Shown here: one piece after another, positions 1-64,000 of the stretch
How the letters are laid out: each line of letters starts with the position of its first letter
Position numbering within the stretch: the stretch's first letter is position 1
Assembly (NCBI GenBank): GCA_900317325.1
Contig: ONGE01000002.1
Coordinates: 62,001-126,000 of the forward strand
Length of the DNA: 64,000 nt
Source of the DNA: an uncultured Prevotellaceae bacterium
GTDB lineage: Bacteria; Bacteroidota; Bacteroidia; Bacteroidales; Muribaculaceae
Direction of reading: 5' to 3'
Program-made: the position numbers and the translations under genes
The notes under the pieces: model-generated
What the model was told of the DNA's origin: nothing
The model's database searches: none
What the model saw: only the letters and a program-made list of their open reading frames with translations

Positions 1-2
1 AG

Positions 3-1070
3 TTGGCAATGCTCGACCCGCAAGTCGCCATCACGGCCACCATGGGCAAAACCGTCAATGACGCCGACAGTGTCATCGATGCCGTGAGCGCCATTCCCGG
101 TGTGGAGCGCGCCGTGCCCGTCATCGAGGATCAGGCACTGGCCATCTATGCCCAGTTCCAGATGCCCGTGCGTCTCAAAGGCGTGCCCGACGATTACAAC
201 AAGATGAACGACATGGACTCGGTCATCATCGACGGCGAGTGGAAACTGCGCGACCAGGTGTCACAGTATGCCGTGGCGGGTGCAGGACCTGCCATCAGGC
301 TGTGTGTGAGACCCGAGTTCCTGGGAATGGTGAGGCTGTATGCGCCACAACGTCAAGGCCGTGTCAACATAGCCAACCCGATGGGAGCCTTCAGGCAGGA
401 CTCGCTCTTCGTGTCGGGCATCTTCCAGTTGCAGCAGAACAGCTACGACGCCGACTTGATCTACGTGCCGCTCGACATGGCACGCAACCTGTTCGACTAC
501 GAGACCCAGGCCACTCAAATCGAGGTGAAACTCGCTCCCGGGGCCAGCGAGTCACAGGTGATGAACGCCATCGGCAAGATGCTGGGCAAGTCTTATCAGG
601 TCAAGAACCGTCTCATGCAGCAGCAAGAAGCCTACCGTCTGGTCAATATCGAGAAATGGATGGCATTCCTGCTGCTGGCCTTCATCCTGGTCATCGCCAC
701 CTTTAACGTCATCAGCACGTTGTCCCTGCTCATCATCGAGAAGGACGAGAGCATCGCCACGCTGCGGGCCTTGGGTGCCGACGACCGCCAGATTTCACGC
801 ATCTTTGTCCTCCAGGGCTGGCTCATCACGCTGGCCGGCGCCGTGACAGGAATTGTCATCGGACTCATCTTGTGCCTGTGCCAGCAGCAATTCGGCTGGC
901 TGCGCCTCAGCGGTGACCCCGCCAACATGATCATCAGTGCCTACCCGGTAGAAGTCGAGGGCATGGACGTCCTCATCACCCTGGCGCTTGTCGCCGCCGT
1001 GGGACTGCTCACGAGTATGGTCACCGCCCTGATCATGCGCCGCCGGTTGAATTCCAATTCCAGACTTTAA
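3..1070 (+). CDS. ABC transporter permease, FtsX/LolC-LolE type (5' partial)
   Basis: The reading frame is open from the first bases of the window, so the true start lies upstream. What is visible is a long extracytoplasmic domain (about residues 1-215) followed by three hydrophobic segments near residues 219-245, 271-293 and 321-345, ending in a short basic tail. This is the C-terminal half of an FtsX-fold permease of the MacB/LolCE superfamily. In the family such permeases work with a LolD-like ATPase to move lipoproteins or other envelope substrates; no ATPase is in view. In Bacteroidales this permease commonly sits near rbfA, aroQ and an O-methyltransferase gene, which agrees with the genes downstream. 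Substrate cannot be told from the sequence. Confidence 0.85.
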   Translation: MAMLDPQVAITATMGKTVNDADSVIDAVSAIPGVERAVPVIEDQALAIYAQFQMPVRLKGVPDDYNKMNDMDSVIIDGEWKLRDQVSQYAVAGAGPAIRLCVRPEFLGMVRLYAPQRQGRVNIANPMGAFRQDSLFVSGIFQLQQNSYDADLIYVPLDMARNLFDYETQATQIEVKLAPGASESQVMNAIGKMLGKSYQVKNRLMQQQEAYRLVNIEKWMAFLLLAFILVIATFNVISTLSLLIIEKDESIATLRALGADDRQISRIFVLQGWLITLAGAVTGIVIGLILCLCQQQFGWLRLSGDPANMIISAYPVEVEGMDVLITLALVAAVGLLTSMVTALIMRRRLNSNSRL

Positions 1071-1090
1071 ACACTAAACTATTTCAAGAT

Positions 1091-1552
1091 ATGCTTATAA
1101 TCAATTCTTACGAAGAATTTGCCGCCCACCTGGGCGAGGAACTCGGTACCAGCGAATGGCTCACCGTGGACCAGGACCGTATCAACATGTTTGCCGACGC
1201 CACGCTCGACCACCAGTGGATTCACGTTGACGTGGAGCGCGCCAAGGCCGAGAGCGCCTATCACAGCACCATCGCCCACGGCTACCTCACCATGTCGCTG
1301 ATTCCCCACCTGTGGAACCAAATCATCCAGGTGAACAACCTGGAGATGCAAGTGAACTACGGTATGGACAAGATGCGCTTCGGCCAGCCTGTCATCACCG
1401 GCAGCCGCGTGCGCCTCGTGACCAAGTTGGCCAACATTGCCGACCTGCGCGGCATCTGCAAGGCCGAGATCGACTTCAAGATGGAGATCGAGGGCCAGCG
1501 CAAGCCCGCTCTGCAAGGCATTGCCTCGTTCCTGTACTACTTCAAGAAATAA
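1091..1552 (+). CDS. MaoC-like (R)-specific enoyl-CoA hydratase / acyl dehydratase
   Basis: A 153-residue cytoplasmic protein with a single hot-dog fold. The family active site pairs an Asp and a His five residues later; here D40 and H45 in LDHQWIH keep that spacing, followed by the AHGYLT segment near residue 70 that shapes the acyl-CoA pocket. It should hydrate enoyl-CoA or dehydrate 3-hydroxyacyl-CoA; the chain length is unknown. It starts 20 bases after the permease and ends one base before aroQ begins, so all three are probably cotranscribed. The tight link with aroQ looks like operon packing rather than a shared pathway. Confidence 0.85.
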   Translation: MLIINSYEEFAAHLGEELGTSEWLTVDQDRINMFADATLDHQWIHVDVERAKAESAYHSTIAHGYLTMSLIPHLWNQIIQVNNLEMQVNYGMDKMRFGQPVITGSRVRLVTKLANIADLRGICKAEIDFKMEIEGQRKPALQGIASFLYYFKK

Positions 1553-1553
1553 G

Positions 1554-1979
1554 ATGGTCATCCACATCATCAACGGCCCGAACCTGAACCTTGTGGGCCT
1601 GCGTGAGCCCGAGGTGTATGGCAACCGCTCCCTCGACCAGTACCTGCAGGAGTTGATTGAGCGCTACACGCAACACACGATCGACGTCTATCAGAGCAAC
1701 ATCGAGGGCGAAATCGTGGACCGCTTGCAGCAGGTGGGCTTTGACGACTGCGGCATCATCCTTAACGCCGGCGGTTACACCCACACGTCGGTCGCCATTG
1801 CCGATGCCGTGGCCGCCATCACGGCCCCGGTGGTCGAGGTTCACATCAGCAACATCTACGCGCGTGAGCCTTTCCGCCACAAGTCTCTGTTGTCTCCCGT
1901 CTGCAAGGGCATCATCGCCGGCTTCGGCCTCGACAGCTACCGCCTCGCCCTCCTCTCCCTCGCCACCAAACAACCATAA
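1554..1979 (+). CDS. aroQ: Type II 3-dehydroquinate dehydratase
   Basis: 141 residues, the usual length for the dodecameric type II enzyme, which converts 3-dehydroquinate to 3-dehydroshikimate in the shikimate pathway. The N-terminal NGPNLNLVGLREP signature is present with the catalytic Tyr in EVYG (about residue 22), then the LNAGGYTHTS substrate loop and the HISNIYAREPFR segment with conserved His and Arg. I chose the ATG at 1554 because it directly precedes MVIHIINGPN, the normal family start; an in-frame extension upstream only reads through the MaoC gene. One base separates it from the preceding stop codon, which suggests translational coupling. Confidence 0.95.
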   Translation: MVIHIINGPNLNLVGLREPEVYGNRSLDQYLQELIERYTQHTIDVYQSNIEGEIVDRLQQVGFDDCGIILNAGGYTHTSVAIADAVAAITAPVVEVHISNIYAREPFRHKSLLSPVCKGIIAGFGLDSYRLALLSLATKQP

Positions 1980-2023
1980 GTTTTTCAAACAACCATAACA
2001 ACGGTGAACTACAAAAACAACAA

Positions 2024-2074
2024 CAATAAATACAATAAGTACAATTCTACAGGACTGTAATTTTGTATTTATTG
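2024..2074 (+). promoter_or_regulatory. Inverted repeat overlapping a -7 box upstream of the O-methyltransferase
   Basis: Two perfect 12-base arms, 2024-2035 (CAATAAATACAA) and 2063-2074 (its complement), flank 27 bases. A Bacteroidales-type -7 box, TAATTTTG, lies at 2058-2065 and overlaps the right arm. No TTTG -33 box is at the usual spacing. The overlap would allow a dimeric regulator to block the promoter, or the arms could form a hairpin that helps end the aroQ transcript; the sequence does not decide. Confidence 0.45.
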
Positions 2075-2108
2075 TACTCATTGTTTTCCTTTTATTAATC
2101 AGGAGATT

Positions 2109-2771
2109 ATGAATGAAGAGTTAGAGGAATATATTTTGGGACATATCGATGAGGAGCCGGCGGCGCTGGCGCGCATCGACCACGATACCCATGTGCAGAA
2201 CTACTATTGGCACATGTGCTCGGGACACCTGCAGGGGCGCCTGATCAAGATGCTCACGCGCATGGTGGCTCCGCGTCATGTGCTGGAGCTGGGCACCTTC
2301 AGCGGCTACTCGGCCCTGTGCCTGGCCGAAGGGCTCCCCGACGATGACTGCTGCGTCGATACCATTGAGATCAACGACGAGCAGGAAGACTTCATCCGTG
2401 AGCACCTGGCACTGTCACCCTACGGCAAACGCGTCAACCTCCACATCGGCGACGCCCGCGACATCGTGCCCTCGCTGGGCAAGCGTTTCGACCTCGTGTT
2501 CATCGATGCCAACAAGCGGCAGTATGTCGAGTACTACGACCTGGTGATGGAATACCTCAACCCCGGCGGCTTCATCATCGCCGACAACACCTTGTGGGCA
2601 GGTAAGGTTGTGGACCCCAAGGCACAACGCGAGGCACAGACCCGCGGCATCATTGACTTTAACGACCGCGTCAAGGACGATCCGCGCGTGGAGAAAGTCA
2701 TCATCCCCTTGCGCGACGGTCTCACCCTCATCCACAAGAAGCCAGTTTCTCAAACATCACCCATAGGATAA
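2109..2771 (+). CDS. SAM-dependent O-methyltransferase (COMT-like, metal-dependent class)
   Basis: 220 residues with the class I methyltransferase core. Motif I reads LELGTFSGYSALCLAEGL (about residues 59-76), the acidic SAM-ribose position is in VDTIEIND, and the metal-binding residues typical of catechol-type enzymes appear as DLVFIDANK and IIADNTLWAGKV. Family members methylate hydroxyl groups of caffeoyl-CoA, catechols or small metabolites; the bacterial substrate is generally unknown. The gene has its own -7 box after aroQ. An O-methyltransferase next to aroQ is a common Bacteroidales arrangement. Confidence 0.88.
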   Translation: MNEELEEYILGHIDEEPAALARIDHDTHVQNYYWHMCSGHLQGRLIKMLTRMVAPRHVLELGTFSGYSALCLAEGLPDDDCCVDTIEINDEQEDFIREHLALSPYGKRVNLHIGDARDIVPSLGKRFDLVFIDANKRQYVEYYDLVMEYLNPGGFIIADNTLWAGKVVDPKAQREAQTRGIIDFNDRVKDDPRVEKVIIPLRDGLTLIHKKPVSQTSPIG

Positions 2772-2898
2772 GCAGATTACCCCAAAAAACTCACTTCACA
2801 AGAAAAAATAGAGGCACAAAGCATCGGTCAAGTCCATTTTTTTGATTATTTTTGCAAATCAGTCAAGAAGTAATCATATAAACTAACGCATTCTCATT

Positions 2899-3210
2899 AT
2901 GGACCAGTATCAATATCCGAACCAACAGCTCAACGATGCGCAAGGCCAGCGTCCCCCCAAGCCTGACAACTATCTCGTTTGGGCTATCCTGACAACGCTT
3001 CTCTGCTGCCTGCCTTTTGGCATAGTATCAATCGTTTACTCTTCCAAGGTTGACTCCTTGTACTATGCAGGGGATTACATCAGCGCTCAACAAGCGGCCG
3101 ACAAAGCCAAGAAATGGGCCATGTGGAGTGCTATTTCCTCCATCATTGTTATTGTACTGGCTCTCGCCGTCGCCTTGATTGACGGCATCATGAAAGGCGA
3201 ATTGTCATAA
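2899..3210 (+). CDS. CD225/dispanin-type small membrane protein
   Basis: 103 residues. A proline- and glutamine-rich cytoplasmic head of about 25 residues precedes two hydrophobic segments (about 28-50 and 74-96) separated by a polar loop with the pattern KVDSLYYAGDYISAQQAADK. The first segment carries the LLCCLPFGIVSIVYS signature of the CD225 family. Bacterial members are of unknown function. A possible -7 box, TATTTTTG, is at 2847-2854. It lies 15 bases before the DUF2752 gene, a pairing often seen in Bacteroidales, so the two probably form an operon. Confidence 0.8.
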   Translation: MDQYQYPNQQLNDAQGQRPPKPDNYLVWAILTTLLCCLPFGIVSIVYSSKVDSLYYAGDYISAQQAADKAKKWAMWSAISSIIVIVLALAVALIDGIMKGELS

Positions 3211-3225
3211 GCCGGCATTATTTCT

Positions 3226-3615
3226 ATGCTCAGCAAGGTTGACAAGTGCATGACCTATGCGTTTCCGGTCATCCTGATTCTCATAGGGCTGTTCTACTAC
3301 TTTGCAAATCCCAACAGTGGACATTTCATCATTCAGTGTCCATGGCGCGTGTGTACCGGGACACTTTGTCCTGCATGCGGTTTTCAGCGTGCCCTTCATG
3401 CACTTCTCCACGGCGATATTGGCTTGGCACTGAGCTACAACTATTTCTTTGTCCTTTCCATCCCCTATGCCCTCGCTGCTGTGCTAGTGAGTTGGTACAA
3501 CTTCGGGCATCGGCTCGATGGACTCAAGCGCATTGTTTTCCATCCCGCAGTCCTCAAGGCCTACGTCTTTCTCTTCATCGCTTGGTGGATTGCCCGCAAC
3601 GTGCTCAATCTCTAA
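3226..3615 (+). CDS. DUF2752 family membrane protein
   Basis: 129 residues with three to four predicted membrane segments. The family signature is clear: CPWRVCTGTLCPACGFQRA, with four cysteines and the CPxCGxxRA core, placed after the first membrane segment, then a small polar region and two further hydrophobic stretches. The function of DUF2752 is unknown; the cysteine cluster might bind metal or form disulfides (inference). It probably shares a transcript with the CD225-like gene and is followed directly by a strong terminator. Confidence 0.85.
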   Translation: MLSKVDKCMTYAFPVILILIGLFYYFANPNSGHFIIQCPWRVCTGTLCPACGFQRALHALLHGDIGLALSYNYFFVLSIPYALAAVLVSWYNFGHRLDGLKRIVFHPAVLKAYVFLFIAWWIARNVLNL

Positions 3616-3622
3616 AAACAAA

Positions 3623-3660
3623 CAATCCCGTGAGCTCGATAGCCCGCGGGATTGCTTTTT
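3623..3660. terminator. Hairpin terminator between convergent genes
   Basis: Perfect 8-bp stem CAATCCCG (3623-3630) / CGGGATTG (3647-3654) with a 16-base loop, followed on the plus strand by CTTTTT. It ends the DUF2752 transcript; the facing minus-strand gene stops at 3676, so it may serve both directions. Confidence 0.8.
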
Positions 3661-3675
3661 ATGTTCAACAATAAA

Positions 3676-4200
3676 TTAATTCTGGATGGTGGCGAAGCGC
3701 ACGAAGTTCATCGTGGTCTCTCCGTCGTTCATCTCCAGCGAAGACTCGCCCACCTTAACGGTTTTGGTATCTACCTCACCGAAATGTCCCTTGAAATCGA
3801 GGCCATTGAGCATATTCTTGATTTGAGATGAAACCATGGGATTGTTGGTTACCTGACCGTTCATCGAGATACTCAACAAATCAGCTTTATAGGTATCCTC
3901 GTTAGGCGTCATGGTCAACTTGTCGCCTTCAAGGGTGTAGGTGCCCTTAATTTCGATGCTGGTTGCGACCTCCAGCGCCATAGTCGGAGCGGGCTCAGAT
4001 GACATTGTGAGCTCGTCAACAAAGGTGTAGGTACCATCCTCGTTAAGGGTGTATGTGAGGTTCTGAATCATCAATGAACCATCCGGCATGGTTTCTACAA
4101 TAGGTTGCATGCTGCGCCAGGTAGCGCAAATCGACTGTGCCTGCATGGTCATGACTGCCATCAGGGCAATGAGTGAGAACAAAACTTTCTTCATAATCAT
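3676..4200 (-). CDS. Small secreted lipocalin-like protein (paralogue 1)
   Basis: 174 residues with a signal peptide of about 21 residues ending in MQAQS. The mature part has the rhythm of a small beta-barrel: a WRSMQP start, then EDGTYTF, IKGTYTLEGDKLTM and SLEMNDGETTMNFVR strands, as in lipocalin-like domains that Bacteroidales secrete in numbers. No catalytic residues are evident and the ligand is unknown. The next minus-strand gene (4462-4986) is a clear paralogue. Translation could start at the first ATG or two codons later at MKKVLF. A -7 box (CAAAGGTA on the plus strand) is at 4223-4230. Confidence 0.6.
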   Translation of the reverse strand: MIMKKVLFSLIALMAVMTMQAQSICATWRSMQPIVETMPDGSLMIQNLTYTLNEDGTYTFVDELTMSSEPAPTMALEVATSIEIKGTYTLEGDKLTMTPNEDTYKADLLSISMNGQVTNNPMVSSQIKNMLNGLDFKGHFGEVDTKTVKVGESSLEMNDGETTMNFVRFATIQN

Positions 4201-4400
4201 TTTATTTTTCTAGTTATCGTCGCAAAGGTAATAACAATTTCCATGCCAACTCACTTCTATACCTTATTTTTAGAGGCTTCCAGGGTGACGGAGACCTTAC
4301 ACAACACCCATTACATCGTAATGACCACTTCTAATCAGTCCTGCCCGCTGGCCTGACTTTGTCACTTCATTTCGCGCCCGGGCCAAAGTCATTTATACCG

Positions 4401-4433
4401 AAAAAATCCCGCACGCCCATCATGGGGTGCGGG
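4401..4433 (-). terminator. Rho-independent terminator of the 4462-4986 gene
   Basis: Read on the minus strand, a GC-rich hairpin with arms at 4408-4418 and 4423-4433 (one bulged base, 3-4 base loop) is followed by six T residues (4401-4406). It lies 28 bases past the stop codon of the gene at 4462. Confidence 0.8.
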
Positions 4434-4461
4434 AAATGGTTTCCTGTGGGATGAAGTGGCG

Positions 4462-4986
4462 TTAGTGCTTCATGAGAGCCATGCGCATCAGTCTTACCAC
4501 TGTTCCATCCTTTTTAGTCAATTCAAGCATCCGGCCGTTATCAGTCACTTTCACGGTATAGGTGCCCTTGATCAGCTCAGTGAGTTTGACCTTAGCCTCA
4601 TTGTTGTGGATATTATTTAATTTAGACTTGAGCTTACGATCATTAATCACCTTGCCGTTCTCAGACAAGCTAACCAGATCCATATTCAATGTATTGAAAT
4701 TGAACACATTCAATTGGTCACCCTCGAGCGTATAGGTACCCTTAACGGTGCCCGAGAAAGCAACTTCTTGAGCCTTGGTCTGGGCCGGCCTGGTCGAAAA
4801 AGTGATATCGGCATCCGAGAAGAAGGAGCCGTCTTCATTAAAGGTGTAGATGTAAGTGACCATCACGTAACCGTCACCGTCATTCTGAACAATTGGCTGC
4901 ATGAGCTGCCAAGATCCGCAAATGGATTGTGCCTGTACGGTCATGACCGCCATCAAGGCAAAGAGTAAAAATAAGACTTTCTTCAT
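4462..4986 (-). CDS. Small secreted lipocalin-like protein (paralogue 2)
   Basis: 174 residues, the same length and layout as its neighbour at 3676-4200: signal peptide ending VQAQS, then GSWQLMQPIV, EDGSFF, VKGTYTLEGDQLNV and a C-terminal LELTKKDGTVVRLMRM strand. The two proteins share the signal peptide almost exactly but have drifted strongly in the mature part, indicating an older tandem duplication. The ligand is unknown. The gene has its own -7 box (CAAAGATA on the plus strand, 5016-5023) and its own terminator at 4401-4433, so the paralogues are separate transcription units. Confidence 0.6.
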   Translation of the reverse strand: MKKVLFLLFALMAVMTVQAQSICGSWQLMQPIVQNDGDGYVMVTYIYTFNEDGSFFSDADITFSTRPAQTKAQEVAFSGTVKGTYTLEGDQLNVFNFNTLNMDLVSLSENGKVINDRKLKSKLNNIHNNEAKVKLTELIKGTYTVKVTDNGRMLELTKKDGTVVRLMRMALMKH

Positions 4987-5222
4987 AACTTGTAAGATTT
5001 GGTTTCACTTCACTGCAAAGATAAGCATTATTTTTCATTTCAAGGGATTTCTTGATGACTTTTTTATTGTTTTCCGACATTTCATCATCCCTCCTGCACA
5101 GTTTCTGAAATTGAAAAATCCACCGAGACCTGATACTTCTACATCAGAAAAGCAGGAAAAAGCTCTTAAAATGACGGCAATAATCTCCACACAGTGAAGG
5201 CCTTGCAAAAGGCACTGGCCGC

Positions 5223-5654
5223 TTATTGGCCCCTGGCTTGGTCATGCCTTTCCTTGAGCTTCTTCTGGATGATACTCTCCACCTCAAAGAATCGGGAGAC
5301 CTGACCAGCGTTGAGCACTGTCGCCAGTTTGTCGATATACTTCATCCTGATACCTTGAGCCCGTTGCTGCATCTCCATCTTGCGCTTGGCCATGGCTGCG
5401 GCCTCGGTGCTGGTGCCGGGCTTGATGGGACGCTTGCGCTCGGCCCACAGGGCACTCATCTCCTCGCAGTAGCTGCGATAGATGGGTTCAAACTTCTTCT
5501 GCTGGTCGGCAGTTATCTTCAAGCGGTAAACGAGTTCACGCACCTTGGCCTTATACAGCCTCTCGTTGATTGATGCACTGTTGTTTTCATTTGCAGCTGT
5601 GGTCAGGCCGATAAGCACCAGAACCATCAATATCATGATCTTTTTCATCGTCAT
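5223..5654 (-). CDS. Spy/CpxP-like periplasmic protein of a sigma-factor operon
   Basis: 143 residues: signal peptide (about 1-21, ending TTAAN), then an almost wholly helical, highly charged chain. The pattern LKITADQQKKFEPIYRSYCEEM and LATVLNAGQVSRFFEVES resembles the helix-hook repeats of Spy/CpxP-type periplasmic chaperones and stress sensors. It is the last gene of a minus-strand operon after an ECF sigma factor and a single-pass membrane protein; in Bacteroidetes such trios are common, and the third protein is probably an envelope sensor or chaperone (inference). Sixteen bases separate it from the gene before it. Confidence 0.6.
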   Translation of the reverse strand: MTMKKIMILMVLVLIGLTTAANENNSASINERLYKAKVRELVYRLKITADQQKKFEPIYRSYCEEMSALWAERKRPIKPGTSTEAAAMAKRKMEMQQRAQGIRMKYIDKLATVLNAGQVSRFFEVESIIQKKLKERHDQARGQ

Positions 5655-5670
5655 CTAACTGATTAAGGGG

Positions 5671-6000
5671 TTAATATTCAGGAATTTCATCAATTTCATA
5701 GTAGGTCAGTTGGGCTGCCTCCTCATCGCTCAGCGTGTTCAGGAACTCATCCAGTGGTCCCTGGCCGGTCATTGCAGCCTGTTGCGTGCTCTTTCCGTTG
5801 AAAAGGGAGATACTGAGGCTGACAATGAGCACTGCAACGGCAGCGGCCGAGGCGGCTATCAAACCCCGCAGCCTGCTTCGCCGGGCCATTGCCTGCTGCT
5901 GGATGGCCCTGTCGGTCGTCGCGTCAATCAGGTTGTCCACATATTCCCCGCTTTCACGGTAAGGCATCCTTTTCCCTATGTCATCGAATAGATTATCCAT
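5671..6000 (-). CDS. Single-pass membrane protein, probable anti-sigma factor
   Basis: 109 residues from the ATG at 6000. I chose this start because it overlaps the end of the sigma gene by eight bases (stop at 5993-5995), a typical coupled arrangement, whereas a longer frame would run deep into the sigma gene. Residues 1-45 are a charged cytoplasmic part, residues 47-67 a membrane helix (LIAASAAAVAVLIVSLSISL), the rest a short acidic periplasmic tail ending in EIDEIPEY. No zinc-binding anti-sigma motif is seen. Position after an ECF sigma gene is the main reason to propose anti-sigma function. Confidence 0.5.
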   Translation of the reverse strand: MDNLFDDIGKRMPYRESGEYVDNLIDATTDRAIQQQAMARRSRLRGLIAASAAAVAVLIVSLSISLFNGKSTQQAAMTGQGPLDEFLNTLSDEEAAQLTYYEIDEIPEY

Positions 6001-6553
6001 CGGTATGTTCTTTAATGTAGTTTTTGACCTTTTGGGTCGCATAATGATAATTGGTCTTCAGCGTTTGCACCGTCTTGCCCGTGATGCGGGCGATTTCCTC
6101 ATAGCTCAATTCGTCATAGTATCGCAGGTTGAAGGCGATGCGTTGCTGGGTGGGCAAAGTGAGCAACGCTTTCTGGAACAGCACTTCCAGTTCATTGCCG
6201 TCAAGCGGTGTTTCGGCTTGCAGTTTCTCCACCAGTGCGTTGCTCAACGAGTCGATGTGCTGGAAGATGTGAGTCTGCCGCCGCAAGTGCTGCAGGGCCT
6301 CGTTTGTCGCGATACGGTAGAGCCATGTGGCCAGCGATCCGTCACTCCTGTAAGAGTGAATGCTGTTCAAGACCTTGATGCACGTCTCCTGCAGGACATC
6401 CTCGGCATCGTCATGCCCGACGACAATGCGGCGAATGTGCCAATACAAGGCATGGCCATATTGCTTCAGGAGCATCCTGAAGCCCTCTTCACGTTGAGAG
6501 GAACCCCGTAGCATCTGATGCAATGAGTTATCATCGGTCTTGAAAGCCATCAT
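5993..6553 (-). CDS. ECF-type RNA polymerase sigma factor
   Basis: 186 residues. Region 2 is recognisable from DDAEDVLQETCIKVLNSI through SLATWLYRIATNEALQHL (about residues 48-92), and region 4 with its helix-turn-helix from LPTQQRIAFNLRYYDELS to YEEIARITGKTVQTLK (about 132-168). There is no region 1.1 or 3, as expected for ECF sigma factors. It redirects RNA polymerase to a small regulon, probably envelope related given the two downstream genes. A -7-like element (CAAAAGTA on the plus strand, 6570-6577) lies close upstream. The start could be either of the two adjacent ATGs. Confidence 0.9.
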   Translation of the reverse strand: MMAFKTDDNSLHQMLRGSSQREEGFRMLLKQYGHALYWHIRRIVVGHDDAEDVLQETCIKVLNSIHSYRSDGSLATWLYRIATNEALQHLRRQTHIFQHIDSLSNALVEKLQAETPLDGNELEVLFQKALLTLPTQQRIAFNLRYYDELSYEEIARITGKTVQTLKTNYHYATQKVKNYIKEHTDG

Positions 6554-6674
6554 ACATGTAATTGATGCCCAAAAGTACTGAAAGTTAAATCAACCATGGC
6601 GATTTTGATCATTTTTCTTCCGAAGATTTAACTTTTCGGTTTTTGCCGCATCACTTTAGCGTAAAAACCTCAAA

Positions 6675-8786
6675 ATGCTATTGAATATGATTCACAGGAA
6701 ACTCAAACGATTGTTTTTAACAGCAGGTCTGGTATTCATGGCCATCATGGCACAAGGCCAAACGTGTGATCCCGGCGGCGAATGCGGCGGTGACGAGACG
6801 GCAGGAACCTACGACGTGCTGGCTCCCGTGGGCCAGTCATCGGTTGAAATGATTGAACTCGCCCCCCGACTGGAGACCCTTGACGGCAAGACCATCGCCC
6901 TGGTGGGTGGCTCGTTCATGGCGAGTGTTACCCACTATGAACTCAAGAGACTCATCCTGGAGTACTTCCCGACGGCTACCGTCTATGTACTGAGTGAAAT
7001 CGGTTCGGCTGGCCTGTTTCCCGGTCCGCGCGTCCGCAAGCCTCAAGTCGAGCGCTTCCAGCAACGGTTGCAGGAATATGGCGTGGATGCGGTTATCTCG
7101 GGTAATGGCGGATGCGGCATCTGCACTCCCAAGGAGACCGGCAACTGCATTGCCGCCGAGTATATCGGCATCCCGTCGGTGATGATTGCCGCCCCAGGAT
7201 TTGACACCCAGGCCAAGACTACCGCCTACAACAACGGTCTGCCCGTCCTGCGTGTCGCCGTCTATCCGGGTGCATTTGCTTCCCATACCGTGGAGGAACT
7301 CAAGGAAAACACCCGCGAAGTGCTTTGGCCCCAGATTCTCGACATGCTCACCGAGCCCATCACCCAGGAAGAGATTGAAGAGAACTCCCACCCCGAAGCC
7401 GCCGACCCCCAGGCACCGGTCTTCAGCGGCACCATCGACGAAATCAACGAGTTTTACAACGATATGATGTGGAGCGACGGTATGCCTATCGTGCCCCCTA
7501 CCATCGAGCGTGTCGAAGAATTCATGAAATTCACCGACTTGCGCTGGAACCGGACGATTGCCGTCCTTTCACCTTCCTATCGCCAGAGCATGGTGTGGCA
7601 TGTCGCCATCAACGGTGTCATGGCAGGCTGCAAACCGGAACACATGCCGTTGCTCATAGCCTTGACCAAGGCCATGACATCGGGCGAGTTCCGCCGCACG
7701 TTGGGCAGCACCCATGCCTGGGTCCCCTTCTGCTGGGCCAACGGTCCCGTGGCGCGTCAGTTGGGTCTTGATCATGGTCAAGGACAAATCAATGAACAGG
7801 CCAATGTGGCCATCGGGCGTTTCATGAATCTGGCGATGCTCAATTTAGCGGGCTATTACGTCAAGCAAGACCGCATGGGCACCTTCGGCTATCCCGTGTC
7901 GTGGTGTCTCGCCGAGGACGACGAGGCCTGCCTGCGCGTGGGCTGGAATCCCTATCATGTGCGCCAGGGCATAGGCCTCAACGAGAGCGCGATGACCGTG
8001 GCTTCGACCCTGTTGTGGGGCAACAACATGCCCCCCGCGACCACCGATGGCGAAAAGATCATGCAGTTGCTGGCGTGGGACATTACCGAGCGATGCCAGT
8101 TGGCGCTTGGCAGCGGCGTTCAGTTCACCCACCGCACCATCCTCATGACCGAGGAGGTAGCAGCCCTTCTCAAGGACAAGTATGGCACCATCGACAATCT
8201 CGAGGACCAACTTATCGCTACCGCCCGCCGTCCGTTGTATGAGCGCAGCTACGCCAACTACTATGCCAATCCCGGCAGTTCCATCAATCCTGACCACACC
8301 TCACTGGAGGAGTATATGGAACGCCTGAGCCAGGAGGAGAATGCTGAGATGACGCCGACTCCCGAGTGGTATGCCAGCGATGCCGAACAGATGCTGACCA
8401 TTCCCACGATGGTCAAGGGCGAAACCGCCTTCCTGGTTACCGGCGACCCCTCCCGCAACAAGATTCAGACCATGCCTGGCGGTGCCATGTCGACCGTCGC
8501 TGTTGAGTTGCCCGCGGCATGGGACGAACTGATGCAGGAGAAAGGCTACGAGCCCCTTCGCTCGTTCTATCTCGAGCCCATCGACGACGCGGGTATCGAT
8601 GTCGTCACGTCGGTCGAGGAACTAAACGTCGAGCCTGCTGCGCCTGAGGCCCGTGAGAGGAACAAAAAAGTGCGCTACTACAACCTGAACGGCCACGGGA
8701 GCAACAATCCCTTCGATGGCGTGAACATTGAAGTGACCACCGATAACAACACCCGCAGTGCCCGTAAGGTTCTGCGTGTAAACTGA
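6675..8786 (+). CDS. Secreted two-part protein with a UGSC-like N-terminal domain
   Basis: 703 residues. A signal peptide (ending about residue 29, AQGQT) exports it. The first domain (about 40-225) has a small alpha/beta fold with KTIALVGGSF and a cysteine signature GNGGCGICTPKE near residue 160, which I compare with the UGSC family motif (Sec/Cys-Gly-Ser-Cys); here it reads Cys-Gly-Ile-Cys. The second domain (about 255-640) begins MWSDGMPIVPPTIERVEEF, a segment I recall in proteins encoded beside UGSC genes. The tail (about 660-703) has the YYNLNG and NIEVTT strands common at the C-termini of secreted Bacteroidales proteins. The biochemical role is unknown. The stop codon overlaps the start of the next gene by one base. 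Confidence 0.55.
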   Translation: MLLNMIHRKLKRLFLTAGLVFMAIMAQGQTCDPGGECGGDETAGTYDVLAPVGQSSVEMIELAPRLETLDGKTIALVGGSFMASVTHYELKRLILEYFPTATVYVLSEIGSAGLFPGPRVRKPQVERFQQRLQEYGVDAVISGNGGCGICTPKETGNCIAAEYIGIPSVMIAAPGFDTQAKTTAYNNGLPVLRVAVYPGAFASHTVEELKENTREVLWPQILDMLTEPITQEEIEENSHPEAADPQAPVFSGTIDEINEFYNDMMWSDGMPIVPPTIERVEEFMKFTDLRWNRTIAVLSPSYRQSMVWHVAINGVMAGCKPEHMPLLIALTKAMTSGEFRRTLGSTHAWVPFCWANGPVARQLGLDHGQGQINEQANVAIGRFMNLAMLNLAGYYVKQDRMGTFGYPVSWCLAEDDEACLRVGWNPYHVRQGIGLNESAMTVASTLLWGNNMPPATTDGEKIMQLLAWDITERCQLALGSGVQFTHRTILMTEEVAALLKDKYGTIDNLEDQLIATARRPLYERSYANYYANPGSSINPDHTSLEEYMERLSQEENAEMTPTPEWYASDAEQMLTIPTMVKGETAFLVTGDPSRNKIQTMPGGAMSTVAVELPAAWDELMQEKGYEPLRSFYLEPIDDAGIDVVTSVEELNVEPAAPEARERNKKVRYYNLNGHGSNNPFDGVNIEVTTDNNTRSARKVLRVN

Positions 8787-9805
8787 TGTCAAGACAGATG
8801 AAGACTATCATGCAAGACAATCATCGGACTGCAGCAACGCTGCTCACGCTGCTGATGGCGCTGGTGCTCTCGTTCAGTGCCATGGCAAGCGGCAACATTC
8901 GCGGCGACGTGAACAACGACGGCAATGTGAACATCAGCGACGTGACTGCGTTGATCGACTATCTGATGAATGACACCGATTCCGGCCCCGCCCCGGCAGA
9001 AGCCGATTGCAACTACGATGGAAAAATCAACATCAGCGACGTGACTGCACTCATCGACTTTGTGATGAAAGATTTTTGGCCCGCCACATCCACGAGGACG
9101 TTTACAGTCAATGGCGTGAACTTTGTCATGGTGGCGGTCGAGGGCGGCACGTTCATGATGGGGGCCACTCCCGAGCAGGGAACCGATGCCAGCAGCAGGG
9201 AACGGCCTGTGCACCAGGTGACACTGTCTTCCTATTTCATCGGGCAGACCGAGGTCACCCAGGAACTGTGGATAGCGGTCATGGGCAACAACCCCAGCTA
9301 CTTCAGCGGGAGTCTGCTTCCCGTGGAAGGAGTCACTTGGGAGGACTGCCAGCAGTTTATCGCCTTGCTCAACGAGATGACAAACCAGGAGTTCCGGCTT
9401 CCCACCGAGGCCGAGTGGGAATTTGCCGCCCGAGGCGGGAACGCGAGCCAAGGCTATAAATACGCCGGCAGCAACGACATCTCATCGGTAGGCTGGTATT
9501 CCGGTAACGACTCATGGGAAACGCGCGGCACGGGTTACTACGGCACCCATCGCGTATCCACCCGTGAGCCCAACGAGTTGCAGATCCATGACATGAGTGG
9601 CAATGTGCACGAGTGGTGCCAGGACCGCTACGGGGACTATTCCAGCGGCGAGCAAGTGAATCCCGCTGGTCCCGCAACGGGTACGACACGCGTTTATCGT
9701 GGCGGCAACTGGTACTTTGACGACTGGTTCTGCCGTGTATCGTTCCGCAATGGCTTGTCGCCAACCAGCAGCAATTACGGTATCGGATTAAGATTGGCTC
9801 TATAA
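8786..9805 (+). CDS. Dockerin-FGE-like (sulfatase-modifying factor domain) secreted protein
   Basis: 339 residues, starting at the ATG that shares a base with the preceding TGA, so translation is probably coupled. After a signal peptide come two dockerin-type calcium loops (about residues 38-92), RGDVNNDGNVNISDVTALID and DCNYDGKINISDVTALID, then a formylglycine-generating-enzyme-like domain (about 105-339) with the hallmarks MVAVEGGTFMMGAT, PVHQVTLSSYFIGQTEVTQ, RLPTEAEWEFAARGG and MSGNVHEWCQD. Of the two catalytic cysteines of true FGE, one aligns with Phe (WYFDDWFC) and only the other is kept, so sulfatase activation is doubtful; many such domains act as binding or hypothetical redox modules. 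Confidence 0.85.
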   Translation: MSRQMKTIMQDNHRTAATLLTLLMALVLSFSAMASGNIRGDVNNDGNVNISDVTALIDYLMNDTDSGPAPAEADCNYDGKINISDVTALIDFVMKDFWPATSTRTFTVNGVNFVMVAVEGGTFMMGATPEQGTDASSRERPVHQVTLSSYFIGQTEVTQELWIAVMGNNPSYFSGSLLPVEGVTWEDCQQFIALLNEMTNQEFRLPTEAEWEFAARGGNASQGYKYAGSNDISSVGWYSGNDSWETRGTGYYGTHRVSTREPNELQIHDMSGNVHEWCQDRYGDYSSGEQVNPAGPATGTTRVYRGGNWYFDDWFCRVSFRNGLSPTSSNYGIGLRLAL

Positions 9806-9840
9806 AAGGTATTGATCGGGCCTATTACCACCTTTGACCA

Positions 9841-10692
9841 TCAGCCAAGGGAGTGATGATGGCGATGAGGCGACCCACCACGTGGTTGCAAGCTTTGGCG
9901 GTAAGCGCTAGGTGACTGGCCGAGGTGCTTGGAGCAGTATCGGCTGAAGTAACTCAACGAAGTGAAATTCATGTGTTCGGCTATCTGGGTGAGCGACAGA
10001 CGTTCGTCATCCAGATAGTCTTTCAGTATAGGTATAGTGTGGCGGTCGATGTAGGAAGTGACGCTGTGGCCCGTCACGCGCTTGACTGTAGCCGAGAGGT
10101 ACTTGGGCGAGACGTTCAGCCGCTCGGCATAGTAGCTGACGTCGCGCTCGGTGCGGCTGATGCCCGTAGCCAGCAGCGCCATCAACTGCTTTACGATATA
10201 GGCCGTGCGATCGGTTTGCATGTCGGTGACATCGCGCTGAGCATGAGCCTCAAAGATATCGTACATCATGGTCAAGCACAGGCTGCCCATCAGCTCGTCG
10301 TAAAACTGCAGGTGGCGATCCTCCATGCGGTCACGAAGGCGATGAAAATCGTCCAGCAGATGTCTTGCCTGCTCATCGGTCAGCGACATGACGGGATTCT
10401 GGTTCAGACTGATGCTGCCACCAATGCTGTAGTTGTTCGACGGCAACAGGTTTTGCAGGAACTTGTAGTCGGCTGCAAACCACTCGACCTGCAGGTCGGG
10501 ATGGGCGGCAAGGTTGCTGACGCGGTTGGGCACAGGTATTACCACCAGATCGTTCTTCATGATGTGGTAGCAATGCTCGTTGAACACAAAACTCCCCTCC
10601 CCTGCCGTGCACAGCAAGTGCATGCAGGTGTGACTCAACTGCGGGGCGTTCATCCCGTAAAAATCGTCGGAAAATCGGAAATCTATCTTCAT
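9841..10692 (-). CDS. AraC-family transcriptional regulator (module 1)
   Basis: 283 residues: an N-terminal cupin-like sensing domain (about 1-95, with AGEGSFVFNEHCYHIMKNDLVVIP), a helical linker, then a C-terminal AraC DNA-binding domain (about 175-270) with two helix-turn-helix units, AERLNVSPKYLSATVKRVTG and IAEHMNFTSLSYFSRYCSKH. It is divergent from the acetyltransferase-SDR-flavodoxin-aldo/keto reductase operon, which it most likely controls. Its own promoter has both consensus boxes and is so near that the transcript would begin at or within a base or two of the ATG. The ligand is unknown. Confidence 0.9.
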   Translation of the reverse strand: MKIDFRFSDDFYGMNAPQLSHTCMHLLCTAGEGSFVFNEHCYHIMKNDLVVIPVPNRVSNLAAHPDLQVEWFAADYKFLQNLLPSNNYSIGGSISLNQNPVMSLTDEQARHLLDDFHRLRDRMEDRHLQFYDELMGSLCLTMMYDIFEAHAQRDVTDMQTDRTAYIVKQLMALLATGISRTERDVSYYAERLNVSPKYLSATVKRVTGHSVTSYIDRHTIPILKDYLDDERLSLTQIAEHMNFTSLSYFSRYCSKHLGQSPSAYRQSLQPRGGSPHRHHHSLG

Positions 10693-10697
10693 GACCG

Positions 10698-10728
10698 CAA
10701 ATTTAAGCCATAAAAAACATGTATCAAA
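10698..10728 (-). promoter_or_regulatory. Promoter of the module 1 AraC gene
   Basis: On the minus strand a -33 TTTG (10725-10728) and a -7 TAAATTTG (10698-10705) are separated by 19 bases, matching the Bacteroidales consensus. The expected start point is around 10693, directly at the ATG (10692), which predicts a leaderless or nearly leaderless mRNA. Confidence 0.65.
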
Positions 10729-10793
10729 ACGATTTGTGCAAAAAGTGAAAACAGTGATGCTTTTTGTGAAACCTCCACACCATTAAACCATTG

Positions 10794-10801
10794 TAATTTT
10801 G
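10794..10801 (+). promoter_or_regulatory. -7 box of the module 1 redox operon
   Basis: TAATTTTG lies 38 bases before the acetyltransferase ATG. No TTTG stands 19-21 bases upstream, which fits a promoter that needs an activator; the divergent AraC protein is the obvious candidate (inference). Confidence 0.5.
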
Positions 10802-10838
10802 CAGTGTAATCAATAACAGCAACAAATAAAAGAAAAAA

Positions 10839-11366
10839 ATGGAAGCAATCACTGTTGACCCCCGCAAAACCACTCCTGAGGAAATGGAGCGCGGCATGCG
10901 TGATGTGAAACTCATTTTCACCATCAACCAAACTATGCCTTACACCGAGGAATATAACAATCTGGTGAAGGAACTGTTTGGTGATAACCTGGGCGACGGA
11001 GTCACGGTAATGCCACCTCTCAAGGGCGTGTGCTTCAACAGGGTGAAGATTGGCAATAATGTGATGATTATGCCCGACTGCCTGATGATGTCGCGAGGCG
11101 GTATCACCATTGACGATAATGCCATGATAGCAGCCAACGTGCAGCTTATCAGCAACAATCATGACTTGCACGACCGCCAGTTGCTTATCTGCAAGCCTGT
11201 GCACATCGGCAAGAACGCTTGGATTGGTGCAGGCGCCACCATTCTGCCTGGCGTAACCGTCGGCGAGAATGCAGTCGTGGCTGCCGGAGCTGTAGTGACC
11301 AAGGACGTCGCTCCCAACACCATCGTGGGCGGCAATCCCGCAAAATTCATCAAGAATATAGAGTAA
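10839..11366 (+). CDS. Hexapeptide-repeat acyl/acetyltransferase (module 1)
   Basis: 175 residues. A helical N-terminal part (about 1-50) is followed by a left-handed beta-helix of hexapeptide repeats: VKIGNNVMIMPD, ITIDDNAMIAAN, VHIGKNAWIGAGATILPGV and [17 protein letters not shown]. It resembles the maltose/galactoside O-acetyltransferase group, with the family's catalytic His probably in NNHDLHDR. Such enzymes form trimers and use acetyl-CoA; the acceptor is unknown. It is the first gene of a four-gene operon and has a counterpart at the head of module 2 (14908-15477). Confidence 0.85.
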   Translation: MEAITVDPRKTTPEEMERGMRDVKLIFTINQTMPYTEEYNNLVKELFGDNLGDGVTVMPPLKGVCFNRVKIGNNVMIMPDCLMMSRGGITIDDNAMIAANVQLISNNHDLHDRQLLICKPVHIGKNAWIGAGATILPGVTVGENAVVAAGAVVTKDVAPNTIVGGNPAKFIKNIE

Positions 11367-11372
11367 TCAGAT

Positions 11373-11380
11373 AAGGAGGA
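11373..11380 (+). promoter_or_regulatory. Unusually strong Shine-Dalgarno site for the SDR gene
   Basis: AAGGAGGA is complementary to the 16S rRNA tail, which is rare in this window. It touches the ATG at 11381 but lies six bases before the ATG at 11387, so the latter is the better start. Confidence 0.6.
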
Positions 11381-11386
11381 ATGACT

Positions 11387-12232
11387 ATGATTTTCGACAG
11401 AAACGAACAGAAAGCGGTAGTGGCACTGCTGGGTGCCGGAAGTATGGGAACCGCCATCGTGCGCCGCATTGGCGCAGGCAAGAAGATCCTGCTGGGCGAC
11501 ATCAGCGAGAAGGCTCTGGAGCGCGTGGGCGAGGACTTCGCCCGCTGCGGCTATGACGTGGAGACCCAACTGGTAAACGCCTTGCAAAAAGAAAGTGTGG
11601 AGGCCTTTGCCAAGCGTGCAGCAGAGCTCGGTCCCGTGATGTACTTCATCGACACGGCTGGCGCATCACCCAACCAAGCCAATCCCGAGCACATCGTCAA
11701 TCTCGACATGGTGGGCACAGGCTATGCCGTCGATGCTTTCGGCGAGGTGATGGCAGCAGGTGGCGCAGGACTTATCATCAGCAGTCAAGCCGCCTACATG
11801 TATCCTATCCCCAACGACATCGAGCTGCAGCTGGTCAACACGCCGACCGAGGGGCTGAAGGATGTGAAGTTCATCCAGGAGGTGGCCATGCAGAACAGCG
11901 GCTTGGCCTACATGATTGCCAAGCGCATGAACCACTTGCAGGCACAGCGTGCCGCCGCCACCAGCTGGCGTAAGCGCCGTGCCCGCATCAACACCATCTC
12001 GCCGGGTGTCATTGTCACACCGCTGGCCTACGACGAGTTCAACGCCAACGGCGAGGGTTACCAGCGCATGATAGATGCATCGGCTGCCCAACGCACGGGC
12101 ACGAGCGACGAGATAGCCGAGGCTGCGGCTTTCCTGCTCGGTGAGCACGCCAAGTTCATTACCGGTACCGACCTGCTCATCGACGGTGGTGTCATCGCAG
12201 CCATCCGCACAGGGGAATATCAATTAGGTTAA
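11387..12232 (+). CDS. Short-chain dehydrogenase/reductase
   Basis: 281 residues from the ATG at 11387, chosen because of the Shine-Dalgarno spacing. It has the Rossmann dinucleotide motif LLGAGSMGTAIVRRIGAG at the N-terminus, a catalytic YxxxK in AYMIAKRMN preceded by the Ser of SSQAAY, and the C-terminal SPGVIVTPL and ITGTDLLIDGGV segments that are typical of classical SDR enzymes. It should oxidise or reduce an alcohol/carbonyl with NAD(P)H. The substrate is unknown. Second gene in module 1; 20 bases follow the acetyltransferase stop. Confidence 0.9.
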   Translation: MIFDRNEQKAVVALLGAGSMGTAIVRRIGAGKKILLGDISEKALERVGEDFARCGYDVETQLVNALQKESVEAFAKRAAELGPVMYFIDTAGASPNQANPEHIVNLDMVGTGYAVDAFGEVMAAGGAGLIISSQAAYMYPIPNDIELQLVNTPTEGLKDVKFIQEVAMQNSGLAYMIAKRMNHLQAQRAAATSWRKRRARINTISPGVIVTPLAYDEFNANGEGYQRMIDASAAQRTGTSDEIAEAAAFLLGEHAKFITGTDLLIDGGVIAAIRTGEYQLG

Positions 12233-12243
12233 ATTATAAGAAT

Positions 12244-12843
12244 ATGAATTTCAAAAACATCATTTTGGCTGCACTGTCTTTGCTTATCCCAACGGCATGC
12301 AGCGGCCAGGCAAAACAAGAAAACAATATGGAAACAAACGGTAAAGCATTGGTAGTGTTCTTCTCGCATGCGGGAGACAATTACGCAGTAGGAAACATCG
12401 AAGTGGGTAACACCAAGATTGTCGCCGACTACATCAGCGAAATCACGGGAGCAGACCAGTTTGAGATTGTGACGCACAAGTATGACGGCATGGCTTACAC
12501 GCCGCTCATCAACCTTGCCCAGGAAGAGGCCAACAATGGCGAACTGCCCGAGTATGAGGGCGACGTGGACCTGAGTCAGTACGACACCGTCTTCATCGGC
12601 GGTCCGGTATGGTGGGGCACCTATCCCCAAGTGATGTTCACCTTCTTCAAGAAGCACGGCAACGACCTGCAGGGCAAGACGGTCATCCCCTTCACCACCC
12701 ACGAGGGCAGTGGCTTGGCCAATTGCGTGGAGGACGTGAAAGCGGCCTTCCCCGGTGCCAAGGTCACCAAAGGTTTCAGCATCTACGGCCATGAGGTGCG
12801 TATCGGCAAGGCAAAGGTAGAGAAGTGGCTGAAAGGGCTTTAA
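12244..12843 (+). CDS. Flavodoxin-family lipoprotein
   Basis: 199 residues. The N-terminus is a lipoprotein signal with the lipobox IPTACS, so the protein should be anchored in the envelope, which is unusual for a flavodoxin-like fold. The mature part starts ALVVFFSHAGDNYAVG, the FMN phosphate-binding loop of the flavodoxin_4 group, and includes YDTVFIGGPVWWGTYPQ and FTTHEGSGL, which bind the flavin ring. It probably carries electrons or reduces quinones or small carbonyls. Third gene of module 1, eleven bases after the SDR gene. Confidence 0.85.
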   Translation: MNFKNIILAALSLLIPTACSGQAKQENNMETNGKALVVFFSHAGDNYAVGNIEVGNTKIVADYISEITGADQFEIVTHKYDGMAYTPLINLAQEEANNGELPEYEGDVDLSQYDTVFIGGPVWWGTYPQVMFTFFKKHGNDLQGKTVIPFTTHEGSGLANCVEDVKAAFPGAKVTKGFSIYGHEVRIGKAKVEKWLKGL

Positions 12844-12878
12844 GAGTTAGGAGTTAGGAGTTAGAAATTAGGAGTTAG
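12844..12878 (+). repeat. Heptad array (NNNTTAG) x5
   Basis: Five consecutive 7-base units directly after a stop codon: gagTTAG, gagTTAG, gagTTAG, aaaTTAG, gagTTAG. It is one of three intergenic heptad arrays in the window with the same TTAG/CTAA core (others at 53462-53547 and 61621-61669). Function unknown. Confidence 0.8.
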
Positions 12879-12905
12879 TAACCATCATTAAAAGTAAAAA
12901 CTAAA

Positions 12906-13751
12906 ATGGAGTATATCAAGCTATATAACGGTGTTGAGATGCCGACCCTGGGCTACGGCGTGTTTCTGGTGAGTCCCGACGAGTGTGAACGCTGCGTGAG
13001 CGATGCATTGAGCGTGGGTTACAGGCTCATCGACACCGCACAGGCCTACCAGAACGAGGAGGGCGTGGGCAACGCATGGCGCAAGAGCGGCATCAAGCGC
13101 GAGGACCTGTTTCTCGTGACGAAAGTGTGGATTGCCAATGCTGGCGAAGAAAAAGCCGCCAAGAGCATCGACGAGAGCCTGCGCAAACTGCAAACCGAGT
13201 ACATCGACCTGCTGCTCATCCATCAAGCCTACGGCGACGTGTTCGGCTCGTGGCGGGCAATGGAGAAAGCCTACCGCGACGGCAAGGTGCGCGCCATCGG
13301 CGTGAGCAACTTCCAGGCTGGCCGCTTCTTCGACTTCGCCCACTATGTGGACGTGAAACCGATGGTCAACCAGCTGCAATGCAACGCGATGATACAGCAG
13401 ACGGGCATCGAGCCGATCCATGCCGAGTTCGGCACGCGCATGATGGCCTGGGGACCACTGGGCGGACAGGGCGTTGACGGCATCGTCAAGAGCGAGGAAC
13501 TGGCAGCCATCGGCTTGAAGTATGGCAAATCGGCTGCTCAAGTGGCCCTTCGCTGGCTCACCCAACGCGGCATCGTGGCCATTCCCAAATCGACCCACAA
13601 GGAGCGCATGGCGCAGAATTTCGCCATCTTCGAGTTCACGCTGACGGACGGCGAGATGGCACAGATTGCCACGCTGAACCAGCACGACACGGGTACCATC
13701 AACTTCGGCGACCCGCAGTTTGTGAAGTACCTGATCGAGAATTACGGATAA
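12906..13751 (+). CDS. Aldo/keto reductase
   Basis: 281 residues, a typical single TIM-barrel reductase. The catalytic tetrad is in place: Asp and Tyr in LIDTAQAYQNE, Lys in FLVTKVW and His in LLIHQAYGD. The C-terminal IPKSTHKERM segment binds the NADPH phosphate. It should reduce aldehydes or ketones in the cytoplasm. It is the last gene of module 1, separated from the flavodoxin gene by 62 bases that hold a heptad array. Together with the SDR and flavodoxin it suggests a response to reactive carbonyls or redox stress (inference). Confidence 0.92.
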   Translation: MEYIKLYNGVEMPTLGYGVFLVSPDECERCVSDALSVGYRLIDTAQAYQNEEGVGNAWRKSGIKREDLFLVTKVWIANAGEEKAAKSIDESLRKLQTEYIDLLLIHQAYGDVFGSWRAMEKAYRDGKVRAIGVSNFQAGRFFDFAHYVDVKPMVNQLQCNAMIQQTGIEPIHAEFGTRMMAWGPLGGQGVDGIVKSEELAAIGLKYGKSAAQVALRWLTQRGIVAIPKSTHKERMAQNFAIFEFTLTDGEMAQIATLNQHDTGTINFGDPQFVKYLIENYG

Positions 13752-13775
13752 ACTGAAGCCAGTGCTCGGGTGCTG

Positions 13776-13791
13776 CCGTTCAAACGGTTTT
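13776..13791 (+). terminator. Weak hairpin terminator after module 1
   Basis: A short stem CCGT/ACGG (13776-13779 / 13784-13787, 4-base loop) is followed by TTTTATTT. Weak stem, but placed correctly 25 bases after the aldo/keto reductase stop and before the converging AraC gene. Confidence 0.35.
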
Positions 13792-14683
13792 ATTTCCCGA
13801 TGTATTGGCTTGGTGTGAGGCCCGTCACTTTCTTGAACAGGCGGGTGAAATGGTGCGGATAATCAAAGCCCAGGAGGTGTGAGGTCTCGCTGACGTTGTA
13901 GCCGTGCATCAGCAGGTTCTTGGCCTGGTTGATGATGTAGGCGTGGATGTAGCCAATGGCTGTGCCTCCTGTCGCCTTGCGGATGATGTCGCCGAAGTAG
14001 CGGGGCGAATAGGCCAATTCCGAAGCACAATAGGTGACAGTGGGAAGTCCCTGCGACAGCTGGCGCCCCTCGTTGAAGTACTGTTGAAGCAAACGGTGAA
14101 AGCGTTTCAGCAGGTCGCTACCGCCTGAATCTTCCTGAGAGAGTTGGCGCTGGTAGATGCGATTACAGTATTCCAGCACCAGGCGCAGGTAAGCAATCAG
14201 GATGCTACGGAGCATGGGCGAGTCGTCATGTTCGGTCAGTTCCTGGCGCATCTGACTCAAGACAGTCGTGATGCTGAGCCACTCGTCAGGCTCCATCCGC
14301 AGGGAGTCGGCATAGAAATAGGAGAAAAACTGATACCGGTCCATGTGATGCTCCAGCTCTGAGCCATGCAGCAGTTCAGGTGACCACAGCAGCACCCACC
14401 CGCTTAACGTGATGCGCTCGCCGTTGTCCTCCAGTCCGCCCAGCTGTCCTGGAGCGACAGCAATAATCGAGGCATCGTTCACCTGCATGGTTTTCATGCC
14501 GTAAGACAGGCTCTTGGGAAACTGACGCTGAATGAAAAGCCCATAGACGCCGTAACTGTTCAGGCTATGGCGAAAAGGCGACACTTCGTCATAGTGGATG
14601 ATGCTCACCAGCGGATGCAGCACGGGCGCTTCCACAAAGCGGGCATAATCGTTGGGACTGTCAACCTTCAGGATCTTCTTCAT
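13790..14683 (-). CDS. AraC-family transcriptional regulator (module 2)
   Basis: 297 residues from the ATG at 14683 (MKKILKVDSPNDYARF), chosen because the frame upstream would overlap the -7 box at 14715-14722. An N-terminal sensing domain of about 180 residues is followed by the AraC DNA-binding domain, with SELAYSPRYFGDIIRKATGG and TSHLLGFDYPHHFTRLFKKV as the two helix-turn-helix units. It is divergent from the module 2 operon (14908-18150), which it probably controls. It resembles the module 1 regulator in role but not closely in sequence. Confidence 0.88.
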   Translation of the reverse strand: MKKILKVDSPNDYARFVEAPVLHPLVSIIHYDEVSPFRHSLNSYGVYGLFIQRQFPKSLSYGMKTMQVNDASIIAVAPGQLGGLEDNGERITLSGWVLLWSPELLHGSELEHHMDRYQFFSYFYADSLRMEPDEWLSITTVLSQMRQELTEHDDSPMLRSILIAYLRLVLEYCNRIYQRQLSQEDSGGSDLLKRFHRLLQQYFNEGRQLSQGLPTVTYCASELAYSPRYFGDIIRKATGGTAIGYIHAYIINQAKNLLMHGYNVSETSHLLGFDYPHHFTRLFKKVTGLTPSQYIGK

Positions 14684-14714
14684 CACAATCGCGCATAATT
14701 TGGGACTCGTGCTG

Positions 14715-14747
14715 CAAAGATATAAAAAACAAGACAAATAAGCCAAT
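14715..14747 (-). promoter_or_regulatory. Promoter of the module 2 AraC gene
   Basis: Minus-strand -7 TATCTTTG at 14715-14722 with a -33 ATTG (14744-14747) 21 bases upstream. The predicted leader is about 25-30 bases. Confidence 0.5.
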
Positions 14748-14839
14748 AATGGTATCAATTTTGGCGGATAACGTTCGTTTTCGGCGAAATTGGTATATAA
14801 TCCGCTAATATATGTAATACCGTAGTCAAATAGTTTGAT

Positions 14840-14847
14840 TAATTTTG
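14840..14847 (+). promoter_or_regulatory. -7 box of the module 2 redox operon
   Basis: TAATTTTG about 60 bases before the acetyltransferase ATG, again without a recognisable -33 box at 19-21 bases, as in module 1. This fits activation by the divergent AraC protein. Confidence 0.5.
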
Positions 14848-14907
14848 CAGTGCATTCAAGATGCGACGCTAAGGATTACAATCAACCATCGTAAAAAAAG
14901 AGTTTTT

Positions 14908-15477
14908 ATGACGATACAAGAGTTCAGGGACCACATGGCATCCGGCAAGCCTGTCGAGGGCGGTTCCGAGGTACACATGATGTTTCACAAGCTTTCGCAG
15001 GAAGCTTTGCAAATCACGGCCGAAATCAACGGCAAGTACCACACCCCCGAAGAACTGCACGACCTGCTCGAGAAACTCTGGGGACGTGAAGTGCCCCGTA
15101 GCGCCGGAATGTTCCCGCCGTTCCATACCGATTGCGGCAAGAATACCGTCATCGGCGAGCGTGTGTTCATCAACATGGGCTGCAAGTTCCAGGACCAGGG
15201 TGGCATCACCATCGACGAGGGAGCGCTCATCGGTCACAATGTTGTACTGGCGACACTCAACCACATGATTGACCCGAGCAAGCGCGCCGGAATGACCTAC
15301 GCACCCATCCACATCGGCAAGAACGTGTGGATCGGAGCCAATGCCACGGTACTTCCCGGGGTCACTATCGGCGATGGTGCCATTGTTGCCGCCGGTGCAG
15401 TGGTTACCAAAGACGTAGCGCCCAACACGGTGGTTGGCGGCATCCCTGCCAAAGTCATCAAGAAAATCGAAGTATAA
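14908..15477 (+). CDS. Hexapeptide-repeat acetyltransferase (module 2)
   Basis: 189 residues from the ATG at 14908 ([10 protein letters not shown]); a longer frame would begin inside the promoter region. It matches the maltose O-acetyltransferase type: an N-terminal helical segment (SGKPVEGG), [20 protein letters not shown], then hexapeptide coils [19 protein letters not shown] with the probable catalytic His, and [18 protein letters not shown]. It uses acetyl-CoA and acts as a trimer; the acceptor is unknown. First gene of module 2. Confidence 0.88.
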
Positions 15478-15494
15478 CACTTAAACAATCATAT

Positions 15495-16034
15495 ATGATG
15501 AAAAGAGTAATTGTCATTTCCACGAGCCTGCGCCATGGCTCAAACAGCGACATGCTCGCCGATAAGTTTGTTGAAGGCGCTCAAGCTGCCGGACACGATG
15601 TCGAAAAGATTTCCCTTGCGGGCAAGAACATCCAGTTCTGCAAGGGCTGTTTAGCCTGCCAACAGTTGGGCCGTTGTGTCATCAATGATGATGTGAACGA
15701 CATCATGGCCAAGGTGTTGAAAGCCGACGTCGTGGCATGGGCAACGCCCATCTATTATTACGAGATGAGCGGCCAGATGAAGACGCTCATCGACCGCATG
15801 AACGCCATGTATCCGCTGGACTACCAGTTCCGTGACGTCTATCTGCTGACCACAGCGGCTGAGGACGAGGAGATGACTCCGAAGCGGGCCGAGGCCGGTC
15901 TGACCGGATGGATTGACTGCTATCCCAAGAGCCGCCTGGCTGGCACCCTCTTTTGCGGCGGTGTGAACCAGTCCCGCGAAATCGACGGTAATCCCAAATT
16001 GCAAGAAGCCTTTGAATTAGGCAAAAACATATAA
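15495..16034 (+). CDS. NAD(P)H-dependent FMN reductase / flavodoxin-fold oxidoreductase
   Basis: 179 residues. The start RVIVISTSLRHGSNSDMLAD is the FMN phosphate loop of NADPH-dependent FMN reductases. It is followed by a cysteine cluster, CKGCLACQQLGRC, found in the iron-sulfur-flavoprotein-like subgroup, and by VVAWATPIYYYEMSGQMKTL, which lines the flavin. It is probably a soluble flavoenzyme that reduces quinones or similar acceptors; whether the cysteines hold a cluster is unknown. Seventeen bases follow the acetyltransferase stop. Two adjacent ATGs could serve as start. Confidence 0.88.
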   Translation: MMKRVIVISTSLRHGSNSDMLADKFVEGAQAAGHDVEKISLAGKNIQFCKGCLACQQLGRCVINDDVNDIMAKVLKADVVAWATPIYYYEMSGQMKTLIDRMNAMYPLDYQFRDVYLLTTAAEDEEMTPKRAEAGLTGWIDCYPKSRLAGTLFCGGVNQSREIDGNPKLQEAFELGKNI

Positions 16035-16039
16035 TCACA

Positions 16040-17131
16040 ATGAAGAAGATTCTATTGGCCGCAGTACTGTTAGTCGGAATGCTAATGGCCTGCACAGACT
16101 CAAAACAAACTAAAACTGAAGATAATATGACAACACTGCAACTGACTCAGGAATGGGACAAGACGTTCCCCAAGAGTGATAAGGTGGACCACAAGAAGGT
16201 CACGTTCAAGAATCGTTACGGCATCGAACTCGCTGCCGACATGTACACGCCAAAGGGCGCTACAGGAAAACTTCCCGCCATTGCCGTTTCTGGACCGTTT
16301 GGTGCCGTGAAGGAGCAGAGCAGCGGACTGTATGCCCAGCACATGGCCGAGCGTGGCTTCCTGACCATTGCCTTCGATCCCTCGTTCACCGGCGAGAGTG
16401 GTGGTGAACCTCGTCGCATGGCATCGCCCGACATCAACACCGAGGACTTCCTCGCTGCCGTCGATTTTCTCAGCGTGCAGGAGAATGTGGATCCTGAGCG
16501 CATCGGCATCATCGGCATCTGTGGTTTCGGCGGCATGGCTGTGAACGCTGCAGCCCTCGACCCGCGCATCAAGGCCACCGTCGCCTCGACCATGTATGAC
16601 ATGAGCAAGGTGAACGTGGAAGGTTACTTCAAGAGCGAGGACACCAAGGAACAGCGCATGGAGAAGCGCCGTGCCATCGCCGCACAACGCACCGAGGACT
16701 ACAAGAGCGGCACTTACAAGCGTGCCGGTGGCGTCATTGACCCGCTGCCCGAGGATGCGCCGTTCTTTGTGAAGGACTACTACGACTACTACAAGACCAA
16801 GCGCGGCTATCACGAGCGCAGCGGCAACTCGACCGACGGTTGGAACGTCATCGGCTGCCAGTCGTTCATGAACCAGCCCCTGCTGGCCTGGGCCCACGAG
16901 ATCGAGAATCCCGTGCTGCTCATCCACGGCGAGAAGGCCCACTCGCGCTACTTCAGCGAGTACGCTTTCGAGAAGATGACGGGCAAGCACGTCGAGGGAC
17001 AGAGTGCTGTCGTCGGCAACAAGGAGCTGCTCATCATCCCCGGAGCCGTGCACACCGACCTCTATGACGACAAGAACGAGAGGATTCCCTACGACAAGAT
17101 GGAACAATTCTTCAAGGACAACCTGAAGTAA
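16040..17131 (+). CDS. Alpha/beta hydrolase lipoprotein (dienelactone-hydrolase-like)
   Basis: 363 residues. A lipoprotein signal with lipobox GMLMACT places it in the envelope. The hydrolase core begins with FKNRYGIELAADMYTPKG, and the nucleophile elbow reads GICGFGG, so the nucleophile is Cys rather than Ser, as in dienelactone hydrolases. LLIHGEKAHSR and the His of PGAVHTDLYD complete the likely triad. Members of this group act on esters or lactones of small molecules. It follows the FMN reductase gene by five bases. Confidence 0.85.
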   Translation: MKKILLAAVLLVGMLMACTDSKQTKTEDNMTTLQLTQEWDKTFPKSDKVDHKKVTFKNRYGIELAADMYTPKGATGKLPAIAVSGPFGAVKEQSSGLYAQHMAERGFLTIAFDPSFTGESGGEPRRMASPDINTEDFLAAVDFLSVQENVDPERIGIIGICGFGGMAVNAAALDPRIKATVASTMYDMSKVNVEGYFKSEDTKEQRMEKRRAIAAQRTEDYKSGTYKRAGGVIDPLPEDAPFFVKDYYDYYKTKRGYHERSGNSTDGWNVIGCQSFMNQPLLAWAHEIENPVLLIHGEKAHSRYFSEYAFEKMTGKHVEGQSAVVGNKELLIIPGAVHTDLYDDKNERIPYDKMEQFFKDNLK

Positions 17132-17142
17132 AAAACAAGACG

Positions 17143-18150
17143 ATGAGAAGCGTAACACTTTTAATCATAGCATTATTGACAATGGCAACAGTAAACAGTC
17201 AGACGCTGACCGAGCGTCAGCAGGGATTGGCGGCATGTGCCTGCCTGATGGCACAAGGTGACCTGGAGCGATTGGAACCGGCGGTGCGACAAGCGCTCGA
17301 CAACGGTGTAACCGTCAACGAGTTGAAGGAAGCGTTCTCGCAGCTCTATGCCTACACGGGATTTCCGCGTTCGCTGAATGCCCTGGGCGTGCTGAGCAAG
17401 GTTTTGGAAAACAGGAATCCTGCCTGGCAGGAGGGTAAACCCTGGACTCGCCCCGCCGAGTGGGACGATGCCCGCAAGGCCTACGAACTGGGCAAGAAGA
17501 ACCAGACGCAGCTCTCGGGCCGTCCGTTTGACTACACCTTCTGCCCTCAAGATGACTACTACCTGAAGTCGCACCTCTTCGGTGACATCTTCGCCGGTGA
17601 TCAACTGACTGCCGCCGACCGCGAAATCGTGACCGTGGCAGCGCTGAGCGGCCTCGTGGGTGTAGCGCCGCAACTGGCAGCTCACAAGCAGGGCGCCGTG
17701 AACATGGGCAACACTCAGGAACTGGTGGACGAACTGTGTGCATGGCTTGACAAGCAGGGATACACCCTGCGAAGCGATTGGCCCAAAGGCGAGCCTAATT
17801 CGGCTTATGCCCAGTTCTTCATCGGCAACAGCTACTTGGCCGATATGGGCAGTGGCGTGTTCAACGTCACCTTCGAGCCCCGCTGCCGCAACAACTGGCA
17901 CATCCACCACAAGCAGGTGCAGATGCTCATCTGCGTCGCCGGCCGTGGCTGGTATCAGGAGTGGGGCAAGGAGCCGATAGCCATGACGCCCGGCACCGTC
18001 ATCGCCATCCCTGCCGAGGTTAAGCACTGGCACGGAGCAGCCAAGGACAGCTGGTTCCAGCACTTAACTTACCATACCAACGTGCAGGAAGGCGCCTCCA
18101 ATGAATGGCTGGAGCCTGTGACCGACGAGGTCTATAACCAACTGCAATAG
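17143..18150 (+). CDS. Carboxymuconolactone-decarboxylase-like / cupin fusion, exported
   Basis: 335 residues. A short signal peptide (ending NSQT) precedes two CMD-like helical halves (about 20-90 and 135-205) and a C-terminal cupin (about 225-320) with WHIHHKQVQM and KHWHGAAKD, the histidines of a metal site. In peroxidase-type CMD proteins the active site is CxxCxxxH; here the matching segment reads GVAPQLAAHK without cysteines, so AhpD-like peroxidase activity is unlikely. CMD-cupin fusions are often encoded near AraC regulators, flavin reductases and hydrolases, as here. Reaction unknown. Last gene of module 2. Confidence 0.82.
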   Translation: MRSVTLLIIALLTMATVNSQTLTERQQGLAACACLMAQGDLERLEPAVRQALDNGVTVNELKEAFSQLYAYTGFPRSLNALGVLSKVLENRNPAWQEGKPWTRPAEWDDARKAYELGKKNQTQLSGRPFDYTFCPQDDYYLKSHLFGDIFAGDQLTAADREIVTVAALSGLVGVAPQLAAHKQGAVNMGNTQELVDELCAWLDKQGYTLRSDWPKGEPNSAYAQFFIGNSYLADMGSGVFNVTFEPRCRNNWHIHHKQVQMLICVAGRGWYQEWGKEPIAMTPGTVIAIPAEVKHWHGAAKDSWFQHLTYHTNVQEGASNEWLEPVTDEVYNQLQ

Positions 18151-18238
18151 ACCATCGCGGGATCCTCTCCTCCTGAGGTGAGGATGCGCTCCCGATAGAC
18201 TGAAACATTATTACATACATACTCACTTCTTTTGAACA

Positions 18239-18273
18239 GCAGAGACGCAAAACAATGCGTCTCTGCTTTTTTT
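18239..18273 (+). terminator. Strong terminator after module 2
   Basis: An 11-bp perfect stem (18239-18249 / 18256-18266, loop of six) is followed by seven or more T residues. The stem contains the GAGACGCAA element that recurs as a palindrome elsewhere in the window. Confidence 0.92.
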
Positions 18274-18373
18274 ACTATGGAAAAAGTGTCATAAATCACT
18301 GTGAGTTCACCTCATTTTTAGGTATTGTGCGGCTCGGCGATCAGGAGTAATTTTATACTCCAAAATCAATGAA

Positions 18374-21103
18374 ATGCAGCTGATTAAATCAATCATACTG
18401 GTCCTTGCGGCCTTAACCATACAAATCGCTGATGCTCAAGCCCTCGTGAATGGCATCGTGCTTGATGCCGAGACGCTGGAGCCCGTCATCGGTGCCACTG
18501 TGCTCGACGCCAAACGGGGCAAAGCGCTCACAGTGACTCAAACCGACGGCACCTTCAGCATACCTAAAAATAATGAGGTCACACTCAAGATCACCTCGGT
18601 GGGCTACAAACCGTTGGTCACTGCCCTCACGCCTGACGGGCGTTACCTGCTGCAAGCCGAGGTGAGCCAACTGGGCGAGGTGGTAGTGACAGCCCAGGAA
18701 AACCGCGGGCTGACAACCTCGTCAAGAATCGAAAAGCACGCGATGGAGCACTTGCAGCCCTCGAGTTTCGCCGACCTGCTGGAACTGCTGCCCGGTGGCC
18801 GCAGCCATGACCCGTCGCTGAGCGCCCCCAACAACATCCACATCCGCGAGATTGCCTCTGGCAGCAGCAATTATGCCACCTCGTCGCTCGGCACCAGTTT
18901 CATTATCGATGGCGCCCCCATTTCGACCAATGCCAACATGCAGTATCTGGCCGGAGCTTGGGACCTCATGGCTACCACCCGTGACAATACCAACGCGGGC
19001 GTGGACATGCGCGGCATCTCGACCGATGACATCGAGCGTGTGGAGATTGTCCGTGGCATCCCGTCGGTGGAATATGGCGACTTGACCAGCGGATTGGTGA
19101 AAATCGAGCGCCGTCGCGGCGGACACGACATGAAGTTCCGCCTGAAAGCCGACATGGGCTCCAAGCTTTTCTATGCAGCCAAGGACCTGGAATGGGAACG
19201 ACACAAGTTGGCCCTGAACCTGAGCGCCGACTACCTTGACGCCAAGGCCGACCCGCGCAACCGCCTGGAAAACTACAAGCGCATGACCCTCTCGGCCCGA
19301 CTGCAAAAACGTTGGGAGAAAGAGGATTATCATCTCACCCTGTCATCAAACATTGATTTTTCCCGATCACTGGACAACGACAAACAGGATATCGACCAGA
19401 CCTACAGCGCCGAGGATGCCTACAAGTCGAGTTACAACCGCTGGGCCATGCTCGTTGCCTTGCGGCTCCAGACCATGCGCCACATGTGGCTCAAATCGGC
19501 CGAATTGACCGTCTCGACCTCGCTCGAGAAAGACCTAATCGAGCGCACCCGCCTCGTGCAACTGTCAAGGATGACGGTAGCGCCCCTGTCGAAGGAAGAA
19601 GGAGAAAATGACGCCTATATCCTTCCTTTTAAATACATAGGGCACCACGAGGTGGACGGCAAGCCCATGAATGCCTTCATCAAACTCAATGCCCGCTTGC
19701 AGATTCCCAGCAATATCGTGTCCAACACCTTGCTCGTCGGTACCGACTGGAACCTCGATAAGAACCTGGGTCGCGGACAGGTATTCGACCCGATGACACC
19801 CGTCTATACCGGCATTTCGTCACGCCAGCGTTCACTTAAAGAGATTCCTGCCAACCACCGCCTGTCGGCCTACGCCGAGGAAAGCGTGAAATGGCCCACC
19901 GCCATCGGCACGCTGGAGATGACGGCAGGCATCCGTGCCACCACTTTGCTGAACCTGGAGCGCACCTACGTGATGAACGGTAAGTTCTATTGGGACCCGC
20001 GCGCCAATATCGGTTACACCCTGCCCCGACTGACGGTGTTCGGCAAACCGACCTTCATCCGCATTGCAGCCGGCATCGGCCAGCACACCAAGATGCCCAC
20101 CATGGAGCAACTCTTCCCTGACCTGATGTACATCGATTTCATCCAGCTGAACTACTATCACGACAATCCCGACTACCGTCGCATCAACTTGATGACCTAC
20201 ATCGTCAATCCCCGCAACACGGCCCTTGAGCCGGCCCGCAACCTCAAGAAAGAGGTGACACTCGACATCAACATCGGCGGCAACCGATTGGCGGTCACGG
20301 CCTTCAGGGAGAAGATGACATCGGGCTTCCGCATGCAATCCTACTACCAGACATTCCAATACAAGCAGTATGACCCCAGCGGCATCGATGCCGCAAGCCT
20401 GACTGCGCAGCCCAATCTCGCTGATTTGCCCTACACGGTCATCAACGAGCTGGCCGGTTGCGGCAATTACACCAATGGCAGCATGACACTCAAGGAGGGC
20501 ATCGAGTACACCCTCGAGACCAAGCGTTTCCCCGTCGTCTTGACGCGTCTGACCATCAACGGTGCCTACTTCCGTACCACCTACAACAACTCGATTGTTG
20601 ACTCCTACCGCCCCAGTCAGGTGATTGATAACCGTCAGATTCAATACGTCGGCCTGTATGCCAACGACGACGGCTCGGTGAGGGAGTCTTTCAACACCAA
20701 TTTCACGCTCGACACCGACGTTCCCCGCCTCAAACTGGGTTTCTCCATCTCGGCCCAGTGCCTGTGGTTCACTACCTCGCAACGCAAGGAAGTCAGCAAC
20801 TACCCCGTCCAGTACATTGCTCCTGACGGCAGCATCCACGACTGGCAAGACAGCGATGCCGACGACCTGTACCTGCGTTGGCTCGTGCGCGACTACACCT
20901 CGTCACAGTTCGAGAAAGACCGCGTGCCCTTTGCCATGAACGTGAACATGAAAGTCACCAAGAAACTCTTTGACGACCGGCTCCACATCGCCATGTTCTG
21001 CAACAAACTTTGGGACTATACCCCCGATTACGACAGCCGTGGCACGACCATCCGTCGCCATGTCACCCCCTACTTCGGACTCGAAATGAACATCAAGCTA
21101 TGA
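18374..21103 (+). CDS. TonB-dependent outer-membrane receptor
   Basis: 909 residues. Signal peptide to about residue 22, then a carboxypeptidase-regulatory-like beta-sandwich (about 24-92, with VNGIVLDAETLEPVIGATV), a plug domain (about 100-235, ending RVEIVRGIPSVEYGDLTSG) and a 22-strand type barrel. In the family, ligand uptake is powered by TonB-ExbBD. There is no SusD gene beside it, so this is not a classical polysaccharide utilisation locus. The stop overlaps the next ATG (ATGA), and the following genes encode two lipoproteins, a second barrel and a periplasmic M16 protease, pointing to a protein or peptide ligand. Confidence 0.92.
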   Translation: MQLIKSIILVLAALTIQIADAQALVNGIVLDAETLEPVIGATVLDAKRGKALTVTQTDGTFSIPKNNEVTLKITSVGYKPLVTALTPDGRYLLQAEVSQLGEVVVTAQENRGLTTSSRIEKHAMEHLQPSSFADLLELLPGGRSHDPSLSAPNNIHIREIASGSSNYATSSLGTSFIIDGAPISTNANMQYLAGAWDLMATTRDNTNAGVDMRGISTDDIERVEIVRGIPSVEYGDLTSGLVKIERRRGGHDMKFRLKADMGSKLFYAAKDLEWERHKLALNLSADYLDAKADPRNRLENYKRMTLSARLQKRWEKEDYHLTLSSNIDFSRSLDNDKQDIDQTYSAEDAYKSSYNRWAMLVALRLQTMRHMWLKSAELTVSTSLEKDLIERTRLVQLSRMTVAPLSKEEGENDAYILPFKYIGHHEVDGKPMNAFIKLNARLQIPSNIVSNTLLVGTDWNLDKNLGRGQVFDPMTPVYTGISSRQRSLKEIPANHRLSAYAEESVKWPTAIGTLEMTAGIRATTLLNLERTYVMNGKFYWDPRANIGYTLPRLTVFGKPTFIRIAAGIGQHTKMPTMEQLFPDLMYIDFIQLNYYHDNPDYRRINLMTYIVNPRNTALEPARNLKKEVTLDINIGGNRLAVTAFREKMTSGFRMQSYYQTFQYKQYDPSGIDAASLTAQPNLADLPYTVINELAGCGNYTNGSMTLKEGIEYTLETKRFPVVLTRLTINGAYFRTTYNNSIVDSYRPSQVIDNRQIQYVGLYANDDGSVRESFNTNFTLDTDVPRLKLGFSISAQCLWFTTSQRKEVSNYPVQYIAPDGSIHDWQDSDADDLYLRWLVRDYTSSQFEKDRVPFAMNVNMKVTKKLFDDRLHIAMFCNKLWDYTPDYDSRGTTIRRHVTPYFGLEMNIKL

Positions 21104-21483
21104 AACAGATTCTCCATTTCATCATAACGTTGACACTGACCATGGTCATCACAGCCTGTGCTCCCGTGGAGGACGACATCTTCACCACGGCCCGCATCAC
21201 AGTCACGGCCGGCGATGAGTTGATCATCACCCGCGTTCAGGCACAGGTGCAGTTGACCAACGTGAACACCCACCAGGTAACCACAGTTGCCGACTTTGAG
21301 GGTTCCAGCGCCACGGTCGAGGTGCTGCGCGGCGCCTATCAGATTGGCATCGAGGGCGTTGCCACCTGCCAGATGTCTGACGGCACCACACGCATGCGAC
21401 AATTCCGCAGCCAGAGCGACTATGCCGAGTTCATCAGTAAAGAGCAGAACGACATCACACTTAACATGATTTTCCTGGACTGA
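21100..21483 (+). CDS. Small lipoprotein of the TonB receptor locus
   Basis: 127 residues from the ATG that overlaps the receptor stop codon (ATGA). It has a lipoprotein signal with lipobox VITAC. The mature domain (about 25-127) looks like an all-beta sandwich: ARITVTAGDELIITRVQAQV, VNTHQVTTVADFEGSSATVE, GAYQIGIEGVATCQM. Its strand pattern is like the first domain of the lipoprotein at 23035, so the two may be related surface or periplasmic accessory factors. No known family is certain. Confidence 0.7.
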   Translation: MKQILHFIITLTLTMVITACAPVEDDIFTTARITVTAGDELIITRVQAQVQLTNVNTHQVTTVADFEGSSATVEVLRGAYQIGIEGVATCQMSDGTTRMRQFRSQSDYAEFISKEQNDITLNMIFLD

Positions 21484-21484
21484 T

Positions 21485-22978
21485 ATGAGACGACTTTTCT
21501 TATTCATTCTCATCTTCATAACCACCGGAGCGGCGATGGCATCCAACGCCGACTCGGCCCTCGTCGAGCACATATCGCTGGAGAAACTCACAGTGCAGGA
21601 GTCGCTGCTTAACCCCGCATTGCACGGGATCGGTTATCAACGGTCGTTCTCACAACTGGCTCTGGGCATCGACCTCCAGCGCCAGTCCACCGCTTTCATC
21701 CCTGAGAAAGGCAAGGGTTTCACACTGCCCTACATCAAAGTGAATACCTATCATCACCTGAATGGCAGCAGCACCGTCTGGGGCGAAGCCTCCTACACGA
21801 CCGGCAAGCAACACGACATCAAGTGGAACTCCACCAGCGACTACGACCTGTTGCAACCCTATATCCTTGCCGACACCGCGGGAGGCAACACACGCCGTGA
21901 ACGCTACACCATTTCGGGCGGCTATGCAGCCCGTATCAACCGCCTCGCCTTGGGCGGAGAAATGCTCGTGCGTGCCGAGCAGGAATACCGTGGGCGTGAC
22001 CCGCGCATGCGGGGCATCGTCACCGACTTGACACTGCGCATCGGCAGCGGTTACGATTTTATGCGTTATCGTGTGGGAGCAAGCATCGAAGCCAACATCT
22101 ACAAGCAGACCAACAGCGTCGCCTTTTATCGTGAGGAGGGCGTCATCCCAGAGTTTCAGATGACAGGCCTGGGCACCGAATACAGCCGTTTCTCGGGCGA
22201 CAAGCGCAGCCTCTATTACGACGGGGGCGGCATGGCCCTGCTGCTTCACGCCTCGCCGATTGACCATAGCGGCATCTACTGTGACCTCTCGCTTGACGAG
22301 CATCGCTATCACCGCAAACTCGCCGAATTCAACTCCATGCCGCTCACCGACCTCTACAACGAGCATGCGGGAGTGACGGTCGGCTGGAAACGCGACAAGG
22401 GCTATCGCCTCGTCACACTGGCGCATCTTGACTGTACAAGGCGCACAGGAAACGAGCACGTGGGCGGCACCTCCGATGCCCGCTATTTTCCCGTCATCGC
22501 TTGCTTGACGATGTACAAGGGTCAGATGCTGGACAGCTACCTGGGCGCGCTATACGGGCGAAATCATTGGAATATCGTCTTGACTGCCGGATACAAATCT
22601 CAAAGCGAGGAATACATCTATCCTCACCGTGAGATGAAGGCCAGCCACGCCTACGGCAAGCTACAGGGGCAGTGTTTCCTGCGTCCCGGCAACAAAATAC
22701 TGCTGACCGTGGATGCCCATGCGTCCTATCTTGCCAAGGTAAGCGACAAGTTGCAGATGCCCTTTGCCAACATGGGAGAAGACATCACCCGACTGATTCA
22801 GCACAAGCACAAGTTCGCTACAGCCAATTATACCGACCTGGGCGCCAAAGTGCGTGCCGGCTATGCCTGGAGGCAGACACGTTATGGCATTTTTGCTGAG
22901 TTGGGTGGCAGCTTGACCTTTTGTTCGGCCAACGAGCACCAGACGCTGTTTCACAGTTCAATAGGAATAACATTTTGA
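21485..22978 (+). CDS. Outer-membrane beta-barrel protein (DUF6850-like)
   Basis: 497 residues with a signal peptide (about 1-19) and alternating aromatic/polar strands typical of outer-membrane barrels, ending in the terminal aromatic pattern HSSIGITF. It starts one base after the preceding stop. I connect it with DUF6850 barrels that occur beside DUF4876 lipoproteins and TonB receptors in Bacteroides, from memory of gene order rather than a clear motif. It may act as an accessory channel or surface partner of the receptor. Confidence 0.65.
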   Translation: MRRLFLFILIFITTGAAMASNADSALVEHISLEKLTVQESLLNPALHGIGYQRSFSQLALGIDLQRQSTAFIPEKGKGFTLPYIKVNTYHHLNGSSTVWGEASYTTGKQHDIKWNSTSDYDLLQPYILADTAGGNTRRERYTISGGYAARINRLALGGEMLVRAEQEYRGRDPRMRGIVTDLTLRIGSGYDFMRYRVGASIEANIYKQTNSVAFYREEGVIPEFQMTGLGTEYSRFSGDKRSLYYDGGGMALLLHASPIDHSGIYCDLSLDEHRYHRKLAEFNSMPLTDLYNEHAGVTVGWKRDKGYRLVTLAHLDCTRRTGNEHVGGTSDARYFPVIACLTMYKGQMLDSYLGALYGRNHWNIVLTAGYKSQSEEYIYPHREMKASHAYGKLQGQCFLRPGNKILLTVDAHASYLAKVSDKLQMPFANMGEDITRLIQHKHKFATANYTDLGAKVRAGYAWRQTRYGIFAELGGSLTFCSANEHQTLFHSSIGITF

Positions 22979-23034
22979 CAACAAAATATTAATTATCAAC
23001 CAATTAAATTAAACAAAACAAAAAACAAAAACAA

Positions 23035-24273
23035 ATGAAAAAGTTAATCTTGAACAGCATCATCATGATGCTTGCCGCAGTCTTGTGTTTATCATCTTGC
23101 AATGGTGATGACCCCATACCCGTCATCCCCACTACAGTTGTGAATCTTGAAGTTCCCGCCAACCTCAAGAACGTAGTCCTGACGAGCGCAAAAGCCACGC
23201 TGACCAACGTCGAGACGAAACAGGTCACCACCATCGAGGCCTCACAGTTCATCAAGGACGAGAACGGTTACAAGATCATGTGCAACGACATCAAGGCCGG
23301 CAACTACAACGTCGTCGTCAGCGGTCACCTCGAATTTACCCTGAACGGTGTCGCCGGTCAAAAGGACTTTGAGGTAAAATCGGACAACGTGGCCATTTCC
23401 GAGACGTCACACAACCTGAAGATGACCGTCTCCACCTTCACGGCCCAGGGCGGTTTTGTCATCAGCGAGATTTTCTTCACCGGCACCTCGACTGCCGAGG
23501 GCAAATCCTACAGCGGTGACCAGTACATCATCATCACCAACAACTCTGATGTCACGCTGTATGCCGACAGCATCGCCGTGCTTGAGTCTGCCTTCCTGAC
23601 GACCATTAAGGAGGACTACACCCCTGACATCATGTCCACCGACTTCTCGGTACAGGCCTGCTACATGATTCCCGGCAACGGCAAGAGCGTTCCCGTTGAG
23701 CCCGGCCAGAGCCTCACGCTGGCTGTCAACGCCATCAACCACACGACCGAGCAACCCAACTCCATCGACCTGAGCAAGGCCGACTTTGAGTTCTATGACG
23801 AGACCTCCAACCCCAATTTCACCGACCCCGACGGCTCGGCTCCCAATCTGGACAAATGGTATTGCTACACCGCCACCATCTACCAGTTCCACAGCCGTGG
23901 CTACAACTCGATGGCCATTGCCAAGATGCAGACCAGCAAGGAAGACTGGCTGGAGAATTATGTCTATGACGCCACCTACATGTTTGTGTTCGGTGACTTC
24001 TCCAAGGAAATGACCAAGAGCGGCATCTATAAAGTGCCTAACAGCTGGATTCTTGACGGTGTGAACCTGAGTGTGGAATCGGTGCGCGAGTGGAACGTGC
24101 TTGATGCATCGATCGACGCCGGTTGGACCTATTGCGGAAAAGTGGATCGCGACGACACCCGCTTCAACAAGTCGGTGATCCGCAAGCAGGATGCCAGCGG
24201 CAAGTACATCGACACCAACAATTCAACCAACGATTTCATCCCCGAAGCTCCCGCTTCATTGCTCAATAAATGA
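23035..24273 (+). CDS. DUF4876-like lipoprotein
   Basis: 412 residues. Lipobox CLSSCN at about residue 22 marks it as a lipoprotein. The first domain (about 30-125) is a small beta-sandwich (VNLEVPANLKNVVLTSAKAT); the second (about 130-412) contains GGFVISEIFFTGTSTAEGKS, DQYIIITNNSDVTLYADSI and SIDAGWTYCGKVDRDDTRFN, which fits DUF4876 proteins found with TonB receptors. It is probably surface exposed and could bind the ligand before uptake. The stop overlaps the ATG of the M16 protease (ATGA), tying it to the same transcript. Confidence 0.7.
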   Translation: MKKLILNSIIMMLAAVLCLSSCNGDDPIPVIPTTVVNLEVPANLKNVVLTSAKATLTNVETKQVTTIEASQFIKDENGYKIMCNDIKAGNYNVVVSGHLEFTLNGVAGQKDFEVKSDNVAISETSHNLKMTVSTFTAQGGFVISEIFFTGTSTAEGKSYSGDQYIIITNNSDVTLYADSIAVLESAFLTTIKEDYTPDIMSTDFSVQACYMIPGNGKSVPVEPGQSLTLAVNAINHTTEQPNSIDLSKADFEFYDETSNPNFTDPDGSAPNLDKWYCYTATIYQFHSRGYNSMAIAKMQTSKEDWLENYVYDATYMFVFGDFSKEMTKSGIYKVPNSWILDGVNLSVESVREWNVLDASIDAGWTYCGKVDRDDTRFNKSVIRKQDASGKYIDTNNSTNDFIPEAPASLLNK

Positions 24274-27086
24274 GAACGATGAAACGTCACTTGCTTTATC
24301 TTTTTGCACTGGTGCTGCTGCCCTTATGGGCGGCAGCCCAGTTACCTCAAGACCCTGGTGTGCGCACGGGCAAACTCAAGAACGGCATGACCTACTACAT
24401 CCGCCACAATGCAAAAGAGGCGGGGTTGGCCGATTTTTACATCGCTCAGCGCGTAGGGTCGATTCTTGAGGAACCTCGTCAGCGAGGACTGGCGCACTTC
24501 CTGGAGCACATGGCCTTCAACGGCACCAAGAACTTCCCCGGCAAGAACGGGCGACCCGGCATTGTTCCCTGGTGTGAGAGCATCGGTGTCAAGTTCGGTG
24601 CCAACCTCAATGCCTACACCTCGATAGACCAGACGGTCTATCACATCGGTTCGGCTCCTCTCGTGCGCGACGGCATCATCGACTCGTGTCTGTTGGTACT
24701 CCACGACTGGAGTCATTACCTGCTGCTCGAGGACCAGGAAATCGACAAGGAGCGCGGCGTCATCCACGAGGAGTGGCGCACCCGTCGTGCCGGCATGGCT
24801 GTGCAACGCATGCAGGAACTGGTCATGCCACGAATCTACCAGGGCACGAAATACGAGGATTGCATGCCTATCGGTTCAATGGACATCGTCGATAACTTCC
24901 CCTATCAAGACCTGCGGGACTATTACCAGAAGTGGTATCGCCCCGATCTGCAGGCCATCGTGGTCGTGGGTGACTTTGATGTGGACAAGATGGAGAAAAA
25001 GATCAAAAAGACCTTCTCGTCCATCCCCATGCCCAAGAAACCCGCCGAGCGCATCTACTATCCCGTGAGCGATAATGACAAGATGATTGTTGCCATCGAG
25101 AAGGATGCCGAGCAGCCCATTGTGCTCTGCCATCTGTATCAGAAGCGCGATGCGACCCCCGACAGCGAGAAAAACAGTCTTGCCTACCTGCGCAGTGACT
25201 ACATCGACAACCTCATCAGCACGATGCTGAATGACCGTTTTGCCGAATTGCGCCAGCAACCCGGTTCGCCCATCCAGAGCGCCACCGGTCGCGCGTCCAC
25301 ATTCTTCATCAGCCGCACCAAAGATGCGTTCTCCATCAGCATCAGCTGCAAGCAGGACTACATCCTGGGTGGCATCATCGCTGCCGTCGGCATTGCCGAG
25401 CAGGCGCGTCAACATGGTTTCACCCAGGGTGAACTTGACCGTGCCAAGAGTCTCTACCTCAATGCCGCCGAGCGCCGTTACAAGATGAGCAACGACTACC
25501 GCAATTCGCATTATGTCAACCAGTGCGTGAGCAACTTCCTCACGGGCGAACCGCTCATTTCGACCGAATTTGAGATGAACAACACCCGCAACCTGAACAA
25601 GGAGGTGACGCTTGACGAGGTGAATGCCGCGGTCAAGGAACTGATTACCGACAAGAATCAGGTCGTTGTCATGTATGCCCCCGACAAGGAAGAGGTCGTT
25701 CTTCCCACCGAGGGCCAGATTGAGCAGGTCATCCTTGCCGCCCAGCAACTACCCTACGCCCCCTATTGTGAGCAGCAGTTGGCCGAAAACCTCATCAGCC
25801 AGCTCCCACAACCCGGCTCGATTGTGAGTGAGAAGCCTTACAAGCATGGCTTTACTGAAATCACACTGTCCAACGGCATGAAGGTCTATGCCCGCAAGAC
25901 TGATTTCAGCGCCGATGTCATCTCATTGGAGATGAAGGGTGATGGCGGCACTTCGCTCTACGGCGACGAGGAGATCCCGAACTTCAGCGTCATTTCGAGC
26001 AGTGTGAGTGAGGCCGGTGTCGGCGACTTCGACGCCCTCACGTTGCGCAAGATGCTCATGGGCAAGTCGGTCCGTGTCAGCCCGTCGGTCGGTTCCAAGG
26101 GCCAGAGTATCGATGGCACATCATCGGTCAAAGACATGAAAACCATGTTCGAGCTGGCACATCTGTACTTCACCTCGCCACGACGCGACACCACGGCATT
26201 CAACGAGTTCATCAGCCGCAACCGTTCATTCCTGACGAACCGCAACGCCTCGCCCAAGGTTGATTACAATGACTCCATCAAGGCTATCCTGTACGGGCAT
26301 CATCCCCGCATGGAGCCTGTCGTGCAATCGACACTTGACCAGGTGGATTATGACCGCATCCTGGACATCTACCGCAACTGTTTCAGCGACGCCTCCAATT
26401 TCAAGACGGTCATCATCGGCAACTATGATGAACAAGAGTTGCGCCAGCTGCTTTGCCAATACTTGGCGACGCTGCCCTCGACAGGCAAGCACGAGCAGAC
26501 CAACTACAGCAACATCCCTCAGATTGTCGGAGGACAGGCGGTGCACAAATTTACCAAAAAGATGGCGACGCCACTGGCAAACGTCAGCATCTACTATACC
26601 GCCGACGTGCCTTTCACCGCACAGAGTGACCTGGAACTGGATTTCCTGAAGCGCTGTCTCGCCATCGCCTATACCGACTCGGTGCGTGAGGAGAAAGGCG
26701 GCACCTACGGCGTGAGTGTGGACTTTGAGTTGGCACGGGATGACCAGCCCAATGCCACCTTCAAGATCTCGTACAATGCCGACCCCGACCGTTACGATGA
26801 ACTCAACCCGATCATCTATCAGCAGCTGCAGCACATCGCCGATAACGGTCCGCTCGAGTCCAGCATGGCCAAGGTCAAGCAATACCTGACCAAGCAATAT
26901 GCCCAGATGGCCATCACCAACGACTATTGGAGCTACATCATCTGGCATGAGCTGGACGACGATACCGACTTCGACATCGACTACTGCAAGATGGTCGAGA
27001 ACATGACTGCACGCGACGTGCAGCTGATGGCTCAACGCCTGATTGCCGCTAAACGCTGCATCGAGGTCACCATGCTTTCGGAATAA
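24270..27086 (+). CDS. Periplasmic M16 (insulinase/pitrilysin-type) zinc protease
   Basis: 938 residues. A signal peptide ends near AAAQ (about residue 25). The inverted zinc motif HFLEH is at about residues 75-79 in RGLAHFLEHMAFNGTKNF, with the downstream Glu in the following helix (DKERGVIHEEW). Four M16 domains are recognisable, the first active and the third and fourth structural. The start is ATGA-coupled to the lipoprotein gene; a second ATG at 24279 is possible. M16 enzymes cut unfolded polypeptides of moderate size. Together with the TonB receptor this resembles the FusA-FusC pairing, in which an imported protein is cleaved in the periplasm (analogy, not proof). Confidence 0.92.
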   Translation: MRTMKRHLLYLFALVLLPLWAAAQLPQDPGVRTGKLKNGMTYYIRHNAKEAGLADFYIAQRVGSILEEPRQRGLAHFLEHMAFNGTKNFPGKNGRPGIVPWCESIGVKFGANLNAYTSIDQTVYHIGSAPLVRDGIIDSCLLVLHDWSHYLLLEDQEIDKERGVIHEEWRTRRAGMAVQRMQELVMPRIYQGTKYEDCMPIGSMDIVDNFPYQDLRDYYQKWYRPDLQAIVVVGDFDVDKMEKKIKKTFSSIPMPKKPAERIYYPVSDNDKMIVAIEKDAEQPIVLCHLYQKRDATPDSEKNSLAYLRSDYIDNLISTMLNDRFAELRQQPGSPIQSATGRASTFFISRTKDAFSISISCKQDYILGGIIAAVGIAEQARQHGFTQGELDRAKSLYLNAAERRYKMSNDYRNSHYVNQCVSNFLTGEPLISTEFEMNNTRNLNKEVTLDEVNAAVKELITDKNQVVVMYAPDKEEVVLPTEGQIEQVILAAQQLPYAPYCEQQLAENLISQLPQPGSIVSEKPYKHGFTEITLSNGMKVYARKTDFSADVISLEMKGDGGTSLYGDEEIPNFSVISSSVSEAGVGDFDALTLRKMLMGKSVRVSPSVGSKGQSIDGTSSVKDMKTMFELAHLYFTSPRRDTTAFNEFISRNRSFLTNRNASPKVDYNDSIKAILYGHHPRMEPVVQSTLDQVDYDRILDIYRNCFSDASNFKTVIIGNYDEQELRQLLCQYLATLPSTGKHEQTNYSNIPQIVGGQAVHKFTKKMATPLANVSIYYTADVPFTAQSDLELDFLKRCLAIAYTDSVREEKGGTYGVSVDFELARDDQPNATFKISYNADPDRYDELNPIIYQQLQHIADNGPLESSMAKVKQYLTKQYAQMAITNDYWSYIIWHELDDDTDFDIDYCKMVENMTARDVQLMAQRLIAAKRCIEVTMLSE

Positions 27087-27114
27087 CCTGTTTGAGTTAC
27101 GCTTTTATCTATGT

Positions 27115-27152
27115 GTCCCCAATCGTTATGATAACTTTTGGGGGCATTTTTT
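27115..27152 (+). terminator. Terminator of the TonB receptor-M16 operon
   Basis: Stem GTCCCCAA / TTGGGGGC (27115-27122 / 27138-27145, one G-T pair) with a 15-base loop, followed by ATTTTTTG. It lies 28 bases after the protease stop. Confidence 0.75.
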
Positions 27153-27175
27153 GACACAAATACCAATAAATGAGG

Positions 27176-27207
27176 ATTGCGCAGCATGGCGCTGATTCCT
27201 AATTTTG
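27176..27207 (+). promoter_or_regulatory. Promoter of the RIC-LuxR gene
   Basis: -33 ATTG (27176-27179), a 20-base spacer and -7 TAATTTTG (27200-27207). The leader would be only about ten bases. Confidence 0.6.
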
Positions 27208-27221
27208 CATCGTAGATCATC

Positions 27222-28181
27222 ATGAAAGAACAGAAGATATATGAGGCCGAAGACAAGATGATATCGCTCATCGGCGATAACTACAACCTGTTGCAGGCAT
27301 TGGGCAGTTTCGGCATCAGCCTCGGTTTCGGTGACAAAACCGTGAGGGAGACCTGCGAGCACAACGGCGTGGACACCCACACCTTCCTCACGGTGGTCAA
27401 CTATGCCATCAACGGCATCGGGGTAGCCGAGGATGATGAGCGCATCTCGGTATCCACCCTCTTGCATTACCTGGAAGCCAGTCATGCCTATTTCATTGAT
27501 TTCCAGCTGCCCTACATTCGCCGTGAGTTGGAAGAATCGCTCAACGAGGACAACTCGCTGGCGAAGCTCATCATGAAGCTGTATGACGAATATGCCCACG
27601 AGATACGCCGCCACATGAACTATGAGCAACAAACGTTGTTCCCCTATGTGAAATCGCTGATCGAGGGCAAGTCGGCCAGTGACTACAATGTGGAAACCTT
27701 CTCCAAGCATCATGCCGCCGCCGACCACCAGTTACGCGAATTGAAAATCCTCATCATCAAGTATCTGCCCCAGGACGGGTTGCACAACAATCAGCTCACT
27801 GCAACATTGCACGACATCTATGAGAATGAAGAATGGCTGGCCCAGCACGCCATGATCGAGGACCACATTTTCGTTCCCGCCATCCGTCGCCTGGAATGGG
27901 TCATCAAGCATGGTGACGTGACACTGAACATCACCAACATGGTCTTCAAGGATGGCGCACAAAATGCCGAAACGCTCTCCAACCGCGAGAAAGACGTCAT
28001 CATCGCCCTCGTTCAAGGAATGGCCAACAAGGAAATCGCCAGCCACCTGAACATCTCGATCAACACGGTCATCACCCACCGCCGCAACATCGCCCGCAAG
28101 CTCCAGATCCACAGTCCAGCCGGACTGACGATCTATGCCATCGTCAACGGGCTCATTGACATCAATGCCGTGAAACTGTGA
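27222..28181 (+). CDS. Hemerythrin-like (RIC/YtfE-type) sensor fused to a LuxR DNA-binding domain
   Basis: 319 residues. Residues 1-65 resemble the small N-terminal domain of RIC proteins (ScdA_N), with FGISLGFGDKTVRETCEHNG where RIC proteins normally have a CCGG motif, so those cysteines are gone. Residues 75-230 form a hemerythrin-like four-helix bundle with candidate iron ligands in SHAYF, RRHMNYEQ, SKHHAAAD and EDHIFVP. Residues 250-310 are a LuxR-type helix-turn-helix (LSNREKDVIIALVQGMANKE, SINTVITHRRNIARKL). A di-iron site linked to a DNA-binding domain suggests a regulator sensing oxygen, nitric oxide or oxidative stress; the regulated genes are unknown. Confidence 0.85.
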   Translation: MKEQKIYEAEDKMISLIGDNYNLLQALGSFGISLGFGDKTVRETCEHNGVDTHTFLTVVNYAINGIGVAEDDERISVSTLLHYLEASHAYFIDFQLPYIRRELEESLNEDNSLAKLIMKLYDEYAHEIRRHMNYEQQTLFPYVKSLIEGKSASDYNVETFSKHHAAADHQLRELKILIIKYLPQDGLHNNQLTATLHDIYENEEWLAQHAMIEDHIFVPAIRRLEWVIKHGDVTLNITNMVFKDGAQNAETLSNREKDVIIALVQGMANKEIASHLNISINTVITHRRNIARKLQIHSPAGLTIYAIVNGLIDINAVKL

Positions 28182-28233
28182 GGCCCGCGCCGATGATACC
28201 TCCCCATTGACAACAGACCATTGGCACATAAAA

Positions 28234-28268
28234 CAGTAGAGACGCAAATTTTGCGTCTCTACTGCTTT
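28234..28268. terminator. Bidirectional terminator between the RIC-LuxR gene and enolase
   Basis: A 14-bp stem (28234-28247 / 28251-28264) around a three-base loop, with CTTTAA on the plus side and a short T run on the minus side. It contains the GAGACGCAAA palindrome seen at 35.4 kb and 42 kb. Confidence 0.75.
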
Positions 28269-28323
28269 AATTCTCAACTTGTTCAGCCTTCAATGTGAGG
28301 CCGATCGTGCTGATGCTCAGTGA

Positions 28324-29643
<1,320 letters not shown>

Positions 29644-29682
29644 TTATAAATAAAAACGTTGATATCATTTAGTTTATCGGTG

Positions 29683-29713
29683 CAAAGATAGTCAAAATTA
29701 GAAGTCTCACAAA
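29683..29713 (-). promoter_or_regulatory. Enolase promoter
   Basis: Minus-strand -33 TTTG (29710-29713) and -7 TATCTTTG (29683-29690) separated by 19 bases, a full match to the Bacteroidales consensus for strongly expressed genes. Confidence 0.75.
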
Positions 29714-29835
29714 ATATATCTGCCACTTTTGTGACCAAGTGATTCATGCAACCGATTGCCCCCTACCCTAAAACGGTAATATCAAAAGAAAACCGCACTG
29801 ATTTGTCTATGAAAATACCCTGTTTGTATAATTTT

Positions 29836-29868
29836 TTTGCCGTTTAACTATATCAAAGAGTACATTTG
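29836..29868 (+). promoter_or_regulatory. Promoter of the predicted small RNA
   Basis: -33 TTTG (29836-29839), 21-base spacer, -7 TACATTTG (29861-29868). The expected start is about 29873, the first base of a hairpin. Confidence 0.65.
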
Positions 29869-29872
29869 TGCA

Positions 29873-30013
29873 GTCTGAAAAGGGTACAGTACCCGTCAGA
29901 CCAGCGATTACAAGGAGTACATCAGTTACATTTTCATAACCACAAGTTTATAGTTTTTATTGGAACACACGATGATCCGTCACCTGAAGCCTGTAGGTGA
30001 CGGATCAGTTTTT
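29873..30013 (+). ncRNA. Predicted small non-coding RNA of about 140 nt
   Basis: A consensus promoter ends at 29868 and a strong intrinsic terminator ends at 30013, with no convincing coding frame between them. At the 5' end, GTCTGA (29873-29878) pairs with TCAGAC (29896-29901) and encloses an inner GGGTA/TACCC stem. The middle (about 29902-29970) is A/T-rich and open. The 3' end is a perfect 12-bp stem (29974-29985 / 29995-30006, nine-base loop) followed by five T residues. I cannot assign it to a known family; the 5' and 3' ends do not pair with each other, which argues against a 6S-type rod. Confidence 0.65.
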
Positions 30014-30015
30014 GT

Positions 30016-30047
30016 ATTGCACAGTTGAAGTCTTTGTAGTAATTTTG
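30016..30047 (+). promoter_or_regulatory. Promoter of the L,D-transpeptidase gene
   Basis: -33 ATTG (30016-30019), 20-base spacer, -7 TAATTTTG (30040-30047), starting directly behind the small-RNA terminator. Confidence 0.6.
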
Positions 30048-30068
30048 CCGTGTAAATAATGATAATAT

Positions 30069-30728
30069 ATGCTCAATAAATTCATCATCACCATCGCTTT
30101 GCTCATGCCCGTCTGTGCAACGGCATGTTCACATAAAGCCGACCAAGCTCAAACTACCGACAACATTGAACAGAGCCGCGACACTGTCTCGACCGTTGCG
30201 ACGCTGCAACTGCCGCCCTTGCCCGACAAACCCAGCGGCACGGCATTTATAGTTGTCTCGAAGCACGACATGACGTTGAGCGTGTATGACCGCAATGCAG
30301 CGGGCGACACCGTCATCGTGGCCCAGTTCCCCTGCTGCATGGGCAAGAACAAGGGCAACAAGCAACGGCGCGGTGACATGCGCACCCCCGAGTCCCGGAC
30401 AGGCAAGCCCTTCAAAATCACCATGATTCAGGATGCCTCGACATGGAAACACGACTTCCACGACGGACGCGGCAACATCTTGGCTTACGGACACTGGTTC
30501 CTGCGCCTCGAGACGCCCGGCCACAAGGGTATCGGCATCCACGGCAGCACCAACAACGAGCACACCGTGCCCGGCCGCGCCAGCGAGGGTTGCATCCGCC
30601 TGCTTGACAAGGACATCATCACGCTCAAGGAGCATTTCGCCTACGTCGGCATGCCCGTCACTGTCCAGCACGAGGACCAGGCCCCCTACCCTTGGGAGCT
30701 CCGCGTGCGCCAGGCAGCCACCAGGTGA
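30069..30728 (+). CDS. L,D-transpeptidase (YkuD family) lipoprotein
   Basis: 219 residues. The N-terminus is a lipoprotein-like signal with lipobox ATAC. The YkuD domain (about 60-205) opens with AFIVVSKHDMTLSVYDRN and carries the catalytic pattern HGS (about 157) and SEGCIRL (about 172-178), with Cys174 the nucleophile. Such enzymes make 3-3 peptidoglycan cross-links or attach proteins to the wall; members in Bacteroidales can also act as murein-trimming enzymes. It ends three bases before the converging response-regulator gene, so the transcripts may overlap. Confidence 0.9.
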   Translation: MLNKFIITIALLMPVCATACSHKADQAQTTDNIEQSRDTVSTVATLQLPPLPDKPSGTAFIVVSKHDMTLSVYDRNAAGDTVIVAQFPCCMGKNKGNKQRRGDMRTPESRTGKPFKITMIQDASTWKHDFHDGRGNILAYGHWFLRLETPGHKGIGIHGSTNNEHTVPGRASEGCIRLLDKDIITLKEHFAYVGMPVTVQHEDQAPYPWELRVRQAATR

Positions 30729-30731
30729 GGC

Positions 30732-31439
30732 TCACTCTCCGTTAATCAGCTTGTAACCGATACCGCGCACGTTGACGATGCGCAGGCTATGGTCTTGCGC
30801 GAGACGGTGCCGCAGTTTGGTGATGAACACATGCAGACTCTTGTTGTTGAAAAAACTGTCGTCGCCCCATAATTCGAGAAGTAACGATTGGGAGGTTACC
30901 ACCTCGCTGGGATGCAGACACAAGTGCCTCAGAATCTCACTCTCACGATAGGAAAGTTCGGCGCGGTTGCCTGTCGGAACATGTGTCAACCGCTGAAGGA
31001 CAGAATCAAAAAGGTATTGACCGATAGTGAATCGCGTGGCCTGTTCGGGTTGAGGAGCGACAGTGCATGCCCGTCCCAACAGTGCCTTGATGCGGACGAT
31101 GAGTTCCTGCATGCCGAAAGGTTTCTTCAAGTAATCGTTGGCGCCCATCTCAAAGCCATGCACCACATCGTTTACCGCCGAGCGCGCCGTAAGGAAGATG
31201 ACCGGCGTCTGTTGGTCGTGCTTGCGGATGCGCCTCACCAGTTCAAAGCCGTCGAGCCGCGGCATCATCACATCAGCCACGAGCACATCGGGTTTATCGG
31301 CCGTATAAAGTCTCAACGCTTCCTCGCCATCGCTTGCCACGGTCACATGAAACCCTTGACCATCCAGCGTGTCCTTGATGATCATGGCCAGGGTGCGCTC
31401 GTCCTCGGCAAGCAGTATGTGAATCGTCCTCTCGCTCAT
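30732..31439 (-). CDS. OmpR-type response regulator
   Basis: 235 residues from the ATG at 31439, chosen because it overlaps the stop of the kinase gene (ATGA). A receiver domain (about 5-120) has the acidic pocket in LLAEDE, the phosphoacceptor Asp in DVLVADVMMPRLDG, and the switch Lys in YLKKPFG. The C-terminal winged helix (about 135-232) includes RESEILRHLCLHPSEVVT and SLHVFITKLRHRLAQD. It acts with the sensor kinase encoded just upstream. Confidence 0.93.
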   Translation of the reverse strand: MSERTIHILLAEDERTLAMIIKDTLDGQGFHVTVASDGEEALRLYTADKPDVLVADVMMPRLDGFELVRRIRKHDQQTPVIFLTARSAVNDVVHGFEMGANDYLKKPFGMQELIVRIKALLGRACTVAPQPEQATRFTIGQYLFDSVLQRLTHVPTGNRAELSYRESEILRHLCLHPSEVVTSQSLLLELWGDDSFFNNKSLHVFITKLRHRLAQDHSLRIVNVRGIGYKLINGE

Positions 31440-32881
31440 ATTAATATGATTGTAAATGTCGTGCCCTCGCCACGGGTGCTTGATGCGTCGATGCTCCAAC
31501 CATGCTTCTCGACCATCGTTTTGACGTAGAACAGTCCCAAGCCGTAACCCTTGACATCATGCACATCTCCAGTGGGCACGCGATAGAACTTGTCGTAGAT
31601 GTGCGGCAACTTGTCGGCAGGGATGCCCATGCCGTGGTCGGTCACACTGATGGCTGCAGGTGTGGCCGTAATCTCGACATGTGCCTCGCCGGGAGAATAC
31701 TTGACGGCATTGTCGATGAGGTTGTTCAAGATGTTGCTCAAGTGGGCGCGGTCAGCCTGTACGGTCAAGTCATTGGGCTCGATATGCGTAGTGATGGTGA
31801 CGGGCTTATCGGCCTTCAACTGCTGCTGCTCGATGACGGGTTGCAGCAGTTCAGAGAGGTTAATCGGCTCTATGTTGAGTTTGAACTGCCGGCGCCGTTC
31901 CATGCTCATCGACAGGATTTGCTCGACCATGCCGCTCAGCCGTTCCAGCTGTTGACGGCATAGCGTCAAATAATGATGTCGCTTGGTTTCATCGGCTTGC
32001 TCACCGAAGTTGAGCAGCGCGTCGTTGGCGGCATAGGCCACAGCGATAGGCGTTTTAAGTTCATGGGTAATGTTGTTGGTGAAGTCGGTCTTCATCTCGT
32101 CGAGCGTGCGCTGCCTAATGATGGTCCTGATCAGGAAATAAAAAGCCAAGCCCAGCAGCAGAACAATGAGTCCCGATGCCGTCAAGATGCCTGCCATCTC
32201 CCGCAAGACCAGTCCCGTGGTAGGTTCGATGGTGAGTTCGTAACGGCCATAATCTGTCCAGTTATAGACAAATTTCCGCGCCCGCTTGCTGGGAATGTAG
32301 CCTGTGGTCGCATGCTGAAAAACGGTGTCGGTCTTAATGCATGCCAAATAATGGTCACCGCTCAAACCCATTTGCTGCAAGCCGGCAGTAAGCAACGTGT
32401 CGTATTTCTCATATCGTGTCCCTTCAAAGCGGTCAATCCCCAGATGCAACCCCTGTTGAATCATCGATGCCAACTCAGTGACCGAAATCTGCTCTTCGAG
32501 CATCTTCACGAAGGCTTCGTCACCTGCGGTGCTGTCGCTGTCGACCTGAGGGCTTGAACGCAGCACCACACCCGTCTTCTGCTCCAACGTTTCGCCGCCA
32601 AGTGTGACCTGGGTGGTGGTGACAGCTTTGGCGGTGATGCTTCCATCCTCGCCGATGCCGGCGCTCAAGTCCATCTCGCCATGAGGCCCGTTGTCCTCAA
32701 GGCTCTTGAGTCGCAGAAAGACTTCCTTGAGATCGGCAACGCGCATGGCTTCCTGGATGTCGTTGTCTATCTGCTCACTCATCGTGTGGTAAAGTTGCAC
32801 GAGCCAAAAGGTCTGATAGGCAAACACGCCCACCAGTGCCACAATCACCAATACCGCAATATATTTCAGCCTCACATTCAT
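31436..32881 (-). CDS. Sensor histidine kinase
   Basis: 481 residues from the ATG at 32881 (MNVRLKYIAV). Two membrane helices (about 7-27 and 231-253) bound a periplasmic sensor domain of about 200 residues. The HisKA box is HELKTPIAVAYAAND, and the ATPase domain has the N box NNLIDNAVKYSP, DHGMGIP and GYGLGLFYVKTMV. It phosphorylates the response regulator encoded after it. A -7 box (CAAAAATA on the plus strand, 32888-32895) lies so close that the mRNA would have almost no leader. The divergent outer-membrane receptor gene is a plausible target. Confidence 0.92.
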   Translation of the reverse strand: MNVRLKYIAVLVIVALVGVFAYQTFWLVQLYHTMSEQIDNDIQEAMRVADLKEVFLRLKSLEDNGPHGEMDLSAGIGEDGSITAKAVTTTQVTLGGETLEQKTGVVLRSSPQVDSDSTAGDEAFVKMLEEQISVTELASMIQQGLHLGIDRFEGTRYEKYDTLLTAGLQQMGLSGDHYLACIKTDTVFQHATTGYIPSKRARKFVYNWTDYGRYELTIEPTTGLVLREMAGILTASGLIVLLLGLAFYFLIRTIIRQRTLDEMKTDFTNNITHELKTPIAVAYAANDALLNFGEQADETKRHHYLTLCRQQLERLSGMVEQILSMSMERRRQFKLNIEPINLSELLQPVIEQQQLKADKPVTITTHIEPNDLTVQADRAHLSNILNNLIDNAVKYSPGEAHVEITATPAAISVTDHGMGIPADKLPHIYDKFYRVPTGDVHDVKGYGLGLFYVKTMVEKHGWSIDASSTRGEGTTFTIILI

Positions 32882-32887
32882 CACCTG

Positions 32888-32895
32888 CAAAAATA
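32888..32895 (-). promoter_or_regulatory. -7 box of the two-component operon
   Basis: Minus-strand TATTTTTG ending seven bases before the ATG at 32881; no clear -33 box. If used, the transcript starts almost at the ATG. Confidence 0.4.
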
Positions 32896-32994
32896 CACAA
32901 ATAACCCATTAGTCCTCCACTCCGTTAAGACTAAATAAGTTTTTGGTTAAGACTTGGTAAGTCGCTCCATGACCTGCTTGTTGACGAATGAGGA

Positions 32995-33002
32995 TAATTT
33001 TG
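32995..33002 (+). promoter_or_regulatory. -7 box of the divergent receptor gene
   Basis: TAATTTTG 34 bases before the ATG at 33037, without a consensus -33 box, so regulation by the neighbouring response regulator is possible. Confidence 0.45.
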
Positions 33003-33036
33003 CGGCCGAAAATCAACAACTAATGGCATAATTGAA

Positions 33037-35250
33037 ATGAATACAATGGTAAAGATTGTAATGGCTATGGCAGCCATGGCGTGGGCAGTCAACAGCATGG
33101 CACAAGATGCCACGGGACAAGACTCAGCAGCCGTTGAGTGGGGCGACACATTGCAGTTGCAAGACGTGGAAGTGGTGACGATGCGCCAGCTGGTCAAGAC
33201 GCTGGACGACCGATTGAGTTACAATGTGCAGGCCGACCCCGAGGCGCGCACGAGCACCGTGCTCGACATGCTGCGCAAGGTGCCGCTGGTGAGCGTTGAC
33301 GGCGAGGACAACGTGCGTGTCAACGGCGGCGGGAGTTTCAAGATTTATAAGAACGGCCACCCCGACCCGGCTTTGTCGTCCAACCCCAGGGAGGTGCTGC
33401 GGGCCATGCCGGCCAGCGTGATCAAGCGCATCGAGGTCATCACCGAGCCCGGTGCCCGCTATGACGCCGAGGGTGCGACGGCCATCCTGAATATCGTCAC
33501 CGTCGAGGGTGTGCGCATCGAGGGTGTCAACGGCACGGTGTCGGCATCGGTCAACACCTTCGGCTCGCCCAATGCGAGTGCCTATGTCGCGGCACGAGTT
33601 GGCAAGTTCACACTGGGAACGACGGCATTTTACCAGAAACAGGCACATCGCCAGTTTGCCGGTGAGAACGAGACATGGACCACCTATAAAGACACAGGCA
33701 TCACGATGTATAATCTCTATCGCAATGAGCAACCTGCGTGGGTCTATAGCCTCGATTTGAATGCCAGCCTGGAAATCGATTCGCTGAACCTGATTACAGC
33801 CTCCTTCGGTGGTTACCGTTATGGCCTGAATATCTACGGCGACAGCCACATCGAGTATCATGACGCGGCAGAGCAGTTGATGACGTCCTATGATAACCCG
33901 TTTAACTTGCCGCAGTATGGCTTCATGTCGTGGAACGGCCGTGCCGATTGGGAGCACCGCACCAGTCGCAAAGACGAAGTCCTGACCGCCTCCTACATGT
34001 TCTCGACCACGGGCCAGCACGAAGAGCAGTACGACACGCTCATCAACCTGGTCAATCCGCCGTTTGACTACACAGCCTACAGCAAGTGGGGCAAGGAACG
34101 CTTTATCGAGCACACGTGGCAACTCGACTACCAACTGCCGCTATGGGGGCATCACCTGCTGGAGGTGGGCGGCAAGTACATCATGCGCCTGAACAAGAGC
34201 CACAACCGCATGAGCTATGACGGAACGTCAGAGCTGAACACCGACACCCGCTTCAAGCACGACATGCACGTTGGTGCCGCCTATGCCTCGTGGCGCTACC
34301 AGGTGGGCGACTTCACCCTGCGCGGCGGCTTGCGCTACGAGTACAGCCACTTCCGCGCCAGTTATCCCAATGGCGACGGGGAGCCCTTTGGGCGCGACCT
34401 GCATGACGTGGTGCCCTCGGCAAGCGTTCACTGGCAACTGTCGCCGTTCAACAGCCTGCGCCTGTCATGGGCCACGAGCCTCAACCGTCCGGGCATTCAG
34501 TACCTTAATCCCGCCGTGAAGCGCTATACCACAACGATAGAGTATGGCAATCCGCACCTGTCGAGCGCCCGCAACAATATGCTGAGCATCAACTTCCAGC
34601 ACACGGGCAACCGCTTGACCTTCAACGTCAAGCCCACCTTGACCATCACCAACAACCTCATCGGACTCTATCGCTCCTCCCATGACGGTATCGTGTACAC
34701 GACCTATAACAACGATTGCCGTTACCTGATGGCCGGCGTGGGCGGTTTCCTGCAGTGGATGATGACAGCCAAGACCACCCTCGTCATGAACGGTGAGGTG
34801 GCTTACAAGCGTTACCGCAATCCCTCCCAAGACATCACCAACAGCGGCTGGGGCGGCAACCTGTATGCCCAGCTGACTCAACAACTGCCGTGGAAGCTGC
34901 GGGCGACAGCGACCTGCATGTGGTACGGCATCGGCCATGACCTGCGTCATGTGTATGGCTACAGCACCATGCCCGACCCCACCATCATGCTGGGACTGTC
35001 ACGCTCTTTCCTCAAGGACAACCGCCTGACCGTGCGCCTGACCGCCAACTCCATCTTTCACAAGTACCAGGTGGACAAGAGTTACATTACTCAAGGCGAC
35101 TACGTGAACCATGGCGTGGGGCACTACAACCAGCGCAACGTGCAACTCTCGTTGAGCTACGCCTTTGGCTCCAGCAACACCCGCGTCAAGCAGACCGATA
35201 AGACTGTCGAGAACGATGATCTGGTGGGCGGCCTGAGAAGCGGCAACTGA
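33037..35250 (+). CDS. TonB-receptor-like outer-membrane beta-barrel protein
   Basis: 737 residues. Signal peptide (about 1-22), then directly a plug-like domain (about 40-165) with TSTVLDMLRKVPLVSVDGED, FKIYKNGHPDP and RIEVITEPGARYDAEGATA, followed by a long barrel of the OMP_b-brl_3 type. The carboxypeptidase-like N-terminal domain common in this family is missing or very short. No TonB box is obvious. It is divergent from the two-component operon and stands alone, without SusD. Ligand unknown. Confidence 0.85.
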   Translation: MNTMVKIVMAMAAMAWAVNSMAQDATGQDSAAVEWGDTLQLQDVEVVTMRQLVKTLDDRLSYNVQADPEARTSTVLDMLRKVPLVSVDGEDNVRVNGGGSFKIYKNGHPDPALSSNPREVLRAMPASVIKRIEVITEPGARYDAEGATAILNIVTVEGVRIEGVNGTVSASVNTFGSPNASAYVAARVGKFTLGTTAFYQKQAHRQFAGENETWTTYKDTGITMYNLYRNEQPAWVYSLDLNASLEIDSLNLITASFGGYRYGLNIYGDSHIEYHDAAEQLMTSYDNPFNLPQYGFMSWNGRADWEHRTSRKDEVLTASYMFSTTGQHEEQYDTLINLVNPPFDYTAYSKWGKERFIEHTWQLDYQLPLWGHHLLEVGGKYIMRLNKSHNRMSYDGTSELNTDTRFKHDMHVGAAYASWRYQVGDFTLRGGLRYEYSHFRASYPNGDGEPFGRDLHDVVPSASVHWQLSPFNSLRLSWATSLNRPGIQYLNPAVKRYTTTIEYGNPHLSSARNNMLSINFQHTGNRLTFNVKPTLTITNNLIGLYRSSHDGIVYTTYNNDCRYLMAGVGGFLQWMMTAKTTLVMNGEVAYKRYRNPSQDITNSGWGGNLYAQLTQQLPWKLRATATCMWYGIGHDLRHVYGYSTMPDPTIMLGLSRSFLKDNRLTVRLTANSIFHKYQVDKSYITQGDYVNHGVGHYNQRNVQLSLSYAFGSSNTRVKQTDKTVENDDLVGGLRSGN

Positions 35251-35532
35251 TGGCGACAGTAGCTGGTATCCTGCTGAACGAGCAACAAACTCTGCTGCAC
35301 TAGCGCCCTTACCTTAACGTGAGTTTGACGGAATTCTGTTAGAAACCTCCGTGAGTAGAGACGCAAAATTTTGCGTCTCAGGGTCAGCCTTTAGTCATGT
35401 TCAACGATTGGAGACGCAAAATTTTGCGTCTCTACATAGCGAATAAAATGAGCATCAACGATTTATCTTCGACAAATTAGTACAAATGGCATCAATCCCG
35501 CAGGGTTGGGCAAGTACCTGTATCACAACCTT

Positions 35533-35569
35533 AAAAATCCCTCATGCCCGCGAGAGGGCACGAGGGATT
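35533..35569 (-). terminator. Orphan terminator hairpin in the duplicated block
   Basis: AATCCCTCATGCCC pairs with GGGCACGAGGGATT (one mismatch), with a T run on the minus side. It corresponds to the terminator of the 42193-43677 gene but now follows only a gene remnant. Confidence 0.7.
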
Positions 35570-35592
35570 CCTTATTGGCTTTATTGAAGATT

Positions 35593-35652
35593 TCAATTCT
35601 GGGGAATACTCATCACTTAATTGATGAGGGTGATCACATCGGTGATGTTCAC
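35593..35652 (-). pseudogene. Remnant of a dockerin-domain C-terminus
   Basis: On the minus strand the 3' end reads VNITDVITLIN, stop, VMSIPQN, stop. The intact gene at 42193 has LINYVMSIPQN at the same place, so the Tyr codon has become TAA (35617-35619). Similarity to dockerin coding sequence ends near 35652. It is a scar of a lost gene or a by-product of block duplication. Confidence 0.75.
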
Positions 35653-35956
35653 ATTTGTATTAACCATCCCGAGATAACTACCAGCAAGAGCCAACCGCTT
35701 TTCATAGGGAAAATTCGCCCGGGTGCACATTTTACCGTTTGAATTGATAGTTAAACTATTAAACAGCAAAGATTTGAAGTCAAATTACAGACAACTGACC
35801 TATGACTAAGTGCAAGCGATTGCACAAAATTTTTGAAAAAAAAGTGGTAAATGACTATTATCAGTAATTAATTATTAGTAATTTTGTGCGATTTTAAGAG
35901 TTTCAGGAAGAAGAAGCATACAAACCTTATTGTTTAACTTAATAATCAAACTAACA

Positions 35957-37171
35957 ATGAAAAAATTAACGCTGTTTTTATCAATGATTATTGCCCTTAT
36001 TAGCTTCAATGCTAATGCAGGAATGTACATTGTGGGTAATGCCCCCTTTGGCGACTGGCAACCCGACGCTGGTGTGGAAATGACCTATGAGAATGGCCTT
36101 TACACCTACAAGGCCACCATTTCGGGCTCTGTTTGGTTTGTGTTTGCCAACCAACTGGAGGCTGATTGGGACATCTTCAACGACAATTACCGTATTGGCC
36201 CAACAAACGGTAACGAGACCGTTAAGCTTGGTGTCGATTACAGCACCCAAATTGCTCATACTAACGATGGCGCCTACCAATTCGTTGGTACTGGTCTTGA
36301 GTACACCTTCACCTTTGACGAGGCGAACATGACGTTCAGGATTGATTGCGATATAGAGCGTGGCGACGTGAACGCCGACGGCGCTGTCAATATTAGTGAC
36401 GTGACAATCCTGATTGGCCTGCTGATGAGCGGCAACACCGACGACCTCACCGCCGCTGCCGACTGCAACATGGACGGCAGCATCAACATCAGCGACGTGA
36501 CGTCCTTGATTAACTTCATGATGAGCGGCAGCTGGCCCGTGCCCGAGATGGTTTACACCGTAGCCGGTACCGAGAGCGTCTTTGGCAGCGACTGGGATCC
36601 CGCCGATGAAAACAACAACATGGTAAAGGGCGCCGATGGCGTTTACACCTTGACCAAGACGGGCGTCAACGTGACCGACAACTTCGAGTTCAAGATTGTG
36701 GGCAACCACGACTGGGGTGTGTATGAGTATCCCGTCGGCATGGGCAACAACCATGTTGTTGAAGTAGCCGAGGAAGGCGTTTATACCATCGTCATCACCT
36801 TCAAGCCCGAGGTTGAGGAAGGAGAAGACCACATCACCTGCACGCTGACCAAGACTGGTGAAATTGAGCACGTTTACACCGTTGTAGGTACCTACAACCT
36901 GTTTGGAGAAGACTGGGACCTCAACTGCGAGCAGAACAACATGGTCAAGGGTGATGACGGTATCTACCGTTTGAACAAGGCCGGTTGGTTCCAGGAGGGT
37001 GCCGACATCAGGTTCAAGGTCGTTCAAGATCACTCCTATACCCATTCATGGCCCGCTGAGGACTTCCAAATTGGCGTTTACAAGACTGGTGCCTTCAACT
37101 TTGAGATTGTCTTCAATCCCTACAATAACGACGAAGATAAGGTTCACGTCGTTATTACCGAGATTTTCTAA
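35957..37171 (+). CDS. Secreted SusE/F-like protein with an internal dockerin
   Basis: 404 residues from the ATG at 35957 (MKKLTLFLSM), which gives a clean signal peptide ending NANAG. Domains in order: an N-terminal SusF-like beta-sandwich (about 22-128, MYIVGNAPFGDW), a two-loop dockerin (about 135-192, GDVNADGAVNISDVTILIG and DCNMDGSINISDVTSLIN), then two SusE/F-type domains (about 199-295 and 303-404) beginning VYTVAGTESVFGSDWD and VYTVVGTYNLFGEDWD. Such sandwiches bind glycans in SusE/F. There is no lipobox. The last domain is almost identical in DNA to the end of the next gene. Confidence 0.8.
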   Translation: MKKLTLFLSMIIALISFNANAGMYIVGNAPFGDWQPDAGVEMTYENGLYTYKATISGSVWFVFANQLEADWDIFNDNYRIGPTNGNETVKLGVDYSTQIAHTNDGAYQFVGTGLEYTFTFDEANMTFRIDCDIERGDVNADGAVNISDVTILIGLLMSGNTDDLTAAADCNMDGSINISDVTSLINFMMSGSWPVPEMVYTVAGTESVFGSDWDPADENNNMVKGADGVYTLTKTGVNVTDNFEFKIVGNHDWGVYEYPVGMGNNHVVEVAEEGVYTIVITFKPEVEEGEDHITCTLTKTGEIEHVYTVVGTYNLFGEDWDLNCEQNNMVKGDDGIYRLNKAGWFQEGADIRFKVVQDHSYTHSWPAEDFQIGVYKTGAFNFEIVFNPYNNDEDKVHVVITEIF

Positions 37172-37444
37172 GAGAGTCATCTATTGAACTGATTCTTTAA
37201 TAGAGTTGTCCACCCTATTTTTGCGGCAATGAAATGACACATAAAATTCATTGCCGCAAAGAAAAGGGCGGACATCTCTGTTTTTTTAGTATTTTTGCAT
37301 ACAAAATAAGAATAACCATTATTCAATTCGCCTCGTTATATGTGTTAAGTACTCTGGTTTCTAACATTTAAAGCTTATTGATTGTTACTCATGTGATATC
37401 TCGTGTAAAGACAATATCTTATAACTACTTTAATTCTTACTTTT

Positions 37445-39427
37445 ATGAATAAACTATTGTTCTTGTTGTTGAGTGCCGCCGTTACAGTAGCTGTTACAGC
37501 AGGCATTACCCATACTGACATTCAGAAGAATAGCATCTCGCACAAGGCCACAGCGGCCAAGTTGACCAAGGCGACTCATGCTACTGGCGCTGCTACGCCC
37601 ACGGTTCCCGGACAATTCCATGGCTGGGACAGGCAGGCATCTCATGCCTTGAGGTCGGATCACGCAATCACGTGGGACTTTGAAGATGAAAATCAATTCG
37701 ATGAATTCAATTGCATCGATAATGATGGTGACGGCTTCAACTGGTACTATATCACCAACGCAGACCATGAGTGGGACTCCTGGATGAATTATGAAACTCA
37801 CAGTGGCGATGGAATCGTTTGCTCAAAGAGTTATTACCAAGAAGACCATCGTCCCCTCACGCCTGACAACTGGCTGATTTCTCCTAGGATGATTCTGGGC
37901 ACTACTTTGTCCTTCTTCGCCATGGGTCAGGATGATAATGATTGTTACGAGAAGTTTGGTGTATATGTATGCGTTGGCACCCCTACTGGAGTGGACGACT
38001 TCGTGCAGCTTGGTAATGATTTTACCACTACTGACGAGTATCAGGAGTTTGTAGTTGATCTGAGCGCGTATGAAGGCCAAGTTGGTCACTTTGCTATTGT
38101 TCACCACAATGTCAGTGGCCAGTTTATCCTGAACATCGATGACATCACCACCGATGGTAACATCTTGCCTCCCCCTGAAACTCCCGAAGTGAGAGTTACA
38201 CCTCGATCCACCACCGCCGTCGTGGAATGGGACGCCGGCGAAGGCGAATTGAATTGGAACCTGCGCTATCGTCTCTGGCGTGACATCTTAGGCAACCCCT
38301 TAGACTGCGACTTTAACGATGAGAACTATGACCTGAAAAAAGCCGGATGGACTCTCGATGATGCTGATGGTGATGGTAGAAATTGGCGCGTGGACAACGG
38401 TCATCTGTATTCAGAGTCTTATGATCCTACCGCTGACGTAGGATTATATCCCAATAACTACCTATACTCACCTGAGATCAAGTTGCAAGGCATTCTCAGG
38501 TTCACCTATTGGGAGATATCTGATTTGGGCCGACATTATTTTGATAGATTCATGGTCTATGCCCAGATCGGTGAAGAGATGCATCCCCTGGCTGACGAAG
38601 ACTATGTGGCAACAAGAGACCGTATGACTGAAACGATTGACTTGAACCAGTTTGGTGGCCAAGTGGGTCGCATTGTCTTCCGCCACTACAACTGCAAAAA
38701 TGAGTATGCCCTAGGTCTGGATGATATCTTCATTGGCAATCCTGATGCTGAGCTCATTGAACCTGCCGAGTGGACCGAGGTCAAAGCGTTAACCACGCCT
38801 AACTACACCATCAAGGGCCTGACACTCCAGACCAAGTATGAGGTTCAGGTTATGGCCTACAACGTGGTTAAACCGTCTGACTGGAGCAAGATTGTTGATT
38901 TCACGACTCTTGAAGAGGGTGCTGATGTTTTTGAACTTGGTGATGTCAACCATGATTTCGAGGTGAACATCACTGATGTTACCAATTTTATCGCCTACCT
39001 GCTCGACAATAGCAACATCATCTATAAGGAACAAGCCGACACCTATGGCGACGAAGCTATCAACATCACCGATGTGACGTCCTTGATTACCTATCTGATG
39101 AGCGGCAGCTGGCCCGTTGTGGAGCACGTTTACACCGTTGTCGGTACCTACAACCTGTTTGGAGAAGACTGGGACCTCAACTGCGAGCAGAACAACATGG
39201 TTAAGGGTGATGACGGTATCTACCGTTTGACCAAGGCCGGTTGGTTCCAGGAGGGTACCGAAATCTATTTCAAGGTCGTTCAAGACCACTCTTATACCCA
39301 TTCATGGCCCGCCGAAAACTTCCAGATTGGCGTCTACAAGACTGGTGCCTTCAATTATGAGATCGTCTTCAATCCCTATAATAACGACGAAGATAAGGTT
39401 CACGTCATTATTACCGAGATTTTCTAA
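37445..39427 (+). CDS. Multidomain adhesin: two cleaved-adhesin domains, Fn3-like, dockerin, SusE-like
   Basis: 660 residues with a signal peptide (about 1-22). Two choice-of-anchor J / cleaved-adhesin jelly rolls (about 70-240 and 290-440) show TWDFEDENQFDEFNCIDNDG, NWLISPRMIL and the DCDFNDENYDLKKAGWTLDD start of the second. A fibronectin-like segment (ETPEVRVTPRSTTAVVEWD, split around the second jelly roll) and TKYEVQVMAYN follow, then a dockerin (about 497-555) whose second loop has lost several calcium ligands (YGDEAINITD), and a C-terminal SusE-like domain. It looks like a surface binding protein. A -7 box, TATTTTTG, is at 37290-37297. Confidence 0.8.
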   Translation: MNKLLFLLLSAAVTVAVTAGITHTDIQKNSISHKATAAKLTKATHATGAATPTVPGQFHGWDRQASHALRSDHAITWDFEDENQFDEFNCIDNDGDGFNWYYITNADHEWDSWMNYETHSGDGIVCSKSYYQEDHRPLTPDNWLISPRMILGTTLSFFAMGQDDNDCYEKFGVYVCVGTPTGVDDFVQLGNDFTTTDEYQEFVVDLSAYEGQVGHFAIVHHNVSGQFILNIDDITTDGNILPPPETPEVRVTPRSTTAVVEWDAGEGELNWNLRYRLWRDILGNPLDCDFNDENYDLKKAGWTLDDADGDGRNWRVDNGHLYSESYDPTADVGLYPNNYLYSPEIKLQGILRFTYWEISDLGRHYFDRFMVYAQIGEEMHPLADEDYVATRDRMTETIDLNQFGGQVGRIVFRHYNCKNEYALGLDDIFIGNPDAELIEPAEWTEVKALTTPNYTIKGLTLQTKYEVQVMAYNVVKPSDWSKIVDFTTLEEGADVFELGDVNHDFEVNITDVTNFIAYLLDNSNIIYKEQADTYGDEAINITDVTSLITYLMSGSWPVVEHVYTVVGTYNLFGEDWDLNCEQNNMVKGDDGIYRLTKAGWFQEGTEIYFKVVQDHSYTHSWPAENFQIGVYKTGAFNYEIVFNPYNNDEDKVHVIITEIF

Positions 39428-39470
39428 GTGAACAACCTGTTGAGCTGATTCTTTTATAGAGTCCTTATAA

Positions 39471-39508
39471 GAAGAGGATGTGCCATCAAAATGTGGCACA
39501 TCCTCTTC
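39471..39508. terminator. Long hairpin between convergent genes
   Basis: A perfect 15-bp stem (39471-39485 / 39494-39508) with an eight-base loop. No long T run on either side, but the position between convergent genes at 39427 and 39536 suggests a bidirectional terminator. Confidence 0.6.
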
Positions 39509-39535
39509 GCATATCCTAGCTGGCTGATAGCAGTG

Positions 39536-41710
39536 CTATATTAATAAAGGAATTAGAGGGCAAGGCGCAGCCCCAGACGATTCACCGCCCATCAGATAGG
39601 TAATCAAGGATGTCACGTCGCTGATGTTTGTTACGCCATCAGCGTTGAAATCGGCGGCAGCGGGCATCTCGCCATCGGCCATCAACAGGTTGATCAGCGC
39701 GGTCACGTCGCTGATGTTGACGATGCCGTCGCCATTCACGTCGCCGCGAATGAAGGCAGACTTCTCGGAGAAGTAGCCCGGATTGTCGGGGCCGCCGTCG
39801 AGGTGGGCGTATTCCTCCTCGGTGTGGTTGGGATCGTAGGTCGTGCCCTGGCCGCCGACGAGGTTGTTGCAGTCCTGGAACATCTCAAAGCCGCTTCCTA
39901 TAGCTGAAGCGGTGCTCCAACCATCGCCCACATAGATGGTCTGCAGTTCCTGACAATATGCGAACATAGATCTCATGGTGGCCACATTAGCCGTGTTGAA
40001 ACTGCTTAAGTCAAGAATCTTTAGTTTGTTGCATTGAGCGAACAAGCCTGCCATAAAGGTCACCTTTTCGGTGTTGAAGTGACTCACGTCGATGCTTGAC
40101 AATGAGCTGCAATTAAGGAACATATCACCCATATCGGTCACCTCGCTGGTATTCAGATACTCCATGCCTGCGATAGACTTAAGAAACTGCATACCCATGA
40201 ACCAACTGTTGGTGGACGTCGGACGCGCATCGGCAAACGAGGGGTCAAAGACTGCATATTGCACAATGCCAGTGATTCCGTCATAAATCCAGGCGGGAAA
40301 GTTGTCTCCCGTGTTCAGTTCATAGATCTTGCCCGTGCGGCTATTGCGCTCGAAGTCGTAGTAGAACGTCAGGATATTGTTATCAAACACGGCATAGGCC
40401 ACAGGGTTGAACTTATCGGTCAAGTAGCCCGGGTTGCCCGTGCCGCCATCGATGTGGGCATAAGTCTTGTCCCTCGGGTTGGAGGCGTCCCAGGCTGTGC
40501 CCTGGCCGCCCACTAGGAGAAAGTTGTTTGCGAACATATGCTCTGATTGAGTGACGCAATCGGTGTTCCAGCCACTGCCCACATAGATGGTTTGCAGTTC
40601 GAGACAGAATGAGAACATCATGTCCATGTCGGTCACATTGGCCGTGTTCCAGTTGGACAGGTCAAGGGTCTTTAGTTTTTCGCAGTCCCCGAACATTGCG
40701 TACATCGAGGTCACCTTATCGGTGTTAAAGTGACTCACGTCGATGTGCTTCAAATTATTGCTGTGCCCGAACATCCAGTTCATAATGGTCACCTCGCTGG
40801 TGTTCAAGTACTCCAGGCCGATGATGGTGTCAATTTTATTCATCCCATAAAACCAAGCATAGGTTGTCGTTGGGCGGGCATCGGCGAACGAGGGGTCAAT
40901 GACCGCATTGGTCACCTCGCTACAGGTATGGTCCAGTTCCCAACCGACTCTGTTGAGTCCCACGTTCAGGTCATAGATCCTGCCCGGGCGGGAATCGCGC
41001 TGGTTGTCGTAGTAGAACGTCAGCGTCGTATTCTCGGGCGTGTAGCAGACATAGGACATGGTGCCTGCACTCAGGTAGCCCGGGTTGCCCGTGCCGCCGT
41101 CGATGTGGGCATAGTCGGCATCCACATGCGTGGCGTCATAGGCCGTGCCCCTGCCTCCCACGAGGCTTGTGCAGTCCTTGAACACATTATGAGAACTGGC
41201 AAGAGCCATCTCGCTCAGTCTCCAGCCGTCGCCCACGTAGATGGTCTGCAGAGCGCTGCAGTTCCTGAACATCTCACTCAAGTCGGTCACCTTCGCGAGG
41301 TTGAATTTTTCCAGGTTCAGGGTCGTCAACTTATAGCAGCGGTTGAACATGTCATCCATACGAATCACCTCGCTGGTGTTCAGGTACTCCAGACCTGTGA
41401 GGGCTTCAAGGTTCCTCATTCCGGAGAACCAGTAGAAAGTGCTCGTCGGGCGAGCACCGGCAAACGACGGATCAAAGACCACCTGCTTCACACTGAGATT
41501 GGTGAAATCGGTCACCCAACCAGGATCGGCGGGGCCTACGTTCAGGTCATAGGTTGTGCCCGTGCGGGTGCTGCGGTCGTTGTCGTAGTAGAACGACAGC
41601 GCCGCGTTGTCCGACGTGTACACAGCATAGGCCTCTTGGGCACTGACGCCCAGGGCGCACATCATGGCCGCCACAAGGACAACCATCCGAAAGAGTAATG
41701 AATTCTTCAT
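39536..41710 (-). CDS. BspA-type (DUF285) surface protein with C-terminal dockerin, three modules
   Basis: 724 residues from the ATG at 41710 (MKNSLLFRMVV). Signal peptide ends GVSAQ. Three consecutive modules of about 210 residues each start with AYAVYTSDNAALSFYYD-like text, continue through PSFADARPTTT and WFYGM, then DUF285 leucine-rich repeats (LEYLNTSEV, LDLSNWNTANVTDMDMMF) and end with AHIDGGTGNPGYL. A dockerin (about 655-710: RGDVNGDGIVNISDVTALIN, DFNADGVTNISDVTSLIT) is followed by a short hydrophobic tail. Such repeats mediate surface binding in BspA proteins; the ligand is unknown. Confidence 0.85.
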   Translation of the reverse strand: MKNSLLFRMVVLVAAMMCALGVSAQEAYAVYTSDNAALSFYYDNDRSTRTGTTYDLNVGPADPGWVTDFTNLSVKQVVFDPSFAGARPTSTFYWFSGMRNLEALTGLEYLNTSEVIRMDDMFNRCYKLTTLNLEKFNLAKVTDLSEMFRNCSALQTIYVGDGWRLSEMALASSHNVFKDCTSLVGGRGTAYDATHVDADYAHIDGGTGNPGYLSAGTMSYVCYTPENTTLTFYYDNQRDSRPGRIYDLNVGLNRVGWELDHTCSEVTNAVIDPSFADARPTTTYAWFYGMNKIDTIIGLEYLNTSEVTIMNWMFGHSNNLKHIDVSHFNTDKVTSMYAMFGDCEKLKTLDLSNWNTANVTDMDMMFSFCLELQTIYVGSGWNTDCVTQSEHMFANNFLLVGGQGTAWDASNPRDKTYAHIDGGTGNPGYLTDKFNPVAYAVFDNNILTFYYDFERNSRTGKIYELNTGDNFPAWIYDGITGIVQYAVFDPSFADARPTSTNSWFMGMQFLKSIAGMEYLNTSEVTDMGDMFLNCSSLSSIDVSHFNTEKVTFMAGLFAQCNKLKILDLSSFNTANVATMRSMFAYCQELQTIYVGDGWSTASAIGSGFEMFQDCNNLVGGQGTTYDPNHTEEEYAHLDGGPDNPGYFSEKSAFIRGDVNGDGIVNISDVTALINLLMADGEMPAAADFNADGVTNISDVTSLITYLMGGESSGAAPCPLIPLLI

Positions 41711-41742
41711 AACACAAACCATTTAAAATGAGATTCTTGTAA

Positions 41743-41757
41743 TTTGCTGCAAATTTA
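41743..41757 (-). promoter_or_regulatory. Shared BspA promoter element, copy 1
   Basis: TTTGCTGCAAATTTA on the plus strand; on the minus strand its TAAATTTG is a -7 box. The same element stands before the genes at 42193-43677 (43710-43724) and 49297-51156 (51189-51203). Confidence 0.55.
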
Positions 41758-41918
41758 CTAAAAAATATCGTTTTTAGACTCATAAAGTGCCTGAATTCAT
41801 GGCCTGTGACACCAGCAGATGGCAACACGCTCGCGATGGGAATGATACAGCAGTTGGCCCATCGATTTTTTCAATATTAATTTGGCGAATGTGGCGAATT
41901 ACACGAAAGAATGCTGAA

Positions 41919-42252
41919 TAACGTGAGTTTGACGGAATTCTGTTAGAAACCTCCGTGAGTAGAGACGCAAAATTTTGCGTCTCAGGGTCAGCCTTTAGTC
42001 ATGTTTGACGATTGGAGACGCAAAATTTTGCGTCTCTACATAGCGAATAAATTAAGAATCAACGATTTATCTTCGTCAAATTCGTGCAATTGGCAACGCT
42101 AAAGGTTGGGCAAGTACCTGTATCACAACCTTAAAATCCCTCATACCCACGAGAAGGGCATGAGGGATTCCTTATTGACTTTATTGAAGATTTCAATTCT
42201 GGGGAATACTCATCACGTAGTTGATGAGGGTGGTCACGTCGGTGATGTTCAA
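41919..42252. repeat. Direct-repeat copy 2 of the 340-bp intergenic block
   Basis: Nearly identical to 35315-35652. It includes palindromes at 41962-41983 and 42015-42036, the terminator at 42133-42169 and the intact 3' end of the gene at 42193. The gap 41711-42192 holds only this block plus an upstream region that is also shared with 43725-43830. Confidence 0.88.
42133..42169 (-). terminator. Terminator of the 42193-43677 gene
   Basis: Stem arms 42135-42148 and 42156-42169 (one mismatch) with a seven-base loop and a T run on the minus side, 24 bases past the stop codon. Confidence 0.75.
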
Positions 42253-43677
42253 CTGGCCGTCGCTGTTCATGTCGGCTGCAGGATTATCAGCAACGTTATC
42301 ACTCATGATCATGCTGATGAGCGTAGTCACGTCGGTGATGTTCACCTGGCCGTCGCCGTTCACGTCGCCACGGATAAAGTCGGGCTTCTCACTGAAGTAT
42401 CCCGGGTTGCTGGGGCCGCCGTCGAGGTGGGCATAGTCCACATCCACATGGTTGACATCGTAGGTCGTGCCCTTACCGCCCACCAGGCTGGTGCAATCCT
42501 TGAACATGTCCCAAGTGTAGCGCATGGAAGCCGTCGTCCAGCCATCGCCCACATAGATGGTGCGCAGATTATTGCAGTGGATGAACATATGTCGTATCTC
42601 GTAGACCTGAGACGTGTTGAAACTGCTCAAGTCAAGACTCGTCAATTTATAACAGCTATCGAACATGAAAGCCATAATCTCCACCTCACTGGTGTTCAGA
42701 TAAGTCAAGCCCTGGATGGATTCAAGATTCCACATTCTGTAAAACCAACCCCAGGTGGTGGTCGGGCGGGCATCAGCAAACGAGGGGTCAAAGACCACCT
42801 TGGTCACCTCGTGGTTGGTTTCATCAATGTCCCAACCGGTATCGTATTCTCCCTCGTTCATGTCGTAGGTCCTGCCTGGGCGGCCAATGCGCAGGCCGTC
42901 GTAGTAGAACGTCAACGTCGTGTTTTCAGGTGTGTAGCAGGCATAGGCCTCTTTCAGTTCGGTGAAGTAGCCCGGATTGCTCGTGCCACCATCGAAGTGG
43001 GCATAGCCGGCATCCACATGGCCCGAGTCGAAGGTCGTGCCTTGTCCTCCCACCAGGCTGGTACAGTTATAGAACATATTTAATGACCCGGTCACTGCCG
43101 CTGTGCTCCATCCGATGCTGACATAGATGGTTCTCAGACTGGTGCAGGCATTGAACATATACTCCATGTTGTCTACCGTGGCCGTGTTGAAATGCCTCAA
43201 GTCAAGCATCGTCAAACCAGAGCAGCGAGAAAACATGGCAGACATACGTTCCACCTTGGCGGTGTTGAAATGACTCAAGTCGAGGTTTGTCAATCTGTAG
43301 CAGTCATAGAACATATAATCCATACGGGTCACCTTACTGGTGTTCAGATGCTCCAAGCCCTCGACGGATTGAAGATTCGTCATGCCATAAAACCAGCCGT
43401 AGGTGGTCGTCGGGCGGGCATCAGCGAACGACGGGTCAAACACCACCCGAGTCACATTGGCTTTGGTGCCATCGGTGTCCCAGCCGGCATCGTTGTTATC
43501 GGTATTCAGAAAGTAGGTTGTGCCCGTGCGGATATTGCGATCGTCGTCGTAGTAGAACGACAGCGTCATGTTATCCGGCGTGTAGCAAGCGTAGGCCTCT
43601 TGAGCCCTGGCTCCAAGGGCGCACATCATGGCCGTCACCAAGACGACCATCCGAAAGAGTAATGATTCTTTTTTCAT
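42193..43677 (-). CDS. BspA-type (DUF285) surface protein with C-terminal dockerin, two modules
   Basis: 494 residues: signal peptide ending GARAQ, two DUF285 modules (about 26-225 and 230-430) with YACYTPENTTLTFYYDG, VVFDPSFADARPTTT and repeats such as LDLSHFNTAKVERMSAMF, then a dockerin (about 437-490) with loops GDVNGDGQVNITDVTTLIS and DMNSDGQLNITDVTTLIN. It differs from its neighbour at 39536 mainly by having one module fewer. Its upstream region (about 110 bp) is homologous to that of the 39536 gene, so whole gene units were duplicated. Confidence 0.85.
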   Translation of the reverse strand: MKKESLLFRMVVLVTAMMCALGARAQEAYACYTPDNMTLSFYYDDDRNIRTGTTYFLNTDNNDAGWDTDGTKANVTRVVFDPSFADARPTTTYGWFYGMTNLQSVEGLEHLNTSKVTRMDYMFYDCYRLTNLDLSHFNTAKVERMSAMFSRCSGLTMLDLRHFNTATVDNMEYMFNACTSLRTIYVSIGWSTAAVTGSLNMFYNCTSLVGGQGTTFDSGHVDAGYAHFDGGTSNPGYFTELKEAYACYTPENTTLTFYYDGLRIGRPGRTYDMNEGEYDTGWDIDETNHEVTKVVFDPSFADARPTTTWGWFYRMWNLESIQGLTYLNTSEVEIMAFMFDSCYKLTSLDLSSFNTSQVYEIRHMFIHCNNLRTIYVGDGWTTASMRYTWDMFKDCTSLVGGKGTTYDVNHVDVDYAHLDGGPSNPGYFSEKPDFIRGDVNGDGQVNITDVTTLISMIMSDNVADNPAADMNSDGQLNITDVTTLINYVMSIPQN

Positions 43678-43709
43678 ATTACAAGCAATTTATCACGTGT
43701 ATAATGTAA

Positions 43710-43724
43710 TTTGCTGCAAATTTA
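43710..43724 (-). promoter_or_regulatory. Shared BspA promoter element, copy 2
   Basis: Same 15-base element as at 41743-41757, with the minus-strand -7 box TAAATTTG, 33 bases before the ATG. Confidence 0.55.
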
Positions 43725-43833
43725 GTAAAAAAAAACGTTTTTATACTCATGAAGCGCCAGAATTCATAGCCTGTGACACCGGCAGATGGTAACACGCTCG
43801 CAATGGAAATGATTGTTGAAAGTCACAACCTTA

Positions 43834-43866
43834 AAAATCCCTCACGCCCGCTTGAGGGCATGAGGG
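43834..43866 (-). terminator. Terminator of the 43893-46256 gene
   Basis: ATCCCTCACGCCC pairs with GGGCATGAGGGAT (one mismatch) with a minus-side T run. It belongs to the same hairpin family as 42133-42169 and 35533-35569. Confidence 0.75.
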
Positions 43867-43892
43867 ATATCATCATCGACCTTGTTGAAGGA

Positions 43893-46256
43893 TTAACTCT
43901 TGGAGCTGCTCATCAGATAGGTGATCATGGACGTCACGTCGCTGATGTTCGTTACACCATCGCTGTTGAAATCGGCGGCTGCAGGCACCTCGCCATCAAT
44001 CATCAACAGGTTGAGCAGCGTGGTCACGTCGCTGATGTTGACGATGCCGTCGCCGTTCACGTCGCCACGGACAAAGCTGGACTTGATCTCCACGTTGTCA
44101 ATCGCGAAGTAGTCGCCCTCGGGATGCACGCTGCTGTCCTTGCTGTATCTCCATTCCAGGGTGCATTCCCCGGCGGGCAAGCTCACCGAATAGGTTTCCC
44201 AATCGGCGTTCTTGTAGGCACCATAAGCGACTTGCTCCACGCCGTTGATGTAGAACGAGCATCTATCCCAGAAGGTTGATGCACCTTCGCCCCATGCCTT
44301 GAAGTCGAACTTCAGGATATCGCCATCGGCTGCGGTTACAGTGGCCGTCAGCACCGATGTGCTGCTTGACACCCCCGCGTTGCCCGACTGGGCATACATG
44401 CCGTCACCCTCCTGCATCACGATCCAGGGATAATCGCCTGTGGACTCGAAGTGAATATTGCCGCCGGGAACATTCAGCGCGTCGTCAAGGGTGGCGAATG
44501 TCTCGATTTGATAGAAATTCTCCCATGCTCGGGCGGTCTGATAGGCCTCAAGGGATGACTGGGGAACGTGCAATGTTGCATTACCGAAAACCGTCCAACT
44601 AAAAAGTACTTGATAATTGCCTGGTGGTACGGTAACTGCCGGTGGAACAAGCGCATGGCAAGTGACCGAAGTGATCTTATCACATGAATTGAACGCATTA
44701 TAGCCAATCAGTTCCACACCGCTGCCTAATGTCAAGGTCTTGATACCAAAGCAACGCCAATATGCATACTCATCAATGGTCTTTACGCTATTGGGAATCT
44801 TTACCGTCTCCATTTTCATGCAATCATAAAACGCAAGAAGACCAATGCTTGTCAATCCTTCAGACAAATTGATGTTCTTCAGACTATCACAACCATAGAA
44901 GGCGTACGGTTCTAAGGTCTTAATGCTGTTAGGTAACGTGATGCTCTTCTTTTTATTCCAGAAAGCACAACCCTTATATCCAATCGAGGTCACGTCATAG
45001 GTTGTACCATCCACATTGATTGTCGCAGGGATGGCAACGCTCTCGTATGCCAGAGTGTAGCCTGCTTTTGCAGTAAAACTGTACAAGGAATCACATCTGG
45101 TGTATTGGGGACTCACCTCCACAGTTGTGGGACCGGTCTTCTGATAACAGATGTCGTTCACTTCAAAGTCTGATTTGTACCAAACATTCTCGACGATAAA
45201 GTTGTTCCAATTATTGGCTGAGCGGTACGCTGCAAGAGATTCTCGTGGCACAACAAGCATAAAATCCTCATTCTGACAGATATCACTGGGGAACGTGTTG
45301 CTCGCAATTACGGGAGGGGTTTCGGCCAAAATAGAGAAATAAGAGAATTTGTCACATCCTTCAAATGCATGAGCCCCTATGGAAGTGACTCCCTTATCCA
45401 AATCGATAGAGCTGATATAAGAATCAGAAAAAGCATAGGTTCCAATGATGGTAACTGTATTGGGAAGAGTGACGTAAAAATTTCCCCGTTGGGGCTTACT
45501 GCCACTGAATGCGTATGAGTCAATCTGTGTCACGGTGTAGGTCACACCATTATAGATTACTTGTGAAGGGATTATATACCATTTACAATGATAACTATAG
45601 AGGTCTAAGTCCCTATAGGTCACGGCCACTGTGTTGCTGCTGATTCTCTTGTAATAGATGCCGTCAACAACAAATAAGTTGTCTTCTACAATGTTAGCGA
45701 ACTGCGACCAGCCCGAAGTGCTCTGGTAACTGCTTAATGAACCTTGCGGAACATACAGTCGGGTGTTGGCATAGGTGGCCGCATCAAAGTTGTTGGCATC
45801 GCACGACACTGCAGCCTCGCTCAAGCAAGTGATCCAATCCAGATTAGTACAGCCGATAAACGCATTGTTATAAATGGAGTAGATGGTGCTGGGCAGAGTG
45901 ATGTGGCGCAGCGAGGTGCAACCGGCAAAGCATTCGTTCATCAGCATTATAACACCTTCGGGAAGCGTGACAACATTCAGATTGGTGCAGCCCTTGAAAG
46001 CTTGGTAGCCAATGCCTGTCACTGGATAGTACTTGCCATTGTAGGGCACGCTGTCAGGGATGTTCACAGTCCCGGAATAGGTGTTGAATGAACCATTGTT
46101 CTGGACACTGACTACACCGCGACCATCGGAATAGGTGGTCAAGCGATAGTAGATGCCGTTGGTCGAGAAATATACTTCATCGGCAGTGGCGCTCACGGCA
46201 CACGTGAAGAATGTCATCAGCACGACCAATCGAAAGAATAAACTTTTCTTTTCCAT
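43893..46256 (-). CDS. BspA-type LRR_5 surface protein with C-terminal dockerin
   Basis: 787 residues from the ATG at 46256 (MEKKSLFFRLVV), where the signal peptide begins. Leucine-rich repeats of the LRR_5 type fill about residues 40-580: VTGIGYQAFKGCTNLNVVTL, VTSIGAHAFEGCDKFSYF and relatives, with inserts of the form VPRESLAAYRSANNWNNF. A jelly-roll segment (about 600-720, FKAWGEGASTFWDRCSFYIN and GEYFAIDNV-like end) may bind carbohydrate. A dockerin closes the protein (RGDVNGDGIVNISDVTTLLN, DFNSDGVTNISDVTSMIT). Base composition is visibly more A/T-rich than the flanking core genes. Confidence 0.83.
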   Translation of the reverse strand: MEKKSLFFRLVVLMTFFTCAVSATADEVYFSTNGIYYRLTTYSDGRGVVSVQNNGSFNTYSGTVNIPDSVPYNGKYYPVTGIGYQAFKGCTNLNVVTLPEGVIMLMNECFAGCTSLRHITLPSTIYSIYNNAFIGCTNLDWITCLSEAAVSCDANNFDAATYANTRLYVPQGSLSSYQSTSGWSQFANIVEDNLFVVDGIYYKRISSNTVAVTYRDLDLYSYHCKWYIIPSQVIYNGVTYTVTQIDSYAFSGSKPQRGNFYVTLPNTVTIIGTYAFSDSYISSIDLDKGVTSIGAHAFEGCDKFSYFSILAETPPVIASNTFPSDICQNEDFMLVVPRESLAAYRSANNWNNFIVENVWYKSDFEVNDICYQKTGPTTVEVSPQYTRCDSLYSFTAKAGYTLAYESVAIPATINVDGTTYDVTSIGYKGCAFWNKKKSITLPNSIKTLEPYAFYGCDSLKNINLSEGLTSIGLLAFYDCMKMETVKIPNSVKTIDEYAYWRCFGIKTLTLGSGVELIGYNAFNSCDKITSVTCHALVPPAVTVPPGNYQVLFSWTVFGNATLHVPQSSLEAYQTARAWENFYQIETFATLDDALNVPGGNIHFESTGDYPWIVMQEGDGMYAQSGNAGVSSSTSVLTATVTAADGDILKFDFKAWGEGASTFWDRCSFYINGVEQVAYGAYKNADWETYSVSLPAGECTLEWRYSKDSSVHPEGDYFAIDNVEIKSSFVRGDVNGDGIVNISDVTTLLNLLMIDGEVPAAADFNSDGVTNISDVTSMITYLMSSSKS

Positions 46257-46560
46257 AAGCCTATAGTTTTTAATGGTTAGTAATTGCCACAAATATAGCA
46301 ATAATAATTAAATTGTGACACATAAAGCGTTAAAAAAATGTCAATAACACAGATATTGACCCAGCCTTTAACCTCGGTGAAGCCAATTTCACAAACTCAC
46401 GTTAAATAACGTGATTTAGATGAAAATAAGTTGCTGTTACTTAACTCCTCCCCCGCCCGGGGGGAGGTGCCCGTCAGGGCGGAGGAGGGGGAGTGCCTGG
46501 GGAGAGTATGACTTACCCTCAAAGCTCTTCCCCTGGGGATGTCAACGCCCCCTGAGAGGG

Positions 46561-46729
46561 TGTGTCATAATTCAACTGCTAGAACTATAACCGCCCTGCG
46601 GGCGGGAAATTAATCAAATTAATTATAAAATATTTATTAATATGATAATAGTATCAATTTTAATTTAATAATTTGTTTAATTTCCCGTGCGATAGCACGG
46701 TTATATTACCGAGTCGCAATTATGACACA
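46561..46729. mobile_element. MITE-like nested palindromic element, 169 bp
   Basis: Outer arms TGTGTCATAATT (46561-46572) and its complement (46718-46729) are perfect. Inside them TATAACCG (46586-46593) pairs with 46698-46705 and GGGAAATTAA (46604-46613) with 46677-46686. Each side carries a small GC-rich hairpin (46591-46607 and 46685-46700), and the centre is an A/T-rich spacer. There is no coding frame. The form fits a non-autonomous mobile element or a long structured RNA. Confidence 0.6.
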
Positions 46730-46798
46730 TCCTCAATTGCTAACGCACTGATTGACAATCTATAATTTTCGTCGAATTCACGTTTTTCACTGCTTTGC

Positions 46799-47020
46799 GT
46801 CCGTTCGTCCGTTCATTCATGCATGCGTGAGGAGGCAAGAACAAGTCAGGTTTCAATCACCGTCACATACACATTTCTGTACGAACGGATGAACGAATGA
46901 AAAGGTAGGTATTGTATAGTTTTATGACAGAATTGAAATTGTTGTGTCAAAACTTGCGATGACACAATTTCATTCGTTCATCCGTTCGTTCATTTTATAT
47001 ATAATAGCGGACGAACGGAC
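46799..47020. repeat. Inverted-repeat unit of 222 bp, copy 1
   Basis: Bounded by GTCCGTTCGTCCG (46799-46811) and its perfect complement (47008-47020). Inside, perfect 21-base arms at 46881-46901 and 46969-46989 enclose a smaller hairpin in which TTGTGTC pairs with GACACAA. The region 46257-47330 holds no gene; it also contains a GC-rich imperfect palindrome at 46444-46494. Confidence 0.7.
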
Positions 47021-47082
47021 AAAAAACCAGCACTTGAGACGAGAGGACAGACATGAGCAAAACCTAACTTTTCTCCTCACGC

Positions 47083-47235
47083 ACACATACATTTGTACGA
47101 ACGGATGAACGGATGAAAAGGTAGGTATAATAATTTTATGATAGAATTGAAATTGTTGTGTCAAAACTTGCGATGACACAATTTCATTCGTTCATCCGTT
47201 CGTTCATTTATATATATAATAGCGGACGAACGGAC
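47083..47235. repeat. Inverted-repeat unit, copy 2 (tandem, offset 216 bp)
   Basis: Repeats 46867-47020 almost exactly: 21-base arms at 47097-47117 and 47183-47203 (one mismatch) and the end element at 47223-47235. The left end element of copy 1 is not repeated. Confidence 0.7.
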
Positions 47236-47257
47236 GAAAAACGATCACTCCACACGA

Positions 47258-47325
47258 TAAAAAGCGGCCGGCTGCTCGGGCAGTCGGTCGCTTCATGTTA
47301 TTGATGTGATACCTCAGGTCTCGTT
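47258..47325 (-). repeat. Terminator plus tRNA-Phe-3'-end-like scar, copy C
   Basis: GC-rich hairpin (47264-47291) with a minus-side T run (47259-47263), preceded on the minus strand by a stretch that matches the end of tRNA-Phe (GATGTGATACCT here, GATGTGGTACCT at the tRNA). It sits directly after the stop codon of the 47331-49070 gene and serves as its terminator. Confidence 0.65.
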
Positions 47326-47330
47326 GCGGA

Positions 47331-49070
47331 TCAGTGCAGGATAATGTCGATTAGGGCGTTGATGTCGGAGATATTGACTTCGCCATCACCGTTCACGTCG
47401 GCAGCAGAGGTGTTATCATTTCCGCTCAGAATCATGTTGATGACGGCGTTCACATCAGATATATTGACCTCAAGGTCATGGTTCACGTCGCCAATGAATA
47501 TATCTTCCACAATCTGTCCGAAATAGGGATACCAGTTCTCGTCAGCCCGATAGGCATCGGCCGTTCCCTGCAGCACATGCAGCGTGCGGCCAGAGTAATC
47601 ATAACCGTCCAAACAGAATGGTTCATACCCGGTCGATACTCTCGAGAGGTCAGCAATGTAGCAATACACATCCGTCAGCCCAAAGCACTGATAGAACGCA
47701 AAGTAATTGATCTCAGTTACCGAGTTGGGGATGTCGATGCTGGTCAGGCCATCGCAGCCCGCGAACGCCAAGTCACCGATTGCTGTTACCGAGTTGGGGA
47801 TAGTCGTGTTCTTGCAGCCAGCAATCAATGTATTAGAGGCGGTCTCGATAATTGCATTGCAGTTGTTGTGCGAATCATATCTTGGATTGCCACTTTCTAC
47901 CACGATGCTGGTCAGACCTGAGCAACTCTCGAACACCCCGTCACCGATAGATGTTACCGAGTTGGGGATGACGATGCTGGTCAAGCCATCGCAGTCCTCG
48001 AACGCAGAGCCAGCAATGCCTAATGTTCCTTCTCTGAAAGTCATATTCGTTCCGCTTGGCATACTGCCTTTATACTTATAAGCGACCTTGCCGGCATAGA
48101 CCATTCCGAATGGCTGGTTTTTATACCATGCTGTATTATTGAACGCATTGCCACCGATTGCTGTTACCGAGTTGGGGATGTTGATGCCAGTCAGCCCAGT
48201 GCAACCAGAGAACGCAGACGAACCGATCTCAGTTACCGAGTCGGGGATGTCGATGCTGGTCAGACCATCGCAGTTGTAGAACGCATAGTCATCGATAGTA
48301 GTTACTGAGTTGGGGATAGTCGTGTTCTTGCAGCCATAAATTAACGTGTTATCGGCGGTCTCGATAATTGCATTGCAGTTGTTGCGCGAATCATATGTTG
48401 GATTGCCACTTTCTACCACGATGCTGGTAAGACCTGAGCAACTCTCGAACACCCCGTAACCAATCTCAATTACTGAGTTGGGGATGTCGATGCTGGTCAG
48501 ACTGTCGCAACTATAGAACGCATAGTGACCAATCTCAGTTACCGAGTTGGGGATGACGATACTGGTCAGACTGTCGCAGCAATCGAACGCAAAGTTACCG
48601 ATCTTAGTTACCGAGTTGGGGATAATCGTGTTCTTGCAGCCAGCAATCAACACATTATCGGCGGTCTCGATAATTGCATTGCAGTTGTTGCGCGAATCAA
48701 ACCTGGGATTGCCACTGTCTACCACGATGCTGGTCAGCCCAGGGCAGTTCCCGAATGCCTCTTGACCGATCTCAGTTACCGAGTTGGGGACGACGATGCT
48801 GGTCAGTTCAGTACTGCCATATAACGCAATGGCTTCGATAGAAGTTACCGGGTAGGTGGTTCCATCATAGGTAACGGTGGCTGGGATAACGACATCGCCT
48901 GAATACCCGATAAATAAAAAACCAGGAACACGTCGGGAAGCCACGGCGGCCTCGTTGCCGTGGATGTTGTAACAGATGCCATCGACCACGAAGTCGGCGG
49001 CCGTAGCCGTTAAAGGCAACAGGAGTGCCAGCAACAGGATGGCGGTTTTGATAAATTGTTTCATAATCAT
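47331..49070 (-). CDS. BspA-type LRR_5 surface protein with C-terminal dockerin
   Basis: 579 residues, signal peptide ending ATAAD (a start two codons later is also possible). About 15 LRR_5 repeats of the form IPNSVTEIGxxAFxxCDGLTS run from about residue 55 to 480, interrupted three times by a longer unit containing VVESGNPTYDSRNNCNAIIE. These longer units are almost identical in DNA (near 47.84, 48.36 and 48.66 kb), a sign of recent internal duplication. A short capping segment (about 485-520) and a dockerin (GDVNHDLEVNISDVNAVIN, DVNGDGEVNISDINALID) complete it. Probably surface exposed and ligand binding; unlike its neighbours the dockerin ends the protein exactly. Confidence 0.85.
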   Translation of the reverse strand: MIMKQFIKTAILLLALLLPLTATAADFVVDGICYNIHGNEAAVASRRVPGFLFIGYSGDVVIPATVTYDGTTYPVTSIEAIALYGSTELTSIVVPNSVTEIGQEAFGNCPGLTSIVVDSGNPRFDSRNNCNAIIETADNVLIAGCKNTIIPNSVTKIGNFAFDCCDSLTSIVIPNSVTEIGHYAFYSCDSLTSIDIPNSVIEIGYGVFESCSGLTSIVVESGNPTYDSRNNCNAIIETADNTLIYGCKNTTIPNSVTTIDDYAFYNCDGLTSIDIPDSVTEIGSSAFSGCTGLTGINIPNSVTAIGGNAFNNTAWYKNQPFGMVYAGKVAYKYKGSMPSGTNMTFREGTLGIAGSAFEDCDGLTSIVIPNSVTSIGDGVFESCSGLTSIVVESGNPRYDSHNNCNAIIETASNTLIAGCKNTTIPNSVTAIGDLAFAGCDGLTSIDIPNSVTEINYFAFYQCFGLTDVYCYIADLSRVSTGYEPFCLDGYDYSGRTLHVLQGTADAYRADENWYPYFGQIVEDIFIGDVNHDLEVNISDVNAVINMILSGNDNTSAADVNGDGEVNISDINALIDIILH

Positions 49071-49188
49071 AATGTTTAGAAATTAATAATTAGTTAATGA
49101 AATCATTGATTAAAGGTATCGCCCACAAAGGTATAAAAGATTTTTCAATATTCATCACAGTCATGCATATTTTTTCATACATCCACAC

Positions 49189-49250
49189 AAAAAAGCGGCC
49201 GGCTGCGCGGGCAGTCGGCCATTTCATGTTTTTGATGTAGTACATCCGGT
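49189..49250 (-). repeat. Terminator plus tRNA-Phe-3'-end-like scar, copy B
   Basis: Hairpin 49195-49220 with six minus-side T residues (49189-49194), then GATGTAGTACATCCGG, close to the GATGTGGTACCTCCGG at the tRNA-Phe 3' end. It follows the 49297-51156 gene and probably terminates it. Confidence 0.65.
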
Positions 49251-49296
49251 CTCGGATGGGGCAGCACATGCCGCCCTTTTTATACATTTCTCTCGC

Positions 49297-51156
49297 TTAG
49301 AAAATCTTGTTCATATCAATGTTAATCATCTGATTGTCGGGAGCATTGGGATCGAAAATGATGTCAATGCTGAAGGCACCAGTCTCGTAAATGTAAATGA
49401 GCCTATTTTCGGCGGGCCATGAGTAGGCATAAGAGTGATTAGTAACAATCTTGAAATAGATTTCGGTACCTTCCGGGAACCAACCGGCCTTGTTTAAACG
49501 GTAGATGCCGTCAGCGCCCTTAGTCATGTTGTTGCGCTCGTCGTTGAGATCCCACTCGCTTTCAAACAGGTTGGCGGTACCGACAACGGTGTAAACCGGT
49601 TCGGGCCAGGTGCCACTCAGCAGGAAGTTGATGAGGCAGGTCACATCCGAAATGTTAACATTGCCATCCAAGTCACAGTCGGCAGCGGCAGGAGCAGCCT
49701 GGTTGCTCATCAGAATGTTGAGCAGGGCGGTTGCGTCGCTAATGTTGATGTCGAGGTCATCATTCACGTCACCGCGGGTGTAGGCAGGCCTCCTGGTGAG
49801 GTAGCCGGGGTTGCTCGGGCCTCCGTCGATGTGGGCGTAGACGCCATCAATATGAACGCCATCGTAGGTCGTGCCCTGGCCACCAACCAGGCTGTTACAG
49901 CCAGCGAACATGCGACCTGAATATAACAACGAAGCATTGCTCCATTCATCACCCACATAGATGGTCTGCAAATGTTCACAGTCTGCAAACATGCGTGTCA
50001 TGGTATTCACATTGGCCGTGTTGAAAGTGCCCAAGTCAAGGCGTGTCAGGCTATGACAACTTTCGAACATACCGAACATCATAGCCACTTTGGCGGTGTT
50101 GAAACCGCTCAAGTCAATGCTTGGCAATGAACTGCAGCCAGCGAACATATCACTCATATCGGTAACCTCAATCGTGTTCAGGTATTGTATGCCCATGATA
50201 GACTTAAGATATGGCATATCATAAAACCATCCATTGGTGCTCGTCGGGCGGTAATTAGCAAACGAGGGGTCAATGACTGCCTTGGTCACATAAGGATAAT
50301 CCCAATGCCACATGGGTATACCTGGCTCGTGCCCCTCGATGGTGTAGATACCGCCCGGGCGACTGCCAATCTTGTTGTCGTAGTAGAAAGATAATGTCGT
50401 GTTCTCCGGCGTGTAGCAGACATAGGCCACGGTACCCGAAGCAGTGAAATAGCCCGGGTTGCTGGAGCCGCCGTCGGCGTGCGCATAGGTCTTGTCCGTC
50501 GGATTGGATTCGTTATATACCGTGCCCATGCCGCCCACCAGGCTGGTGGTGTTATGGAACATATCTTTGGAATAAGTCACTGCGGCTGTGTTCCAGCGCT
50601 CACCCACAATGATGGTTTGCAGACTGGTGCAGCCATCGAACATGTTACCCATATCGGTTACCTTGGACGTGTTAAGACCGTTCAGGTTAAGACTTGTCAA
50701 GCCAGTGCAGCCTTCGAACATGCGACTCATATTGGTTACGTTGGACGTGTTGAGACCGTTCAGGTCAAGACTTGTCAATTCTGTACAATTAGAAAACATC
50801 CAAGCCATATCGGTCACATCGCTGGTGTTCAGGTATCTTATGCCCGTGATAGACTGAAGATTCTGCAAATAGTAAAACCATCCATGGGTGGTCGTCGGGC
50901 GGTAATTAGCGAACGAGCGGTCAAATTCTGCCTTGGTCGCACCAAGAAGCAACAAACTCCACTGGGGTAAATGGCCTGGCTCATCTTGCAGTAACCAGGT
51001 GTAGTCCGGGCGGGTGCTGCGCTCGTTGTCATAGTAAAAAGTGAGCGTCTTGTTCTCAGACGTGTAGCAAGCATAGGCCTCTTTGGCACTGGCGCCAAGG
51101 GCGCACATCATGGCCGCCATCAGGACAGCCAGACGAAAAAGTAACGAATTCTTCAT
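49297..51156 (-). CDS. BspA-type (DUF285) protein with internal dockerin and SusE-like C-terminal domain
   Basis: 619 residues. Signal peptide ends GASAK. Two DUF285 modules (about 25-235 and 240-450), with LDLNGLNTSNVTNMSRMFEG and AHIDGGPSNPGYL, are followed by a dockerin (about 455-512: RGDVNDDLDINISDATALLN, DCDLDGNVNISDVTCLIN) and a SusE-like domain (about 518-619, VYTVVGTANLFESEWD). The last domain is a diverged relative of those ending the genes at 35957 and 37445, so this protein joins the two architectures in the cluster. It is the gene closest to tRNA-Phe. Confidence 0.85.
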   Translation of the reverse strand: MKNSLLFRLAVLMAAMMCALGASAKEAYACYTSENKTLTFYYDNERSTRPDYTWLLQDEPGHLPQWSLLLLGATKAEFDRSFANYRPTTTHGWFYYLQNLQSITGIRYLNTSDVTDMAWMFSNCTELTSLDLNGLNTSNVTNMSRMFEGCTGLTSLNLNGLNTSKVTDMGNMFDGCTSLQTIIVGERWNTAAVTYSKDMFHNTTSLVGGMGTVYNESNPTDKTYAHADGGSSNPGYFTASGTVAYVCYTPENTTLSFYYDNKIGSRPGGIYTIEGHEPGIPMWHWDYPYVTKAVIDPSFANYRPTSTNGWFYDMPYLKSIMGIQYLNTIEVTDMSDMFAGCSSLPSIDLSGFNTAKVAMMFGMFESCHSLTRLDLGTFNTANVNTMTRMFADCEHLQTIYVGDEWSNASLLYSGRMFAGCNSLVGGQGTTYDGVHIDGVYAHIDGGPSNPGYLTRRPAYTRGDVNDDLDINISDATALLNILMSNQAAPAAADCDLDGNVNISDVTCLINFLLSGTWPEPVYTVVGTANLFESEWDLNDERNNMTKGADGIYRLNKAGWFPEGTEIYFKIVTNHSYAYSWPAENRLIYIYETGAFSIDIIFDPNAPDNQMINIDMNKIF

Positions 51157-51188
51157 AATACAAGCGATTTAAAAAGAGATTATTGAAA

Positions 51189-51203
51189 TTTGCTGCAAAT
51201 TTA
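51189..51203 (-). promoter_or_regulatory. Shared BspA promoter element, copy 3
   Basis: TTTGCTGCAAATTTA again, with the minus-strand -7 box TAAATTTG 40 bases before the ATG at 51156. Confidence 0.55.
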
Positions 51204-51318
51204 GTAAAATTTATCCACGGGAAGGGCATCATTCCAGAATATTCACTATCAAAAAAACAAATTTTCACCATCCGAGCCGAAAAAGAGAAATCAAAAGCAG
51301 CCCCTGCTCGTCCTTAGG

Positions 51319-51418
51319 TTCATTCATGCGAGTGTGAGAAGATGAGAAACAAGTCAGGTCAGCAACGCCATCACAGGCCCATGTGTACGAACGGATGAAC
51401 GAATGAACGGATGAAAAG
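51319..51418. repeat. Dispersed partial copy of the 46.8-kb repeat
   Basis: Matches 46810-46910: CATTCATGC, then AACAAGTCAGGT, then GTACGAACGGATGAACGAAT, extended here by another GAACGGAT unit. It lies just before the tRNA-Phe terminator. The stretch 51157-51668 otherwise contains only the promoter element, this repeat and the tRNA. Confidence 0.65.
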
Positions 51419-51434
51419 GCCTGCAATACTTAAC

Positions 51435-51468
51435 AAAAAAACGGCCGGCTGATTTCTCAGTCGGTCGC
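51435..51468 (-). terminator. Terminator of tRNA-Phe (copy A)
   Basis: Hairpin 51442-51467 followed on the minus strand by a run of T (51435-51441). It is the presumed source of the related hairpins at 49189 and 47258. Confidence 0.7.
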
Positions 51469-51483
51469 TTCGTGTTTTTGATG

Positions 51484-51555
51484 TGGTACCTCCGGGGATC
51501 GAACCAGGGACACGCGGATTTTCAGTCCACTGCTCTACCACTGAGCTAAGGTACC
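51484..51555 (-). tRNA. tRNA-Phe (GAA)
   Basis: 72 bases on the minus strand. The acceptor stem GGTACCT/AGGTACC pairs perfectly, the D arm is AGCTCAGTGGTAGAGC, the anticodon loop CTGAAAA gives anticodon GAA (plus-strand 51521-51523), and the T loop is TTCGATC. The discriminator is A and CCA is not encoded. The T stem CCTGG/CCCGG has one U-C mismatch in the middle, which is unusual. It is followed by its own terminator. Confidence 0.92.
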
Positions 51556-51668
51556 TTTTCAAAAGCGACTGCAAAGATACGGCGACTTTTTGACGTGACC
51601 AAATTTTTTGGCAGAAATTTTGAAATTTTCTTTTTCAAGGTCTATTCAAGAGCGCTCATTACAACCTG

Positions 51669-53369
51669 TTAATCAACCTCATACAAGGCAAACCACTGGT
51701 TTTGCCAAATGAGATGATACTTTGCCAGAATCATGAAATTCTTGAGTGCATCCATCTTGTCTTGCAGCAGGAACTTGTCATCGGGCATGGTGTAGGCCGT
51801 GAGATACCCGTCGGTCGCCTCGCTCCAGTAGGGACCCAGGTTGTTGAACTTCTGCCGCAGGATGGCAGGGCGGCTGGCGCCCATCTGATGCAAACGCTCG
51901 CCGAGGGCGTCGGCACTGAGCAGCTCGGGCCACGAGCAGCCGATGGCGGGCACGGTGCGCGTCAAGTGGTTCATCATGGGGATGCTGCCGTAGCACAGCA
52001 GGGTGTCACCCTCATGGACGTAGGGGTTCAGTCCTGCCAAGGTTTCGTTGATGATATGGGCCCGCTCGGGGGTGGTGTGGATGAGGGTAGCACGGCTGTC
52101 GTTGACAATTGCCGTCTTGTGCCACAGGGCACCGCCGTCGAAGTAAGCGCCCACGGTCACCGTCTGTATCAAGCCCACGGCGATGAATGCCAACGGGAAG
52201 ATGACGTTTTCGCGTCGTTGCCACAGCAATGCCGCCACGGGTGCCGCCATCCAGGCGATGATGCCGCCGTTGTTGGTGGCGCCGTCGCTGCCCAGCGGGA
52301 ACACCAGCAGCATGAACAGGCCCAGCCATGCTGCCACAGCACGACTGCCGCCCTTGTAGATGACCCACACGAGCCCTGCCACACACATCACCCACAACGG
52401 ATGCATGATGTGAGACTGATGCCACATGAAGAAGATGACCATGGCGGCAATCACCAGCCAAGCGAGCGTGCGCAACAAAAAGTTGCCGACATAGCGCCTG
52501 ATTGCCCAGAATGCCCACCACAGGCCAAATGCCTTAAGGCCCACGATGAGACACTGCTTATAGAAACCCAGCATCTCCATCACCAGTCCGCCGGCATTGT
52601 GACTTGCCTCGCCGCTGCTGCCGGTGGCGACACCCAGCAGGTCGGTCATGTTCTGCTTGAAGATGTCCCAATGCCCTAACGCCATCATCAGGCCGATAAC
52701 AGCTGCGGCCCCGACAGCGATGCCCACCAGCATGACACCGCATTGCCGCCAGCAGTCACGCCACGACCGCCCGGTGTAGAAACGGGCAATAAACGGTAAG
52801 GCCACCAATCCTGCTGCCAGCACATTGGGGATGCGGGTAAAGGTATTCATGCCCACGATGATGCCCGCAAGCAACAAGTGCTGCCAGCGACCGTCCATCA
52901 GGCCCCGATAGGTCAGCGCAAGGGCGGCAACCCACAGCAGGGCACTCATCAGGTCGTTGTTGAAGGTGTAGGGGAACTGCACCAGCGAGGCGACCACCAT
53001 CGCAAAGCCCAGGATGACCGCCGTGGCAGGGAGGATGCGTCGCAACACCCATGCCAGTATCGCCATCGCACCCACGTTGCACAGCACACCCGCGACACGC
53101 ATCGCCAACCACTTGCCGCCCTCGGGCAGCAGCCCGTCGAGCACGCCGCCAGCCACGCCGCTCAAGTAGTACATGAAATTGTACTCCACGCTCGCCGGCG
53201 CCTTGAAGATGTTGTCGAAGAAGGTGAGATAATAGCCCGTGTCGCACAGGTCCACGCCGAACAGGGCGATCACCAGCTGCCACAGCGTGAGCAGGGCAAT
53301 GGCCCACCCCACCGAGGTGCCATAGTGGCCATTTATCCACCCCTTGATATGTTGCAAGCGTTGCATCAT
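51669..53369 (-). CDS. Polytopic membrane protein, GT-C glycosyltransferase-like
   Basis: 566 residues from the ATG at 53369, chosen because a consensus promoter at 53377-53408 excludes longer forms. About 11-12 membrane helices follow an N-terminal helix; the first outer loop holds GVDLCDTGYYLTFF, an acidic motif placed like the catalytic Asp of GT-C enzymes that use polyprenyl-phosphate sugars. A soluble tail of about 140 residues (ERAHIINETLAGLNPYVHEG) ends it. It may transfer a sugar to lipid A, a glycan or a protein; the assignment rests on topology and one motif. Confidence 0.65.
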   Translation of the reverse strand: MMQRLQHIKGWINGHYGTSVGWAIALLTLWQLVIALFGVDLCDTGYYLTFFDNIFKAPASVEYNFMYYLSGVAGGVLDGLLPEGGKWLAMRVAGVLCNVGAMAILAWVLRRILPATAVILGFAMVVASLVQFPYTFNNDLMSALLWVAALALTYRGLMDGRWQHLLLAGIIVGMNTFTRIPNVLAAGLVALPFIARFYTGRSWRDCWRQCGVMLVGIAVGAAAVIGLMMALGHWDIFKQNMTDLLGVATGSSGEASHNAGGLVMEMLGFYKQCLIVGLKAFGLWWAFWAIRRYVGNFLLRTLAWLVIAAMVIFFMWHQSHIMHPLWVMCVAGLVWVIYKGGSRAVAAWLGLFMLLVFPLGSDGATNNGGIIAWMAAPVAALLWQRRENVIFPLAFIAVGLIQTVTVGAYFDGGALWHKTAIVNDSRATLIHTTPERAHIINETLAGLNPYVHEGDTLLCYGSIPMMNHLTRTVPAIGCSWPELLSADALGERLHQMGASRPAILRQKFNNLGPYWSEATDGYLTAYTMPDDKFLLQDKMDALKNFMILAKYHLIWQNQWFALYEVD

Positions 53370-53376
53370 GGAGTGA

Positions 53377-53408
53377 CAAAGGTAGTGCAAGTTGAACGAA
53401 ATGCCAAA
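53377..53408 (-). promoter_or_regulatory. Promoter of the GT-C-like gene
   Basis: -33 TTTG (53405-53408), 20-base spacer, -7 TACCTTTG (53377-53384) on the minus strand. The expected start lies only a few bases before the ATG at 53369. Confidence 0.7.
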
Positions 53409-53461
53409 TTTTTGCCGCAATCTTGCCGATAGCAGCAAAAAAAGCAGTAAATTCGCTCGGC

Positions 53462-53547
53462 GTTAGACGTTAGACGTTAGCGGATGCCCAACTAAGGACT
53501 AAGGACTAGGGACTAAAAACTAAGGACTAGGGACTAAAAACTAAAAT
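53462..53547. repeat. Heptad arrays TTAGacg x3 and CTAANNN x8
   Basis: Three GTTAGAC-type units (53462-53482) and, after nine other bases, eight perfect-phase heptads from 53492: CTAAgga, CTAAgga, CTAGgga, CTAAaaa, CTAAgga, CTAGgga, CTAAaaa, CTAAaat. The last unit overlaps the ATG of the next gene (53546). Confidence 0.85.
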
Positions 53548-54826
53548 GGAACGACTGCTGCAATACATCTGGCAACACAGGCTGTGGCTCAGCGAGGACA
53601 TGGTGACCAACGACGGCCGCCGCATCCGCGTCATCGACCCCGGCTTGCTCAACACCGATGCCGGTCCCGACTTCTTTAACGCCAAGGTCGAGATTGACGG
53701 CCACCTGTGGGTGGGCAACGTCGAAATCCATGTGCGCGCCAGCGACTGGAAGCGGCATCACCACGACGAGGACCCGGCCTACGACAGCGTCATCCTGCAC
53801 GTCGTCGAGAAAGATGACGCCCCTGTTACCCGCATCAACGGCGAACTCATCCCACAGGTGGAGCTGAAAGTGTCGCCACGCTTCAACGAGTGCTACGACA
53901 AACTCGTCAACGCCAAGGTGGAACTGCCCTGCGCTGCACGGCTCAACGAGGTGCCGTCGCTCACCGTCACCGAGTGGATCGAGGCGCTGGCCTTTGAGCG
54001 GCTGCACGGCAAGGTGGACCGTGTGCGGGAATTCTACGACCGCTACAACGGCAGCTGGGAGGACATCTGCTATGTGATGCTGGCCCGCACCCTGGGCTTC
54101 GGCATCAACAACGACGCCTTTGAGCGCTTGGCCCGAGTGACGCCCTTGCGCCTGCTGCACAAGCACAGCGACTCCATCCTGCAGGTCGAAGCGCTGCTGT
54201 TCGGCCAAGCGGGGCTGCTGAACGGGGCACACAGCGAGGAGTCCTATTACCAGCAGCTGATGCGCGAGTATGCCTTCCTGGCCAACAAATTCTCGCTGCG
54301 CCCTATCGAGGGCACGGCATGGCGCCTCTTCCGCAGCCGTCCCCAGAATTTCCCCTACCGCCGCATCGCCCTGCTGGCCCAGTTCGTCCACGGCGGTTTC
54401 AACCTGATGAACGACATCCTCAATGCCGCCGACACCAAGGCGCTGCGCCAACTGTTCGACATCGAGCTGAGCGGCTATTGGACGACTCATTACTCCTTCG
54501 GCAAACCCTCGCCCAGCGCAGGTCGCGCCCTGAGCAATAGCAGCATCGACATCGTGTTGATCAACACCGTGGCCCCACTCTACTACGCCCGCAGCGAGAT
54601 GACCGACGACTACGAGATGACCGACCGCGCCATCGCCCTGCTCGAGGACATCCGCCCCGAGCAGAACAGCATCGTCACCATGTTCCGCAATGCCGGCATC
54701 AAGTGCGACGACGCCCTCACCAGCCAGGCCCTCATCCAGCTGCGCCGCAACTACTGCGAAGCCCGCAAGTGCATCTACTGCCGCCTGGGCCACCGCCTCC
54801 TCGCCACCGACGCCCACCTCGAGTAA
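53546..54826 (+). CDS. DUF2851 family protein
   Basis: 426 residues, cytoplasmic, no signal peptide. The N-terminus (MERLLQYIWQHRLW, IDPGLLNTDAGPDFFNAKVE, VGNVEIHVRASDW) is diagnostic of DUF2851, a family restricted largely to Bacteroidetes. The DAGPDFFNAKVxxxGxxWVGNVEIH block resembles nuclease-fold cores, but activity has not been shown as far as I know. The C-terminus ends with CEARKCIYCRLGHRLLA, a cysteine pair that could bind metal. It starts inside the last unit of a heptad array. Confidence 0.9.
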   Translation: MERLLQYIWQHRLWLSEDMVTNDGRRIRVIDPGLLNTDAGPDFFNAKVEIDGHLWVGNVEIHVRASDWKRHHHDEDPAYDSVILHVVEKDDAPVTRINGELIPQVELKVSPRFNECYDKLVNAKVELPCAARLNEVPSLTVTEWIEALAFERLHGKVDRVREFYDRYNGSWEDICYVMLARTLGFGINNDAFERLARVTPLRLLHKHSDSILQVEALLFGQAGLLNGAHSEESYYQQLMREYAFLANKFSLRPIEGTAWRLFRSRPQNFPYRRIALLAQFVHGGFNLMNDILNAADTKALRQLFDIELSGYWTTHYSFGKPSPSAGRALSNSSIDIVLINTVAPLYYARSEMTDDYEMTDRAIALLEDIRPEQNSIVTMFRNAGIKCDDALTSQALIQLRRNYCEARKCIYCRLGHRLLATDAHLE

Positions 54827-54993
54827 ATCATTTTTCTTGTTTCCATTCATTCCATGTGCGTAAGAGCGCATCTGCTTTTTGCCTCACGCAAAGGCGCTAA
54901 GACGCTAAGATTATTCAGTAGCCAAGATTTCTTTGTCAGCCTGCAGCCAAGAAGTTGAACAAAAATCTAATAAAATTAAGCAACAAGATTATA

Positions 54994-55027
54994 AACAATC
55001 ATGGCTACTCAAGCAGCCATGATTGTT
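54994..55027. terminator. Hairpin between convergent genes
   Basis: Perfect 13-bp stem (54994-55006 / 55015-55027) with an eight-base loop, between DUF2851 and the converging PBP1A gene. The rest of 54827-55143 shows only a short CGCTAAGA-type repeat near 54895-54910. Confidence 0.6.
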
Positions 55028-55143
55028 AAAATAAATATTTTTCTTTGATTTCTCGAGCGAAGCTCGATAACACTCCCAGTCGACGAGGTGAACAAACATT
55101 CGGAAAAACGGAAAAGCTTCCGACTTTGCAGCGACACAAGCCG

Positions 55144-57573
55144 TTATACCGAGTCGGGGACGGCGGCGGGTTCCTCGAGTTTCTCGTCGGGGTTGATGTC
55201 GTCGGTCAACGGGATGGCCAGGCTGTCCTCGTCGAAGCCGAGCATCGTGGAGTCAAGCTCCTCGACTGGAGCGATGGAGGAGCAACCCGAATACAAGTCG
55301 GGATTGATAGGCTCCTTGGCAGGCAGGAAGCGCTTGTGATAACGCTGGAACTGCGGGTCACTAAGCACGAGCTGCAGGAATCGGCCACAAATGGGCAAGG
55401 CCGTGCGGCTGCCCTGACCCAATGCGCCCCAGCGGAAGTGAATCTGGCGATATTCGCCACCCACCCATGAGCCGCACACCAGTCCGGGCGATACAGCGAC
55501 GAACCAGGCGTCGGCATGGCGGTTGCTCGTACCAGTCTTGCCGCCCAGGTCCACGTCATACAGCGGTCGCGTGATGTAACCGTTCAATGCCATCGCCGTT
55601 CCACCGGCATCGGTGCGGCACGCCATGAGCATCTGCTGCATGAGCCATGCCGAGCGATAGGACATCGCCTGACGCTGGTGATCGGGAGCCCGATAAATCT
55701 CCTTGCCGTCGCGATCCACAATGCGGGTGACGATGACCGGCTCGTGCATCTTGCCGTCGTTGACCACGGTGCAGTAGGCATTGACAAGCTCCATCAGGTC
55801 CACGTCGCTGGCACCCAACGAGAGGGCCGGCTTGGGCTCCATCGGGGACTTGATGCCCATGTCACGGGCCAGTTGGGCGATTTCGCTGAAGCCCACCTCA
55901 CGGGCGACACGCACGGTGACACTGTTGATACTCTGGGCAAAGGCACTGCGCAAGGTCATATCCGAGCCGCTGAAGGTGCCGTTGGCGTTAGTCGGTCTCC
56001 AGTGCTCCATTTCTTGCTTTTCCTCGTTATAGACCAGGGTATCGATATACTCGTCGAGGCGGCGGTCACAGGGCACGAGGCCACGCTCCATCGCCATGGC
56101 ATAGACAAAGAGCTTGAATGTGGAGCCCGGCTGGTGCTTGGCGCGCACCTTGTCATATTTCCACGTGTTGAAGTCCACATCACCCACCCAGGCCTTGACA
56201 TGGCCGTTACCAGGCTCCATGGCGATGAAGCCGCAGTGCATGAAGTGGAGCATGTAGCGCACCGAATCCATCGAACTCATCTCCATGTACAGGGAGTCGT
56301 TCTCGTAGTCGAACAGGTGCACCATGTGGGGTTGGTTCATATAGTAGTTGACCGAATCCAGGTCATTGGGATAACGCGCCAGCAGCTCATGATAGATGGG
56401 CGTGTTGCGGGCCTTGTCCTCGACAAAGTTGGCGATGAGCTGATTGTTATCGTCAAGCCAGCAGTCCTGATTGCCCCAATGGCTCTTGAAATTCTGCTGC
56501 ACCACCTTCATTTTCTCGCTCACGGCCTGCTCGGCATACTCCTGCATCTTGGAGTCGAGGGTGGTGTAGATCTTGACACCGTCGCGCTCCAGATCCAGCT
56601 TGAAGCCATGCTCCTTAGCGATCTCCTCGATCTCGCGGGCCACCGCCTCGCGGAAGTAAGGAGCCACACCATCGTAGTTGCTCTCGATCGTGTACTTCAG
56701 GTCGATGGGCAACGAGGAGATGGAGTCATACTGCGCCTGGGTGAGGTCACCGCGCGTCACCATGTTCTTCAACACCTGATTGCGACGGCGCAGGCTGTTC
56801 TTGGGATTGATGCGGGGATTATAGGTACTGGTGGCCTTGAGCAGACCCACAAGCACAGCGCTCTCCTCGATTTTGAGGTTGCGGGGAGTGGTCTTGAAAT
56901 AGGTGTTGGCCGCGGTCTTGATGCCGAAAGCGTTGCTGCCGAAGTCCACCGTGTTGGCATACATCTCGAGGATTTCCTGCTTGCTGTAGAACATCTCCAG
57001 CTTGGTGGCGATGATCCACTCCTTGCTCTTCATGATGAGCATCTTCACGCCAGGGATATAGCCCAGCAGACCCGTGGAATAGTCGCTGCGGGTGCGGAAC
57101 ATGTTCTTCACCAGCTGCTGCGTGATGGTGCTCGCGCCGCGCGGACGCCCGTGAAGCACCATATCCTTGACTGCAGCACCCAATCCGCCGAAGTCAATAC
57201 CGTGATGGAGGTAGAAACGCTCGTCCTCGGTATCGATGAGCACCTTGAAGAACTGCGGATTGATCTCGTCATAGGTCACCGGGGTGCGGTTCTCGTCATA
57301 GTACTTGCCGATGGTCTTTCCGTCGGCACTGTACAGGTAACTTGCCTCGGGGTTGCGAGGATGCATGATGCTGTAGGTGCTGGGCGACTTGCCGAAGAGC
57401 CACAGCAGGTTGATATCGACTGCAACGAGGTAAAGCAGGAATAAGACGATAAAAGTTCCTAGGGCAGCCAGCGTCTTGGCCCACCAGGGACGACCGCGGT
57501 ACAAACCCTTGTACCAGCTCTTGAAACGTCGCCAATTGCGGACGATGATATTGCCTGATTTCTTATCGTTCAT
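55144..57573 (-). CDS. Penicillin-binding protein 1A, bifunctional transglycosylase/transpeptidase
   Basis: 809 residues. A cytoplasmic head and one membrane anchor (about 30-55) precede the GT51 glycosyltransferase domain (about 85-270), with the catalytic Glu in DTEDERFYLHHGIDF (about 113) and GRPRGASTITQQLVKN. The transpeptidase domain has the SxxK Ser in GSTFKLFV (about 481), SIN in QSINSVT (about 546) and KTGTS (about 677). It polymerises and cross-links peptidoglycan in the periplasm. It follows a GT2 gene by 54 bases and may share its transcript. The C-terminus is acidic and proline-rich. Confidence 0.95.
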   Translation of the reverse strand: MNDKKSGNIIVRNWRRFKSWYKGLYRGRPWWAKTLAALGTFIVLFLLYLVAVDINLLWLFGKSPSTYSIMHPRNPEASYLYSADGKTIGKYYDENRTPVTYDEINPQFFKVLIDTEDERFYLHHGIDFGGLGAAVKDMVLHGRPRGASTITQQLVKNMFRTRSDYSTGLLGYIPGVKMLIMKSKEWIIATKLEMFYSKQEILEMYANTVDFGSNAFGIKTAANTYFKTTPRNLKIEESAVLVGLLKATSTYNPRINPKNSLRRRNQVLKNMVTRGDLTQAQYDSISSLPIDLKYTIESNYDGVAPYFREAVAREIEEIAKEHGFKLDLERDGVKIYTTLDSKMQEYAEQAVSEKMKVVQQNFKSHWGNQDCWLDDNNQLIANFVEDKARNTPIYHELLARYPNDLDSVNYYMNQPHMVHLFDYENDSLYMEMSSMDSVRYMLHFMHCGFIAMEPGNGHVKAWVGDVDFNTWKYDKVRAKHQPGSTFKLFVYAMAMERGLVPCDRRLDEYIDTLVYNEEKQEMEHWRPTNANGTFSGSDMTLRSAFAQSINSVTVRVAREVGFSEIAQLARDMGIKSPMEPKPALSLGASDVDLMELVNAYCTVVNDGKMHEPVIVTRIVDRDGKEIYRAPDHQRQAMSYRSAWLMQQMLMACRTDAGGTAMALNGYITRPLYDVDLGGKTGTSNRHADAWFVAVSPGLVCGSWVGGEYRQIHFRWGALGQGSRTALPICGRFLQLVLSDPQFQRYHKRFLPAKEPINPDLYSGCSSIAPVEELDSTMLGFDEDSLAIPLTDDINPDEKLEEPAAVPDSV

Positions 57574-57627
57574 GTATCGTGTCGTGGTTAATTAGTCCGT
57601 AATAATAAGGTCATGAATCGCCGCCCG

Positions 57628-58383
57628 TCACTGACGGTTGGCGCTGCCGCTCAGGCGGCGCTTCAGGTAACGGGGGATGAAGCTCAGATGAGCCAGCGTG
57701 GCGCGCATCGTGCCGTAGTGCTTGCACATGATGCGGTAGCGTTCCCAGAGCGAGGCGCGGTGGTGGCGCGTCGTCATGCCGTCGGCCAGATAGCTGATAA
57801 TGGGCTTGTGACCGGCATAGGCATTGGCAGGAGACTGCTTCAATACCCTGATGCACCAATCATAATCGGCGCTCAGCCGATAGCTCATGTCATAGTCGGG
57901 CACCAGGTCACGTCGCGCTACAAAAGCTTGATGACACACCACCATGCCATTGAGGAAGCTGTTTACAGTCAGTCGTTTGGGCGCTCTCAAGTGGCGTTCT
58001 CCCACCACCTCACGATTGGCATCCACCAGCTGGGTCTGCCCGTAGATGACCCCAGGATTGTCGACAGTGAGCAGCGTCAGACGTGCCAGCACCGCATCGT
58101 CGGCAAAGGCATCGCCGGCATTGAGGAAAATCAGGTAACGTCCACACGCCCGCGAGATACCCTTGTTCATCGCGTCATACAGGCCCTTGTCGGGTTCGCT
58201 GAACACACGCAACGAGGCAATGGACGCGCCCCTCACGATGTCGAGCGTCCTGTCGGTCGAGGCGCCATCGATGATCAGCATCTCATAGTCACTGCTCGTC
58301 TGTCGCCTCACACTCTCCAGTGTCGGGGCGATGACGTCAGCGGCATTCCACGTGACTGTTATGATGGAAAAAAGCGGTTCCAT
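57628..58383 (-). CDS. Family 2 glycosyltransferase
   Basis: 251 residues with a GT-A fold. It begins FSIITVTWNAADVIAPTLES, carries the nucleotide-binding LIIDGASTDRTLDI and the acidic LIFLNAGDAFADD, and has the acceptor-side SADYDWCIRVLKQ. It resembles small GT2 enzymes of WcaA/EpsE type that add single sugars to lipid-linked oligosaccharides or capsule. There is no membrane segment. It is upstream of PBP1A, but a functional link is not proven. Confidence 0.9.
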   Translation of the reverse strand: MEPLFSIITVTWNAADVIAPTLESVRRQTSSDYEMLIIDGASTDRTLDIVRGASIASLRVFSEPDKGLYDAMNKGISRACGRYLIFLNAGDAFADDAVLARLTLLTVDNPGVIYGQTQLVDANREVVGERHLRAPKRLTVNSFLNGMVVCHQAFVARRDLVPDYDMSYRLSADYDWCIRVLKQSPANAYAGHKPIISYLADGMTTRHHRASLWERYRIMCKHYGTMRATLAHLSFIPRYLKRRLSGSANRQ

Positions 58384-58476
58384 GCCTAAATAATGGTTAT
58401 AAGTCTAAGTAATGCAAGCAGTTAACCCAATTTTACATCATCAAGTCAAATACTTACGGGACTTGTTTTGTGGATG

Positions 58477-58508
58477 CAAAATTACAGTTTTCTGGGAACT
58501 TTTACAAT
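58477..58508 (-). promoter_or_regulatory. Promoter of the GT2-PBP1A operon
   Basis: -7 TAATTTTG (58477-58484) and -33 ATTG (58505-58508), 20-base spacer, minus strand. The leader would be about 90 bases. Confidence 0.55.
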
Positions 58509-58544
58509 CAAATGACCATTTTTTACGTTATATAAGATAAAATA

Positions 58545-59048
58545 ATGAAACAGAAAATGAGATTTCACAAGATACTGACAGCTTTTACTGCACTGATGGC
58601 GTTGATGATGTTCAGCGCATGTGACCACATCGACAACAAGACTGTGCCGCGCTTCATGGTGCGCATCGACCTGGGCAATTATGCCATGTGGGGTGCCTAC
58701 GGCGTGTACGGCATGGGGGATTACCGCATCTTCAACCGCGATAAGCGCCTGCCCTCCAATTTCCCCTACAATGTCAACACCTACACCGGCTATGGCGGTG
58801 TGCTTCTGATGATGGGCATCGATGGCCCGATGGCCTATGACCTGTCCTGCCCTGTCGAGAGCAGCCAGGAAGTCATCCTGTCGATCAGTTCCGAGAATTA
58901 TGACGCCGTGTGTCCCCGTTGCGGTTCGCGCTTCAATCCGCTGACCGGCGACGGTGGCCCATTGAGCGGTGTAGCCATTACCAACAAGGTGGGAATGCGC
59001 CAGTACCGAGTCCTGCCCAGCAACGGCGGCTACTTCATCACCAACTAG
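58545..59048 (+). CDS. Rieske-like lipoprotein with altered cluster ligands
   Basis: 167 residues with lipobox MFSAC (about residue 27), so a membrane-anchored periplasmic or surface protein. The mature part resembles the Rieske fold: the first ligand loop reads DLSCPVE where Rieske proteins have CxH, and the second reads CPRCGSRFNPLTGDGGPLSG where they have CxxH. Three cysteines line the two loops and no histidine ligand is seen. The site might hold zinc or a cluster with different ligands, or be structural. Similar proteins are common as hypothetical lipoproteins in Bacteroidales. Confidence 0.6.
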   Translation: MKQKMRFHKILTAFTALMALMMFSACDHIDNKTVPRFMVRIDLGNYAMWGAYGVYGMGDYRIFNRDKRLPSNFPYNVNTYTGYGGVLLMMGIDGPMAYDLSCPVESSQEVILSISSENYDAVCPRCGSRFNPLTGDGGPLSGVAITNKVGMRQYRVLPSNGGYFITN

Positions 59049-59181
59049 CCGTCAGCCATCGCTTCCGACCCGTTCCCAACGTCCAAAGTCACCCTGGGCA
59101 AAAAAACGCCATTGTTCCACGGGTTGAAGGAGGGTTTCACAGGGGCATTTTGGGGCGATTTATCCGTTTTTTGATAAAACG

Positions 59182-59224
59182 TGCCTTTCCTGTTGCATTT
59201 TGCAATTCGGGAAGGCATTTTGTT
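59182..59224 (+). terminator. Terminator after the Rieske-like gene
   Basis: TGCCTTTCC pairs with GGGAAGGCA (one mismatch), with an inner TTGC/GCAA stem, followed by TTTTGTTT. The stretch 59049-59561 shows this hairpin, an A/T-rich region and a promoter at 59432-59463, but no gene. Confidence 0.7.
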
Positions 59225-59431
59225 TAAGTTGAAAACCATTTTTGGTAGCAAAAATCCAAAAAATAAATCTTATAGGATGCCATTTATTGTTAAAAAGTGT
59301 AAACTTTTTCATTTTTCATTTCCAAAAATTAAACATTCGGACATGCCGTGAGGCCCTATTATCAGTGGATTTGCGTGGAACAATTTGTTAAAAACGCGAT
59401 TTTTGCCAAATGTTTACAAGTGTTTAAGATG

Positions 59432-59463
59432 TTTGGTCGGGTTGGCAGGTTGGAGTACCTTTG
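59432..59463 (+). promoter_or_regulatory. Promoter of the NlpC/P60 gene
   Basis: -33 TTTG (59432-59435), 20-base spacer, -7 TACCTTTG (59456-59463), a full consensus match. It places the start near 59468 and leaves a leader of about 95 bases. Confidence 0.75.
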
Positions 59464-59561
59464 CATCATCAAACCAGGGCGCACGGCATTGCTTCGTTCT
59501 CAATGCCCTTAACGAAAAGGCCGCCGATGAGCGGATTTTCCAGTCCTCAAAATTATTAATT

Positions 59562-60095
59562 ATGAGTTTTATCAACAGTAAAATAAGTTTATCGGCATTA
59601 TTTATCATCATTGCTATCACCTTTACAGGTTTTTCGGCCCAGGCTCAGCGTTTGGAAACGCGTAAGCAGGGCACCGTTCTCGAACAGTTAGAACAAAACA
59701 GCCGCAACAACATCGTTGACCAAGTCATCAATTACGCTTACCGTTTCCGCGGTACGCCTTATCGTTATGGTGCCATGTCACCCCGCGGCTTTGACTGCTC
59801 GGGTTTCACCAGCTACGTGTTCAAGCGTTTCGGCATCGATTTGGATCGTTCCTCTCGCGGCCAGATTTTTGACGGTGTGCGCGTCAAGAAGAACGACCTG
59901 CAACCCGGTGACCTCGTGTTCTTCCAGGGCCGTTCGGGCCGTGGCGGCGTGGGTCATGTGGGCATCGTCACCAAGGTGAACGAGGACAACACGTTCCACT
60001 TCATCCACTCGGCCTGCAGCAGCGGCGTGACCGAGAGCAAGAACACCGAGTCCTACTACAGCCGCCGCTATGTGGGCGCCTGCAGGGTACTTTAA
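59562..60095 (+). CDS. NlpC/P60 family cell-wall endopeptidase
   Basis: 177 residues from the ATG at 59562, chosen because the promoter lies at 59432-59463 and because MSFINSKISLSALF begins a normal signal peptide ending AQAQ. The NlpC/P60 domain (about 50-177) has the catalytic Cys in RGFDCSGFTSYVF (about 78), His in GGVGHVGIVTKV (about 131) and a third polar residue in FIHSACSSGV. It should cleave gamma-D-Glu to diamino-acid bonds in peptidoglycan stem peptides. No SH3 or LysM domain is present, so it is the short, catalytic-only form. Confidence 0.93.
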   Translation: MSFINSKISLSALFIIIAITFTGFSAQAQRLETRKQGTVLEQLEQNSRNNIVDQVINYAYRFRGTPYRYGAMSPRGFDCSGFTSYVFKRFGIDLDRSSRGQIFDGVRVKKNDLQPGDLVFFQGRSGRGGVGHVGIVTKVNEDNTFHFIHSACSSGVTESKNTESYYSRRYVGACRVL

Positions 60096-60125
60096 GAAAA
60101 CAAATCATTCAATAATAACTGAATC

Positions 60126-60164
60126 AAACGTGCGTTCCCATCGCGGAGCGCACGTTTCTTTTTC
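60126..60164 (+). terminator. Terminator of the NlpC/P60 gene
   Basis: Stem AAACGTGCG / CGCACGTTT (60126-60134 / 60149-60157) followed by CTTTTTC, 31 bases past the stop codon. Confidence 0.85.
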
Positions 60165-60210
60165 ACTGGTACAGGAGCCACCGCTAATTATACTTAATAG
60201 AGTTAGATGA

Positions 60211-60242
60211 TTTGCAATTTTGCCCGATTTATTATAGTTTTG
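60211..60242 (+). promoter_or_regulatory. Promoter of the esterase gene
   Basis: -33 TTTG (60211-60214), 20-base spacer, -7 TAGTTTTG (60235-60242), full consensus match; leader of about 18 bases. Confidence 0.75.
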
Positions 60243-60264
60243 CGCCAATCAAAATGCAAGAGAG

Positions 60265-61587
60265 ATGAACACTAGACGATTTACATGGTTAATGATACTG
60301 GCCGTCCTGGCACTCAAGGCTGTGGCCGGCCACACGATACTCGACGGCAAGCTGGAGAGCTCCACCATTTACCCGGGCACGGTTCACACCTTCCAGGTCT
60401 ATGTCCCAGACAGTTATGACGGCAAGCGACCTGCCGCCCTGTATGTGGGACTCGACGGCGTGTTGTGCAACGCCCCGCAGGTCATGGATTCGCTCATCGA
60501 CGCGGGCAAGATGCCCTGCACCATCGGCGTGTTTGTGCAACCGGGCCTCATCAAGGATGCCGAGGGCACCGTACTGCGCTACAACCGCTGCTACGAGTTT
60601 GACAGCACAACCGACCTGTTTGCACGTTTCCTCGAGACCGAAGTGCTGCCTGCCGTCGAGCAGATGACCACACCCAAGAAAACGCCCATCCGTCTGTCTC
60701 GCCAGCCTCAGGACCGAATGATCTTTGGACTGAGCAGCGGCGGCATCGCGGCCTTCAATGCCGCGTGGCATCGGCCGGACCTGTTCGGCAAGGTATTCAC
60801 CGGCGTGGGCACCTTTGTGGCCATGCGAGGCGGCAACGACTTGCAGGCGCTGGTACGCAAAACCGAACCGCTGCCCCTGCGCATCTTCATCCAGGATGGC
60901 ACAGCCGACGCTTGGAACCCGCTGTTCGGCCACTGGTATGAAGGCAACCAGATGATGGCCAGTGCACTGGAATTTGCCGGCTATGACGTACAGATGGACT
61001 GGAGCGACAGTGGCCATAACGTGAATCGCGCCACCGAGATTTTCTCCCGAGTGATGCAATGGATGTGGCGAGACTGGCCCGCAGCGCCCGCCGTGGGTGT
61101 GACCCAAAACGATTTCCTCAGCACCCTCATCACCGACGAGGACAAGGGATGGGAGAAAGTAGGCAACGGCACCGAGGGTAATGCCGTGACCCGCATCATC
61201 TTCCCCGACTTGACCAATATCGCCATGATTCCCACCACCCCGGGCAACACCGTGTGGCAATACCTGCTAATAGACGGCAAGCCCTCCTATGGCGAGCCCT
61301 TCTACTGGCTGCACAACGACGACAGCCGCCCATTGGACATCCAGACCATCACCTTCGACGGCGACGGCAACCTGTGGGCCGTCACCAACCTGGGCATCCA
61401 GATCTGCGACCAGAACGGCCGCGTGCGCGGCATCCTGCGCCTGCCGCAAGGCATCGACCCGGCTACCGAAATCGACATCAAGCAGGGCTACGTCTGGCTG
61501 CACACTCCCACCAGCGACTGGCGTCGTCACCTCAACGTCACCTCACCCGCCCTCGGTGTCCGTCCCCCCAGCCAAGGCCAAGGCTGA
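60265..61587 (+). CDS. Secreted esterase (Fes/enterochelin-esterase-like) with C-terminal add-on
   Basis: 440 residues with a signal peptide (about 1-22). Residues 25-270 form an alpha/beta hydrolase of the putative-esterase family: YPGTVHTFQVYVPDSYDGK, the nucleophile elbow GLSSGG (Ser about 157), an acidic residue in IQDGTADAWN and the His of SDSGHNVN. Residues 275-440 are a separate part with one or two beta-propeller-like blades (ITFDGDGNLWAVTNLGIQIC), as in gluconolactonase/SMP-30 proteins, which would usually need more blades. It could act on acyl groups of glycans or on siderophores; the substrate is open. Confidence 0.8.
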   Translation: MNTRRFTWLMILAVLALKAVAGHTILDGKLESSTIYPGTVHTFQVYVPDSYDGKRPAALYVGLDGVLCNAPQVMDSLIDAGKMPCTIGVFVQPGLIKDAEGTVLRYNRCYEFDSTTDLFARFLETEVLPAVEQMTTPKKTPIRLSRQPQDRMIFGLSSGGIAAFNAAWHRPDLFGKVFTGVGTFVAMRGGNDLQALVRKTEPLPLRIFIQDGTADAWNPLFGHWYEGNQMMASALEFAGYDVQMDWSDSGHNVNRATEIFSRVMQWMWRDWPAAPAVGVTQNDFLSTLITDEDKGWEKVGNGTEGNAVTRIIFPDLTNIAMIPTTPGNTVWQYLLIDGKPSYGEPFYWLHNDDSRPLDIQTITFDGDGNLWAVTNLGIQICDQNGRVRGILRLPQGIDPATEIDIKQGYVWLHTPTSDWRRHLNVTSPALGVRPPSQGQG

Positions 61588-61620
61588 CTTCAGTTTTCTG
61601 GAATCAGCCACCAGTCCCAT

Positions 61621-61669
61621 CTAACGTCTAATGTCTAGTGTCTGACAGCTAAAATCTAATGTCTAATAT
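61621..61669 (+). repeat. Heptad array CTAANNN x7
   Basis: Seven consecutive heptads in phase: CTAAcgt, CTAAtgt, CTAGtgt, CTGAcag, CTAAaat, CTAAtgt, CTAAtat. It lies between the esterase stop and the RSH promoter. Confidence 0.85.
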
Positions 61670-61689
61670 CCGATTTCAAAAACTTTTAC

Positions 61690-61697
61690 TACCTTTG
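61690..61697 (+). promoter_or_regulatory. -7 box of the RSH gene
   Basis: TACCTTTG 27 bases before the ATG at 61724; where a -33 box would be expected the heptad array ends instead. Confidence 0.55.
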
Positions 61698-61723
61698 TAG
61701 TTTAAACAAAACGCTTGTGACCC

Positions 61724-63943
61724 ATGATGCAGAACAACAACATAACACCCGAGATGGAAGACCAGATGATCGATCAGGCCTACCACAACTTGCTAAATAT
61801 CTATTTGTCAAGCAATCACCGCAAGAAGGTCGAGATCATTGACAAGGCTTTCAAGTTTGCGCGCGACGCCCACAAGGGCATCAGGCGCCGCTCGGGCGAG
61901 CCCTACATTATGCACCCTATCGCTGTAGCCACCATCGTGATTCAGGAGATAGGACTGGGATCGACAAGCATCAGTGCCGCCCTGCTGCACGACGTGGTCG
62001 AGGACACTGACTACACCGTCGAGGACATCGAAGCGCAATTCGGCAAGAAAATCGCGCGCATCGTTGACGGACTGACCAAGATCTCGGGCGGTATCTTCGG
62101 CGACCAGGCTTCGCTGCAAGCCGAGAACTTCCGCAAACTGTTGCTCACCATGGGCGAGGACATCCGCGTGGTGCTCATCAAGATGGCCGACCGTCTGCAC
62201 AACATGCGCACCCTGTCGTCGATGCCCCCCAACAAGCAGTACAAAATCGCCGGCGAGACGCTCTACGTCTACGCCCCGCTGGCCCACCGCCTGGGCCTGT
62301 ATGCCATCAAGACCGAACTCGAGGACTTGAGTTTCAAGTACAACCATCCCAGCGAATACCAGCGCATCAAGGACCAGATCTGTGCCAGCGAGGAAGAGCG
62401 CAACGAACTGTTCGCCCGCTTCTCGGCTCCCATCCGTGAGCGCCTCGACAACATGGGGCTCAAGTACGAGTTCAACACGCGCGTCAAATCGTGCTACTCG
62501 ATCTGGAACAAGATGCAGACCAAGCACATCCCCTTTGATGAGGTTTATGACCTGTATGCCGCCCGCATCATCTTTGAGTGCGACGACGAGAGTGCCGAGA
62601 AACGCATCTGCTGGAACATCTACAACGAGATTACCGAGGTCTACACCAAGCATCCTGACCGCGTGCGCGACTGGCTCACCACGCCCAAGGTGAACAAATA
62701 CCGTGCCCTGCACGTCACCGTCATGGGTCCCGACGGCAACTGGGTGGAGGTGCAGATACGTAGCCGCAAGATGGACGACATTGCCGAGCGCGGTTTTGCC
62801 GCCCATTGGAAATACAAGATCGGCGAAGGCGAGGAGGAAGAAGAGCTCACCACCTGGCTGAGCACGCTCAACGACATCCTCAAGGACCCGCAGCCCAATG
62901 CCATCGACTTCATGGACACGATCAAGCTCAACCTGTTCTCGAGCGAGATTGTCGTGTTCACTCCCAAGGGCGAGACCATCACGCTGCCCAAGGGCGCATC
63001 GGTGCTCGACCTCGCATTCACCCTGCACACCGACCTGGGCACCCACTGCATCGCCGGCACCGTGAACCACAAACTCAGGCCCTTGTCCTACAAGCTCGTG
63101 AGCGGCGACCAAGTGGAAATCATCACCAGCAACTCAGGGTCGCCCAAGCCCGAATGGGAGAAATTTGTGGTCACCGCCAAGGGCAAGACGCGCCTGCGTG
63201 CCGCCCTGCGTCACCAGCGCCGTCTCGTCGTCGAGGAGGGCGAGCGACGCTTCATGGATTTCCTTAAAGAGCATCACATCGAATTCAGCAACGAAGTGCT
63301 CTCGCTGGCCATCAGCAGGCAATTCGTCGCTAATAAGGAAGAACTGTTCTACATGATCGGCAACAACGAGATCACCCTCAACGAGGATATGGTCAAGAAA
63401 GAGCCGACCGGACGCCGCAACTGGTGGCGCAACCCGTTCAAGGGTAAGGAAGAGCCCAAGCAGACCACCCGCGAGGCGAGCAAGGCCATCGACACCAAAG
63501 CCATCTACAGCCTCATCACCCGCGACGGTGTGAGCAACTACAAGATTGCAGGATGCTGCCATCCCATTCCGGGCGATGATGTCGTGGGCTATGTCAACGA
63601 GGCCGGTGTGGTGATTGTCCACAAGATAGACTGCAGCACCCTGGCACGGCTCAAGGTGAGCTACGGCTCACGCTTGCTGCAAACGCGCTGGGAAGGTCAC
63701 AGCGACCGCTTCCTGGCCACCATTCACATCGAGGGCATCGACCAGCAAGGCATCTTGCAGACCATCGTCAACATCATCTCCACCAACATGTCGATCAACA
63801 TGAAGCAGATGAACGTCACGGCCGACGACGGCGTGTTCAACTGCGACCTCCAGGTCCTCGTGAGCAACGCCGACGTCGTGACCAGCCTGTGTCGTGAGAT
63901 CAAGAAAGTGAAAGGCGTCAACACTGCCGCAAGAAGGAGTTGA
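61724..63943 (+). CDS. Bifunctional (p)ppGpp synthetase/hydrolase, RelA/SpoT homologue
   Basis: 739 residues. The HD hydrolase domain (about 30-200) keeps its metal and catalytic residues: RRSGEPYIMHPIAVA, LLHDVVEDTDY (about 87-97) and KMADRLHNMRTL. The synthetase domain (about 240-375) includes YDLYAARIIFE, KYRALHVTVMGPDGNWVEVQ and AAHWKYK. A TGS domain (about 405-465) and a C-terminal ACT domain (about 665-737) regulate it. It makes and degrades the alarmone in starvation and is the only RSH gene in view. In the synthetase loop the usual NGY reads NKY, a small oddity. Adjacent ATGs at 61724 and 61727 are both possible starts. Confidence 0.95.
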   Translation: MMQNNNITPEMEDQMIDQAYHNLLNIYLSSNHRKKVEIIDKAFKFARDAHKGIRRRSGEPYIMHPIAVATIVIQEIGLGSTSISAALLHDVVEDTDYTVEDIEAQFGKKIARIVDGLTKISGGIFGDQASLQAENFRKLLLTMGEDIRVVLIKMADRLHNMRTLSSMPPNKQYKIAGETLYVYAPLAHRLGLYAIKTELEDLSFKYNHPSEYQRIKDQICASEEERNELFARFSAPIRERLDNMGLKYEFNTRVKSCYSIWNKMQTKHIPFDEVYDLYAARIIFECDDESAEKRICWNIYNEITEVYTKHPDRVRDWLTTPKVNKYRALHVTVMGPDGNWVEVQIRSRKMDDIAERGFAAHWKYKIGEGEEEEELTTWLSTLNDILKDPQPNAIDFMDTIKLNLFSSEIVVFTPKGETITLPKGASVLDLAFTLHTDLGTHCIAGTVNHKLRPLSYKLVSGDQVEIITSNSGSPKPEWEKFVVTAKGKTRLRAALRHQRRLVVEEGERRFMDFLKEHHIEFSNEVLSLAISRQFVANKEELFYMIGNNEITLNEDMVKKEPTGRRNWWRNPFKGKEEPKQTTREASKAIDTKAIYSLITRDGVSNYKIAGCCHPIPGDDVVGYVNEAGVVIVHKIDCSTLARLKVSYGSRLLQTRWEGHSDRFLATIHIEGIDQQGILQTIVNIISTNMSINMKQMNVTADDGVFNCDLQVLVSNADVVTSLCREIKKVKGVNTAARRS

Positions 63944-63983
63944 CCACCAAATGAATTACCTAACGAAGCGAACATAACTCGAG

Positions 63984-64000
63984 ATGAAATACAAGAACAA
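63984..64000 (+). CDS. Possible start of the next gene (3' partial)
   Basis: An ATG followed by AAATACAAGAACAA at the window edge, 41 bases after the RSH stop. Only five codons are visible, so this is a position-based guess. Confidence 0.25.

Follow-up and report, generated by a model that had tools for sequence, protein, structure and literature searches.

Dockerin-tagged proteins and a divergent cohesin-like family encoded in a Muribaculaceae genome

Dockerin proteins of the window

Eight proteins encoded in the window (the whole 64,000-nucleotide stretch analyzed here) carry a type I dockerin with two loops. Seven lie within positions 35957–51156 and the eighth, an FGE-like protein, starts at 8786. 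The original prediction named these eight from the letters and translations, and Pfam bears it out: Dockerin_1 (PF00404) matches 8/8 at 32.7–45.4 bits, above the curated cut-off of 22.9. The modules have the two F-hand calcium loop-helix repeats, of about 22 residues each, that characterize PF00404. A profile of the window dockerins matches solved C. thermocellum dockerins end to end across both repeats (E down to 1e-12). With a profile built from dockerins of the same genome, in a training set that includes the eight window dockerins, these modules score 63.6–77.2 bits and the next window frame 5.2 bits. The dockerin tag is real.

Three of the genes are on the forward strand. The FGE-sulfatase-like protein (8786–9805, Pfam) has an N-terminal dockerin (module 8903–9061). 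The protein at 35957–37171 has an internal dockerin (36362–36520) followed by X25/SusE-F-like modules (Pfam), and the one at 37445–39427 is a cleaved-adhesin (choice-of-anchor J) protein, also with an internal dockerin (38936–39097). The remaining five are on the reverse strand. Four have C-terminal dockerins by Pfam: two BspA-type LRR/DUF285 proteins (39536–41722, dockerin 39593–39745; 42193–43677, dockerin 42214–42369) and two LRR_5 proteins (43893–46301, dockerin 43914–44066; 47331–49070, dockerin 47340–47492). The true start of 43893–46301 is probably downstream of the listed TTG start, and 47331–49070 carries the sole window dockerin with Asn at position 14. The fifth, another BspA-type LRR/DUF285 protein (49297–51156), has an internal dockerin (49618–49773). 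The eight thus comprise five BspA-type LRR proteins, one cleaved-adhesin protein, one mainly X25/SusE-F-like protein and one FGE-like protein.

The module coordinates and Pfam agree with the earlier placement of the dockerin as internal in three proteins and N-terminal in the FGE-like one. The companion statement that it is C-terminal in the LRR proteins holds for four of five and fails for 49297–51156. An X25-like module lies C-terminal to all three internal dockerins; it is above the Pfam cut-off in 35957–37171 alone and below it in 37445–39427 and 49297–51156, where it is the C-terminal module. Secretion of the window proteins was judged by eye from their N-termini. Pfam finds no glycosidase domain in the eight.

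Dockerin repertoire of the genome

The assembly is 3.47 Mb in 44 contigs and 94% complete; the source bacterium is an inhabitant of the ruminant gut. The genome has at least 155 dockerin matches at E ≤ 0.01 (from the best 150 of 288 candidates scored). We took 130 dockerins in 129 frames from three sources: 45 stretches, 30 search loci and the window; some frames are truncated where a stretch ends. Pfam Dockerin_1 matches 121 of the 129 frames at E ≤ 1e-5, and all frames but one have a single dockerin. By simple distance rules, 104 of the 130 dockerins are C-terminal, 16 internal and 10 N-terminal.

Pfam domains were tallied for these 129 of the at least 155 dockerin proteins, using the best 25 of 35 families in each of two listings. 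The largest recognized groups are LRR_5 (31), Peptidase_C10 (15) and CotH (11), followed by DUF285 (7), M6 peptidase (6), FGE (6), S8 subtilase (5) and endonuclease I (4). Glycosidase-type domains are limited to GHL10 (3), alpha-amylase (at least 3) and GH53 (2). Plant-cell-wall glycosidases, the main dockerin cargo of a cellulosome, do not have that place among the 129 proteins by Pfam. The claim that no cellulosomal glycosidase is present is therefore correct for the window and needs amending for the genome, where a few amylase, GH53 and GHL10 domains accompany dockerins.

Positions 10, 11, 14, 17 and 18 of each repeat are the cohesin contacts of clostridial dockerins. Across 127 of the 130 dockerins (three were left out for gaps), the contact positions have a mean entropy of 1.5 bits vs 3.0 for nine other positions (4, 7, 15 and 19 of both repeats and 22 of the first), the averages being taken by hand and the comparison positions picked after viewing the table. 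The low value is due in part to common descent, and some of the constraint at positions 10 and 17 could come from a role in the core. Ile or Val occupies position 10 in 125/126 first repeats. At position 14, 63 of the 127 dockerins have Thr in both repeats, 36 have Asn in both, none mixes Thr and Asn and 28 have other residues. Ala at position 11 is accompanied by Asn at position 14 in 61/65 repeats.

A divergent cohesin-like family

As originally stated, the window has no cohesin: the best frame scores 8.0 bits with our cohesin profiles, and a whole-genome search gives no match within the window. That search, which the original prediction had proposed for cohesin-fold proteins, did find eight divergent cohesin-like domains on six proteins elsewhere in the genome. 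The view that the partner is not known from this sequence consequently stands for the window and not for the genome, which encodes this family below the Pfam cut-off. No domain of the family exceeds the curated cut-off of Pfam Cohesin (PF00963; best 22.2 bits vs 24.1), and four of the eight match at E ≤ 1. The Pfam model alone gave three sub-cut-off matches in the genome (C8, C25 and C37). The cohesin profile was seeded by the first two; C37 (L033) was dropped as a seed, its Pfam match spanning just 47 of 139 positions.

An AlphaFold2 model places a cohesin-like domain and a dockerin in a single chain, and the predicted domain has the jelly-roll beta sandwich of the cohesin fold. The structures 3kcp, 4fl4 and 2o4e contain cohesins. 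Gln33 never varies within the family, and Asp35 hardly does. Both lie on predicted strand 29–37, whose counterpart in type I cohesins bears key contacts, and the alignment pairs Asp35 with an Asp of NagJ and of 6kgc, a C. acetobutylicum cohesin.

The cohesin-like proteins mostly bear dockerins themselves and have at most two clear cohesins each; some have tails resembling type IX secretion (T9SS) sorting domains. Thr- and Asn-class dockerins occur on those of 695 and 674 aa. The dockerins of the 856- and 739-aa proteins have contact residues unlike both main classes. Searches of the openly licensed literature turned up no account of the divergent family in Bacteroidota, nor of any pairing between it and dockerins there.

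Co-occurrence and adjacency in relatives

In the window's family (148 genomes; dockerin threshold E ≤ 1e-3), 55 genomes have a dockerin, 41 a cohesin-like domain and 33 both. This cohesin search used a cohesin-only profile and so is free of bias from dockerin-containing rows. Every one of the 11 genomes from the window's genus carries the two modules, with at least 40 dockerins and 2–16 cohesin-like domains each. Outside the genus, dockerins occur in 22 of 30 cohesin genomes vs 22 of 107 others; 8 of the 41 cohesin genomes in the family sample have no dockerin at this threshold. G001 (85% complete) has 31 dockerins and no cohesin match.

Among 294 genomes of the order Bacteroidales, 81 have dockerins and 23 cohesin-like domains. 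Dockerins occur in 23/23 cohesin-like genomes vs 58/271 others, and the Fisher tests at both levels ignore shared ancestry. Of the 26 rows in the order-level profile (A7), 13 also take in a dockerin; scoring used a 136-position model that spans the cohesin. The loose first look before scoring, however, listed many candidates in dockerin-rich genomes (in our own genome 205, of which the best 11 were scored and five of the eight known domains found), and the search may therefore favor dockerin-adjacent cohesins and overlook others, especially in dockerin-rich genomes. With this profile, 14 of the 25 Bacteroidales genomes with at least three dockerins have no cohesin match. In several cohesin-negative, dockerin-rich genomes the dockerins match only from about profile position 8, among the matches listed. 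The same is seen in G348, yet cohesins are present there.

We re-searched for dockerins in 16 of the 23 cohesin genomes, those with few dockerins. Fourteen of the 16 have a dockerin no more than 1 kb away from a cohesin-like domain of the same contig (exceptions G378 and G417). The nearest dockerin is in the cohesin's own frame in G007, G219, G250, G273, G279, G365 and G415, and in a separate frame in G165, G201, G260, G276, G283, G319 and G371. Fusion accounts for part of the co-occurrence, as many cohesins have a dockerin in the same chain. Seven of the 16 genomes have a single detected dockerin. It shares the cohesin's frame in two of them, is on a different contig in one and, in the other four (G165, G276, G319 and G371), lies in a separate frame 0.7–1.0 kb from the cohesin.

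Named genomes were scanned with three close cohesin domains, the eight-domain alignment being too variable; the 12 loci found from 220 stretches are biased to near relatives. The named relatives are MAGs labeled Muribaculaceae or Bacteroidales, several of them ruminant-derived, and the nearest is RGIG2290 from goat duodenum (91% identity over the matched domain). The nearest named MAGs (L059–L063) encode a cohesin-dockerin-cohesin protein followed by a small cohesin-dockerin protein. In L064 the contig end truncates the first protein of the pair, and the second has an FGE-like domain fused to it.

Other relatives have arrays. Two genomes of the same genus (G060 and G126) encode a 919-aa frame of six tandem cohesins and a C-terminal dockerin, adjoining a dockerin-cohesin frame with a tail. 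A four-cohesin protein adjoins a dockerin gene in the Bacteroidaceae MAG RGIG351 (L067). Elsewhere in Bacteroidales, single frames hold ten cohesins (G191, reaching the contig end), eight and five (G150), five (G395 and G217), four (G371) and three (G348). Each stretch fetched for these six genomes also has a dockerin gene.

Sorting tails

The genome encodes SprA, which belongs to the T9SS core. TIGR04183, the model of the type A T9SS sorting domain, exceeds its cut-off for 7 of the 10 dockerin proteins examined from eight genomes outside the family, and for 4 of the 5 multi-cohesin proteins from outside it. For our own dockerin proteins, the matches listed (25 families) imply at most 1/76 and at most 3/53 at E ≤ 0.01. 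Two of six cohesin-protein tails from this genome and its genus match TIGR04183 below its cut-off of 23 bits (17.6 and 20.4) and four have no match; our 739- and 214-aa cohesin frames are not among the matches at E ≤ 1. Another T9SS model, PF18962, has 11 matches in the genome at E ≤ 1, three of them above cut-off. A tail profile (A6) built from three tails of this genome and six others, all from cohesin proteins, was set aside as partly circular. T9SS anchoring is therefore likely for the distant scaffoldins and no more than suggested for our own genome. Since nearly all of the genome's examined cargo has no recognized T9SS tail, the dockerin may act as a surface-retention tag.

Interpretation

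We propose, with a probability of roughly 70%, that dockerin-bearing cargo is held by divergent cohesins on surface proteins in a plug-and-socket assembly. The proposal draws on the presence and numbers of the modules, one predicted cohesin fold, protein architectures, co-occurrence and gene adjacency. The dockerin would be the plug half, carried by LRR proteins, C10, S8 and M6 peptidases, CotH, endonuclease I and FGE-like proteins, and the divergent cohesins encoded elsewhere in the genome would be the sockets, which relatives appear to arrange as tandem-cohesin, scaffoldin-like proteins. The window dockerins would bind these cohesins, binding would require calcium, and T9SS-like tails would keep the cohesin proteins on the cell surface. 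Judged from sequence, the genome probably also encodes a partner of the dockerins, and the architecture of the system, unlike its cargo, resembles that of a cellulosome or amylosome. The original suggestion that a portable tag serves surface assembly or anchoring gains indirect support.

Dockerins are common in the order in genomes with no cohesin match (58 of the 81 dockerin-bearing genomes with profile A7), and some single chains have dockerins and cohesin-like domains in alternation, as might be seen with spacers. Both observations would suit dockerins that are calcium-stabilized spacers or end-caps lacking a specific partner, with the cohesin-like domains as generic beta-sandwich modules. 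Sequence drift would be expected of a plain spacer, however, and the contact positions are constrained; we consider this explanation unlikely.

Numbers in the genome are lopsided, with eight cohesin-like domains vs at least 155 dockerins. Together with the atypical contact residues of the dockerins in the 856- and 739-aa cohesin proteins, this could mean that the dockerins bind a rumen cohesin of another species, a host or mucus ligand or an unseen protein, and that the cohesin-like family serves only its own few dockerins. Against this, Thr- and Asn-class dockerins are present on the cohesin proteins of 695 and 674 aa themselves, the co-occurrence persists outside the genus, and R. albus and R. 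bromii are described, in the available text, as likewise having many dockerins and few cohesins (PMC6118326). We rate this as less likely still. That the dockerin stands in for the T9SS tail as an outer-membrane export signal, recognized by the secretion machinery rather than by a cohesin, would fit its position within 25 residues of the frame end in 104/130 and the scarcity of TIGR04183 among the genome's dockerin proteins (at most 1/76 and 3/53, from the matches listed), but it is very improbable given 16 internal and 10 N-terminal dockerins and the dockerin proteins of other families, 7/10 of which bear a T9SS tail above cut-off as well.

The plug-and-socket proposal can be extended, tentatively and at odds well short of even. 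In this Muribaculaceae genus the dockerin may have replaced the T9SS sorting tail, so that a few cohesin carriers with T9SS-type tails would display more than 100 non-covalently held peptidases, nucleases and LRR proteins, forming a cellulosome analogue that scavenges protein and nucleic acid. Within this extension, the two dockerin classes are possibly read by different cohesins, and cargo perhaps crosses the outer membrane bound to its carrier.

If the binding is true, cellulosome-like assembly reaches a major gut phylum, where the cargo would be peptidases and LRR proteins and the surface that of a Gram-negative cell. New cohesin-dockerin pairs would then become available for protein engineering.

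Comparison with known systems

A bovine rumen catalogue reports, in the text available, more than 12,000 dockerins, with a CAZyme domain in about 24% of dockerin proteins (PMC7260996). Its Bacteroidetes MAGs are described there as having a few dockerins and no recognizable cohesin, and two alternatives are offered: a cohesin is not needed for a true cellulosome, or it is too distant for recognition. Going by that part of the paper, rumen Bacteroidetes dockerins are described as orphans, and the family described here gives the question of divergence a concrete and testable answer. Accounts of Bacteroidetes cohesins vary among the available excerpts. Certain Bacteroidetes have them, the dockerin-rich bin #136, assigned there to Bacteroidetes, being counted with those that show two to four tandem cohesins (PMC6071333); the Prevotellaceae bin RUG606 has a two-cohesin protein (PMC5830445); and another study confines cohesins to Firmicutes_A bins (PMC9177762). 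The available portions of PMC7260996, PMC6071333 and PMC5830445 give counts from standard models for rumen Bacteroidetes bins, with the divergent family, its pairing with dockerins and the tails absent from them.

In C. perfringens NagJ/GH84C (2jh2 and 2ozn) the cohesin is on a secreted glycosidase; here it is on adaptor, LRR or scaffoldin-like proteins. Another known system is the R. flavefaciens FD-1 cellulosome, for which the text available describes 222 dockerin proteins, 28 of them with LRRs and 16 of them peptidases (PMC2930009). Both systems have more than 100 dockerin proteins, many with LRRs or peptidases alongside enzymes, as well as conserved dockerin groups and some cohesin proteins that bear dockerins (PMC2930009). 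As described in that portion, R. flavefaciens differs in being a clostridium with numerous plant-cell-wall glycosidases, whereas the present system is from Bacteroidales, has few glycosidases and has T9SS-like tails on part of its cohesin proteins.

The cellulosome-like system of Candidatus Stygibacter (Cloacimonadota) is from another phylum. Its cohesins are detected by InterProScan, its scaffoldin carries CBM2/CBM3, and just a handful of dockerin proteins are described in the text available (PMC8542988). It resembles the present system in having a tandem-cohesin, scaffoldin-like protein with a C-terminal surface-attachment domain and a cargo that includes S8 and gingipain-like C25 peptidases, and it too is a sequence-based proposal, as far as the available text goes (PMC8542988).

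Results

In the 294-genome Bacteroidales sample, the cohesin-like profile had no match in five dockerin-rich genomes (G234, G329, G255, G258 and G422). Among the matches listed, the dockerins of these genomes mostly aligned only from position 8–11 of the dockerin profile, and they are possibly a different module type.

In the window, the C-terminal X25-like modules of the proteins at 35957–37171, 37445–39427 and 49297–51156 are strikingly similar by eye, which suggests module shuffling between these opposite-strand neighbours.

The gene upstream of the dockerin-FGE gene (8786–9805, + strand) encodes a UGSC-family protein (6675–8786, + strand; Pfam match PF24696); its reading frame and the beginning of the dockerin-FGE gene share a single base. 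By eye, the C-terminal tail of the UGSC-family protein is similar to that of the 695-aa cohesin-like, dockerin-bearing protein from the same genome (locus L044).

Elsewhere in this genome, locus L047 (C29:98500–105500) holds two adjacent frames with common repeats and very similar C-terminal dockerins; one appears by eye to be C10-type protease-like, and the other is cut by the end of the stretch. Besides the full-length gene for SprA, a core type IX secretion protein, the genome has a second, partial SprA-like stretch (C18:29711–31042) containing two in-frame TGA codons.
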